Positions 1 to 64,000 of a stretch of DNA of 64,000 nt are shown here, piece after piece. This DNA comes from Pollenia angustigena (lineage: Eukaryota; Arthropoda; Insecta; Diptera; Polleniidae), in NCBI GenBank assembly GCA_930367215.1, contig OV884059.1, positions 51,678,957 through 51,742,956 of the forward strand, written 5' to 3'. Both the position numbers and the translations under genes were made by a program. The notes below the pieces were generated by a model. That model made no database searches and was not told where the DNA came from. It saw nothing but the letters and a program-made list of their open reading frames with translations. Each line of letters opens with the position of its first letter. Position 1 is the stretch's first letter.

Positions 1-52
1 ATTAGCGTACGGAGGTTGCTTTGCGTTGGAAGTACTCGGGAGATTTTTCGCA

Positions 53-672
53 TTAGGGTTTCCTTGGGCATATGATTGGTTTAGTTTGTGTAGTACTAGC
101 AATTGAGCCAGCGGCTTGGCTGGGCGCATGTGACGGACCATATTGGGAGTGAGTATATTTTTGAACTAAAGCAGTTTTTAATAAATGCAAGAAGACTTTA
201 CAACCCCTATAGTTTGCCGTGTGATTTTCGCCACAGTTGCTGTATTTCTTAACATTCGGGTCAGCTTTAGAACGATTACATTCGGCGGTTTTATGAGCGT
301 CGCCACAAACCACACATACGTGAGGCAATTTACAATATGATTTTGTATGCCCATATTCCTGACAGTTTGTGTATTGGGAGGGACCCTTTCGTTTTATTGG
401 CTCCTCAACAGTTATTCTTCTGTTGAGTAGGTAGCGCAAGTTGTATATGGGATGAACTGAATTTTTGGTTTTGAGAACCGATGAATCAAACGATATCTCA
501 ATGCGGTGCAGTGGTTGAGGAACTTTATTCCTGTTCAAAATATTATGCACAAATTTTACCTCATGCCCCTGTTGCTCTACGGCAGATTTTATATCCTCTG
601 TAGGAACAGAACTATATATGCCTTTTATGACAATAATCAATCCCTTAGCACTTTTTAATTGGTATGTATACA
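53..672 (-). pseudogene. Jockey-A ORF1 (gag-like) C-terminal fragment
   Basis: About 206 codons of the ORF1 nucleic-acid-binding protein of a Jockey-clade retrotransposon. Three CCHC-type knuckles follow one another, in the series CQEYGH..C, CVVCGDAHKTAEC and SNCGENHTANYRGC. The first cysteine of the first knuckle is replaced by tyrosine (QYTNC instead of QCTNC), and the first cysteine of the third is also tyrosine (KKYSNC). These changes and the truncation show a dead copy. The apparent N-terminus beyond 672 is read from the inserted MITE and is not gag. Compared with 10891-12366, everything N-terminal to the YTYQLKSAKG motif is cut off. Confidence 0.85.
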
Positions 673-1484
673 CACAGAAAAAAATCAATGTAAATTCGTT
701 CAAAACAAGGTTGATTTTACATTTTTCAGTAGTGATTTTGCTTCATTGTTGTTTCATGTTAATTTAACATGATTTTACAATAACTTGCGAACAACATTTT
801 TTTCTTTTAAAATAACTATAATTCATGTTAATTTAACATTGCAGTAAAGTTAGAGCAAAATGTAATTAATATTGAAATAACAATCCGAATCACGTTGAAT
901 GAAAGTTATTTAAAGTTGAAACAACGTGAATTTCATGTAGAATCAAATTGGTTGGAGTTGATTTAACAGTGTGAAGACAACATATGCATTTATTTAAGAA
1001 TAATTTAAAACACTTACCCCTGTAACACATGTTTCACTTATTTTGTATCTCCTTTGTTAACAGAAGCATCAGCAGAATGGCCCGATATCGTTTTCGTCAT
1101 CTTTCTACTTTGAAAACTTGATGTACTATTTAACTAAATAATTTTAATTAAAAGAATACGGGAATTGTCTTCTTTTTATAACATATTTTAAACATGAAAA
1201 TAAAAAGATGTAAATACTTAAGTGTGTATGCATGTTAATTTAACAAGATAAACTTTTGATTTAAATATACAACAGGTTTTTATGGATTCAATATTGAAGA
1301 ATGTTATTTTAACAGTGAATAATATTAAATAAACGTGATTTAAGATTATTTTAATATTTTTCATTTAAAATTAATATGAAATAATGATAAATTTAAATAA
1401 AGGGCATACTTTTGCAGAAATTTACCATGATTCTCAATCAACATTTCGCAATGTTATTTTAACATTGGTATTTTTTTCTGTGTG
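671..1484. mobile_element. 814-bp MITE with TA target duplication
   Basis: The insert interrupts Jockey-A gag and is absent from the copies at 11573 and 61516, so both ends are defined by empty sites. The ends are inverted: the left starts CACACAGAAAAAAATCAATG, and the right end read in reverse starts CACACAGAAAAAAATACCAA. A TA dinucleotide at 669-670 is repeated at 1485-1486. A TA duplication suggests a Tc1/mariner-type mechanism. The body is AT-rich, with many ATGTTAATTTAACAT-type palindromes. No open reading frame of note. Confidence 0.85.
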
Positions 1485-1562
1485 TAGTAACTTTTATTTT
1501 CTGCGTCCAGGTGTCTTGATATAATACGAAAGTTCGTTTATACGAAAGTTCGTTTCTGTTCC

Positions 1563-2640
1563 AATAATAACGGAAATTGATAAAGTACCAGTTGATATAC
1601 AAAGAAGAACCAAAAAGCGCTTTTACAGATTCTTAAGGCCATGTCAGATAAAACTTTTGCTTCGCTTTGCGTCAGAGATTCGCTTTGACATTTAAGATGA
1701 AATGTACATACTTATACGAAACATGTCACATAAAGAACTTTTAACGCAAAGCGAAGCGAAAAGTTAGGCAACTCTCATCTTTTTGCGTGCTTTGACAATC
1801 TACTAGTATAAATTTTTTTTGTTTATTTTTTTTTAACACACAATGCGTGAGTGTTGTCAAAGTGTTTATTGTGACATACACCTTTTGCGTTACGCTTTTC
1901 AGTCAAAGTTAGAAACGTCACGCAAAGCGATGAAGTTTTATCTGACATGGCCTTTATTCACTCAGGACCTTGAAGGTTTAATTTTATGTTTATTAGACCA
2001 CTATTAACGAAAATTTAAAAAAGTACCAGTTAAAGAACGCAAAAGTAAAAAAAAGATCCCATTTACAGATTCTTATTCACTCAGGACCTTGCATTTTTAA
2101 TTTTTTCTCTCTAGGTAACTAAAGGAACTTCAAAAAGTACCAGTTAATGAAAAAAAGTACCAATCAGTTCCCTCTTATAGATTCTCATCCACTTAGGACA
2201 TTGCATGTTTAATTTTATGTTAATAGGTCCAATACTAACGGAAATTCAAAAAGTTACAGTAAAAGAACAAAAAGTACCAAAAAGCCCTCTTACAGATTCG
2301 CATTCACTCAGGACCATGCATGTTTAATTTTATCTTTCTAGGTCCAATACCAACGGAAATTCAAGAAGTAGAATTCAAGGAATAAAAAAGGACCAAAAAG
2401 TTCCCTCTTATAGATTCTTATCCACTCAGGACCTTGCATTTTTAATTTTATGTTTATAGGTCCAATATAAAAGGATATTAAAAAAGCCCCAGTTAATGAA
2501 CAAACAAGTACCAAAACGTTCCGCAATAGAATCATACCCACTCAGGATATCGCATGTTAAATCTTTTGTTTTAAGGTCCAATATTAATGATAGTTAAAAA
2601 AATACCAGTTGTAGAGCCAAAAAACTAAAGAAAAATATAA
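1563..2640. repeat. Diverged tandem array, about 117-bp period
   Basis: Roughly eight degenerate units carry recurring phrases such as CACTCAGGACCTTGCATG, GTCCAATACTAACGGAAATT and AAAAAGTACCAGTTAA. The CTCAGGACC phrase recurs at about 1961, 2077, 2192, 2307, 2432 and 2540. Unit identity falls toward the right edge. There is no coding potential. A Harbinger-like MITE is inserted in the first unit. Confidence 0.75.
1636..1953. mobile_element. 318-bp Harbinger-like MITE, TTA duplication
   Basis: Terminal inverted repeats start AGGCCATGTCAGATAAAAC at the left and read the same from the right end inward. After a small gap the similarity continues into CGCTTTGCGT. TTA at 1633-1635 is repeated at 1954-1956. 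The neighbouring array unit (CAGATTCTTATTCACTCAGG) supplies the empty site. A 3-bp TTA duplication with GGCC-type ends fits the PIF/Harbinger superfamily. There is no transposase, so it is non-autonomous. Confidence 0.85.
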
Positions 2641-3076
2641 AATTTTCCGTATTTAAATTCTTTGGTACTAATTTGTTCCCTGATTAAAGTATCAAAAATT
2701 TCAGTATTCTAGTTAGAGCTCATAATTTAGTACGAATTTGTCAATGAATGGAGAAAAATGTTTTGTAAAAAAAGTAACAAAAATAGTTAAGATTTTTACC
2801 TCTTAAATGTTCGAATTTCGAAAAAGTGCCAAATTTGTATTCGTATTTTTTAATAAGTTTCGAATGTGGTGTAAACTTTGTTTCTATGTTTATTGGTTCA
2901 AAAGATAGATGGGGTGTCAAAAAAGTAAAAGGTTTTACCCGTTTACTCCCTAATAGGACCGAAATTCAAAAAAAGTACAACACACCTGTACGCTTATTTT
3001 TCTAAAGAACAACGATAAGTATTTAATTTTTTTGTATCTCTCTTAGTTTTGGAGATATAATGTTACCGAATTTTCC
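2641..3076. other. AT-rich non-coding sequence
   Basis: No gene or clear element was seen. The sequence is AT-rich and repeats poly-A-flanked GTAC motifs, perhaps decayed continuation of the array to its left. Confidence 0.4.
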
Positions 3077-3359
3077 TGTTTTTACTCTTTTTACCCATTA
3101 AAAATTCTAATTTCCAAAAATCCCCTCTTAGTGGATCGATTTGGGGAGTGACCAATCTCTGGTCCAAATTTCAAGTTTTAGCTTCAGGCTTTTAGGCTGG
3201 GCGATGAAGAGTTACAATTTTATTTATCGAGAGTTATTATTCAAATAGTGCTATCTGCAATTTTTGTTTTTTATAGACACGAGTTCACTGTCAGTGAACT
3301 GTCACTAAGAGGGGATTTTTGGAAATTAGAATTTTTAATGGGTAAAAAGAGTAAAAACA
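3077..3359. repeat. Perfect 57-bp inverted repeat with 169-bp loop
   Basis: The arm at 3077-3133 is the exact reverse complement of the arm at 3303-3359 (starts TGTTTTTACTCTTTTTACCC and ends CCCCTCTTAGTG in the left arm). The 169-nt spacer includes a second small palindrome, TTCACTGTCAGTGAA. Part of the spacer (about 3226-3265) is related, in reverse orientation, to 10620-10660. It may be a small foldback element, but no target duplication was recognised. Confidence 0.85.
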
Positions 3360-3512
3360 CCCCATCTGTCATTTAAATTTGAAAAAAAATATTTTCCCAA
3401 AATTTTTTTTTATAAATATTGTATTGTGCTATCTAACACACACGTTTTTTTTTTTGTTTGTAAAAAAGTGCTGTCTACATAAAAAATATTACTTCATATA
3501 ATCCCTTGCTTG
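3360..3512. other. AT-rich non-coding sequence
   Basis: Runs of A and T with no gene or repeat boundary that could be supported. Confidence 0.4.
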
Positions 3513-3655
3513 AGTGCTTTGTTGTGATACAGACGTGTATTCTTAACCCCGCATACGATTTGAATTTAAAATTAATCACATTTGATTTTGTAAAATACAA
3601 ACATAAACAGCGAATAGACGCTAAAAATAAATGATACATTTTGTAATTAAAATTA

Positions 3656-4572
3656 TCTATCTATATATAAAAGAAAGTGGCGTTAGTTACTACGTTTATA
3701 ACTCGATGATTCGTACCAATTCGTAATGGTCTCTGACCAAGTAAGAAGAATAGCAAAAACAAATCTAAAATAGGTGGCGCCATTGAAAATTACTCAGTAT
3801 GAATTAAATCGTAAACTATGCATTTGACGATGCTATTATCTTTAGCAAATTACTCAAAATAAATTATATCATTTGATCATGCTATGGTCTTTAGTAAAGT
3901 TGTTGCGCATGAGCCGGCAAAGGTTTCAATGTTGTTATGAACAATTTCCGACAAGAAGTGCAATTGAAAATGAATCAAATAATAAGCTATGCAATGGATC
4001 ATGCTTTGATCTGTTAGCAAAAAAATTTACAAAATATTCCAGAAAAAAGAAATTATAAAGAAAATTCCTTTCCTCATACATTTTGTATGGAGTGCTAAAA
4101 TGAAAGTTCAAAGGAGAGGAAGTTCTCATTCCGAGAATTCCAATGATCCTAACCGATATGCAGTTCGAGTTTAAACGAATCCAATTTCCAATTCGTCTCG
4201 CATTCGCCATGACAATCAACAAATCCCAAGGGCAATCATTGGGTGTTTGTGGCCTAAATTTGGAGAACGACTGTTTTTCACACGGTCAACTCTATTTCGC
4301 ATGTTCCCGTGTCGGAAAGCCATCCTTTTTGTTCATTTTCGCACCTGACAACAAAACGAAAAATATTATTTATCACAAAGTGCTTAAATGATATTCTCTT
4401 AACTTATTTAATAGTTTACTTATAATTCACATTTTTTTTTTTTTTTTTTTTTTGTAAATAAAGATAAATTATCTGCACCGAATATAATCTGTACCTGATT
4501 CTGTATCTGTATTTTAAATATACACAAAAACAATACTTTTCTAGGCAAAACAACGTTTGGCGGGTCAGCTAG
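3656..4572 (+). mobile_element. Helitron remnant, 917 bp
   Basis: The 5' end is TCTATCTATATATAAAAG and the 3' end is GGCGGGTCAGCTAG. These are the TC...CTAG hallmarks of Helitrons, without inverted ends or target duplication. Insertion is exactly between A and T. The full-length Jockey-B copy near 46630 has the uninterrupted AAATTATTTAACATA site. The element keeps only the C-terminal part of the Rep-helicase gene, so it cannot move by itself. A second element with the same ends lies at 54726-55906. Confidence 0.9.
4143..4391 (+). pseudogene. Helitron helicase C-terminal fragment
   Basis: An 82-codon open stretch that resembles the end of the Pif1-like (SF1B) helicase domain of Helitron Rep-Hel proteins. 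It has the motif V region FAMTINKSQGQS, followed about 40 residues later by the motif VI region YFACSRV. The arginine-finger motif therefore remains. The Rep nuclease and the ATP-binding motifs I-IV are absent upstream. It ends about 180 bp before the CTAG terminus, the usual position for this gene end. Confidence 0.85.
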
Positions 4573-4627
4573 TTTAACATAAAAGTGAACAATTAAAAAG
4601 GAAAAACAAAATTAAATAAAGAAACAA

Positions 4628-5278
4628 AGTAAGAAAGTATAGTCGGTCAAGCCCGGCCATATGATAACCTACACCACAGTATTAAAAAATACAACATGCT
4701 TATATGTCCATATAAATATGGATTTATCTATGTTTATAAACTTCATTAAAATCGGTTTGAAAGTTTGTGAGAGGCAGAAATTGCCCCCTACCTCCCCTTG
4801 TGGTCTTGTTTTTGAAAAACTGAATAGCTTGTGTGTCCATATAGATATGGATCTATCTTTGTTTTAAATTCACATTAAAATTGGTTTGAGAGGCAGAAAT
4901 TGCCCCTATCTCCCCTCGTGGTCCTAGTTTTTAAAAAATGCATCCCTTTTATGTCCATAAAGATATGGTTCTATCTTTGTTTTAAATTTCATAAAAATCG
5001 GTTTGATAGTTTCTGAGAGGAAGAAATTTCCCCCTATCTTCGCTCGTGGCCCTACGATATAGCCCATTTTCAATAGGCTTGGTCCTTGTGCCAATAATAA
5101 CCTATGTCCCAAATTTTATCAAATTACCTCCAAAATTGCGACCTGTACTTTGCGCACAAGGTTACATGGACAGCCTGCCAGCCAGCCGGACGGACATCGT
5201 TAGTTCGACTCAGAAAATGATTCTGAGTCGATCGGTATACTTTAAGGTGGGTCTAGTACCAATATTTTAAGCCGTTAC
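4628..5278 (+). repeat. Interspersed repeat, copy 1 (about 650 bp)
   Basis: It begins AAGTAAGAAAG and GTCGGTCAAGCCCGGCC, and ends CCAATATTTTAAGCCGTTAC. A second copy in opposite orientation is at 58215-58884 and has the same two limits. Internally a degenerate unit of about 110 bp (ATGTCCATATAGATATGGAT, TCTCCCCTCGTGGTCCTA) recurs three or more times. A conserved GGACATCGTTAGTTCGACTC block lies near the end. No coding potential was credible, and superfamily is unknown. Confidence 0.75.
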
Positions 5279-6097
5279 ACTAGGCCTGCCATACGTCCTG
5301 GGTTTTGACTACTTGTCCTGGTGTCCTGGTCCACTATAAAATTGTCCTGGTTTTTTTACAGGTCAAGATAGAAAATTTGCTTTTTGCTGGTTTTAGTTGT
5401 TAGCAAAGGTTAAGATTTCTGTTATAACACTGCTAACATAAGGCAATTGTATAAACAACTTTAATTTAATTCAACTGTTATCTGGTGTTAACGTCGTTTA
5501 ACTAAAAGCTTTCAATAAAATTAGATGAGAGTCAATTCTCTTCCAAATTTTGTTTCAACTAGATGCTTTAAAAAGTTTTACCGTGTTAACAACTTTTATA
5601 AGTAATCGAAAACCGATAACAAATTACTTTCTTTAAAATAGTCTATACACGTTTCAATTCAATTGTCAACTGAGTCGGTTATTGTCAAAATCAAAGCGTG
5701 TATGGCTTCGTCAATTGATTAGTTTGACAGTTGTCAAGTTGGTTGAAGAAAAATCAAAAGATTTTGATTCTTTCAAGTCTGCTCAATGGACTAAAGAAAG
5801 AAACTCGTTAAAGACTGAAACACTGGAGAGTAATATTCAATGTAAATAACTATATCAAAGGCTGAAATGAAGTTCTAGAAAAAGTGCAATCTTCTGAAAA
5901 GTATTATAGTTTAGAACATTTTAAACTCAACTTTTCATTATTTTTCATCGTTTTTAATGTAAATGAAGTACAAGTTAATTTTTTTATATATGAGAAGTGG
6001 TGTAACCCCAGACTTATTATGATATGATGAGGAGTTAACACTACTCTTGCACTATAGTACTTGGTTGCAACGGCCCATCCAACAACTATGTTTCTAG
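5279..6097. other. Non-coding, unassigned
   Basis: No gene. A short degenerate tract at 5295-5355 repeats GTCCTGG four to five times. The rest shows no recognised element. This is the left flank of the RAG1-like transposon. Confidence 0.4.
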
Positions 6098-6102
6098 CGC
6101 CA

Positions 6103-6143
6103 CACAGTGGCTGAAAATTTTATTTCATTGGCCAAAAGTCCAA
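6103..6143 (+). repeat. Left terminal inverted repeat with RSS-like layout
   Basis: It begins with the heptamer CACAGTG, identical to the consensus V(D)J recombination signal heptamer. After 22 bp comes CCAAAAGTC, an A-rich nonamer-like block that matches ACAAAAACC at 6 of 9 positions. It pairs with the right end at 10029-10068. Confidence 0.85.
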
Positions 6144-6460
6144 TTTTTGTTTGTCACCGATTTCAAAAATTTTAATTTGATTTAATAGAAAACATATTAA
6201 AACTAAGGTAGCCAAACAATTTGGTGAAAATATTGGTAATTGTGGGTGTGACATGTTGTTAACCACAACTTTTTTTTTAATTTAGAAAAAAGTATTTTTT
6301 TTTTAATATTTAATCCGAAAGAAATTATCATTGCACAAAAACTATAAGCGATAATGACCTGCTTGCTTTTCTGCTAGGTTGGTAGTCTTGTTATCTTTAA
6401 AAAGGTAATATTTGCGACCGTTGTGTTATTTATATTTGAGATGCTAGGACATATTTTCTA

Positions 6461-7160
6461 AACTACTATATTTTTCTCAAATTTCAACTTTAATACAATA
6501 GAACTTTTGCGGCCCAAAAGGGACCAAGAAGGTGAAACCACTGATAGAAAGGTGAAAGTGTTTTCTTTTACCCTGTATATACTCTTGTACCCGTTTTGAC
6601 CCGTCTGTTCAACACTTTTTTAATTTTAATGAAATTACTCAAAAAAAAATTTCGAAACTACTATATTTTTGTCAAATTTCAACTTTAGTACAATAGAACT
6701 TATGCGGCCCAAAAGGGACCAAGATGGTGAAACCACTGATAGAAAGGTGAAAGTGTTTTCTTTTACCCTGTATATACTCTTGTACCCGTTTGGACCCGTC
6801 TGTTTAACACTTTTTTAATTTTAATGAAATTACTCAAAAAAAAATTTCTAAACTACTATATTTTTGTCAAATTTCAACTTTAGTACAATAGAACATTTGC
6901 GGCCCAAAAGGGACCAAGAAGGTGAAACCACTGATAGAAAGGTGAAAGTGTTTTCTTTTACCCTGTATATACTCTTGTACCCGTTTGGACCCGTCTGTTT
7001 AACACTTTTTTAATTTTAATGAAATTACTCCAAAAAAATTTCTAAACTATGTACTATATTTTTGTCATATTTCAACTTTAGAAGAATAAAACTTTTGCGA
7101 CCCAAAAGGGATTAAGAAGGTAAAACCACTGATAGAAAGGTAATTTTAATGAAATTACTC
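6461..7160. repeat. 195-bp tandem repeat inside the RAG1-like element
   Basis: Units start at about 6461, 6656, 6851 and 7045. Each carries AACTACTATATTTTTGTCAA, GCGGCCCAAAAGGGACCAAG and CTGTATATACTCTTGTACCC. The first two spacings are exactly 195 bp. The fourth unit is truncated. They lie in the 5' non-coding part of the transposon, so they may have arisen within it. Confidence 0.9.
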
Positions 7161-7721
7161 AGAAAAAAAAAATTTTTTTTTAATTGTTTTTTAAAATTTT
7201 TTTATTCCGCAAAAATGTTTGCAGAAGTAACAGAAATCATGTGCTATTGTCTTCAAAAAAATTTTGTGATATAGGGAAAACTGATCGTGATCGAACATAA
7301 TACAGGTAGTGCATATTAAATTTTTTATTAATGTTACACAATCAGAAAAACGTATAGCTACCCTGATTCATCCTTATCCGTTACACTACGTTCACACTAG
7401 CGTATTCTATAGTAGAATAAAGAGCTTATACACGCGTTTACGCTAAACAGGTATATTGTGACTCCCACCTTAGAAGGGCTTTTTGGTCTTTTATTTTATC
7501 TGTTTTTATGACTCTAATAATAGTCCATGACCCTATAGCTATGCAATGCGTTGTTAAATTTGTGTCAGGTATTTTATAGCATATAAATGAAAGGATTTTA
7601 AGTTTTTTAATCCTTTTTATTCTACCTGTACTTGGTATGAAAAGGTTTAAAAGCAAGTGACATTCGGATGCAAACTCAGTGGATATAATATATCTGAGCA
7701 ATAACAACGTTTTTCATAAAC

Positions 7722-9535
7722 ATGGAGAGCTTCAGCTATAAAGAATTGACCGGAGAGTATTTTAGAAACAAAAACGAGGAAGATGTTAAAAATTACATTC
7801 GAAAAAAAGGAAACTTAAATTCTTAGAGACCACAAAAATCGCTGGACAACTGTAGCGATAGATCTAAGAGGCGGAAGCTTAAGGATATAAATGAAGAAAT
7901 CGGATATGAAAATATTCAAGATACTTTCCTACATCAATTGCGATCACAGAAACAATTGACAAAAGTGGATATCATTGAAAAAGTTGTTAAAGCTAGTCCA
8001 TTGAGAACAAAACGGATTCTTAAAAGTATACCAACTCCAAGCGATGCAAAACAATTCACAAATGAGGAGGCATTAGCATTATTTCTGGATTTGAAATTAA
8101 CAAAACAGCAATATATACAGCTCAGATTGCGTGCGATTGAAAAAGGCTCAAATCTGTATCCAGCATATCATCACATAAAATCTGCTAAAATGGACTGTTT
8201 GCCATTAAAGGACACTATTACAATCACATCAATTTCGGCAGAGGTACAACTACAATCTCTACTTGATCACACATCCGAACGCTTGCTACAATCAATAAAA
8301 GGAAATGAGTTAAAGAAATATGGAAACACAAAGTTAATTCTTTTTTGTAAATGGGGATGTGATGGTTCTTCCGGACAAAAACAATACAAACAAGTAGTAT
8401 GTGAAAATATTTCGGACTCAGATATGTTCATGGTATCATTTGTACCATTGCGATTAAAAAAGATTTTGGAAGATTCAGAGCCTTCGACAAGTACAACGCA
8501 AACAAAGGATATTTGGAAAAATGAGACACCATCTTCTATGAAATATTGCAGACCTATAATAATTAATAAAGAAGTTAGTGATATCAAGGCCCAAATTGCA
8601 ATGCTACAGCCATTACAGTTAGATTTAGATGGGCAGCAAATTGAAGTTAGCTACCAATTAGTGCTAACAATGATAGATGGAAAAGTAGGCCGGGCTTTGA
8701 CTAACACGAAGGCTGAATCCAGCTGCATCATATGCCATGCAACATCAAGCCAATTAAACCAAGTCCCGACAAAATCATTAGATAATACTGATACATATGA
8801 ATTTGGATTATCACCACTACATGCAAGAATACGACTTATGGAACACATACTTAAAATCAGTTATGATTTGGATTTCGGATCTTCACGATCAATAAGAAAC
8901 AACGAAACCAACAAGGAGTTAAGAAGTTCAAAAAGGAAACATGTTCAAGATGAATATCGCAAATTTGGGTTGATTATAGATCAGCCGAAACAAGGGTCAG
9001 GCAATACAAATGATGGCAATACCGCAAGAAGATTCTTTTCAGATCCAGAAACAGCATCTGAAATAACAGGTGTTGATTTTAACCTAATTTTTAGATTTAA
9101 AATAATCCTGGAAGTACTTGCGTGCAATGAAGAAATTGACTCTAGAAAATTTGGAGATTTTGCTAAGGAAACTGCAAAAATATATACAACCAAGTACCCA
9201 TGGAGAAATATGTCTGCTACAGTTCACAAAATCCTTTATCATGGAGAAGATATCATTAAATATCAGTTGGTGCTACTTGGAGATTTATCAGAGGAAGCTC
9301 AGGAAAAAAGGAATAAGGATTACAGATTTTATAGAGAGCACAATACTAGAAAAATTTCACGAAATTTAATATGTTATTGGCAACGTCAGATCCGTTTATC
9401 TCCAGTATTCGAAATCAATGGAAAGTGGAACATCGGGATTTAGATGAAGAAGTCAAAAAACTACTTAAGAACAGAAATAACACAGAACAAAATATGGAAT
9501 ATTTGCAATCAATCTTTCAATTAAATGAACAGTAA
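7722..9535 (+). pseudogene. RAG1-like DDE transposase (broken)
   Basis: The reading starts at ATG 7722. A TAG at 7824 interrupts it after 34 codons, then the same frame is open from 7827 to 9443. Counting the codon at 7938 as 1, the open part shows the RAG1 catalytic core. It has D142 (KWGCDGSSG), D247 (TMIDGKV) and E456 (SEEAQEKRNKD), matching mouse D600, D708 and E962. The zinc pair C263/C266 (CIICHAT) and H430/H435 (VHKILYHG) match C727/C730 and H937/H942. GNTARRFF resembles the RAG1 GNFARKLM. The frame changes near 9365: the conserved tail LLATSDPFISSIR continues in another frame to a stop at 9533-9535. The full product would be about 600 residues. This is a transposase in transposon context, not a host immune gene. 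Confidence 0.9.
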
Positions 9536-10028
9536 TTATAATTCATTAGATCAAAGACAGACATTGTATTAGTAAAAAATAATAATAAACAGAAGCTCAC
9601 GTTGTTACAAAAGCTATTAAAATCTTTTGCTGCTATTATTCATACATTATCCACATATGTATGAAATGTTTTAGTAAATAAGAATAAATAAGTAAACAAA
9701 TTTGAAAGCAAAAAATTGTTTATTTTTCAGCAATAATAGCAAAATTTCCAGTGGATTTTACTATTTTTTTTTATGTTAAAATTTTTTTTATAGTAAGCAT
9801 TTAATTATTTGAGTGTCCCATTATTACAAAAAATGTTAATGATTATTATTGAAATCAAAAAATTAAATTTTTAAATAAATAAAAGAATTATTAAAACCAA
9901 GTTCCACTTTGTTCCACTCAATAACTACTCAACCGATTTTAATGAAATTTAAAGTGAAGAAAGTTTAAGAATCTAACTGTCGATTAAAAAAAATTTCACT
10001 AAAATATCTCCTTCGGTTCAAAAGTTAC

Positions 10029-10068
10029 AGATTTTTGGCCAATGAAGAACGATTTTCAGCCACTGTGC
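10029..10068 (-). repeat. Right terminal inverted repeat with RSS-like layout
   Basis: Read on the minus strand from 10068 it starts CACAGTG and, after a 22-bp spacer, has CCAAAAATC, which matches the nonamer ACAAAAACC at 7 of 9 positions. It matches the left end over about 36 bp with a few substitutions. Confidence 0.85.
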
Positions 10069-10073
10069 GCCAT

Positions 10074-10732
10074 CTGTTTTGGATACAAACAGTTGACTTA
10101 CTCGACTAACTTAAGGGTTACACGATCAAGTTTTGCCTATCAAGTTTCAATACACTCACACTTTTTTATCAATACACTCATACTTTTGAAAATTGATACG
10201 AACGTGCCTCTAAAATTCTCTTGCCAGCGAGTGTTTCAATTTACGTTCAAGAAAACAGCTGATTTCAAAGTTATTGAGTAAATTTTTCGTTTCTCTTTAT
10301 AAATTTTTTTCTTGATGGCATCACAACTATCAATTTTTGGAAATTTTGACATATAGTATATGTAAAAAAATTAAAGTCTCAAATAGTTTTCATGACAGCT
10401 CATTTTCATTTTTGTTCAAATAGTGCTTATTTCAATGTTCAAATCGATAAAGTTTTAATTTGAAAAAAGTGCTATCAGACATATAAGCGCAAAAATCTCG
10501 AATTAGAAAAAAATTATCATATGTATGATATACACGTTGTTTTTAAATAACATTGTAAAATAAAGTTTAGAACATACTCTTAGAGTTATCGAAAAAATTA
10601 GTTTTTTCGCTCTTCTGTGAAATTGTGATTTTGCAGATAACACTATTTGAATAATAACCCTCGATATATAGATGCATAAAATAAAACTGAAATACTTGCG
10701 TACATAAATAATAAAAAATAAAAACAAAAAAT
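10074..10732. other. Non-coding, unassigned
   Basis: AT-rich right flank of the RAG1-like element. Part of it (10610-10665) is related in reverse orientation to the spacer of the inverted repeat at 3134-3302. No gene was seen. Confidence 0.4.
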
Positions 10733-10735
10733 TCA

Positions 10736-10771
10736 TCAGTTTCGAGCCAGCTCTTGACGAGTACGGACGTG
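10736..10771 (+). promoter_or_regulatory. Inr plus DPE internal Pol II promoter of Jockey-A
   Basis: TCAGTT (10736-10741) fits the insect initiator TCAKTY with A+1 at 10738. GGACGTG at 10765-10771 falls exactly at +28 to +34, the position and consensus of the downstream promoter element. This arrangement is known for Drosophila jockey, Doc, I and related elements, and lets a TATA-less full-length RNA carry its own promoter. Confidence 0.85.
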
Positions 10772-10890
10772 TATCAGTGAGTAAGAAAAATAAAAAAAAA
10801 ATTAAAAAATTTGTAATAGGTGAAAAAAAAAAAAATATTTGTAATAGCTAAAAAAAGAACAGTAACAAAGGTGCCCGAAGAGATTTGTGA

Positions 10891-12419
10891 ATGAGCCTCA
10901 CAAATACTCCCATTGTGGTAAGCTCCCCGAGCGTGAGCAATGAAAACATTCGATACCCAGAATTAAATAAAATTTATTTAAGTGCAAAAATTGCCAGCGC
11001 AACTGGTTTTCCATACAGCAATTTAAGTGCAAGTGTGCCAACCTGAGCAAGTGCTGATCCGACCGTAAATGTGGTTCAAAGTGTGAAGTCGTCTGACCAG
11101 AGGAATAATAACGAAAAACCTGGAACATCACGATTAGCATTAATAAATACAGGAGCTGTGGCAAAAAGTACTAAAGTGCAAACAGGCATGGACAGATATA
11201 TTACAATAACTAAGAGAAAGGCTAGCCCTAGGTCCACCCAACAGGAACGCATGGCCAAACAATACAAAGGCTCTAACGTAGTCTCTTTGCCAACAAATGG
11301 TAACATATTCTCTGTACTATCCATACCTGACGATGAAGAAGCAGAATCAGCACATGGAACAGCCACTAAAGAAGTTAAACCGCCCCCTATCTATCTGCGG
11401 GAGCAAACATCAAATAGCGTAGTCAACATGTTGATTCAACTGGTAGGTAAGAATAATTTCTACGTCGTTTCTATACGACGCGGGCAAATTCAAGAAACCA
11501 AAATTCAAGCCAGTACAGAAACGAACTTACGTATTATATCAAGACACCTGGACGCAGAAAATAAAAGTTACTATACATATCAATTAAAAAGTGCTAAGGG
11601 ATTGATTATTGTCATAAAAGGCATAGATAGTTCTGTTCCTACAGAGGAAATAAAATCTGCCATAGAGCTAGAGGGGTATGAGGTAAAATCTGTTCATAAC
11701 ATTTTGAACAGGAATAAAGTTCCTCAACCAATGCACCGCGTTGAAATATCGTTTGATTCATCGGTTCTCAAAACCAAAAATTCAGTTCATCCCATATACA
11801 ACTTGCGCTACCTACTCAACAGAAGAATAACTGTTGAGGAGCCATTAAAACGAAAGGGTCCCTCCCAATGCACAAACTGCCAGGAATATGGGCATACAAA
11901 ATCATATTGTAAATTGCCTCACGTATGTGTGGTTTGTGGCGACGCTCATAAAACCGCCGAATGTAATCGTTCTAAAGCTGACCCGAATGTTAAGAAATGC
12001 AGCAACTGTGGCGAAAATCACACGGCAAACTATAGGGGTTGTAGAGTCTTCTTGCATTTAAAAAAACCTGCTTTAGTTCAAAAATATACTCACTCCCAAT
12101 ATGGTCCGTCACATGCGCCCAGCCAAGCCGCTGGCTCTATTGCTAGTACTTCACAAACAAACAATCAAAACCAATCATATGCCCAAGTCTTAAAAGGAAA
12201 CCCTAATGCGAAAAATCCCCCGAGTACTTCTAACGCAAAGCAACCTCCAAACGCTAATGTTCCTAGGGAAGGTCTACAAATGCCTTCTGGAAATATGCCT
12301 ACCTCAATTGAAAATTTAATTCAAACTATGAATAACTTCATGGTCACTATGCAGAACATGTTTTAGGAAATGATGCGAAACCAGAACATGATCCTGCAAG
12401 TTCTACTCAACAAAAAATG
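10891..12419 (+). pseudogene. Jockey-A ORF1, gag-like protein (two stops)
   Basis: The reading starts at ATG 10891 (MSLTNTP, as in the copy at 60811). A TGA at 11044-11046 interrupts it, then it is open from 11047 to a TAG at 12364. Without that TAG (CAA in the copy near 62309) it would run to the TGA at 12418-12420, overlapping the ORF2 start. The N-terminal half is low complexity and basic (KRKASPRSTQ). It is followed by a PPPIYLRE motif and an RRM-like segment (YTYQLKSAKGLIIVIKGI). Three intact CCHC-type knuckles span about 11866-12030. The product binds its own RNA and forms the particle. Compared with the 60.8-kb copy, about 39 bp are deleted near the start. Confidence 0.88.
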
Positions 12420-13193
12420 AACCAGTTAAAAATATGTTTCTGGAATGCAAACGGGTTATCCCAACATAAACACGAAGTTGCAAACTTTCTTCATAGGCAT
12501 GAAATCGACGTACTTCTTGTCTCTGAAACACACTTTACTCATAAAAACTGCTTTAGGGTAAATGGATACCTTACGTATGACACAAAACATCCCAGCGGAC
12601 GAGCCTGTGGTGGCACAGCCATAATTGTGCACAAACACATCAGACACTTGCCATTGCCAGAGTACGAAGAAGATTGTATCCAGGCCACATCTATAAATCT
12701 TACTGATTTCAATCTAACGTTAACATCCGTTTATTGTCCCCCGAGGCACAAAATTGTAAACGATAAATTTCTCAACTTCTTCTCCACATTGGGCCAGAAA
12801 TTCATTGCTGCTGGCGACTACAACGCTAAACATATATATTGGGGCTCCAGACTTATTAGTCCTAGAGGTAATCAGCTATACAATACCGTAACTGCAAATA
12901 ATTTTGATGTGGTATCGAGTGGTAAGCCTACCTATTGGCCAACCGACTTCAATAAGCTACCAGACCTTATTGACTTTGCTGTAATTAAAAACATCAAGCG
13001 CGATCAGGTACTAGTTAGTTCCTCCTATGACCTTTCGTCTGATCATTCACCTTCAATCCTCATTTTAAAAGGTAACTCTGACGCTGCAGCTGTAAACTTT
13101 ATTTCCTATCCAAACAGAAACACAAATTGGTTAAAGTATAAAATATATGTGAGCTCTCACCTATGCACTGTTTCCCCTAAAAAATTCATCTGA
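12417..13193 (+). pseudogene. Jockey-A ORF2, endonuclease domain
   Basis: First part of ORF2, starting at ATG 12417, which overlaps the ancestral ORF1 stop as ATGA. It is an apurinic-like endonuclease of about 220 residues with the landmarks WNANGL, SETH, GGTAIIVH, SVYCPPRH, AAGDYNAKH and SSDHSP. The catalytic E, D/N and SDH residues are all present. It nicks target DNA to prime reverse transcription. The frame is lost near 13165: one base is missing compared with the copy at 63600, so the ORF ends early at 13193 and the reverse transcriptase is read in the next frame. Confidence 0.9.
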
Positions 13194-13227
13194 CATCCAA
13201 ATAGCTGTTGACCGATTTACAGAAGTC

Positions 13228-15072
13228 TTGGATACTGCAGCAAGAAATGCAACCCCAATCAAGCGGACAATTAAACGTGCTCCTTACAATACATCGACGG
13301 ATATAGAGGCCGTTATCAGAGAAAAAAGGAAGTTAAGAAGACAATGGCAAAACAGTCGTTCCCCAACCACTAAGGCCCAACTACAATTATGCCTGACCAC
13401 ACTTCGCAACAAATTGAGACAGAACCACGAGTGCGCAATAGAAGGCTATCTAAACAGCCTAGACGCCACAAAAAACTCCAATTATAGCTTATGGAAGGCT
13501 GTACGGCAAATGAAATGCCCTATAACCCAAGAATCTTCATTAAGACTGGAAAACCGCACTTGGGCCAAAAACACACATGAAAAATTAAACGCTTTCGCGG
13601 GCCACCTTGAGAAAGTTTTCACGCCACATGATGCACATACTTGTTCCTGTCGTCCAATCATTCCTGATAAGGTAAACCATCCATTAAAATTTAACATAAC
13701 TCAAGTAAAATCTGCAATAGGAAAAGTGAATGTTAGAAAATCTCCCGGACCTGACCGCATCACAGGGTCAATGATAAGAAACCTACCATCTGCTTCCAGA
13801 ATTTTGCTGCTCATTTTGAACGCTATATTAAGAGTCGGATACTTCCCATCCTCATGGAAGAGGTCTATAATTGTTATGATTCCCAAGCCAGGAAAAGATG
13901 CTAGCCAGGTTGCGTCGTACAGACCGATAAGCTTATTGTCAATCCTATCGAAGCTTTTCGAACAAATATTCGTTTTAAGTATAACTCCTCATCTAAATGA
14001 ACATGACATCATCCCGGACCACCAGGTCGGATTCAGAGCGAAACATGGTACAATAGAACAAGTGCATAGGATTGTCACCCTTATTAGATCGGCGTTTGAG
14101 AAAAAGCAATACTGCTCAGCACTGTTTATAGACATTTCCCAAGCTTTTGACAAAGTTTGGCATGATGGGCTACTCATCAAAATAAAACGAATGCTTCCTC
14201 AAAACACTCACAAGCTTCTGGAGAGCTATCAAACAGGCAGAACATTCATAGTAAGGTCGCAAGATAAATACTCCCCCCTCAAGAAAATTTCTGCTGGTGT
14301 TCCCCAAGGCAGCATATTAGGACCGCTTCTATATATAATATACACAGCGGATATGCCAACAAACCTGAGCACGCATACCTCTACATTTGCAGACGACACA
14401 GCATTTATTAGCGTTAACCATGACCCAAAAGTCGCATCGCAAAATCTGCAGTCCCACATCAATGAACTAGAGGCCTGGCTAGAAAAATGGAGAATAAAGG
14501 TTAACCCGGCTAAATGTGCTCACTTAACTTTCACGCTCAGAAGACAAACGTGCCCAGCTGTAAAAATAAATAACATCACTGTTCCGGTAGAAAACCATGT
14601 TAAGTACTTGGGAATTCATATAGATAGACGCTTGACCTGGTCGCGTCATATTGAAGCGAAAATAACGGCTATGAAACTTAAAGCAGCTCAACTACATTGG
14701 CTTCTCGGTCGAAACTCAAAATTGTCCTTAGACAACAAAATTCTCTTATACAAGTCCATCATAAAACCAATATGGACATATGGCATCCAATTATGGGGTA
14801 CTGCATGCGCATCTAACATCCAAAAGCTTCAAAGAAGACAGTCTAGAATATTACGACAAATTGTCTGCGCCCCATGGTATATACGTAATGAAATTATCCA
14901 CAGAGATCTCAACGTCCCCACTATCCAGGAGGAAATTAAAAAATATTCAATAAGCTACATCGATAAACTAATGGTCCACCCTAACTACCTCGCTCGGGGT
15001 TTGCTTCAGTTCGAAGGTCACCAGAGGCTAAAAAGAACCGATACTTTGAGCCTAACTAGAAGACATTTTTAA
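13228..15072 (+). pseudogene. Jockey-A ORF2, reverse transcriptase domain
   Basis: A 614-codon open stretch continuing ORF2 after a frameshift. Reverse transcriptase landmarks in order: KSPGPDRITGSMI, SWKRSIIVMIPKPGKD, YRPISLLSILSKLFE, the palm motif ALFIDISQAFDKVWH, AGVPQGSILGPLLY and the active site FADDTAF. The thumb-like KYLGIHIDRRLTW follows. A C-terminal region ends HPNYLARGLLQ...RLKRTDTLSL, characteristic of the Jockey clade. The catalytic aspartates are intact. There is no RNase H domain. The stop is at 15070-15072. Confidence 0.92.
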
Positions 15073-15176
15073 AATTTGAATACAGCAGTTAGTGGTTACA
15101 CTGGTAACAACTAATAAACAACAAGTAGAATTAAGATTTGAATACATATTGTAAATTTCGATAAGAAAGATTCAAT

Positions 15177-15199
15177 AATAAAAATATATTAAAAAAAAA
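15177..15199 (+). terminator. Poly(A) signal and tail of Jockey-A
   Basis: AATAAA at 15177-15182 is followed by an A-rich tail. The tail merges with the downstream target duplication. Confidence 0.75.
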
Positions 15200-15770
15200 A
15201 AAACAAAAAATATTTGGTTCATTTAGTAGTTCATAACTACTGTCTTACGCCTAATAAATCATTGAGGCCCGTTTTCACAACTTGGGATTTATTGGCCGTA
15301 TAAAAAGTTCTCCATTATTAAATTGGCAACATTGGTGTCATTTAGATGTGTATATAAGTCGCTCTGTTTACTTTTATAAATTCAATTGTTTTGTGATTCG
15401 CTGTAAAGCTAATAAACATATTTTTAACAACATATCCCTTTGTGCTGTCGGTGTCATTGGAGTGTGTGCATCTGGGAGTGCGGTTTTTGTGATAATCAAA
15501 GGATAAAATTGTACGTATTTTGTTACTTGTGACCTGTTCTTGTAGTGGATCGTATTTTTCTTTTCTGTGGATAACATTCTGCATCTACTGTCAGCTGATC
15601 TAATTTGTTCCATATATTTGTAATTACAACTCTAACTGGTTTGTGTATTTGCTATTTTAATCGCTAAGCGCCATCTATTGGATAGTAGGATTGTATACCC
15701 AACAAACAATTTTCTTTTAAAACAATTTTGTTTTAAAATATATATAAACACTTATAAATTGGATGATATC

Positions 15771-16590
15771 ATGGCGTGTATTATGAAAAAATGTCCCATT
15801 ACCAACGATGAAGAGATGATGATTTCTTGTTGGTTATGTAATGGTCTTTGCCATATTAAATGCAGTGGTCTTTCCGGTCTTGTTGCTGGATCATTGTCGA
15901 AAGATAATGGACTTGCTTGGCGCTGTAATGATTGCAAGAAAATAAGCATTACATTCTATCGTTTTTTCCAATCAAATAAATCCCGTTTTTTGGAAATTCA
16001 AGAAGAAGCAAATAAACTTTTTGATAAAATATCACAATATGCTAAAATTTTTGATGATTTTAATGCTTTAGAATCTATAAAATCTCCTGTTCAAACATCA
16101 CCGAAAGGGAAATCTGCAAGGTTAAACAATAAAGTAAAGTTGACTGAACCTTCTTCTTTGCCATCTTTGCCTCAGAATCCCGAACCCGCTTCTTCATCTG
16201 TTAATGATCGTGGGCTAACTCTTCTAAGCAAAACATCCGTTCCAACTAATAACTGTGCTGCTATAAAAGATCTGAGAGTGATCCCACAAAAAAAAACAAA
16301 TCTTTGTATCTCGTTTTGCATCTGATACATCTGTTGACGACATTGATGCGTATATTAAATCTAAGATCGGCAAAAATTTTGATTTGAATGTTCATAAGTT
16401 TACTTACTCGCAAGCGCGGATTATCACATCATTTAAGCTTACTGTTCCATTTGAAATTTTTAACTCCATTCTCGACCCATCTTTTTGGCCTGAACATGTC
16501 TTAGTTCGAGAATATGAACAAAATATAAACCGGCGTCCAACGAATGTTGCTTATTTGCCGAAACAACAATTATTACATTCAAAAAACTAA
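15771..16590 (+). pseudogene. CR1-clade ORF1 with PHD-like finger (frameshifted)
   Basis: The ATG at 15771 (MACIMKKC) was chosen as start because the upstream in-frame part is AT-rich 5' UTR without similarity. Residues 2-50 form a C4HC3 PHD-like zinc finger: CPITNDEEMMISCWLCNGLCH, then IKC and WRCNDC. Fingers of this type occur in ORF1 of arthropod CR1 elements. A Ser/Pro-rich linker follows. The frame shifts in a run of nine A at about 16289. The continuation IFVSRFASDTSVDDIDAY runs to the stop at 16588-16590. It probably binds element RNA. Confidence 0.8.
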
Positions 16591-19424
16591 CGGATGCTCC
16601 CGACGATCAACTCATTATTATATACCAAAACGTACGTGGAATGAGGACTAAATGCTCCAAATTTTATGTCGATAGTTTAAATTTCAATCACCACATAATT
16701 TGTCTAACTGAGACTTGGCTAAATAATACTTTCTTTAATACCGAAATTGTTTGCAATAATTTTCATGTATTCCGGCGCGATAGAACTACAGTTACTACTG
16801 GCGGTGGAGTTTTAATAGCTGTCTTAAATACATTTCCTGCTGAAGAGCTAATATTAAACTTAGCAAGTAAAATTGAATTTATTGCAGTGGTAGTAAAAGT
16901 AAACAACATTAAAATATTTATTACATGTTCTTATATCCCACCTCAATCTGATATAATTACTTATCAACAACACATTTTGGCAATGGAACAAGTGGCTTCA
17001 AAAATCAGTTTGGGTGACTTCATGTTAGTCCTTGGCGATTTTAATATACCTCAGATTACCTGGCATTTCTCCACAGAAAGTAAAACTTACATTCCTAATC
17101 GTTCTGATAACATCAGTGATGATATATTCGGTAACATTACAAATTTATGTCTTCATCAGATAAATGGCGTCTACAATATGTATGGTAAATTACTTGACCT
17201 GGTATTTGTTAATGAGCCTAAGGAATGTACAATAAATCGTGTTGATCCTATAACACTCCCAGAAGATCGTTACCACCCTACAATTGAAATTAGCTGCAAC
17301 ATTTTTAGTTGTCATCGTGTTCAAAATTTCCATAAAAAAGAAAAGGTGTTTTGTTTTAAAAGGGCAAATTACAACGACCTACATAACCTTTTAATTAACA
17401 CAAATTGGATTCAATTGTTATCCATTCGCATTGGCGCACCAGAAACAATCGATAAAATGTTTAATAATTTCTACAGTACAATAAAACAATATATGAATGA
17501 ATGTATACCAAAATTTTCACTGAGCTCAAAATCAGGACCACCATGGGGTAATAAACAACTTTCTTCGTTAAAAAACAAGAATTACAGAAAATATAAGAAA
17601 TCTGGATCCCACTGCGATTACAGCAAGTATTCCGTCCTTCGTGCAAAATACAATTTGCTAAATGCTAAATTATATAACGATTATTTGACTAAAATAAAAA
17701 ACAACTTAAAATACGATCCAAGATCATTCTATAAATTTGTAAATTCGAAAAGAAAGATCTCTGGCGCACCGAAGGTCATTAAATATATGGGTACTGAAAC
17801 ACACGATGAAAAGGAAATCAGTGATTTATTCGCCGACTTTTTTTCGTCCACATATTCTGATGCACATTGTGCTGAAAATGTCAATTATCCATTTAATATA
17901 GTTACTGGTCAAACTATTTCATTTTCACCAATAACCACACTTAATATTATCAATTGCTTAAAATCTTTTTAATATTCAAACTCAATGGGTCCTGATGGTA
18001 TACCAAGCAGTATTTTAATCAACTGTATGGAAGCTTTAGCAATGCCGTTGTCAATTATTTTTAATATTTCTTTGAAAAATGGATATTTTCCAAAAATATG
18101 GAAAGAGTCATATTTAATTCCTTTGTTCAAATCTGGAAATAAATCAAATATAATTAATTACAGAGGTATAGCCAAACTTAGCGCAATTCCAAAACTTTTT
18201 GAAAAATGCATTTTAGATTCATTGGTTCATCAAGTTTCACCGTTATTAACATCTTTTCAACACGGATTTCGTAAAGAATCATCAACTTTGACAAATATTT
18301 TAGAACTGACAACTTTGGTAAATGAGGGATTCGTCAACAACCAGCATACCGACGTTATATATACCGACTTCAGTAAGGCATTTGATAAGGTAAATCACAA
18401 CCTTCTTTTGAGAAAAATTGATATTATGGGTTTCGACAAAACTTGTTTAAGCTGGCAGAATACAATGCGTAAAATTTGGGTTTTCAACTTCTTAACCTAT
18501 ATTGGTAAAATCCGGTGTTCCGCAAGATAGTCACCTTGGCCCACTTTTGTTTCTGCTCTTCATCAACGACATGCCTGATATTATTAAACATTCACATATA
18601 CTAATGTTCGCAGATGATGTAAAAATTTTTTTAAACTTCACGAACTCTTTAGACCATATTTTTCTTCAAGAAGACTTGGATACCTTTTATAATTGGTGTA
18701 AACATAACCTAATGAAATATAAACATATGCGCTTTTCTAGAAAACGTAGTATTTTAAATAACTATAAACTCGGTGACTATAAAATCGAGATAGCTGACAC
18801 ACTTATGGATCTTGGCATCTTACTGGATGTAAAATTGGATTTTATTCAACACATAACAATGACTGTCAACAGGGCTCGTTGTACTCTGGCTTTTATAAAA
18901 CGTTGGGCGAAGGAATTCCATGATACTTTCGTCACTAAACAACTTTACACATCTCTCGTTAGACCAATCTTGGAATACGGCTCGATTGTATGGGATCCAC
19001 ATTATATGGTTCATAGTGATCATATTGAATCCATTCAAAACAATGCTTGCTTTTTTGCCTGAGAGATACATATCGAGGATATGATAATCTCCCCTCATAT
19101 TCTACAAGATTATCTTTAATACGTTTGCCAACACTGAAAAGTCGCAGAGTTATGCTAAATGTCTCATTTGTAATTAACTTAATAAATGGAAAAGTATGCT
19201 TGAATTTTTTATTAAGTAGTTTATCATTTAACATTCCACGACGTACGGTACGGTACTATAATCCCTTATTTATAAAAACTTTCCGAACTAACTATGCTAT
19301 GGCAGACCCATTTAGAAAACTGTGTTGTTGCTTCAATGAAATGTTTGAATTTATTGATTTTTCTCTGGATTTAAATATTGTTAAACGTAATATTATACTT
19401 AAGTTAAATACTCATTTGTATTAG
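16583..19424 (+). pseudogene. CR1-clade ORF2, endonuclease and reverse transcriptase
   Basis: The endonuclease (16583-17340) has YQNVRGMRTK, LTETWLN, GGGVLIAV, VLGDFNIP and RYHPTIEI. The NVRG-RTK start is the style of arthropod CR1/T1/Q elements. The reverse transcriptase (17980-18900) has MGPDGIPSSI, NYRGIAKLS, IYTDFSKAFDKVNH, SGVPQDSHLGP and an intact FADD box (18610). The C-terminal region ends with RTNYAMADPFRK. Breaks: TAA at 17970-17972, a frameshift and small deletion near 18470-18530, and another frameshift near 19055. The 3' end is an A/T-rich TTAAATAAAATAAA near 19462-19475, with no long poly(A). Confidence 0.85.
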
Positions 19425-19620
19425 GCTGTAAGGATTTATCCATAGACCTAATTATATATATTAAATAAAATAAATTACAACTTTACTGCCAGGTAGGATT
19501 AACCTTAATCTACTTCATCGTTTACTTAAGGTTAAAGTAAAGTTATAATAAAAGAACACTTTTTATAAGGCCATTTAAAGTCTACTTTAAGCTATCGCTA
19601 AGTTGTGAAAACGGGCCTGA

Positions 19621-19880
19621 ATGTTTAAACATTGGTTTAGTTGAACTAAACTTAAATTTATATGTAGTTTAAGCTCAACAGCTTTAAATCAGTGCCCAAT
19701 ATAATATATTATGTATATTTAAAAATAATAATGTGGCAGCACTACAATAAATGTTGTCAAATTCATATGGTTTGTATAAGTAGTTTGAACGGCCGATATT
19801 TCGCGTTTGGAGATGGTTTATAATTTACTGAATTAAAGATTTTCTGGTTTAAATACATTTTATACCAAAAAGAGAGTTTA
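19621..19880. other. Non-coding, unassigned
   Basis: AT-rich spacer between two transposon insertions. Nothing recognised. Confidence 0.4.
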
Positions 19881-21451
19881 AAGGCTAGATTGCACTATCT
19901 CACAAGTCTTACTGAGCAACCTCAATAAGAGCGGAAGCGTTTTTTGTATGTCAAAACTTCTCATTTGCATACAATTTATACGAAACAAACCATTAGAATG
20001 CGAATTAGAAACCACCCGGCTGATAAATCTTATTTGACAGATCGCTATGTCGGTTTGTTTTATTAAAATTGTATTTGTTTATTGCTTTTGTTTAGGTTGT
20101 TCAGTTACGTGTTTCATAATACTTTATGAGAGAAATCTAATGAGTTTTGTTGCGACTGTTAAAAATCCAATTTAACATAGCAGTTGTGAGGATTCATGGG
20201 CATATTTATTAAAGGCTAGATTACACTATTTTACTTTGTATAAATACATGTCAAAAACTCAAGTAATATGACAAAGTGTGATAGTGAGAATGCAATGTGT
20301 CACGAAAATGACAAGTATTTTGAAAAAAGTTTGACATCCCATGCGACTTCATCGTTTTTTGAACAATTTCTAAACAATAATACTTTTCATTGGATCAGGG
20401 TTGACATTTTATTTCATGTGTGAGTGTTTATTAGACTGGTCGCAATTTTTTTTTTTTTTAATTTAATTGTTTGCGCTGCTTAAAATATGAGGTTTGGTGT
20501 AAGAAATCATGATCTAATTTTTCAGGTCAATCCGACGGTGCCTAGCCGAGCCGGGGGGGGCCCAAAGTTCCGCATATTATAAAAAAAAAAACATATTTTC
20601 TATCAGATCTTTATAGTTATACTAGTTGAAAAGCCGAAAATCAAAAATATGGCTTCGTTACGATCTTCCGCAGAGAAAGTACTTCAAGTGTGCCAAATTT
20701 CAGTTTATTGCGGAATTTCGGTTTTTTTAGTTTTTCAATAAAATAAGCTTAAGCGTTTTTGAGTTACGCGAACATATGGTGTGCAACGTCCTTAATTTTC
20801 GAAATAACGGTATATCTTGAAAACCAAAGCCAACATAAAGAAAAAAGTTTTAACTTTCTTAAAGTAAATTTTATTGCGGAATTTCGGTTTTTTTAGTTTT
20901 TCAATAAGCTAAAGCGTTTTTGAGTTGCGCGAACATATGTTAATCTATCTATACAATATATAATTTCCTTGTATGTCAGGATGTTTGCATGTATGACCTA
21001 TTCGTTCCGCAACTTTCTGAAGCCATCTTATGACATAGGAAGCTGAAATTTGGCACACTTGAAGTACTTTCTCGTACCGAAGCCATATTTTTGATTTTCG
21101 GCTTTTCAACTAGTATAACTATAAAAATCTGATAGAAAATATGTTTTTTTTTATATTATGGGGAACTTTGGGCCCCACCCGGTACGACTAGGCACCGTCG
21201 GATTGACCTGAAAAATTAGATCATGATTTCTTACAACAAACCTCATATTTTAAGCAGCGCAAACAATTAAATTAAAAAAAAATCCCATACAAGATGCGAC
21301 CAGTCTGGTGTTTATACTTTGTGTGATGGTGTGAACACAAACTGTCATGTTACATTAGATTTTTTGACAGTCGCTTCAAAACTCATTAGATTCCTATCTC
21401 ACAAAGTATTATGGAATACGTAAGACTTGTGAGATAGTGTAATCAAGGCTT
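19881..21451. mobile_element. Foldback-like MITE, interrupted by a hAT MITE
   Basis: The left end AAGGCTAGATTGCACTATCT at 19881 is inverted at 21420-21451 (27 of 32 bases agree, with CACTATCTCACAAGTCTTAC identical). Further in, 20110-20180 and 21340-21420 are also inverted copies (CATAATACTTT, AATCTAATGAGTTTTG, GCGACTGT). A related start, AAAGGCTAGATTACACTATT, occurs again at 20211, so two family members may be nested. TTA or TTAA flanks both ends, but the exact duplication is ambiguous. There is no coding capacity. Confidence 0.75.
20432..21307. mobile_element. hAT-like foldback MITE, 8-bp duplication
   Basis: The ends read (T/C)AGACTGGTCGCA from both sides. GTGTTTAT at 20424-20431 is repeated at 21308-21315, an 8-bp duplication as made by hAT transposases. 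The arms are very long: 20432-20703 is an imperfect inverted copy of 21043-21307 (for example GGTCAATCCGACGGTGCCTA and GCGCTGCTTAAAATATGAGG). The centre (20750-20960) holds GAGTTACGCGAACATATG and AAATAACGGTATATC, shared with the R repeats at 26.3, 45.4 and 46.1 kb. No coding region. Confidence 0.85.
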
Positions 21452-21653
21452 AAGAAGCTTGAATTTGAAAATGAAAATGATATCAAATATGTAGCATAGG
21501 AAAATTTTACATAAATAAAAAGTAGTCTTTGAATTACGTTCATAATTTGTAGTCAAAAAATTAATTTTTTTTATAAACAAACATGAACATTTGTGGATTT
21601 TTTTTTCGTTATTTATTTATTGAATCTCATATATTTAATATGAACTAAAATAA

Positions 21654-21720
21654 CACTGTGCTAGTTGCAAAACTAGACAAGCCGCGCACATGGCGTTTTC
21701 GAGCCAGTGGGTTCGGATGC
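21654..21720 (+). repeat. R repeat, short 5' fragment
   Basis: Starts CACTGTGCTAGTT and includes ACAAGCCGCGCACATGGCG. These are the first about 50 bp of the R repeat seen at 26265 and 46052. It then diverges. Confidence 0.6.
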
Positions 21721-21774
21721 AATTCGAGCCCATTTTAAGTATTTTACTGCATATTTCGAAATCATAGTTTTAAC

Positions 21775-24700
21775 ATTAACATTAAGATCCTTGTGAATAT
21801 TTGAGTTTTTAACATACTAAAAGGCCGCTGTGATTATTCGAAGAAGTTTGTTTTGGCGCCTCTGAATTTTTTCGATATTAGAGGCCGAGGCAGTGCCGCA
21901 TACCTGAATACGATAGTACCAGATTGGCTTTAAGATGGAGTTGTAAATTATAAGTTTGTAGTCGAAACTAAGGACAGAGTTACTTCCAATAAGCCAATGA
22001 ATTTGAATGGCTTTTAGTTTCATTTGAGTTAATTTGCCTCTTTATGGCTTTTCCACGTTAAACGGTGATCTGGATGAATACCGAGGGATTTTAACATGCG
22101 AATTTTGATTTTAATTAGGGGCATGATTCCCGACGCAAGGTGAATGTTCTATGTACGCATTTTTGCTCATTGACCTTTATCTTCCATTGCTTTAACCACA
22201 TTTCGAGTTGAAAAATATGATCCTGTAGGTTTTGAGATGCTTCTTGACTGTTTTCGTGCACGCTTAGAGAAGCTGTATCAGCAGCAAATGTTGAAGTTTG
22301 GGTGTAGTTGCTTGTTGGCATATCCGAGGTATATATTAAGTATAAAAGTGGGCCCAGGATACTTCCCTCAGGGCGGAGGAGAGCTTAAATAATCACCTTC
22401 TTTAATAATAAACTTTTGATGGACTTAGCAGCTTTCTAACAGCTTATGCGTGTTTACTGGTAAGTTAAGCTTCAATTTATGTAATTATCTTTATCAGAAG
22501 CTTGAGAAAAATCGATGAAGAGAGCGGAACAATATTTTCTTTCTTCAAACGCTTTTCTTATTGCTATACTATACTATACGATGGGTTTGTTAAATTGTGC
22601 TGTGATCTCTTCCAAAGCCGAACTGGTGGTTAGGAATACATCTGTTTTCATTTAAAATTGGGGTTAATTTTGGCGCTAACAGCTTTGATATATATGAAAG
22701 TAAGCTTATTGGCCTATATGACTCAACTTTTGTGTGATCCTTTCCTGGTTTAGGTATCATGATGACTTAGGAAACCTTCCACTCTTGGGGATAGTATTCA
22801 AGGCGTAAAATAGCATTAAAAATTAAAAGAATAATTTTCTTTGCTTTGCTGGGTAGCTCCAAAAGCATTTTGTAGCTGATCTTATCAAAACCAGGAGCCT
22901 TCTTGTGGTTTAAATCACATATAGCTTTTTCGATTTCTCTCATCTCAAATCTTAGGGGAACAGCTGCTCTATTTTACGTATTTTAAATGATTAACAAACA
23001 GATTTCATTTTTCAACATCATTTCTTGCCCAACTTCCATTCAAGTTTCTTAATGGTGCTTTAGAGACAATAGGCTTTTTGAGATTTCTGGCTGAACGCCA
23101 TAATGAGTAGTCTGATTGTGGAGTTGCATCAAGTTCCTTTAAATATTTTTCCAGAAGCCGTTTTCTGAGTCTGCAGAATTTTTCTAAGCTTTTTTGTATA
23201 CTCTTTTAGTACGTTCTTAAGTTGAGGGGATCTGTGCAATTCCCACTCTCTTCGAGCCCTCCTTTTTTCAGACAAGAGACGCTCGACATCTGTGGAATAT
23301 ATTTTAATAGTTTTTGTTTTTTTGGGGGCAATATTGGAATGTTGAACAAGTTTCAAATAACTGTAAAAATTGTCAATAGAGCCATTTACATACTCCGGTG
23401 TACTGAGCGGAATATATTCTGTTCAATAGGTACTGAGATATTTTTTATATTTTAACCAATTAAGGTACAATTCTATTGGGGTTCATTAAAGTAACAATTG
23501 TAGGTGTGTGGTCGGAAGATAATTCTAGGGAAGCTTGAACATGAATCGTTCTCTATGGGGATGTTTTAACCACGCCGAAATCGATGATATCTGGATTTTT
23601 TGATGATCAGTAGGCCAATATGTTGGTTGTCCGCTCGCTACCACATTTAAATCCATTTTAGAAATTGTGTTAAATAAAACACGACCCTTTGGTGTTATAA
23701 GTCGTAAACCCTGGAAGGTATGTTTAGCGTTATAATCGCCAGCGGCTAGAAAACACGGTCCTAATGATTAAAAATATTTATAATATTGGCTTTCTGATAT
23801 TGAAAATCTAGGCGGGGAGTATAGCGATGAAATTACTAGGTTTCTATTTAATTCCTCAACGCAAATGTTCGTTGCTTGGAGATAATCTTCACGATGATCA
23901 CACATTAGGTAGTGTTTGACTCGGATTTTTATTAAAATGCCAGAACATCCACAAGCTCTATCTTGAGGGTCCTTGGTATCATATAGTATATAACCATTGA
24001 TTTTAAACGTATTTCTTGAGGTTGTAACGACACGTTTACCGCTGGTTGCTGGGGTAGGCTAAACGGAGTCCAGGTTCGGTGAATAGCCAAATAAATCACA
24101 CCACGATGTCTCCACACATTTCAAATTATATTTATTAGCTTAAACAATTAGTTACTAACTTAACAAACAACACTACATTTACAAGTCGGTAGATTAAGCC
24201 GGCAGTGGGAGCACAGAGGAGAATCAAGCTAGTACACGGTTTGCCCACACACGTACTTTCTTGCCTCTACCCTCGCGCTAGGAATTGAAAGCACTTGCCT
24301 AGGTACCCCACAGGTAATGCTCTCACTTCCTCTCTACACTAGCCTAGCAATGCCAATAATAGTTCTACTTAAAATGTGTATCCACCTTCTTAAGTAGTGC
24401 TTACCCTTAGGCTGGTCAGATCTGATGGTCCAAGCTCTACTTAAATGTGTAGCCAACTGTCTTAAGTAGGTCTTCTCCCATGTCGATCGGTACACCGACT
24501 CCCTCGCATCAGTTGATGTTCGCCCTTTTATACCATTGTGCTTTTCATACAATTCAGTTCTATTATATATAAAAATCATGATCCTGTGGTTAGCAAAACA
24601 AGGACAGCGACTTTGCTCGCTACAAGGTCAAATGAGTTTCAGAAGCCATCATCAATTTGATTATTTTTAAGAAAGTATTCTAATTCATTTTTATGTTGGC

Positions 24701-24800
24701 GGATGCCGTTTGCGTTCCAAAAACAAATTTTTATACAGTTCATGGTTTGTTAAGTACAGCTTGCAATAACATCGATTGCATTCTGTAAAATGATTAATAT
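21775..24800 (-). pseudogene. Jockey-B ORF2, decayed minus-strand copy
   Basis: A reverse-oriented copy of the Jockey-B ORF2 from its start (about 24740) through endonuclease and reverse transcriptase to about 21775. The region beyond the thumb is missing. Recognisable pieces are IWYYRIQVCGTASASNIEKIQRR without its usual tryptophan codon, TSTFAADTASLSV (active-site box FAAD instead of FADD) and the AGDYNAKHT-like endonuclease box near 23740. Numerous frameshifts and stops leave no ORF above 81 codons. A solo LTR interrupts it at 24023-24624. It reaches the end of ORF1 at about 24775, where the similarity fades. Confidence 0.85.
24023..24624. mobile_element. Solo LTR, 602 bp
   Basis: Starts TGTAACGACACG and ends CTCGCTACA, the TG...CA ends of an LTR. 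AGGT at 24019-24022 is repeated at 24625-24628, a 4-bp duplication as in Ty3/gypsy elements. The site is the Jockey-B endonuclease gene, and the uninterrupted match (AAACGTATTTC then TCAAATGAGTTTCAGAA) is seen near 48480-48500. No internal region is present, so it is a product of LTR-LTR recombination. Orientation could not be settled. Confidence 0.85.
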
Positions 24801-25469
24801 AGTAACACACTTTCTTTAAATACTTTTATTTGTTTTAATTCCTTTTTTTTATTATACTTTTATTATTATGAACAGCCGCTTGTGCGACTGTTCTCTTTCT
24901 GTTACTTTCTTATAATTTATTAACTTGCGGGACAGCCGCTTGTGCAACTGTCCGCTTTGTCTTTTTAATTATGATTAAATTATTTTATTATTTTTTAAAA
25001 GCTAACACCTTATTTTTATTCTTACACTAATACAATTTGTTTACTCATCATAATTTATTTTTATTAAATCAGTGAGAATATGCATCGTTGCAAATTTTCA
25101 CTGATGGGTTTGATGTGTGTGGACATTTTTGCTTACACAAAGTGTAAAGCTCGTGTTACATACAGAAGGTATGGTAACGACGACTTGTCAAACACACTAC
25201 ACCTCTCTTTTCCGGAAAAGAATAATCAATACGAGTTTGATTATTCTTTTATATAGTATTACGTTGAAAAATAAAAATTAATTATTTCCCTCACTCTCCC
25301 TATTAAAAGAAAAAATTTTGTTAAGAAAATTTTTTCAAATAGGCGGAACCAAATTAGAACAATTTAGTTAAAAGAAAAATTTATCTTGGATCGCCGCTCA
25401 AAATTTAAGGGAATTAGTAGGAGTGGGGATACGTACAAGTATTAAAAAAATTTAAAAAAAAAAATTAAT
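24801..25469. other. Non-coding with two paired hairpins
   Basis: AT-rich, no gene. It contains the two hairpins at 24870-24953, and a 9-bp stem palindrome GAATAATCA...TGATTATTC near 25225-25252. Nothing else is recognised. Confidence 0.5.
24870..24953. repeat. Two related hairpins with compensating stem changes
   Basis: Hairpin 1 is GAACAG-CCGCTTGTGCGA-CTGTTC (24870-24893). Hairpin 2 is GGACAG-CCGCTTGTGCAA-CTGTCC (24930-24953). The loops are nearly identical. The one stem base that differs is matched by a change on the other side. Confidence 0.7.
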
Positions 25470-26264
25470 GGGTAACCTGTCCGTAAAAACGCCTGGGTTC
25501 GAGCCCAGATTGAGTCAAGAATGAAAAATTATCAGTAAATTTTAATTAATTTTCATGTTGTAAAATTCCTTTCTTCATAAAAAATAATTTAATGAAAATT
25601 AAATTTGATGAACTTTAGCCTAATTAAAAAATATTAAAAATTTGGATTAAAAACCATAAATAGTTCAACAAAATAACCACAATACTAATTATTGTTAAAG
25701 CTAAGGCACGAGCTCTATGTTTGCATTTGTCCCTCAAGTTGTGCTGAAAAGGTCAGCAAGAAAAAGAAAGACAAAAAAAAATGAAAAAACAAAACAAAAT
25801 ATGTACTTTGAACTTCAAGAAGAATTCTTGACAAAAGTACGAAAAAACAGAAGTAAAGGAAGAACATGTAAAATAAATTAAAATGGATAATCATTCAAAG
25901 CAAATTTCGATCTACCAAAGGTTAAATACAATTTGGTTGAAGGATTGATGTTTGACTAATGACGTCAGCAGTCGTAGATGGCTGCGAGTGTTAAACGGCA
26001 AGCCCTCTGAGGAGATTGAGTGGTTGCAATCGAAACATGTCAGGGTAACCTGTCCGTAAAAACGCCTGGGTTCGAGCCCAGATTGAGTCAAGAATGAAAA
26101 ATTATCAGTAAATTTTAATTAATGTTCATGTTGTAAAATTCCTTTCTTCATAAAAAATTATTTAATGAAAATTAAATTTGATGAACTTAAGCCTAATTAA
26201 AAAATATTAAAAATTTGGATTAAAAACCATAAATAGTTCAACAAAATAACCACAATACTAATTA
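25470..26264 (+). repeat. 222-bp direct repeats with Pol III B-box core (SINE-like)
   Basis: 25470-25691 and 26043-26264 are almost identical 222-bp direct repeats, 573 bp apart. Each starts GGGTAACCTGTCCG and contains CTGGGTTCGAGCCCAG (25494 and 26066), a perfect tRNA T-arm with the B-box consensus GGTTCGANNCC. Upstream of the second copy, GCAGTCGTAGATGGCTGCGA (25968) resembles the start of a tRNA-Ser/Leu with an A-box-like TGGCTGCGAGTG 90 bp before the B box. This suggests a tRNA-derived SINE with a head of 25968-26080 and an AT-rich body. The first copy lacks the head. Confidence 0.6.
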
Positions 26265-26760
26265 CACTATGCTAGTTGAAAAAACAGACAAGCCGGGCAC
26301 ATGGCGTTTTAACATAATTCGGGGACGCTGAATCCAGTGGTGGCCGCGGTTTTTTCAGATTGGCTCTGGTTTTCGAGATATACCGTTATTTCGAAAATGG
26401 AGGAGGTTGCACAACATATGTTCGCGTAACTCAAAAACGGTTTAGTTTATTGAAATTACTAAAAAATCGAAATTCCGCAATAAAATTTCATTTCAGAAAC
26501 ACACAACCCTTTTTCTAATATGAGTAGTCGTTATTGAAACATATTTTTTTTTTTTTAAAAAAAAAATTAATTATTTTATCAAAATTTTGAAATTTTTGTT
26601 TTTTAAAAATTCATAAAAAATTAAAAAATGCAGCTAGGCTTCTAATTTTTTGCAGACTTATAAAAAACGAAGCTACAAACAAAACAAGTCATAAATCATT
26701 AAAATCTGTTTGCAACTTTTATTCACAAAAGTCGACAAATTTTAATTAACTTAAAAATTC
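26265..26760 (+). repeat. R repeat copy 1, left part
   Basis: Starts CACTATGCTAGTT. Shared blocks are GACAAGCCGGGCACATGGCG, CGAGATATACCGTTATTTCG, GCAGCTAGGCTTCTA and GTCGACAAATTTTAATTAA. Compared with copies 2 and 3, it is interrupted after TTAAAAATTC by the satellite block and resumes at 39375. The superfamily is unknown. Confidence 0.8.
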
Positions 26761-28249
26761 AACATTTTTCATTTTTCGAATTTATTCTATGAGCTAAATT
26801 TGAGTTATGTATTTTATAAAGCTTTTTTGTAATATGTAGTTCTATTCCTACAATTTTTCAGAAATGACTTTATACACTACCAGACTATTATATTGTATTT
26901 TCTTTTTTACATTTTACCTTAGCCTTCCGTTGGAAAGCAATGTGGTATATTGAATGTACAGAAAAATTTACAATTATTAGACACCAGCAGAATGTAATGC
27001 ATTTTCTGGCCCGCTACGGCCGTCGTCAGCATTCTTTGTGTCTCACTGGATAGTGTTACTTTATAAATTGAATGTATTTAACTCAACTATTTTAACAAAT
27101 AGAAACTGGGAATTATTTCCTTCCGAAGGTAACTTTATATTATATTCAACATTTTTAATTTTTCGAATTTATTCTATGAGCTAAATTTCAGTTATGTATT
27201 TTATAAAGCTTTTTTGTAATAGTTCTATTCCTACAATTTTTCAGAAATGACTTTATACACTACCAGACTATTATATTGTATTTACTTTTTTACATTTTAC
27301 CTTGGCCTTCCGTTGGAAAGCAATGAGGTATATTGAATGTACAGAAAAATTTACAATTATTAGACACCAGCAGAATGTAATGCATTTTCTGGCCCGCTAC
27401 GGCCGTCGTCAGCATTCTTTGTGTCTCACTGGATAGTGTTACTTTATAAATTGAATGTATTTAACTCAACTATTTTAACAAATAGAAACTGGGAATTATT
27501 TCCTTCCGAAGGTAACTTTATATTATATTCAACATTTTTCATTTTTCGAATTTATTCTATGAGCTAAATTTCAGTTATGTATTTTATAAAGCTTTTTTGT
27601 AATAGTTCTATTCCTACAATTTTTCAGAAATGACTTTATACACTACCAGACTATTATATTGTATTTTCTTTTTTACATTTTACCTTAGCCTTCCGTTGGA
27701 AAGCAATGAGATATATTGAATGTACAGAAAAATTTACAATTATTAGACACCAGCAGAATGTAATGCATTTTCTGGCCCGCTACGGCCTATGCCATAAAAT
27801 ACATAACTGAAATTTAGCTCATAGAATAAATTCGAAAAATGAAAAATGTTGAATATAATATAAAGTTACCTTCGGAAGGAAATAATTCCCAGTTTCTATT
27901 TGTTAAAATAGTTGAGTTAAATACATTCAATTTATAAAGTAACACTATCCAGTGAGACACAAAGAATGCTGACGACGGCCGTAGCGGGCCAGAAAATGCA
28001 TTACATTCTGCTGGTGTCTAATAATTGTAAATTTTTCTGTACATTCAATATACCTCATTGCTTTCCAACGGAAGGCTAAGGTAAAATGTAAAAAAGAAAA
28101 TACAATATAATAGTCTGGTAGTGTATAAAGTCATTTCTGAAAACTTGTAGGAATAGAACTATTACAAAAAAGCTTTATAAAATACATAACTGAAATTTAG
28201 CTCATAGAATAAATTCGAAAAATGAAAAATGTTGAATATAATATAAAGT

Positions 28250-31200
28250 TACCTTCGTAAGGAAATAATTCCCAGTTTCTATTTGTTAAAATAGTTGAGT
28301 TAAATACATTCAATTTATAAAGTAACACTATCCAGTGAGACACAAAGAATGCTGACGACGGCCGTAGCGGGCCAGAAAATGCATTACATTCTGCTGGTGT
28401 CTAATAATTGTAAATTTTTCTGTACATTCAATATACCTCATTGCTTTCCAACGGAAGGCTAAGGTAAAATGTAAAAAAGAAAATACAATATAATAGTCTG
28501 GTAGTGTATAAAGTCATTTCTGAAAAATTGTAGGAATAGAACTATTACAAAAAAGCTTTATAAAATACATAACTGAAATTTAGCTCAGAGAATAAATTCG
28601 AAAAATGAAAAATGTTGAATATAATATAAAGTTACCTTCGGAAGGAAATAATTCCCAGTTTCTATTTGTTAAAATAGTTGAGTTAAATACATTCAATTTA
28701 TAAAGTAACACTATCCAGTGAGACACAAAGAATGCTGACGACGGCCGTAGCGGGCCAGAAAATGCATTACATTCTGCTGGTGTCTAATAATTGTAAATTT
28801 TTCTGTACATTCAATATACCTCATTGCTTTCCAACGGAAGGCTAAGGTAAAATGTAAAAAAGAAAATACAATATAATAGTCTGGTAGTGTATAAAGTCAT
28901 TTCTGAAAAATTGTAGGAATAGAACTATTATAAAAAAGCTTTATAAAATACATAACTGAAATTTAGCTCATAGAATAAATTCGAAAAATGAAAAATGTTG
29001 AATATAATATAAAGTTACCTTCGGAAGGAAATAATTCCCAGTTTCTATTTGTTAAAATAGTTGAGTTAAATACATTCAATTTATAAAGTAACACTATCCA
29101 GTGAGACACAAAGAATGCTGACGACGGCCGTAGCGGGCCAGAAAATGCATTACATTCTGCTGGTGTCTAATAATTGTAAATTTTTCTGTACATTCAATAT
29201 ACCTCATTGCTTTCCAACGGAAGGCTAAGGTAAAATGTAAAAAAGAAAATACAATATAATAGTCTGGTAGTGTATAAAGTCATTTCTGAAAAATTGTAGG
29301 AATAGAACTATTACAAAAAAGCTTTATAAAATACATAACTGAAATTTAGCTCATAGAATAAATTCGAAAAATGAAAAATGTTGAATATAATATAAAGTTA
29401 CCTTCGTAAGGAAATAATTCCCAGTTTCTATTTGTTAAAATAATTGAGTTAAATACATTCAATTTATAAAGTAACACTATCCAGTGAGACACAAAGAATG
29501 CTGACGACGGCCGTAGCGGGCCAGAAAATGCATTACATTCTGCTGGTGTCTAATAATTGTAAATTTTTCTGTACATTCAATATACCTCATTGCTTTCCAA
29601 CGGAAGGCTAAGGTAAAATGTAAAAAAGAAAATACAATATAATAGTCTGGTAGTGTATAAAGTCATTTCTAAAAAATTGTAGGAATAGAACTATTACAAA
29701 AAAGCTTTATAAAATACATAACTGAAATTTAGCTTATAGAATAAATTCGAAAAATGAAAAATGTTGAATATAATATAAAGTTACCTTCGGAAGGAAATAA
29801 TTCCCAGTTTCTATTTGTTAAAATAGTTGAGTTAAATACATTCAATTTATAAAGTAACGCTATCCAGTGAGACACAAAGAATGCTGACGACGGCCGTAGC
29901 GGGCCAGAAAATGCATTACATTCTGCTGGTGTCTAATAATTGTAAATTTTTCTGTACATTCAATATACCTCATTGCTTTCCAACGGAAGGCTAAGGTAAA
30001 ATGTAAAAAAGAAAATACAATATAATAGTCTGGTAGTGTATAAAGTCATTTCTGAAAAATTGTAGGAATAGAACTATTACAAAAAAGCTTTATAAAATAC
30101 ATAACTGAAATTTAGCTCATAGAATAAATTCGAAAAATGAAAAATGTTGAATATAATATAAAGTTACCTTCGGAAGGAAATAATTCCCAGTTTCTATTTG
30201 TTAAAATAGTTGAGTTAAATACATTCAATTTATAAAGTAACACTATCCAGTGAGACACAAAGAATGCTGACGACGGCCGTAGCGGGCCAGAAAATGCATT
30301 ACATTCTGCTGGTGTCTAATAATTGTAAATTTTTCTGTACATTCAATATACCTCATTGCTTTCCAACGGAAGGCTAAGGTAAAATGTAAAAAAGAAAATA
30401 CAATATAATAGTCTGGTAGTGTATAAAGTCATTTCTGAAAAATTGTAGGAATAGAACTATTATAAAAAAGCTTTATAAAATACATAACTGAAATTTAGCT
30501 CATAGAATAAATTCGAAAAATGAAAAATGTTGAATATAATATAAAGTTACCTTCGGAAGGAAATAATTCCCAGTTTCTATTTGTTAAAATAGTTGAGTTA
30601 AATACATTCAATTTATAAAGTAACACTATCCAGTGAGACACAAAGAATGCTGACGACGGCCGTAGCGGGCCAGAAAATGCATTACATTCTGCTGGTGTCT
30701 AATAATTGTAAATTTTTCTGTACATTCAATATACCTCATTGCTTTCCAACGGAAGGCTAAGGTAAAATGTAAAAAAGAAAATACAATATAATAGTCTGGT
30801 AGTGTATAAAGTCATTTCTGAAAAATTGTAGGAATAGAACTATTACAAAAAAGCTTTATAAAATACATAACTGAAATTTAGCTCATAGAATAAATTCGAA
30901 AAATGAAAAATGTTGAATATAATATAAAGTTACCTTCGTAAGGAAATAATTCCCAGTTTCTATTTGTTAAAATAATTGAGTTAAATACATTCAATTTATA
31001 AAGTAACACTATCCAGTGAGACACAAAGAATGCTGACGACGGCCGTAGCGGGCCAGAAAATGCATTACATTCTGCTGGTGTCTAATAATTGTAAATTTTT
31101 CTGTACATTCAATATACCTCATTGCTTTCCAACGGAAGGCTAAGGTAAAATGTAAAAAAGAAAATACAATATAATAGTCTGGTAGTGTATAAAGTCATTT

Positions 31201-31330
31201 CTAAAAAATTGTAGGAATAGAACTATTACAAAAAAGCTTTATAAAATACATAACTGAAATTTAGCTTATAGAATAAATTCGAAAAATTAAAAATGTTGAA
31301 TATAATATAAAGTTACCTTCGGAAGGAAAT
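28250..31330. repeat. Four-monomer higher-order duplication (1,532 bp)
   Basis: Diagnostic variants repeat at exactly 1,532 bp (4 x 383). TAATTGAGTT occurs at 29441 and 30973, CTTCGTAAGG at 29402 and 30934, and the CTAAAAAATTG and GCTTATAGAAT variants follow the same spacing. Limits are approximate. Confidence 0.85.
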
Positions 31331-31602
31331 AATTCCCAGTTTCTATTTGTTAAAATAGTTGAGTTAAATACATTCAATTTATAAAGTAACACTATCCAGT
31401 GAGACACAAAGAATGCTGACGACGGCCGTAGCGGGCCAGAAAATGCATTACATTCTGCTGGTGTCTAATAATTGTAAATTTTTCTGTACATTCAATATAC
31501 CTCATTGCTTTCCAACGGAAGGCTAAGGTAAAATGTAAAAAAGAAAATACAATATAATAGTCTGGTAGTGTATAAAGTCATTTCTGAAAAATTGTAGGAA
31601 TA

Positions 31603-34600
31603 GAACTTTTACAAAAAAGCTTTATAAAATACATAACTGAAATTTAGCTCATAGAATAAATTCGAAAAATGAAAAATGTTGAATTTAATATAAAGTTACC
31701 TTCGGAAGGAAATAATTCCCAGTTTCTATTTGTTAAAATAGTTGAGTTAAATACATTCAATTTATAAAGTAACACTATCCAGTGAGACACAAAGAATGCT
31801 GACGACGGCCGTAGCGGGCCAGAAAATGCATTACATTCTGCTGGTGTCTAATAATTGTAAATTTTTCTGTACATTCAATATACCTCATTGCTTTTCAACG
31901 GAAGGCTTAGGTAAAATGTAAAAAAGAAAATACAATATAATAGTCTGGTAGTGTATAAAGTCATTTCTGAAAAATTGTAGGAATAGAACTATTACAAAAA
32001 AGCTTTATAAAATACATAACTGAAATTTAGCTCATAGAATAAATTCGAAAAATGAAAAATGTTGAATATAATATAAAGTTACCTTCGGAAGGAAATAATT
32101 CCCAGTTTCTATTTGTTAAAATAGTTGAGTTAAATACATTCAATTTATAAAGTAACACTATCCAGTGAGACACAAAGAATGCTGACGACGGCCGTAGCGG
32201 GCCAGAAAATGCATTACATTCTGCTGGTGTCTAATAATTGTAAATTTTTCTGTACATTCAATATACCTCATTGCTTTCCAACGGAAGGCTAAGGTAAAAT
32301 GTAAAAAAGAAAATACAATATAATAGTCTGGTAGTGTATAAAGTCATTTCTGAAAAATTGTAGGAATAGAACTATTACAAAAAAGCTTTATAAAATACAT
32401 AACTGAAATTTAGCTCATAGAATAAATTCGAAAAATGAAAAATGTTGAATATAATATAAAGTTACCTTCGTAAGGAAATAATTCCCAGTTTCTATTTGTT
32501 AAAATAGTTGAGTTAAATACATTCAATTTATAAAGTAACACTATCCAGTGAGACACAAAGAATGCTGACGACGGCCGTAGCGGGCCAGAAAATGCATTAC
32601 ATTCTGCTGGTGTCTAATAATTGTAAATTTTTCTGTACATTCAATATACCTCATTGCTTTCCAACGGAAGGCTAAGGTAAAATGTAAAAAAGAAAATACA
32701 ATATAATAGTCTGGTAGTGTATAAAGTCATTTCTGAAAAATTGTAGGAATAGAACTATTATAAAAAAGCTTTATAAAATACATAACTGAAATTTAGCTCA
32801 TAGAATAAATTCGAAAAATGAAAAATGTTGAATATAATATAAAGTTACCTTCGGAAGGAAATAATTCCCAGTTTCTATTTGTTAAAATAGTTGAGTTAAA
32901 TACATTCAATTTATAAAGTAACACTATCCAGTGAGACACAAAGAATGCTGACGACGGCCGTAGCGGGCCAGAAAATGCATTACATTCTGCTGGTGTCTAA
33001 TAATTGTAAATTTTTCTGTACATTCAATATACCTCATTGCTTTCCAACGGAAGGCTAAGGTAAAATGTAAAAAAGAAAATACAATATAATAGTCTGGTAG
33101 TGTATAAAGTCATTTCTGAAAAATTGTAGGAATAGAAGTATTACAAAAAAGCTTTATAAAATACATAACTGAAATTTAGCTCATAGAATAAATTCGAAAA
33201 ATGTTGAATATAATATAAAGTTACCTTCGGAAGGAAATAATTCCCAGTTTCTATTTGTTAAAATAGTTGAGTTAAATACATTCAATTTATAAAGTAACAC
33301 TATCCAGTGAGACACAAAGAATGCTGACGACGGCCGTAGCGGGCCAGAAAATGCATTACATTCTGCTGGTGTCTAATAATTCTAAATTTTTCTGTACATT
33401 CAATATACCTCATTGCTTTTCAACGGAAGGCTAAGGTAAAATGTAAAAAAGAAAATACAATATAATAGTCTGGTAGTGTATAAAGTCATTTCTGAAAAAT
33501 TGTAGGAATAGAACTATTACAAAAAAGCTTTATAAAATACATAACTGAAATTTAGCTCATAGAATAAATTCGAAAAATGAAAAATGTTGAATATAATATA
33601 AAGTTACCTTCGGAAGGAAATAATTCCCAGTTTCTATTTGTTAAAATAGTTGAGTTAAATACATTCAATTTATAAAGTAACACTATCCAGTGAGACACAA
33701 AGAATGCTGACGACGGCCGTAGCGGGCCAGAAAATGCATTACATTCTGCTGGTGTCTAATAATTGTAAATTTTTCTGTACATTCAATATACCTCATTGTT
33801 TTCCAACGGAAGGCTAAGGTAAAATGTAAAAAAGAAAATACAATATAATAGTCTGGTAGTGTATAAAGTCATTTCTGAAAAATTGTAGGAATAGAACTAT
33901 TACAAAAAAGCTTTATAAAATACATAACTGAAATTTAGCTCATAGAATAAATTCGAAAAATGAAAAATGTTGAATATAATATAAAGTTACCTTCGGAAGG
34001 AAATAATTCCCAGTTTCTATTTGTTAAAAAAGTTGAGTTAAATACATTCAATTTATAAAGTAACACTATCCAGTGAGACACAAAGAATGCTGACGACGGC
34101 CGTAGCGGGCCAGAAAATGCATTACATTCTGCTGGTGTCTAATAATTGTAAATTTTTCTGTACATTCAATATACCTCATTGCTTTCCAACGGAAGGCTAA
34201 GGTAAAATGTAAAAAAGAAAATACAATATAATAGTCTGGTAGTGTATAAAGTCATTTCTGAAAAATTGTAGGAATAGAACTTTTACAAAAAAGCTTTATA
34301 AAATACATAACTGAAATTTAGCTCATAGAATAAATTCGAAAAATGAAAAATGTTGAATTTAATATAAAGTTACCTTCGGAAGGAAATAATTCCCAGTTTC
34401 TATTTGTTAAAATAGTTGAGTTAAATACATTCAATTTATAAAGTAACACTATCCAGTGAGACACAAAGAATGCTGACGACGGCCGTAGCGGGCCAGAAAA
34501 TGCATTACATTCTGCTGGTGTCTAATAATTGTAAATTTTTCTGTACATTCAATATACCTCATTGCTTTTCAACGGAAGGCTTAGGTAAAATGTAAAAAAG

Positions 34601-36957
34601 AAAATACAATATAATAGTCTGGTAGTGTATAAAGTCATTTCTGAAAAATTGTAGGAATAGAACTATTACAAAAAAGCTTTATAAAATACATAACTGAAAT
34701 TTAGCTCATAGAATAAATTCGAAAAATGAAAAATGTTGAATATAATATAAAGTTACCTTCGGAAGGAAATAATTCCCAGTTTCTATTTGTTAAAATAGTT
34801 GAGTTAAATACATTCAATTTATAAAGTAACACTATCCAGTGAGACACAAAGAATGCTGACGACGGCCGTAGCGGGCCAGAAAATGCATTACATTCTGCTG
34901 GTGTCTAATAATTGTAAATTTTTCTGTACATTCAATATACCTCATTGCTTTCCAACGGAAGGCTAAGGTAAAATGTAAAAAAGAAAATACAATATAATAG
35001 TCTGGTAGTGTATAAAGTCATTTCTGAAAAATTGTAGGAATAGAACTATTACAAAAAAGCTTTATAAAATACATAACTGAAATTTAGCTCATAGAATAAA
35101 TTCGAAAAATGAAAAATGTTGAATATAATATAAAGTTACCTTCGTAAGGAAATAATTCCCAGTTTCTATTTGTTAAAATAGTTGAGTTAAATACATTCAA
35201 TTTATAAAGTAACACTATCCAGTGAGACACAAAGAATGCTGACGACGGCCGTAGCGGGCCAGAAAATGCATTACATTCTGCTGGTGTCTAATAATTGTAA
35301 ATTTTTCTGTACATTCAATATACCTCATTGCTTTCCAACGGAAGGCTAAGGTAAAATGTAAAAAAGAAAATACAATATAATAGTCTGGTAGTGTATAAAG
35401 TCATTTCTGAAAAATTGTAGGAATAGAACTATTATAAAAAAGCTTTATAAAATACATAACTGAAATTTAGCTCATAGAATAAATTCGAAAAATGAAAAAT
35501 GTTGAATATAATATAAAGTTACCTTCGGAAGGAAATAATTCCCAGTTTCTATTTGTTAAAATAGTTGAGTTAAATACATTCAATTTATAAAGTAACACTA
35601 TCCAGTGAGACACAAAGAATGCTGACGACGGCCGTAGCGGGCCAGAAAATGCATTACATTCTGCTGGTGTCTAATAATTGTAAATTTTTCTGTACATTCA
35701 ATATACCTCATTGCTTTCCAACGGAAGGCTAAGGTAAAATGTAAAAAAGAAAATACAATATAATAGTCTGGTAGTGTATAAAGTCATTTCTGAAAAATTG
35801 TAGGAATAGAAGTATTACAAAAAAGCTTTATAAAATACATAACTGAAATTTAGCTCATAGAATAAATTCGAAAAATGTTGAATATAATATAAAGTTACCT
35901 TCGGAAGGAAATAATTCCCAGTTTCTATTTGTTAAAATAGTTGAGTTAAATACATTCAATTTATAAAGTAACACTATCCAGTGAGACACAAAGAATGCTG
36001 ACGACGGCCGTAGCGGGCCAGAAAATGCATTACATTCTGCTGGTGTCTAATAATTCTAAATTTTTCTGTACATTCAATATACCTCATTGCTTTTCAACGG
36101 AAGGCTAAGGTAAAATGTAAAAAAGAAAATACAATATAATAGTCTGGTAGTGTATAAAGTCATTTCTGAAAAATTGTAGGAATAGAACTATTACAAAAAA
36201 GCTTTATAAAATACATAACTGAAATTTAGCTCATAGAATAAATTCGAAAAATGAAAAATGTTGAATATAATATAAAGTTACCTTCGGAAGGAAATAATTC
36301 CCAGTTTCTATTTGTTAAAATAGTTGAGTTAAATACATTCAATTTATAAAGTAACACTATCCAGTGAGACACAAAGAATGCTGACGACGGCCGTAGCGGG
36401 CCAGAAAATGCATTACATTCTGCTGGTGTCTAATAATTGTAAATTTTTCTGTACATTCAATATACCTCATTGTTTTCCAACGGAAGGCTAAGGTAAAATG
36501 TAAAAAAGAAAATACAATATAATAGTCTGGTAGTGTATAAAGTCATTTCTGAAAAATTGTAGGAATAGAACTATTACAAAAAAGCTTTATAAAATACATA
36601 ACTGAAATTTAGCTCATAGAATAAATTCGAAAAATGAAAAATGTTGAATATAATATAAAGTTACCTTCGGAAGGAAATAATTCCCAGTTTCTATTTGTTA
36701 AAAAAGTTGAGTTAAATACATTCAATTTATAAAGTAACACTATCCAGTGAGACACAAAGAATGCTGACGACGGCCGTAGCGGGCCAGAAAATGCATTACA
36801 TTCTGCTGGTGTCTAATAATTGTACATTTTTCTGTACATTCAATATACCTCATTGCTTTCCAACGGAAGGCTAAGGTAAAATGTAAAAAAGAAAATACAA
36901 TATAATAGTCTGGTAGTGTATAAAGTCATTTCTGAAAAATTGTAGGAATAGAACTTT
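31603..36957. repeat. Seven-monomer higher-order duplication (2,674 bp)
   Basis: Seven monomers, one of them lacking 7 bp (GAAAAAT), are repeated in tandem. The variants GAATTTAATATA (31681 and 34355), TAATTCTAAATTT, CATTGTTTTCC and GTTAAAAAAGTTGAG recur 2,674 bp apart. GAACTTTTACAAA occurs three times, at about 31603, 34277 and 36951, and so marks the breakpoints. Confidence 0.85.
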
Positions 36958-39374
36958 TACAAAAAAGCTTTATAAAATACATAACTGAAATTTAGCTCAT
37001 AGAATAAATTCGAAAAATGAAAAATGTTGAATATAATATAAAGTTACCTTCGGAAGGAAATAATTCCCAGTTTCTATTTGTTAAAATAGTTGAGTTAAAT
37101 ACATTCAATTTATAAAGTAACACTATCCAGTGAGACACAAAGAATGCTGACGACGGCCGTAGCGGGCCAGAAAATGCATTACATTCTGCTGGTGTCTAAT
37201 AATTGTAAATTTTTCTGTACATTCAATATACCTCATTGCTTTCCAACGGAAGGCTAAGGTGAAATGTAAAAAAGAAAATACAATATAATAGTCTGGTAGT
37301 GTATAAAGTCATTTCTGAAAAATTGTAGGAATAGAACTATTACAAAAAAGCTTTATAAAATACATAACTGAAATTTAGCTCATAGAATAAATTCGAAAAA
37401 TGAAAAATGTTGAATATAATATAAAGTTACCTTCGGAAGGAAATAATTCCCAGTTTCTATTTGTTAAAATAGTTGAGTTAAATACATTCAATTTATAAAG
37501 TAACACTATCCAGTGAGACACAAAGAATGCTGACGACGGCCGTAGCGGGCCAGAAAATGCATTACATTCTGCTGGTGTCTAATAATTGTAAATTTTTCTG
37601 TACATTCAATATACCTCATTGCTTTCCAACGGAAGGCTAAGGTAAAATGTAAAAAAGAAATTACAATATAATAGTCTGGTAGTGTATAAAGTCATTTCTG
37701 AAAAATTGTAGGAATAGAACTATTACAAAAAAGCTTTATAAAATACATAACTGAAATTTAGCTCATAGAATAAATTCGAAAAATGAAAAATGTTGAATAT
37801 AATATAAAGTTACCTTCGGAAGGAAATAATTCCCAGTTTCTATTTGTTAAAAAAGATGAGTTAAATACATTCAATTTATAAAGTAACACTATCCAGTGAG
37901 ACACAAAGAATGCTGACGACGGCCGTAGCGGGCCAGAAAATTCATTACATTCAGCTGGTGTCTAATAATTGTAAATTTTTCTGTACATTCAATATACCTC
38001 ATTGCTTTCCAACGGAAGGCTAAGGTAAAATGTAAAAAAGAAAATACAATATAATAGTCTGGTAGTGTATAAAGTCATTTCTGAAAAATTGTAGGAATAG
38101 AACTATTACAAAAAAGCTTTATAAAATACATAACTGAAATTTAGCTCATAGAATAAATTCGAAAAATAAAAAAATGTTGAATATAATATAAAGTTACCTT
38201 CGGAAGGAAATAATTCCCAGTTTCTATTTGTTAAAATAGTTGAGTTAAATACATTCAATTTATAAAGTAACACTATCCAGTGAGACACAAAGAATGCTGA
38301 CGACGGCCGTAGCGGGCCAGAAAATGCATTACATTCTGCTGGTGTCTAATAATTGTAAATTTTTCTGTACATTCAATATACCTCATTGCTTTCCAACGGA
38401 AGGCTAAGGTAAAATGTAAGAAAGAAAATACAATATAATAGTCTGGTAGGGTATAAAGTCATTTCTGAAAAATTGTAGGAATAGAACTATTACAAAAAAG
38501 CTTTATAAAATACATAACTGAAATTTAGCTCATAGAATAAATTCGAAAAATGAAAAATGTTGAATATAATATAAAGTTACCTTCGGAAGGAAATAATTCC
38601 CAGTTTCTATTTGTTAAAATAGTTGAGTTAAATACATTCAATTTATAAAGTAACACTATCCAGTGAGACACAAAGAATGCTGACGACGGCCGTAGCGGGC
38701 CAGAAAATGCATTACATTCTGCTGGTGTCTAATAATTGTAAATTTTTCTGTACATTCAATATACCTCATTGCTTTCCAACGGAAGGCTAAGGTAAAATGT
38801 AAAAAAGAAAATACAATATAATAGTCTGGTAGTGTATAAAGTCATTTCTGAAAAATTGTAGGAATAGAACTATTACAAAAAAGCTTTATAAAATACATAA
38901 CTGAAATTTAGCTCATAGAATAAATTCGAAAAATGAAAAATGTTGAATATAATATAAAGTTACCTTCGGAAGGAAATAATTCCCAGTTTCTATTTGTTAA
39001 AATAGTTGAGTTAAATACATTCAATTTATAAAGTAACACTATCCAGTGAGACACAAAGAATGCTGACGACGGCCGTAGCGGGCCAGAAAATGCATTACAT
39101 TCTGCTGGTGTCTAATAATTGTAAATTTTTCTGTACATTCAATATACCTCATTGCTTTCCAACGGAAGGCTAAGGTAAAATGTAAAAAAGAAAATACAAT
39201 ATAATAGTCTGGTAGTGTATAAAGTCATTTCTGAAAATTTGTAGGAATAGAACTATTACAAAAAAGCTTTATAAAATACATAACTGAAATTTAGCTCATA
39301 GAATAAATTCGAAAAATGAAAAATGTTGAATATAATATAAAGTTACCTTCGGAAGGAAATAATTCCCAGTTTCT

Positions 39375-39530
39375 AATTTAAAAATTTCATAAAACGCAAT
39401 ATTTGTATGGGAGCCCCCTAAGGGATGGTGATAAAGGGAAAGTATAATTTGAGAAAATGTTAAGAACAAAAAACTAGTGGAGGCCAGTCATACATTTTAT
39501 CCCACTAGGAGTGACTCCTAGGCAGTTTTG
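39375..39530 (+). repeat. R repeat copy 1, right part
   Basis: Continues R after the satellite: AATTTCATAAAACGCAATAT, GGGAGCCCCCTAAGGGATGG and GGAGGCCAGTCATACATTTT, as in 51205-51340. It diverges at about 39530, so the rest of R is missing here. Confidence 0.8.
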
Positions 39531-39997
39531 GAACCTTTTCTTCAATATATATGAAGAATATAATTTATATGTAGTCTAATATTATATAATTATATATATT
39601 TGTTACAAATTACGTATAATTAATATTTAATTATAATTAATAAGTATACGTATTTGCCATTGCAAACAATTTAGAAATTAAATTTTATATTTAAAATCAC
39701 CTAGAAAACTATGTAAAAAATTATTTTAAAATCAAACATTTTAATGACAAACGAAAATGATATACGAAATTATATAAGTACAGAAATACTACAAAAATTA
39801 ACTATGTTAAATGAAAAATAATATATTATTTATTATATTATTATTTATTAATAGATTAATTTACATATTTACAAAAAATTCATTTAAGATATTTATCTAT
39901 ATTGGGCTGAACGTTTTCGTTGTAAGCCCGATTGGCATTATAATATTGTATTTATATAATTCATTGGTATTTAGAAGCTTATATTTATATTTAAAAA
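39531..39997. other. AT-rich, possible 3' UTR of element D
   Basis: Extremely AT-rich, with TATTATTTATTA-type runs. It lies just downstream of the minus-strand ORF2 of element D, so part is probably its 3' UTR. No tail or duplication was recognised. Confidence 0.4.
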
Positions 39998-42900
39998 TCA
40001 AAAATCAAATTCATTTGTTAGCAGTTTTCTATATTTTAAACATACTTGGATGTATTTGTATAGAGCAACATAATTGTGACCATTCAAAATATTAAGTACT
40101 TCGCTTATATTAAGTTGTATTTTTCCAAAGAAATTTCTCCTATATACATTAAAAATTGGACAAACTCCAAAAAAGTGAAAAGTATTCTCAGGTTCATCAA
40201 GGTTGCATATTGTACATGTGATAGCAGTGTTATTTCGGAAGCTTCTGGAATTTAAATTGAGGAATCCACCTCTTGCTTTAATTATCAAACTAATGATATA
40301 GGGCGATAAATTTGCCGTGAGTGCTGGCGCGAAATCAAAACTTAGTTGCGAGTACAGATCGTGATGCTGGGAGTTGACTGCATTTGTTAAGTTATCTTCA
40401 CGTTCTTTAGTTTGCAGTAATTTTAAAATAGGTTTCCAATACGTACATAAAGGTCTGTTAGAATTAGCTGGGGTAAATTGTAGATTTTGACAAAGATTTA
40501 ACCATTCTCTTGCCCAACACACATTTCGAGATATAATACACTCTGCTTAAATACGTGGAAGTCGTCGTTGACTTAAATTTAAAACTTTATTTATATAATC
40601 AAAGTGCAGTTTCAACGTCGAAATATAAAGTGAGTCAAGGTTAGTTTCCAAATGTAGCATGTAATTGGGTGTTGTGGGGGGAAGGTACAACATTTTTTTA
40701 ATAAAAAATCGAAACAGCTTCTCAACAACATCGTGTTTTTCATATCCCCATATTTGAGCCGCGTATAACAAAATTGATCTACAGGCTGCGTTAAATATTT
40801 TTAGCTTATTTTTGATCGATATTTGTGGGTTTGTTATATATTTTGACCAAGTAGAATTTATTGCTAGCTTTGATGCCGTTAATTTGTTATTTAAATGTTT
40901 TTTAAAGGACAGGTTATATGTGATGGTTATCCCAAGATATTTGTAGCTGTTCACTATTTCTATATTATCTGTACCATATTGCCAATTCAAGTTCGCAGAC
41001 ATACGTGTTCCTGAGCGAAATACTAATATTTTAGACTTTTCTAAATTAACTTTTAAACACCACTTAGTACAATATGAATGCATCATGTTTTGCAATTCAG
41101 TAGGTGATTCCGATAAAATAACTATATCATCCGCATAAAGCAATAGTTTAATATTATTGTCTGCAACATTAACACCACCTGGCAACACATCAGCAAGGTC
41201 ATTAATATATAACAAAACAATAGTGGGCTTAAAATACAACCTTGTTTTACACCAAGTTCCACAGTAGTAAATGAATTCGAGAGTGAATTGCCGTCCCATA
41301 TTTGGCTTTTTGTGTTCTCATACGATTTCTGCAATATTGTTATTATCTTAGATGACATACCAAGACATGATAATTTATAAAACAGGCTATTTCTGGGTAT
41401 CGTATCGAAGGCACACGAGAAATCGACAAAGAAAGCATACGTTCTTTTACCATTCAATTTATTCAAATTTACTATGCTTGTCAAATTAAAAATATTATCA
41501 ACTGTTGAATAATGTTTTCTAAACCCGGCTTGATATTCGCTCAATACATTGTTGCTTTCTATCCATTCTGTAATTCTATTTAGCAAAATTTTATTAAAAA
41601 TCTTGCACAAAGTGTTGATCAAGGATAAACCACGATAATTCGTTGGCAAGTTGTGATCGCCTTTTTTAAAGAGTGGAACTATGATTGAACTTCTGAAGCT
41701 AGATGGTATTGCTTCTTGTAAAAATATTTTGTTGAAAATTGTTAATAATTCAGTTAAGAAGCATGCGGGGGCATATTTGTAGAACTCATAGCTAACACCA
41801 TCTTGTCCTGGAGCTTTATTTTGTTTAAGGGATTTAATTACTGTATACAATTCACAGAATTCAATGGGCGAGTCTAGCAGAGCATCGGTAAAATACGGCA
41901 TGGACCAGCTCATTGCATGTAAAGTTTCATTTTTTTGTAGTAAAGTACTGAAGTGAGAATAAAAGTCATTTGAATTCAAAATTCCTTTAACAATGTATCT
42001 AGATGGTATCAATGATTTAGACAGCTTCCACCATTCGCTAGAACATCTAACTGTATTTAGTAGCTCAAGGTTCTTGCTGTATAATTCTAATTTCTTTGTA
42101 TTACAGAGCCGCAAGTATTTATGTCTAGCTGTAACATAACGACGTCTATTTACAGTGTTGCAAGTCATTCTATATATTTTCAGCTTCACTAGCATAAATT
42201 TACGGGAACGCCAACACGCCCAATCAAACCATTCTTGCTTAGGCTTGAATATACTTATATTGCTAGGTTTTACGTTTGCCAGTTTGATTTTTCTCGTTAC
42301 TGCTAGTACTAATTCGCCTACCGTGACATCAGTATGTAGGTTAATCTGAGTAGATAGTGCCCTAAGGTTTTCTGCATATTTTAGTGAGTGTTTATTATGC
42401 CAACGTAGTTTTTGTAGGGGCCGTTCATCACTTCTATCATAGTTTTTGTTTGTGGATCTTATTTGAAGGCACAGTGGCATATGGTCAGAGTAAGGCTTAG
42501 ATGCTACAGAGAAATTATCAACGAATTGAAGGAAGGTTTGAGAACAAATACAATAATCAATTAAAGAATTACCCATCACACCACAAAAGGTCAATTCACC
42601 TAATGCATCATTCACCGTTCTTCCATTAAGCACAATACCACCAACATTTTCAACGACTTCTAATAGTTTTCTACCTTGAGTATTGTAAATATTATCCTTT
42701 GAGCATCTAAATTCACGGATATGTGGCAAACCCTCTAGTAAATTTGTATCCAAGACCTGCTCATTTGCAATTCTAGCATTCAGATCACCAACTATACAGA
42801 AGTTTGTAGGATTAAAATCCTGTAAAAATTCTTCAAAGCTTTCCATATCAGAATTCCAATTGGTACAATTCAAATATTTGGGTATGAAGTAGAAAAGAGT

Positions 42901-43222
42901 TCCATCCAATTTAGCAACCATAACAGTGTTATTGTATATATTTATATATTTGAAATCATATATTTTCTGTAGAGTTTTCCGAAAACCAAATAAACATCCA
43001 CCGCTTGCACGACCAACTGCTTGAATTCTCTTCGCTTCAATCCAGTGTAAAGTAAATTTTTGAAAGTATGATGAGGAAAAAATATTGTTTGCTAGCTATT
43101 ACGTGAGTTTCAAATAAGAAAAATACATCAAATTTATTAACATATGATATGAACGTGCCAAAGTTTATTGCTTTTGATAAATTAGCTACATTATAGGATA
43201 ATAATTTAAATAAGTTAAATTG
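39998..43222 (-). pseudogene. Element D ORF2, endonuclease and reverse transcriptase
   Basis: It begins right after ORF1 (LLSYNVANLSKA, 43200). The endonuclease has LFETH, SGGCLFGF, CIVGDLNARI, SLIDYCICS and YSDHMPL. The reverse transcriptase has KAPGQDGVSYEFYK, NYRGLSLINTLCKIFNK, AFFVDFSCAFDTI, GVKQGCILSPLL and LLYADDIVIL (intact aspartates). The C-terminal end carries a zinc motif CTICNLDEPENTFHFFGVC near 40190. Breaks: a one-base frameshift near 41225 and an in-frame TAA at 40547-40549. The reading up to 42921 has no ATG nearby but is open. Otherwise the protein is nearly whole (about 1,070 residues), so this is a fairly recent insertion. Confidence 0.85.
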
Positions 43223-44032
43223 CTATTGTGGTGATGTTTCCGTTGTAGTAGTTCTGTTGTTATGCGCTTCTCTAACACATACATCCATTGGGTAATTACA
43301 TTGGGCCAATAAACCATTTAAAAACTGTGCATCCATCTCGGAATTTGCCAAAACTTTGCCTTTTGACCATATATATTTCATGTTATTTAAATATATACAA
43401 AATTCACCAAGCCTTACTTTGACATTTGAATTACTTCTCGAAATTTTTTTACTAATTTGCCGTAGATTATAACGAACATTTTGCTCTTCTTCTGTGTAAT
43501 CTTTTTGAATATATACAGATCGACCCTTTAATTTATTTTTAGCAGAAGTAACGTTATATGCCTGCGTACTCGACTCTAACGTGAAACATACCGCTTTCCC
43601 TGATGAAATCATACGAGTTGAAATAATGTTTACATTCGTTTTTAAAACTTCTGTGCATAACTTAACAAATTCCGACTTTGCTCCATTCACATTACGATTA
43701 CTAAGTCCAGAAACAACGACATTTGATGACCTTGATTTGCGATCAATAAACTCAAGCCTTGTTGATACTTTTTTCAGATCGTTCTTCAGTTGCATATTTT
43801 CCTTTTTCAGCTCATCTATTTCCGCTTTAAGGTCTATTAAATCAGCCTTTCTTGTGACATCTTTCAATTTGTCGTCCAACAGATAACATAACATTTCCCA
43901 AGAAAAAACATCTTGAGTGGAATTTTGGTTTACTGTGGACATATTATTGTTACAATATAAACGCTTTTTGATACAAGTTTTATTGTCCGTGTAGTCGGGT
44001 GATGTTATATCTATTGTTCGCTTATTACTCAT
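43223..44032 (-). CDS. Element D ORF1, coiled-coil RNA-binding protein
   Basis: An intact 269-codon ORF starting at ATG 44032. Residues 60-98 form a coiled coil (LKAEIDELKKENMQLKND), followed by SNVVVSGLSNR and an RRM-like region, then a basic C-terminal domain with RSVYIQKDYTEEEQ. This order resembles L1-type ORF1p (trimerising coiled coil, RRM, C-terminal domain). The likely role is nucleic-acid chaperone for the element RNA. It has no zinc knuckle, unlike the Jockey gags in this window. The stop lies immediately before ORF2, with little or no spacer. Confidence 0.8.
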   Translation of the reverse strand: MSNKRTIDITSPDYTDNKTCIKKRLYCNNNMSTVNQNSTQDVFSWEMLCYLLDDKLKDVTRKADLIDLKAEIDELKKENMQLKNDLKKVSTRLEFIDRKSRSSNVVVSGLSNRNVNGAKSEFVKLCTEVLKTNVNIISTRMISSGKAVCFTLESSTQAYNVTSAKNKLKGRSVYIQKDYTEEEQNVRYNLRQISKKISRSNSNVKVRLGEFCIYLNNMKYIWSKGKVLANSEMDAQFLNGLLAQCNYPMDVCVREAHNNRTTTTETSPQ

Positions 44033-44500
44033 TAGTTTTTACTGCATACCTTTAGGCATACTTGCAAATATAAGCAATGAATGGCAGTATTCTTGCAATA
44101 AACAGCTGACGATTAACAAAGGTTATATGTAAGTGCAAGCACACCAACAAACAAACATAAACAAATGAATATAATTATGATTAATAAACAAACCACAAGA
44201 CTTTCCCTGCACAATACCAATTGAATTCGTATGTATTATAACAAATTAACGATTCAAAACAGGACTACAATTATGTTATTGAGCCCTCCACTTCCGTATT
44301 CTTGAAGAAACAACTTCGAGACTCCGCCGCCCAGTCAAAGCACCACAAACGAAAAATTCTTCAACATCAATGGATACACCTTCATATAGCAAAACTCCAA
44401 CAGACTATTATTCCGATCACTAATATAAACATTTATTAAGTGATTTAACAATAGTTATTTGATTATTTTCTGATAGTTTTAACAAATTAAATAAATTTTA

Positions 44501-44701
44501 GCGTAATTGAAAAAAATTTTACTATTTGACACTTTGAGTACAGGGTTGCCAATCAAAAATAATATATCTGACGTTATCTTCAACTTTCCCCAAGTTATTA
44601 AAGTTATGTAATTGAAAAACTTTTCGAATGAAATAATTTAATATAAACTGACAACGTCAAATATGTTTGCATATTTCCATCTAACAAAATTTTGTGTGAA
44701 T
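44501..44701. other. Non-coding spacer
   Basis: AT-rich sequence between element D and R copy 2. Nothing recognised. Confidence 0.4.
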
Positions 44702-45588
44702 TCATTTCATCAATTATGAAAAAATTAAAAGTTGTAGACAGACTTTAATCACTTATAGCTTATTTTATTTGAAACTTTGTTTTTTATATGCGTAAAACCC
44801 TAGCCTTAAATTTGGCCCCTGCAGCGCCTAGGATGCCCCTAGATGGATCAAATGTATGACCAACCCCACTTTATTTTTCATCTCAATCATTTATTTCTAA
44901 CATACCCACCCGCTATCTCCATTCCTTAAGGGGGCTTCTATACAAAATGTTCAATGCAGACTAGAAATACATTGAAGAAAAAGTCCCATCAATGCCCAGG
45001 AGTTGCCCCTAGGATGATAAAATGTATGACTGGCCTCCATTGGTTTTTTTTCTTAACATTTTCTCAAATTATACTTTCCCTTTATCACCATTCCCATACA
45101 AATATTGCGTTTTATGAAATTCTTAAATTAAGTAAAATTTGTCGACTTTTGTGAATAAAATTAAAAGTTGCAAACAGATTTTAATCATTTATGACTTGTT
45201 TTGTTTTTAGCTGCGTTTTTTATAAGTCTGCAAAAACTTAGAAGCCTAGCTGCATTTTTTAATTTTTTATGAATTTTTAAAAAACAAAAATTTCGAAATT
45301 TTGATAAAAAAAATAATTTTTTTTTCAAAAAAAAAATTATGTTTCAATAACGACTACTCATATTAGAAAAAGAGTTTTAGCGTTCTTAAAGTAAATTTTA
45401 TTGCGGAATTTCGGTTTTTTTAGTTTTTCAATAAGCTAAAGCGTTTTTGAGTTACGCGAATATATGTTGTGCAACCTCCTCCATTTTCGAAATAACGGTA
45501 TATCTCGAAAACCAGATCTGAAAAAACCGCGGGCACCACTGGATTCAGCGTCCTCGAATTATGTAAAACGCCATGTGCCCGGCTTGTC
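44702..45588 (-). repeat. R repeat copy 2 (uninterrupted)
   Basis: Reverse-oriented and nearly complete, lacking only the first about 20 bp. It reads through TTAAATTAAG-AATTTCATAAAA without satellite and through the region where Jockey-B sits in copy 3. It therefore serves as the empty site for both insertions. Both this copy and copy 3 stop matching just after TTTTTTCATAATNGATGAAAT, a likely terminus. Confidence 0.8.
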
Positions 45589-46051
45589 ACGAAAAAAAAG
45601 TGTCGATTTCATGCACAGTGTTATTAATGGATTTATTCAAAAATCTTAATAATTCTATAAAAGTTATAAGGGTTCAAAATGTCAAAAAAATAAAAGATTA
45701 AGTTTTCTTAGTAAGAAATTATATTCCATAGTCAGTACAAAATTTTAATTATGTAAAAAAATTTAAAAATGTTTTATGAAGAGTAGAAATTTTGAGTCAA
45801 GTATATAGGGATTATAATTGTCTCTTATATGCGCGTGGATCTTTATGAAAATAGTTTTAATAAGGAGCACATTTAATAAAAAAATCTTGCAAAATTCATT
45901 ACCCTTACCTTTGAGGGTTTCCTTATTAATTCCTAGGAAAAATTGACTTTCATCTAGTGAAAAGTCACAATGTTGTCAGAGTATAATTATCAGCTATTTT
46001 TTTAAGCTTTAGAAAGAGGTGACCTACATAAGTCCACATTTCTATTAATAA
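45589..46051. other. Non-coding, unassigned
   Basis: AT-rich, apparently single-copy in the window. No gene or element seen. Confidence 0.4.
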
Positions 46052-46507
46052 CACTATGCTAGTTTAAAAAACAGACAAGCCGGGCACATGGCGTTTTGAC
46101 ATAATTCGGGGACGCTGAATCCAGTGGTGCCCGCGGTTTTTTTCAGATTGGCTCTGGTTTTCGAGATATTCCGTTATTTCGAAAATGGAGGAGGTTGCAC
46201 AACATATATTCGCGTAACTCAAAAACGGTTTAGTTTATTGAAATTACTAAAAAAATCGAAATTCCGCAATAAAATTTCATTTCAGAAAAATGAAACTCTT
46301 TTTCTAATATGAGTAGTCGTTATTGAAACATAATTTTTTTTTTTTTTAAAAAATTAATTTTTTTTATCAAAATTTCGAAATTTTTGTTTTTTAAAAATTC
46401 ATAAAAAATTAATGCAGCTAGGCTTCTAGTTTTTTGCAGACTTATAAAAAACGAAGCTACAAACAAAACAAGCCATAAATGATTCGTTTAGTGCTTTGTT
46501 GTGATAC

Positions 46508-46514
46508 AGACGTG
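46508..46514 (+). promoter_or_regulatory. DPE-like AGACGTG in Jockey-B 5' UTR
   Basis: AGACGTG matches the downstream promoter element. It lies about 24-27 bp after the insertion boundary, near but not at the ideal +28. The same motif is kept in the fragments at about 3530 and 54487. The initiator itself is not clear. Confidence 0.5.
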
Positions 46515-46855
46515 TATTTTTAGCCCCGCATACGATTTGAACTATTAATTAATCACATTTGATTTTGTAATACATAAATATAAGCAGCGAATGGACGCTT
46601 AAGAAAAAGATAATATATTTTGTTATTTAAATTATTTAACATAATAGTGAACAATTTAAAACGATAAAATTAAATAAAATAAAACAGTAAAAATATATAT
46701 GTATGTACGTATGAATGTTCATACATGTGTATACATATTCTGAACAAAAACATTTAAATTTAAATTTCTTGTTTTTTTTTGTTGTTGTAAAATACAATAA
46801 ATAATAAAAATATTAAAGCAAAGCAAAACGGTGAAAAACAAAAACAACTCTTAGC

Positions 46856-48366
46856 ATGAGTACGAACAGTGAAACAACACTAAGACAAAATGAAATAAAC
46901 TTTTACGTTTTAGTTCAGGCAAACGAAAATAATGTAGAAATAAATAAAACAAAACAATATAAACTATTTAACGGCTAAGCCAATTATTCGAACACGTTCC
47001 CTATCACCCTCGGTGTTTACAAAAACAGTGGATAGTGACTCATTAAAAAAACTACAACTAGATTTGGTGACAATTGTTGCCAGGCCAGCAAGTATTGCCG
47101 TGACGTCAAAAACAAATTTAGTGGGAAATGATACCAACTTAAACACAAATGAAATGGAAAATCCCCCTGTAAAAAATTGTCAAAAGCCTACAGTACAAGT
47201 TGGTATGGACAGGTACATAACAGTGCTTAAACGGGGACGCAGCCCTACCTCTGCAGCTGTTGCTTCGGCATCCAAAGTGCCATCTTTTGATAAAATAAAT
47301 TCCCAAAATCGCTTTGCAATTCTGGAGGATGAATCATCTGAAGCCCCAAACGTCATAAAATCGTCCAAGCCTCCCCCAATATATCTCAGGGAGCATAACT
47401 CAAATGATCTAATAAAGAGTTTAATTTCGTTGATTGGTGAAAATTCCTTTTATGTTGCCGCAATAAAGCGAGGTAGTATAAATGAAACTAAAATTCAAGT
47501 TAATCATGAAAATGACTTTCGGAAAGTAATTAGCAAATTTGAGGCACTCAAAATAAGTTTTTACACATACCAACTCAGGAGCAGTAAAGGTCTCCAGGTG
47601 GTGATTAAGGGAATTGATTCATGCGTAGACCCAGAGGAAATTAAAACTTTCTTGGAAGAAAAAGGCTTCAAGATAAAACATGTGGTAAATATTAGAAATA
47701 GGGACAAAATTCCACAACCACTTTTTCGAGTAGAATTAGAGCCCGGCGACATTAAGTTAAAAAAAAAACGAAACGCATCCCATTTATAGTGTGAAATATA
47801 TTCTATACAGAAAAATCACAATTGAGGAGCCGCACAGAAAAAACGGACCTGTTCAGTGCTTAAACTGCCAAGAATTTGGCCATACCAAGGCATACTGCTA
47901 CTTACCCCCTGTCTGCGTAGTATGTGGTGAACTACACGGTACAGTTTCTTGTGATAAGTCTAAAACCGACCCCAACGTAAAAAAATGTAGCAACTGTGGC
48001 GGTAATCACACTGCCAATTATAGAGGATGCCCAGTATATAATATTGTCAAGCAGACGGTTGGACAGAAAACAAATACCCCTCAAATGCAGGTTGCAAATC
48101 AGGTAAACACAAATGCAATTCAAGCCCCCCAGCCTAGTAATAACAGAACGTCTTACGCTAACGTCCTAAATTCAAACCATCAGCCAATGCAATGTGCCTC
48201 GCCAAGTAATGATGAAACTACAGTTTCTAATTTAAGTCGTTTAGAAAAAACCATGGAAATATTAGTGCAAACAGTAAATAATTTTACGAACACAATGGGT
48301 AATATGATGCAGAAAATGCTTAGAATGCAATCGATGTTATTGCAAGCTGTACTTAACAAACCATGA
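46856..48366 (+). pseudogene. Jockey-B ORF1, gag-like protein (frameshifted)
   Basis: The likely start is ATG 46856 (MSTNSETTL). That frame ends at about 46978, and the body of the protein is open from 46944 in another frame to 47789. A run of ten A at about 47759-47768 then shifts the frame, and the zinc-knuckle part is read 47791-48366. Features in order: KPPPIYLREH, an RRM-like YTYQLRSSKGLQVVIKGI, then three CCHC-type knuckles (CLNCQEFGHTKAYC, CVVCGELHGTVSC, CSNCGGNHTANYRGC). A Met-rich C-terminus ends at a TGA overlapping the ORF2 start (ATGA at 48363-48366). Confidence 0.85.
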
Positions 48367-50969
48367 ACTGTTTAAAAATTTGTTTTTGGAACGCAAACGG
48401 CATCCGCCAACATAAAAATGAATTAGAATACTTTCTTAAAAATAAACAAATTGATGTCATGATGATTTCTGAAACTCATTTGACTTCAGGAAATACGTTT
48501 AAAATCAATGGTTATATACTATATGATACCAAGGACCCTCGAGATAGAGCTTGTGGAGGTTCTGCCATCTTAATAAAAACGAGTCAAACACTACATTATG
48601 TGTGATCACCGTGAAGACTATCTGCAAGCAACGACTATTTGTGTTGAGGAGCTAAATCGAAACATAGTAATTTCTTCTTTATACTCTCCACCTAGATTTT
48701 CCATATCAGAAGGCCAATATTATAAATCATTAGGACCCTGTTTTCTGGCCGCTGGCGATTATAACGCTAAACATACCTTCTGGGGGTCACAACTTATAAC
48801 ACCAAAAGGTCGTGTTTTGTTTAACACAATCTCTAAAATGGGTTTAAATGTGGTCGCGAGCGGGCAACCAACATATTGGCCTACTGATCAGCAAAAAATT
48901 CCAGATGTTATCGACTTTGGCGTGGTTAAAAACATCCCCACAGAAACGATTCATGTTGAAGCTTCCTTAGAATTATCATCCGATCACACACCTACAATTG
49001 TTACTATATCGAAAACAAATAGAATTGTATTTCCGTCAGGTTACTTATCGACGCCAGCCACACAAATAAATTGGTTAAAATATAAAAAATTTCTCAGTGC
49101 CCATTGCACAGAAAATATTCCGCTTAGTACACCGGTGAATGTGGTGCTGTTCAACACTCCAGCGTTACCCCCAAAAAAATTAAAAATAATAAAATATGTG
49201 CTTCAGATGTCGAGCTCTTGACTGAAAAAAGGAGAGTTCGAAGAGAGTGGCAACTTTACAGATCCCCGCAACTTAAGATTTTATTAAAAGAATGCACAAA
49301 AAGGCTAAGAAAGTTACTACAGAATCAGAAAACGGCTTCTCTAGAAAAATATCTTAAGGAACTTGAGGCAACTCCACAATCTGACTACTCATTATGGCGT
49401 GCAGCTAGAAATCTAAAAAGGCCAGTTATATCTAAGCCACCATTAAGAAACTTGAATGGTAGTTGGGCAAGAAACGATATTGAAAAAGGAAATCTTTTTG
49501 TTAGTCATTTGAAAAACGTATTTACACCAAATATATCTCACAACATTGCGGTCGAGTTACCACCTGTTGATGCTAGAGCAGCTATTCCCCTCAGATTTGA
49601 GATAAGAGAAACCGAAAAGGCTATTTGTGACTTAAACACTAAGAAGGCACCTGGTATTGATAAAATCAGTAATAAAATGCTTTTGGAGCTACCTCGCATA
49701 GCAAAGAAAATTATTCTTTTTATTTTTAATGCTATTTTACGCCTTGAATACTATCCTGAAAAATGAAAGGTTTCCTTAGTTACCATGATACCAAAGCCAG
49801 GTAAAGATCATACAAAAGTTGAGTCTTATAGACCTATTAGCTTATTATCAAATATGTCAAAGCTGTTTGAGAAATTATTAGTTTCAAAATTAACACCAAT
49901 TTTAAGTGAAAATAGATGTATTCCAAACCATCAGTTCGGATTTAGAAGAAAACACAGCACAATCGAGCAGACTTATCGAATTGTAAATGTCATAAGTAAA
50001 GCATTTGAAAAAAAGAAATATTGCTCAGCACTCTTCATCGATGTTTCGCAAGCTTTTGACAAAGTCTGGCATGAAGGCTTATTACACAAATTGAAGCAAA
50101 ATTTACCAGCAAACACACACAAGCTGCTAGAAAGCTACTTAGTCGGTCGTCAATTTATTATTAAAGAAGGAAATTTCTTAAGTTCACTTCAGCCCATTGC
50201 CGCTGGAGTCCCACAAGGCAGCATCCTGGGCCCACTATTATACTTAATTTATACTTCGGACATGCCAACAAGCAACTACACACAAACTTCAACATTTGCA
50301 GTCGATACAGCTTTTCTAAGCGTTCACGAAAATCGTTATGAAGCATCGCGTTACTTACTGCATCATATATTTCAACTAGAAATATGGTTAAGACAATGGA
50401 GGATAATGGTCAATGAGCAAAAATGCGTACATATAACATTCACTTGCCCCCCTATTACAATCAATAATCAAATAATTCCTCAATATTCGCATGTTAAATA
50501 TCTCGGTATACATCTGGATCGGCGATTAACGTGGAAATGCCATATAGAGGCAAAATTAACTCAAATAAAACTAAAAGCCATTCAAATTCATTGGCTTATT
50601 GGAAGAAATTCTGTCCCTAGTCTCGATTGCAAGCTTCTACTTTACAACTCTATCTTAAAGCCTAACTGGTGCTACGGTATTCAACTATGAGGCACTGCCT
50701 CGGCCTCTAATATCTACAAAATTCAAAGGCGCCAAAATAAACTTCTTCGAATAATCACAGCTGCTCCCTGGTATGTTAAAAACTCAAACATTCATAAGGA
50801 TCTCAATGTGCCATTAGTGAAATCTATGATTACAAAATATGCAATAAAATATTTAAAAAGGCTTGAACAACACCCAAATCCACTAGCTCGAAATATTTTA
50901 AATCATGGCGGCCACACTCGCTTAAGAAGAAGAGACACTGCAGCACTTACCCAATTAGATGAGCGATAA
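48363..50969 (+). pseudogene. Jockey-B ORF2, endonuclease and reverse transcriptase
   Basis: It starts at ATG 48363 (MNCLKICFWNANGI). The endonuclease has ISETHL, GGSAILI, AAGDYNAKH and SSDHTP. The reverse transcriptase has KKAPGIDKISNKML, YRPISLLSNMSKLFE, ALFIDVSQAFDKVWH and AGVPQGSILGPLLY. Its active-site box is FAVD instead of FADD, so the first catalytic aspartate is lost. The end is HPNPLARNIL...RLRRRDTAALT, Jockey-clade style. Breaks: frameshift near 48600, frameshift near 49180, TGG to TGA at 49764 and TGG to TGA at 50688. The stop is at 50967-50969. Confidence 0.9.
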
Positions 50970-51096
50970 ACACCTATAAAAGTGAACATAACCCGTGATG
51001 AAGAAAATTTTGTCTGGCACTGGCAGGAGATAAAATAACGTATTAGGTTAAGATTTGATTAATTATTGTTAGTTCATATTTAATATATGAAGATTC

Positions 51097-51130
51097 AATA
51101 AAAAATAATGACAAAAAAAAAAAAAAAAAA
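51097..51130 (+). terminator. Poly(A) signal and tail of Jockey-B
   Basis: AATAAA at 51097-51102 is followed by an uninterrupted A run at 51113-51130, just before the target duplication. Confidence 0.8.
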
Positions 51131-51723
51131 ATAAATGATTAAAATCTGTTTGCAACTCTTGATTTTATTCACAAAAGTCGACAAATTTTAATTAATTTAA
51201 GAATTTCATAAAAGGCAATATTTGTATGGGAGCCCCCTAAGGGATGGTGATAAAGGGAAAGTATAATTTGAGAAAATGTTAAGAACAAAAAACTAATGGA
51301 GGCCAGTCATACATTTTATCATCCTAGGGGCGACTCCTGGGCATTTATGGGACTTTTTCTTTAATGTATTCCTAGTCTGCATTGAACATTTTGTATAGAA
51401 GCCCCCTTAAGGAATGGAGATAGCGGGTGGGTATGTTAGAAATAAATGATTGAGATGAAAAATAAAGTGGGGTTGGTCATACATTTGACCCATCTAGGGG
51501 CATCCTAGGCGCTGCAGGGGCCAAATTTAAGGCTAGGGTTCTACGCATATAAAAAACAAAGTTCCAAATAAAATAAGCTAAAAGTGATTAAAGTCTGTCT
51601 ACAACTTTTAATTTTTTCATAATAGATGAAATTTTTTTATTTTTTAAATTAACCAAACTTAAAAATTTTAAAACATTTATTTTTGTTGTTAATTAGTTAA
51701 AGTTAAAGCTTTTATTTAGAAAT

Positions 51724-53377
51724 TTATTCTTCTTCCTCCTGCAGATTCCAAAAAATATCCCCTAGTAGCGAATCAAGTTGTTTGCCGCTATACCAGTGTT
51801 CGAGCCTGGCTGTTACTTGGTGAAATCTCTCGCTATGTTCATCAGACTCGGCTGGTGATTGTTCATTAAATTTTTCGGCATGGTAATGCAAAAAATGTAT
51901 TTTCAATGACATTCTAACGTTTAAGTTTTTAAATGCGGTAAGCATATTTTTGATTAAAATTCGCCAGTTTTCAGACCGATGATTTCCTAATACATTTTCT
52001 ATTACTGATTTCTCACAATTCCAGGCCAATAGCTCGATATCATTCAATGCAACCTCAAATTGATGGTCCTTCATAAGACGACGAATGTCCGGTCCATTAA
52101 GAATTCCTTTAAAATAAAAACATTATGATATGAAATATAAATCGAGTTTAATAAAGTAGTTACAGTTTATACCTTCTTTTACTTTCATGCCGCTTAATCG
52201 TGGAAAAATTCGGCGCAATTCGGTAAAAGCAACACCATCTGGGCTCAATGCTTTTATAAAATTTTTTACAATACCCAGTTTAATGTGGAGTGGTGGGAGC
52301 AAAATCTTTTCCATCGGCACAAGTGGTAATTCAATAAAATTATTTCTATGCAATCTGCTTTCCTCACGTAAAGCCCAATCCAGTGTATTGTACTGGTCGC
52401 CATCGAAACGCGTATTCCATAAGCACATGAAGCACATATTTTTAGTATAACCCAATTGCATGCCTCTTAAAAGAGCTACCACTTTTAAATCTGTATTATT
52501 TTTTTCGTTGATGCGTATGTCTCTTTAGTATTTGTGCTTAGTGCTATCGGAATAGGACTTTTTAAATTAGTGGCATGTAGCAAAACTGCTTTTAAGCTAC
52601 TTTTGGAAGAATCAATGAATAAGCGCCAATCTCCAGGATTATATTCATTTTGCATTGTTAAAACCAAGCCACGGATGTCAGTACAATACGCGATAGAATT
52701 ATTCTTAATTGATTTAAAAAAAGTCGTAAATCGTCTATGGCGATTGATAGCCCCGTATAATTGTACACCTGGTGCTAAAATATTAGCTCGTTTTAGCTCT
52801 TTTGTTAAGAGAATGCTCTGTCTTTGAGATAATTTTAGACGCCGTACCAATATATCCAGACGATCTTGCGTGATTTCATTGTGACTGCTTGGAACCGTGA
52901 TGCATGACGGTTCATACATTGAAGTAGCTGGCCCACCCGCTTCATCAGAATGAATTATTGAGGGAATATGTTTTGTTGGTATTTGGCTATCCGGAACAGG
53001 AATTTCATCAGAATGTGACAGCGGAAATCGAGCATATGTTGTTGCAGTATAAGATATATAAGTCATTTTTCTTCTGTTCATACCCGCTGTATAATTTATG
53101 CACGCATAACACTCATCTTCAACATGAACTATGGGATTTCTCCAAATCATTGGAACACCAAATGGCATGGCGTCTCCATTTTTCCCCACTCGTTTAAATG
53201 GTAAATGCAGTGTTTACACACTATTGATGGTGCCCAACTCTAACCATATATAACACTTAAAGAAAAATATGATTCAAACAAGGTACTTGTTTCATTAGTG
53301 ATTTTACGGCTACTTGGCATATTTTTATATTTCCCACACACATAACAAAAGTAATTAAACTTTTTACACGCCTCCAT
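51724..53377 (-). pseudogene. Transposon-type zinc-finger protein gene with one intron (broken)
   Basis: Starts at ATG 53377 (MEACKKFNYFCYVCGK), giving an N-terminal CxxC pair, with a second pair CKHC near 53215. Then come FGVPMIWRNP, a D-containing WRLFIDSSKSSLKAVLLH block, CFMCLWNTRFD, LLPPLHIKLGIVKNFIK, NCEKSVIENVLGNHRS and SLKIHFLHYHAEKF...SERFHQ. I recall similar proteins from repeat-rich arthropod, cnidarian and fish genomes, with no superfamily I can name. An intron at 52107-52172 (66 bp, GT...AG) joins KVKEG to ILNGPDI. Breaks: a stop near 53240, a frameshift in GGGGAAAAA near 53185, and loss of about 13 residues with a frameshift near 52490, where relatives have a conserved D. Confidence 0.7.
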
Positions 53378-53456
53378 CTTAGATATTGTTATTTATTAAT
53401 TTTATTTCAATGTTTCCTATTTATGTTTCATTTATTTAAAACAATTTATTTTTTTT

Positions 53457-54511
53457 TTATTTTGAAGAAGGTATGGTAACACCCATTGTGTTCGTAAAAT
53501 TAGTTACTGTTTGCACTAATGTTTCCATGGTTTTTTCTAGACGACTTAAATTAGAAACTGGAGTTTCATCATTACTTGGCGAAGCACCTTGCATTGGCAC
53601 ATGGTTTGATTTTAGGACGTTAGAGTAAGAGGTTCTGTTATTACTAGGCTGCGGAGCCTGAATGTCATTAGTGTTCACCTGATTTGTTACCTGCATTTGA
53701 GGGGGATTTGTTTTCGGTCCGACCGACTGCTTGACGATAGTATATACAGGGCATCCTCTATAATTGACAGTGTGATTACCGCCACAGTTGCTACATTTTT
53801 TTACGTTGTCGCAAAGAACTGTTCCATGGAATTCACCAAATTCTACGCATACAGGTGGTAAGTAGCAGTATGCCTTAGTATGGCCAAATTCCTGGCAGTT
53901 TAGACATTGAATAGGACCATTTCTTTTGTGCGGATCCTCAATAGTTACCCTTCTGTACAGAATATATTTTAAATTATAAATTGGATGCGTTTCATTTTTT
54001 TTTGAACTTAACGTCGCCGGGTTCTTACTTCACTTGAAATAGTGGTTGGGGATTTGTTTCCCCTATTTTTGATATTTGCTACTTTTTTTTATTTTAAAGC
54101 CCGTTTCTTCCAAAAAATCTTTAATTTCCCCTGGGTCTACGCAGGAGTCTATGCCCTTGATCAATACCTGAAGACCTTTACTGCTCTTCAGTTGATATGT
54201 TTAAAAGTTTTTTTTAGAGCCTCAAATCTTTTAATTACTTTTCGAAAATCGTCCTCGTGATTCACCTGTATTTTTGCCTCGTTAATCATACCTCTCTTTA
54301 TTGCAGCTACATAATAAGAATTTTCACATATCACATCACATATATAGGAATAGTTTATTTATTTCAGCATTATTTTCGTTTGCATGAACTGTTACTGTTA
54401 TTTTTTAAGCGTCCATTCGCTGTTTATATTTCAAAATCAAATGTGATTAATTAAAAATTTGAATCGTATGCGGGGTTAAGAATACACGTCTGTTAACGAC
54501 AAAGCACAAAC
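53457..54511 (-). pseudogene. Jockey-B ORF1 fragment, minus strand
   Basis: Reverse copy of Jockey-B from the 5' UTR (GCGGGGTTAAGAATACACGTCTG near 54480, reading inward) through ORF1 to the point where ORF1 reads NTMG (53470). An internal deletion of several hundred bp lies near 54325. Zinc-knuckle landmarks survive near 53740-53910, with one cysteine mutated (CSNCGG region reads CDN). The right end, its 5' end, abuts the hAT-like element at 54512. Confidence 0.8.
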
Positions 54512-54725
54512 CAGAGCTGTTAAATTTGGATTACGATTAGTAATCAATTAGATTAAATTGTAAAAAGAATGGTATTGATTACATAATTCTCTTTTTTACA
54601 ATTCCTGATTATTAATTAATTATGATTACAAATAATCCAAAAATAATTAAGATTAGTTAGGATTACGAGAAAATAATCAAAAGTAATCAAAAAAATAGTT
54701 GACTACTTTCAAAGATTATTTTTGA

Positions 54726-55906
54726 CTAGCTGACCCGGTCTACGTTGCTGGCCCTAAGTAAACATTAGTTTTGTATTACCACACGATTTAAATTGAGCAT
54801 TTAACGAAATTTACGGCCTTTAAAATAAAAATCCATGGAATACCTATCATAAATTTTTTTTAAAAAATAACTTACATATGGTGTGGATATGGGCTCAATC
54901 AAAAAAGAATAAGTTGGACCATGGCGATAATTTTAAAGAAAAAATCGTCCAAATCGGTCAAGCCGTTCTCAAATCATGCTCTTAATAGAAAAAGTGGGCG
55001 TAAAAGTAGGCGTGGTAATTTTTTCTTTCGATGAAAACGTAAAATAAATTAATACGAACAGTTAAAAGAAAAATTAGTCAAATCGATGGAGCAGTTTTTT
55101 GATTTTAGGTAAATCGAAAAAAGTGGGCGGGGCAAAATTTTCATTCCGTAAAACCTAAGTTAAACCATGGCGATCATTTTGAAGAAAAAATCGTCCAAAT
55201 CGGTCAAGTCGTTCTCCAGTTATGCGCTTAATAGAAAAAGTGGGCGTAAAAGTAGGCGTGGTAAATTTTTCTATCGATGAAAACTTAAAATGGATTAATA
55301 CGAACATTTGAAAGATAAATTAGTCAAATCAAAATCGTCCAAATCGGTCAAGTCGTTCTCCAGTTATGCGCTTAATAGAAAAAGTGGGCGTAAAAGTAGG
55401 CGTGGTAAATTTTTCTATCGATGAAAACTTAAAATGGATTAATACGAACATTTGAAAGATAAATTAGTCAAATCGATGGAGCAGTTTTTTGATTTTAGGT
55501 AAATCAAAAAAAGTGGGCGTAAAAGTGGGCGGGGCAAAATTTTCTTTCCGTAAAACCCTAAGGTGGACCATGGCGATCATTTTAAAGAAAAAATCGTCCA
55601 AATCGGTCAAGCCGTTCTCAATTTATGCGCTTAATAGAAAAAGTGGGCGTAAAAGTAGGCGTGGTAAATTTTTCTATCGATGAAAACTTAAAATGGATTA
55701 ATACGAAGATTTGAAAGAAAAATTAGTCAACTCGATGGAGCCGTTTTCTGATTTTAGGTAAATCGAAAAAAGTGGGCGGGGCAAAAGTATCCTATGTCCG
55801 TCTCCTGGCTCTAAGCTACCTCCCTACCAATTTTCAGCCAAATCTGTTCTGCCGTTCTTGAGTTATAAGTGGTGTAACTAACACGACTTTCTTTTATATA
55901 TATAGA
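54726..55906 (-). mobile_element. Helitron (non-autonomous), 1,181 bp
   Basis: On the minus strand it starts TCTATATATATAAAAGAAAG (at 55906) and ends GGGTCAGCTAG (at 54726). The ends match those of the Helitron at 3656-4572. It is inserted between A and T, with no duplication. The body consists of partial tandem copies of a unit of about 240 bp with phrases GTCCAAATCGGTCAAG, AAAAAGTGGGCGTAAAAGTA and GAACATTTGAAAGATAAATT. No protein-coding remnant. Confidence 0.88.
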
Positions 55907-56547
55907 TTATTTTCGATTATTTTTTAAAAATTCAGAATGCGCATCATTTTACACTAACGTTTTTTTTTTTTTTTTGAAAAATTTAAAACGTAAAAAAATA
56001 GATAGTGTTTGTATACAAAATATAGGTATATTCACTTCAATAACAAAACAACCAATAACAATTTTAGTACTTCCTAAATCAACACAAAAGGGAAAAATAC
56101 GTGGAAAAATAATAAAGAAAACATTAAGAATACATTCAATTCCATTTGATTTTAATGCTTTTAGCTGGCATCATTATAATTATTTTATTTTGTTTGCATT
56201 TACCTTCATTTATGCATATGGTTTGTGGTTACAGCAACTTCACCAGTTGTAGTTGTAGTATTTAAAGCTGACGAATGCTCTGTAGCGCAACAAAGTTCAA
56301 AATCTCGAATTTTGCGCTTTAACTGCAACGACTACTAGAACTACGTATTCTGTTGACACTACTTTAAAACTGCCGTTTTTGACAGCTTGCAGCGCTATTG
56401 TTAACGTTGTACTACATCGACTATTTTGTTCCCCACTTTATTTACCAATTTGGCTACCTAGTTCATTATAAAAATGCATAAATAAGAACATAAAAAAAAA
56501 ATTTTTTTAAGAACCGCTTTTCTTAAAAAAGAACATTAAAAAAAATT

Positions 56548-56830
56548 TTTGCCCCCCCCCCCTAGATTTGATCCTAGCTACGCCCATGTATTCGTGTATT
56601 GTCATCGGAAATATGTATGCGTGCAAAGTTTCATCCATTTGCATTGAGTAAAAGGGATTCAAAAAAGAATTTTACCAAAAACAAAAATTTTTGCCCCCCC
56701 CCCCTAGATTTTATCCTGGCTACGCCCATTTATTCGTGTATTGTCATCGGGAATATGTATGCCTGCATAGTTTCATCCATTTGCATTGAGTATAAGGCGG
56801 GTAAATTAACGTTACAAGATTTGATTTTCC
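56548..56830. repeat. Tandem duplication with 11-C tracts
   Basis: Two copies of about 142 bp, each starting TTTTTG followed by 11 C and then CTAGATTT, continuing through GGCTACGCCCAT, GTGTATTGTCATCGG and GTTTCATCCATTTGCATTGA. They lie inside the hAT-like element. Confidence 0.8.
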
Positions 56831-57628
56831 GAAGTGAAGCTAAAGAAAAGGTTTTAATAATAATAACTAGGGATGCGATTTCCATGCAAATGCATGTTTT
56901 TTGTCGATAGTCTAAGAACCATGTCGACCAATTTTCTTTCCGAATCATTAAATTTGCGTTAAAATGGCATCGATTTGTTTTTGCATATTTTGGTGAAAAT
57001 TCATATTTTTGCATATTTAGGTTTTAAATGCATATTTTTGCATATTTTGACATTTTTAAGGGATCTTTTATTTTCCATATTATAAAAAAGATCTTAAAAA
57101 AAAACTTTCTAAAAAATTTTTAATAATCAATAAATTCTTTTGGAGATTTGCTTTAAATACAAGATTTTTAAGATTTCGACAAAAGATGCTTTTATTTTAA
57201 ACCGATGCAGCATATTACATCATTAAGACTTCCAATGGGTTCCAAATTACTTGCTTGGCACATGGGTTATACTTCGTTGCAGAGAATTTAGAAGCCAATT
57301 CGATTATATTGCAATTTTTAATTAAATGTATCCCTTGATTCACCTTCCACCTCAGCCAGTAGTAGCAATATAATCAAAAGTAATCAAAAGTAATCAAAAG
57401 TAATCTTCGAAAGTAGTCAAATTATTTTTCGATTACTTTTTATTATTTTATATTATTTTTTCGTAATTTTTATTAATCTTGATTATTTTTTGATTATCTG
57501 TAATCGTAATCAATTAGTAATCGTGCGAATCGGAAAATAATCGTAATATAATCATTTCTTCACCTTTCAAAAAAAAATAATCTAATTACTAATTATCATG
57601 ATTAGTAATCATTACTTTACAGCTATGC

Positions 57629-58214
57629 CACAAACCGAACTGAATTTGTGGATTTGTGAACAGTTTTTTAAGAGGTAAGCTTTATATCTCTGTTTAAGTA
57701 GTATATGTACATAGTTTAGCTTTAATTACAATTGCGCATTCCTTTTAGTTTGTTACCATTTCCATATCAATATTTCTAAGTACAAAAAAGCGGCATACGG
57801 GCATCCTTAAGCTGGTAATTAGCGAGCATACATACACTTAACTTAACATCCCCAAGAACCACATAAAACTTAAGTTAATATTTGGTGGATATATTATAAA
57901 GCTGGAAGGACGTTTATTGTCCTTTGTAAGGCCAATGAAACATCCTATCAAAGTTAAGAACTCAATAGAATCCAGAAAAAAGGAAAAAAATGGTTGTAAA
58001 TATACATACATATGTTAATTTTGTACTTTAATGATTTTAAATTTGGTTGTTAATAGATTTTCTTGTATTTTTTTTATCTTGTTTAGTCAACACCTAATGT
58101 AAACGTTGTATAAAATGAGAAAAGAACATTAATATGTAGTACTTAAAAATTACTTTATTATATATAATCTATGGCCATCATTAGTGGAGAGGGTATTATG
58201 CATTTGTGCTGATG
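57629..58214. other. Non-coding, unassigned
   Basis: AT-rich sequence without recognised gene or repeat, between the hAT-like element and the interspersed repeat. Confidence 0.4.
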
Positions 58215-58884
58215 TATGTAACGCCTTAAAATATTGGTCCTAGACCCACCTTAAAGTATACCGATCGGCTTAGAATCACTTTCTGAGTCGAACTAACGAT
58301 GTCCGTCCGGCTGGCTGGCAGGCTGGATGGCTGGCTGTAACCTTGTGCGCAAAGTGCAGGTCGCAATTTTGGAGATAATTTGATGAAATTTGGGTCATAG
58401 GTTCTTATTGGCACAAGGACCTATTGAAAATGGGCCGAATCGTATGACCACGAGGGAAGATAGGGGGAAATTTCTTCCTCTCAGAAACTATCAAACCCAT
58501 TTCAACGAAATTTAAAACATAGGTAGAACCATATCTATATGGACACCGAATGTATGCATTTTTATAAAATAGGACCACGAAGGGAGATAGGGGCAATTTC
58601 TGCCTCTCAAACCGATTTTAATGAAATTTAAAACATAGATAGATCCATATCTATAGGGACACATTAGCTACACAGTTTTTCAAAAATAGGACCACAAGGG
58701 GAGGTAGGGGGCAATTTCTGCCTCTCACAAACCTTCAAATCAATTTTCATGAAGTTTATAAACATAGAAAACTCCATATTTATATGGACACATAAGCATG
58801 ATGTGTTTTTAAATACTGTGGTGTAGGGTATCATATGGTCGGGCTTGACCGACTGTTCTTTCTTACTTGTTTTTTTATGTTTTA
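58215..58884 (-). repeat. Interspersed repeat, copy 2
   Basis: Reverse copy of the repeat at 4628-5278 with the same limits (CAAGTAAGAAAG on its 5' side, CCAATATTTTAAGGCGTTAC on its 3' side). Internal order of the ATGTCCATATAGATATGG-type subunits is the same. Confidence 0.75.
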
Positions 58885-58974
58885 TATCAATGTACTGGCT
58901 GTTATTTTAGATTGAGTAGTGAAATATTTTGAATACCTGCGTTCATTAAAAAATTTATTAACACATAATTCTTC

Positions 58975-60735
58975 ATTCAAGTTTTTGGGAAGAAATAACT
59001 ACTGTTATATCTGATCGATTGCGTACAATGTTGCAAGATATTAATATTTCAAATAATACAAATACTAATCGGTCTAATGATCCTGTTGATACTCCTTGTA
59101 GGGTAAGTCCTAATAATCCAATTGAACCTCTGCATGCAAAAAGGTTCTTAATATTATTAGAAATTGGAGAATAAATTTTTCTGGTCACAACAAACCAATT
59201 TCAGTTGATGAATTTGTTTATCGAATTAATGTTTTAACTTCGATTACGTTAAGAGTTGATTTTACTTTATTATGTAAACACGCTCACATATTATTTGAAG
59301 GAAAGGCATTTGAATGGTATTGGCGTTACCATAGATCAGATAATAATCTTGACTGGGCATCATTAACTCATGCCTTGCGCATATAATATAAGACTGGATA
59401 TAGCGATTATGATATGTAAGATGACATTCGCAAGCAAAGGCAGAAACCTCATGAGAATTGTGATGAATTATATGAGATAATATCAACAATGACGGACAAA
59501 TTAAAGGACCCAATTTCAGATAATGATCTAGTTAAAACTATGATGCGAAATTTGAAATTGGAAATCCGACATGAATTATTGCGTTTACATATTACAAGTA
59601 TTTCTGATCATCGTCGCGAAGTTTGTAAACACGAGAATGTTGTTAAGGATGTACATAATATGGATCTACGAAATCTACCCTTAGAATAACTAAACTTGTA
59701 GTTCAAGAAACCCTGGACAATTTGGGGGAAAATTTAGATAATGACATTTGTGGAGTCCAAACTATTCCAAACTGCTGGAATTGTGATAAATCTGGTCATA
59801 CGTATACTGATTGTATTGAGATTAGGCGTGTGTTTTGCTATGGTTGTGGCCTGAAGAACACATATAAACCTACTTGCCCAAAATGTAAACATAGATGTCA
59901 GAGAAACGGATATCAAGATGTCCGTCGGAAGTAGATCAGGCATCCGGCGATTCCCAAATTAATGATGAGAACAAAATTCAATTATAACATCCCTTGCAAC
60001 GACCATATAATGTACGCTTAGCAAACTACCATAGGGTACGTGACAGAATATTTGGCGAAAATTTAAAAGTAAGAAGATCTTCAAAGAGAATTCGAAATTA
60101 TTATAAGAAATTAAAATCATTTAAAAAGTATATTGTGTCATTCATTATTTTAAAAGAGTCTGAATGTATATATTATCTAAATTTAATTATCAATAGTGTG
60201 AGATATTTTGCTTTATTAGACAGTGGCGCCAATAAAAGTGTCATTGGAGGAAAATTGGCGGCGGATGTGGAGAATATGAGTGATTTCAGAAGAATTGTGA
60301 CGAATGTACGGACAGCGGACGGTCAAAGACAGAAAGTAATAGGGACACTGAACATAACGTTTCATGGAATATCTTAGTGGGTTGAATTTTAAGTTGTACC
60401 TAGCATTCAGCAAAACTTGATTTGTGGATATGATTTCTGGATTATATATGGTCTTAAAATTCCCATGCCTGAAATGAGTGTGATAGCGTGTGATGAGGTA
60501 ACTAATCCAGACAAGATTACAAGGGTTATCACGTTGTTCCCAAATTCTGAAGTGGAGGGTTTAGGCTGTACTAATCTGTTGGAACACTCTATTGATACAG
60601 AGAACGCAAGGCCAATTAAGCAGCGTTATTACCCTATTTGACCAGCAGTCGAAAAACTATTATGTCAGGAGACTGATCGAATAATATATTTAGGGGTGAA
60701 AGAGGAGGCGCCAAATACATCGTGGTCATCCCCAA
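58975..60735 (+). pseudogene. Ty3/gypsy-type gag-protease-RT remnant
   Basis: Broken polyprotein of an LTR retrotransposon. Gag: 58975-59690, with FEGKAFEWYWRYHR and LVKTMMRNLKLEIRHELL. Zinc knuckle: CWNCDKSGHTYTDC, then CYGCG (59775-59890). Aspartic protease: FALLDSGANKSVIGGKLA (60208-60260) with an intact D-S-G. Pol linker and RT start: ARPIKQRYYPI, then TSWSSPTV (60610-60735). Several stops and frameshifts (for example near 59150, 59386, 59418, 59690 and 60375) separate the pieces. At 60736 it is cut by Jockey-A copy 2, so the RT core, RNase H, integrase and LTRs are not seen. Confidence 0.8.
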
Positions 60736-60810
60736 CCGTGTATCAGTGAGTAAAAAAAATAAAAAAAGTGAAAAAAGAACAATAACTAAGGTGCCCGAAG
60801 AGATTTGTGA

Positions 60811-62373
60811 ATGAGCCTAACAAATACTCCCAACAAGGAGAGTAGGCCCAGCACAAATAGCAGAAATGCGTATATTGTGGTAAGCTCTTCGAGCGTGAGC
60901 AATGAAAACATTCGATACCCAGAATTTAATAAAAATGATTTAAGTGCAAAAATTGCCAGCGCAACTGGTTTCTCATACAGCAATTTAAGTGCAAGTGTGC
61001 CCAACCTGAGAAAGTGTGTTGATCCGACCGTAAATGTGGTTCAAAATGTGAAGTCGTCTGACCAGAGGAATAATAACGAAAAACCTGGAACATCACGATT
61101 AGCATTAATAAATACAGGAGCTGTGCCAAAAAGTACTAAAGTGCAAACAGACATGGACAGAAATATTGCAATAACTAAGAGAAAGGCTAGCCCTAGGTCC
61201 ACCCAACAGGAACGCGTGGCCAAACAATACAAAGGCTCTAACGTAGTCTCTTTGCCAACAAGTGGTAACAGATTCTCTGTACTATCCATACCTGACGATG
61301 AAGAAGCAGAATCAGCTAATGGAACAGCCACTACAGAAGTTAGACCGCCACCTATCTATCTGCGGGAGCAAACATCAAATAGCATAGTCAACATGTTGAC
61401 TCAACTTGTAGGTAAGAATAATTTCTACGTCGTTTTTATACGACGCGGGCAAATTCAAGAGACCAAAATTCAAGCCAGTACAGAAACGACACCTGGATGC
61501 AGAAAATAAAAGTTACTATACATATCAATTAAAAAATGCTAAGGGTTTGATTATTGTCATAAAAGGCATAGATAGTTCTGTTCCTACAGAGGAAATAAAA
61601 TCTGCCGTAGAGCTAGAGGGCTATGAGGTAAAATCTGTTCATAACATTTTGAACAGCAATAAAGTTCCTCAACCAATTCACCGCATTGAGATATCGTTTG
61701 ATTCATCGGTTCTCAAAACCAAAAATTCAGTTCATCCCATATACAACTTGCGTTACCTACTTAACAGAAGAATAACTGTTGAGGAGCCATCAAACGAAAG
61801 GGTCCCTCCCAATGCACAAACTGTCAGGAATATGGGCATACGAAATCATATTGTAAATTGCCTCACGTATATGTGGTTTGTGGCGACGCTCATAAAACCG
61901 CCGAATGTAATCGTTCTAAAGCTGACCCGAATGTTAGGAAATGCAGCAACTGTGGCGAAAATCACACGGCAAACTATAGGGGTTGTAAAGTCTTCTTGCA
62001 TTTAAAGAAACCTGCTTTAGTTCAAAAATATACTCACTCTCAACATGGTCCGTCATATGCGCCCAGCCAAGCCGCTGGCTGTATTGCTAGTACTACACAA
62101 ACAAACAAACAAAACCAATAATATGCCCAAGTCTTAAAAGGAAACCCTAATGCGAAAAATCCCCCGAGTATTTCCAACGTAAAGCAACCTCCATACGCTA
62201 ATGTTCCTAGGGAAGGTCTACAAATGCCTTCTGGAAACAGGCCTAGCTCAATTGAAAATTTAATTCAAACTATGAATAACTTCATGGCCACTATGCAGAA
62301 CATGTTTCAAGAAATGATGCGAAACCAGAACATGCTCCTACAAGTTCTACTCAACAAAAAATTAACCAGTTAA
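60811..62373 (+). pseudogene. Jockey-A copy 2 ORF1, gag-like
   Basis: The ATG at 60811 gives MSLTNTPNKESRPSTN. This N-terminus is more complete than that of the copy at 10891. Open to 61490, where a deletion of about 22 bp shifts the frame. It continues from 61510 in another frame. A further one-base loss at about 61791 shifts the zinc-knuckle part to 61858-62121 (one knuckle cysteine is tyrosine, HVYVVCG). A TAA follows at 62119-62121. The tail FQEMMRN (62306) keeps the residue that is a stop in the full-length copy. Confidence 0.82.
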
Positions 62374-62374
62374 A

Positions 62375-64000
62375 AATATGTTTCTGGAATGCAAACGGGT
62401 TATCCCAACATAAACACGAAGTTGCAAAACTTTAAACTGCTTTAGGGTAAATGTATACCTTACGTATGACACGAAACATCCCAGCGGACGGGCTTGTGGT
62501 GGCACAGCCATAATTGTGCACAAACACATCAGACACTTACCATTGCCAGAGAGCGATTCTATTCTAGACAACTTTTAACATCAATTTGCAAATCACACTA
62601 TTTGATACTTTTTAGATGCCAATTTAAAGTAAAATTTCTAAATTTTATAATAATATAATATTTTTAGACGAAAGCTTAAATATAAATTTGTTGTGCACTT
62701 CAAAGCATTAAGATTCATTGATTTGGCGCGAACAGAAAATTCGTTGCATGTTGCACCCGTCATGGCTTAAAGAGCAAATTTCTTATTATAGGATTACATT
62801 TCTCTACGATGTTTGATTTGATAATCATCGTCTGATACCTCATCTTTCACAATAAAAAAAAAAAAAATAATACAATAAAAGTTTAAAAATTAACAGAGTT
62901 TTGTGTTTTTGTGGTATGATCTTATGAAAGTTGACCAATTTGGTTGCACCTGTCATGCAGTTAAAACCACTCTCGTGGCTATTTGATCGTTTCATATAAA
63001 TTCTTGTAAATATATAGTATATAAAAAAATTTTACCCCTTCTAGAAATAACTTAATTGCAAATGTGTTTCTTTCTATTAGTAAAAGACGTTTAAAGCGTC
63101 TAAATGTTGCACCCGTCAGAATACAATCGCCCAAATCTTAATGATTTCAAACTAACGTTAACATCCGTTATTGTCCCCCGAGGCACAAAATTGTACAAGA
63201 TAAATTTCCCAACTTCTTCTCCACATTGGGCCAGAAATTCATTGCTGCTGGCGATTACAACGCTAAACATACATATTGGGGCTCCAGACTTATTAGTCCT
63301 AGAGGTAATCAGCTATGCAATACCGTAACTGCAAATAATTTTGATGTCGTATCGAGTGATGAGCCTACCTATTGGCCAACCGACTTCAACAAGCTACCAG
63401 ACCTTATTGACTTTGCTGTAATTAAAAACATCAAGCGCGATCAGGTCTAGTTAGTTCCTCCTATGATCTATCGTCTGCTCATTCACCTTCAATCCGCATT
63501 TTAAAAGACAACTCTGACGCCGCAGCTGCAAACTTTATTTCCTATCCAAACAGAAACACAAATTGGTTAAAGTATAAAATGTATGTGAGCTCTCACCTAT
63601 CACAGCGCATTCCCCTAAAAAATTCATCTGACATCCAAATAGCTGTTGACCGATTAACAGAAGTCTTGGATTCAATCAAGCGGACAAATAAAGGTGCTCC
63701 TAACAATACATCGACGTATGTAGAGACCCTTATCAGAGAAACAAGGAAGTTAAGAAGACAATGGCAAAACAGTCGTTTCGCAACCACTAAGGCCCAACTA
63801 CAATTATGCCTGACAGCTCTTCGCAACAAATTGAGACAGAACCACGAGTCTGCAATAGAAGCCTATCTAAACAGCCTAGATGCCACAAAAAACTCCAATT
63901 ACAGCTTATGGAAGGCTGTACGGCATATGAAATACCCTATAACCCAAGAATCTCCGTTAAGACTGGAAAACCGCACTTGGGCCAAAAACACAAATGAAAA
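62375..64000 (+). pseudogene. Jockey-A copy 2 ORF2, endonuclease and RT start
   Basis: The start codon is ATT instead of ATG (AAAATTAACC at 62361). The first about 60 residues are partly deleted (near 62430), then the gene is interrupted by the insert at 62553-63130. The endonuclease resumes with AAGDYNAKHTYWGS (63245) and a frameshift near 63448. SHLSQRIPLKNSSD near 63600 keeps the base missing from the full-length copy. A deletion of about 24 bp lies near 63670. The fingers region reaches the end of the window. Confidence 0.82.
62553..63130. mobile_element. 578-bp insert with short inverted ends
   Basis: Absent from Jockey-A at about 12660. The left end is GCGATTCTATTCTAGAC and the right end, read inward, is GCGATTGTATTCTGAC. 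The phrase TTGCACCYGTCA occurs three times (62752, 62944 and 63107). No clear duplication is seen, and some host bases are missing at the right junction. Superfamily is unknown. Confidence 0.55.

Follow-up and report, generated by a model that had tools for sequence, protein, structure and literature searches.

What kind of transposon carries the inverted CACAGTG ends found in this DNA, and does it stand for a lineage of its own? The stretch analysed (the window, 64,000 nucleotides in full) contains an element that the first-pass annotation had read as a RAG1-core-type transposon, possibly of a distinct RAG1-like lineage in a fly. The analysis bears out the transposon of RAG1-core type, with CAC ends, a GC-rich 5-bp duplication and no RAG2 seen among its ORFs. 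The distinct lineage is not supported. The element is almost certainly a one-gene DNA transposon of Transib type that has decayed, and its ancestor likely transposed by cut-and-paste.

The boundaries were determined from the inverted ends and the bases flanking them. The element spans 6103-10067 (3,965 bp); the start given earlier stands, and the end lies one base before the 10068 given then. The inverted ends are 38 bp long and identical at 33/38 positions, and their first 16 bases, beginning with CACAGTG, are perfect: CACAGTGGCTGAAAAT is present at 6103-6118 (+) and at 10052-10067 (-). Perfect 5-bp CGCCA repeats lie directly outside both ends, at 6098-6102 and 10068-10072; at any one specified position, five bases would match by chance with a probability of ~0.0018. 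The matching ends and direct repeats described in the first-pass annotation are real, with 16/16 bases at the ends and perfect flanks. The non-coding features of the element are as follows.

6098 to 6102, no strand: left target site duplication CGCCA, identical to 10068-10072.
6103 to 6140, plus strand: 5′ terminal inverted repeat, starting CACAGTG, with the nonamer-like CCAAAAGTC after a 22-bp spacer.
6455 to 7141, no strand: 195-bp tandem repeat (3.5 copies) in non-coding sequence on the 5′ side of the element, found by repeat detection.
10030 to 10067, minus strand: 3′ terminal inverted repeat, starting CACAGTG, with the nonamer-like CCAAAAATC after a 22-bp spacer.
10068 to 10072, no strand: right target site duplication CGCCA, found by flank comparison.

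A scan of the window looked for pairs of inverted 16-mers, exact in sequence and separated by 0.5-8 kb, that have the same 5-mer on each outer flank. The ends of the element were the single pair to qualify, and 0 such pairs turned up when the window was resampled 60 times with a first-order Markov model. When the 16-base end was searched across the window with up to 3 mismatches, it was found nowhere besides the two ends, and comparison of the homologous proteins P0001-P0003 (see below) with the window gave no match outside the element. Autonomous Transibs are typically present as one or a few copies, according to an excerpt of PMC4411706. Viral contigs searched for relatives yielded 7 pattern matches and 0 relatives. 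Terminal repeats that begin with CAC and a GC-rich 5-bp duplication, as in Transib, are present in this one copy. The 195-bp tandem repeat (94% matches) was perhaps amplified inside the Transib element.

Several other repeats are present in the window. Approximately 33 units of a 383-bp satellite, matching at 97-98%, occupy 26757-39375, with opposite orientation before and after ~27790 (30/30 long matches on the minus strand). Related copies, whole or partial, of a non-LTR retrotransposon are found at 11071-15072, 47013-50954, 61036-62307 and 63675-63998 (all +), and further copies of the same group at 53-703, 53484-54212 and 21736-23296 (all -). Their ORFs are of two kinds, zinc-knuckle-like and reverse transcriptase. 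The copies are from 90-92% down to 42-55% alike, and therefore differ in age or family. The two organisms named among the 120 matches listed for this retrotransposon are Eumeta japonica (57%) and Bactrocera dorsalis (50%). Two more clusters of broken reverse-transcriptase-like ORFs, at 15678-19424 (+) and 39998-44032 (-), are 25-31% identical to the reverse transcriptase ORF at 13228-15072.

Homologues of the protein encoded within the element were collected from 7,993 candidates scored, of which 835 were retained at E <= 0.001. The closest among the 120 listed is 90% identical and 673 aa long, and the five organism names present among these 120 matches are all of insects. In a tree of 56 rows, P0001 was the sister of the window protein (98/84 support), the two belonging to a group of seven rows, and HzTransib joined these homologues at another point, on a long branch with weak support (82/32). 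Because the tree has a midpoint root and no RAG1 row, the choice of Transib rather than RAG1 was decided by sequence scores.

The state of the gene was assessed by tblastn of P0001, an intact relative, against the element. Identity was seen at 486/612 columns, with 64 gaps counted, and then at 50/55 in another frame. The reading and its interruptions are listed here.

7722 to 9529, plus strand: decayed Transib transposase reading, opening with the start ATG and running to the final residue that P0001 matches (tblastn).
7824 to 7826, plus strand: in-frame stop TAG, within a region of net 54-codon loss relative to P0001.
7938 to 9443, plus strand: longest open frame, 501 aa, containing the catalytic core.
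9365 to 9529, plus strand: the 55 C-terminal residues, moved to another frame by a 19-base loss relative to P0001 (tblastn).

Three lesions were scored, against 3 of the 120 listed proteins, which are relatives and not an active copy from the same genome. Relative to P0001, the N-terminal part carries the net loss of 54 codons (~162 bases) together with the TAG stop; a 10-codon (30-base) in-frame deletion lies near 8560; and 19 bases are lost at 9365, resulting in a frameshift of the last 55 residues. The last 25 residues of the 501-aa frame, from 477 onwards, are frame-shifted. The S-D-P columns near the C-terminus are nearly invariant in the family alignment, and this region is out of frame in the element because the 19-base loss shifts the frame. 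Thus, the enclosed gene read earlier at 7722-9535 is present and of Transib type, but it is not open, being cut by the stop at 7824-7826 and by the frameshift near 9365. The description of the insertion as recent fares likewise: perfect CGCCA copies fit an insertion that is not very old, but decay of the gene is already evident.

The lesions could in principle be assembly errors in a copy that is intact, as they are known from one assembly. This is very unlikely, since three separate losses, which against P0001 amount to ~162 (net), 30 and 19 bases, would be atypical of small base-calling errors. It is even less probable that the locus is a host gene domesticated from Transib and not a dead transposon: the 501-aa frame still spans the catalytic core with its triad intact, but the element retains its two ends and the duplication, the stop cuts the N-terminus, the frame has been lost over the conserved S-D-P region at the C-terminus, and the branch of the window protein measures 0.12 against 0.042 for its intact sister, a figure inflated because 25 frame-shifted residues end its row. 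As judged from its reading frames, the decayed Transib copy is most likely unable to produce a functional transposase and, its gene being broken, most likely unable to move by itself.

The residues expected of the catalytic core were located by alignment with HzTransib and within the family. Numbers are positions in the 501-aa frame.

8361 to 8363, plus strand: first catalytic Asp, D142, aligned to the HzTransib Asp.
8676 to 8678, plus strand: second catalytic Asp, D247, aligned to HzTransib.
8724 to 8735, plus strand: zinc cysteine pair C-I-I-C (C263, C266), from the family alignment.
9225 to 9242, plus strand: zinc histidine pair H-x4-H (H430, H435), from the family alignment.
9303 to 9305, plus strand: catalytic Glu, E456, aligned to HzTransib.

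All seven residues (D142, D247, E456, C263, C266, H430 and H435) are invariant across 55 aligned sequences, 54 of them homologues chosen from the 120 listed. The D-D-E triad and zinc pairs noticed earlier are therefore present in the element and kept throughout this alignment. The zinc role of the cysteine and histidine pairs is presumed from what is known of the RAG1/Transib family. In the phmmer alignment, D142, D247 and E456 correspond to HzTransib chain residues D109, D208 and E419. A constant offset of +17 turns these into D126, D225 and E436, the triad quoted for HzTransib in a passage of PMC6941560.

To which branch of RAG1-core transposases does this protein belong? Against solved structures, the best phmmer match was HzTransib (6pqn_A, 339 bits, E 4.4e-100), and amphioxus RAG1L reached 15 bits (E 0.09). 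BLASTP of the window protein against HzTransib gave 43% identity over 448 columns. A comparison with RAG1 and Transib profiles had been proposed with the earlier reading. The Pfam RAG1 model matched neither the window protein nor P0001, and it matched 31/55 aligned members at E <= 0.01. The profile built from the 55-sequence family placed HzTransib (637 bits) far above amphioxus RAG1L (64) and vertebrate RAG1 (<=52). Pfam scans of the window protein and of P0001 matched no domain; a precomputed Pfam domain, PF26100, is annotated on many homologues and was absent from the Pfam scans of this analysis.

The predicted model of the 501-aa frame (mean pLDDT 83.7, pTM 0.78) was compared with solved structures by Foldseek. 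The best match by E-value was again HzTransib (6pqx_A, E 8.4e-35, 40% identity), with weaker matches to RAG1 (E 2.3e-17 or weaker, 14-17% identity) and to BbRAG1L (E 7.1e-16, 17%). TM-scores over the query were highest for 6pqx_A (0.78), with 0.49-0.60 for the four other HzTransib chains listed; those of RAG1 and RAG1L (0.60-0.72) are at or above these four of the five listed HzTransib chains. In the predicted model, the TM-scores thus indicate a common RAG1-type fold, and by TM-score alone Transib is not separable from RAG1. By score, E-value and identity, the protein is a RAG1-core transposase nearer to Transib than to RAG1 or RAG1L. The phmmer result, the homologues, the family profile and the best fold match all assign it to Transib.

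The content of the element outside the transposase was also analysed. No RAG2-like ORF was found in the element among ORFs of at least 60 aa or by Pfam. Outside the transposase region, the sole ORF of at least 60 aa that lies within the element is one of 89 aa on the minus strand, and neither this ORF nor three minus-strand ORFs opposite the transposase matched Pfam. The transposase reading stops only ~540 bases short of the right end of the element. The convergent RAG2-like gene of RAGL/ProtoRAG elements is thus absent by ORFs and Pfam and, at the level of ORFs of at least 60 aa, the element has the single gene of a Transib. The CTT* motif (Cx2Cx3GHx4C), which a part of PMC7204232 describes as strongly conserved in RAG1L, was not found when the element was read in its three forward frames.

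These observations bear on the proposal that the element belongs to a distinct RAG1-like (RAGL/ProtoRAG-type) lineage that has lost RAG2. Its heptamer, CACAGTG, equals the vertebrate heptamer, and RAG1 and BbRAG1L are likewise fold matches, each with a probability of 1.00; against this, the profile score is tenfold higher for HzTransib than for RAG1L, and both the CTT* motif and a RAG2-like ORF are missing from the frames and ORFs searched. The proposal is therefore extremely improbable. Some Transib ends are reported to carry the same heptamers and nonamers as the vertebrate signals (in portions of PMC6941560 and PMC8355894), and because of this CACAGTG is no evidence of a new lineage.

Recombination signals provided a further comparison for the ends of the Transib copy. 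At 22 bp past the heptamer, a nonamer-like stretch matches ACAAAAACC at 6/9 positions on the left and 7/9 on the right. The shuffling chances are ~0.02 (6/9) and 0.004 (7/9) with three neighbouring spacers allowed, and the two matches are not independent, the ends being copies of each other. At both ends, matches were 2/9 at a spacer of 12 and 5/9 at 23, with the best at 22, and a 12/23 spacer pair with nonamer was not found on the two ends. The 22-bp spacing on both ends is in keeping with a group of symmetric Transibs with 20-22 bp, given in the Figure 2 legend of PMC8355894. The protostome RAGL end, CACTWMCAAACKTYKBB with AAA at positions 8-10 (as quoted in part of PMC7204232), was considered and rejected; CACAGTGGCTGAAAAT has GCT at these positions. 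A Transib subfamily may have settled on ends with CACAGTG and an A-rich nonamer-like stretch at 22 bp on both sides, near enough to the 23-type signal to be cut by vertebrate RAG1/2, an idea that we consider unlikely.

The ends, the duplication, the triad and zinc residues and the broken frame are seen directly in the element. By analogy with HzTransib and RAG, two transposase subunits would have bound the CACAGTG ends. Nicking at the CAC border would then have left hairpins on the flanking DNA and freed blunt transposon ends, and joining of these to a GC-rich target at positions 5 bp apart would have generated the CGCCA duplication. The ends of the element might still be usable by transposase supplied from another copy.

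The best solved relative of the element is HzTransib of Helicoverpa zea (PDB 6pqn, 6pqr, 6pqu, 6pqx, 6pqy, 6pr5). Both have one transposase gene, a core over ~440 residues with D-D-E, C-x2-C and H-x4-H, terminal inverted repeats, and a GC-rich 5-bp duplication, which is GCTCG in HzTransib (an excerpt of PMC1852546). Unlike HzTransib, the element is broken, measures 3,965 bp against 3,518 bp (same excerpt), carries the 195-bp tandem repeat in its 5′ part, and encodes a protein of 43% identity. P0001-P0005, the nearest five of the 120 listed homologues, are 79-90% identical to it over 95% of the query, but they are 673-679 aa long; the comparison with them was made on their proteins. ProtoRAG, with BbRAG1L (PDB 6b40), has in common with the element the RAG1-core fold, CAC ends and 5-bp duplications. 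It differs in having RAG2L and the CTT* motif (PMC7204232, in part) and ends of CACTATG (a passage of PMC8289069), and BbRAG1L reaches 64 profile bits only. Vertebrate RAG1 with its recombination signals has the heptamer CACAGTG, the catalytic fold and D-D-E in common with the element, but acts with RAG2 on 12/23 spacers, whereas the nonamer-like stretches of the element stand at 22 bp on both ends. The element is thus real but ordinary: a degenerate Transib, from a superfamily whose kinship with the V(D)J recombinase is already known. To that superfamily it contributes a further copy, its gene broken and its ends well preserved, and these ends provide a modest data point on the closeness of Transib ends to the vertebrate signal.
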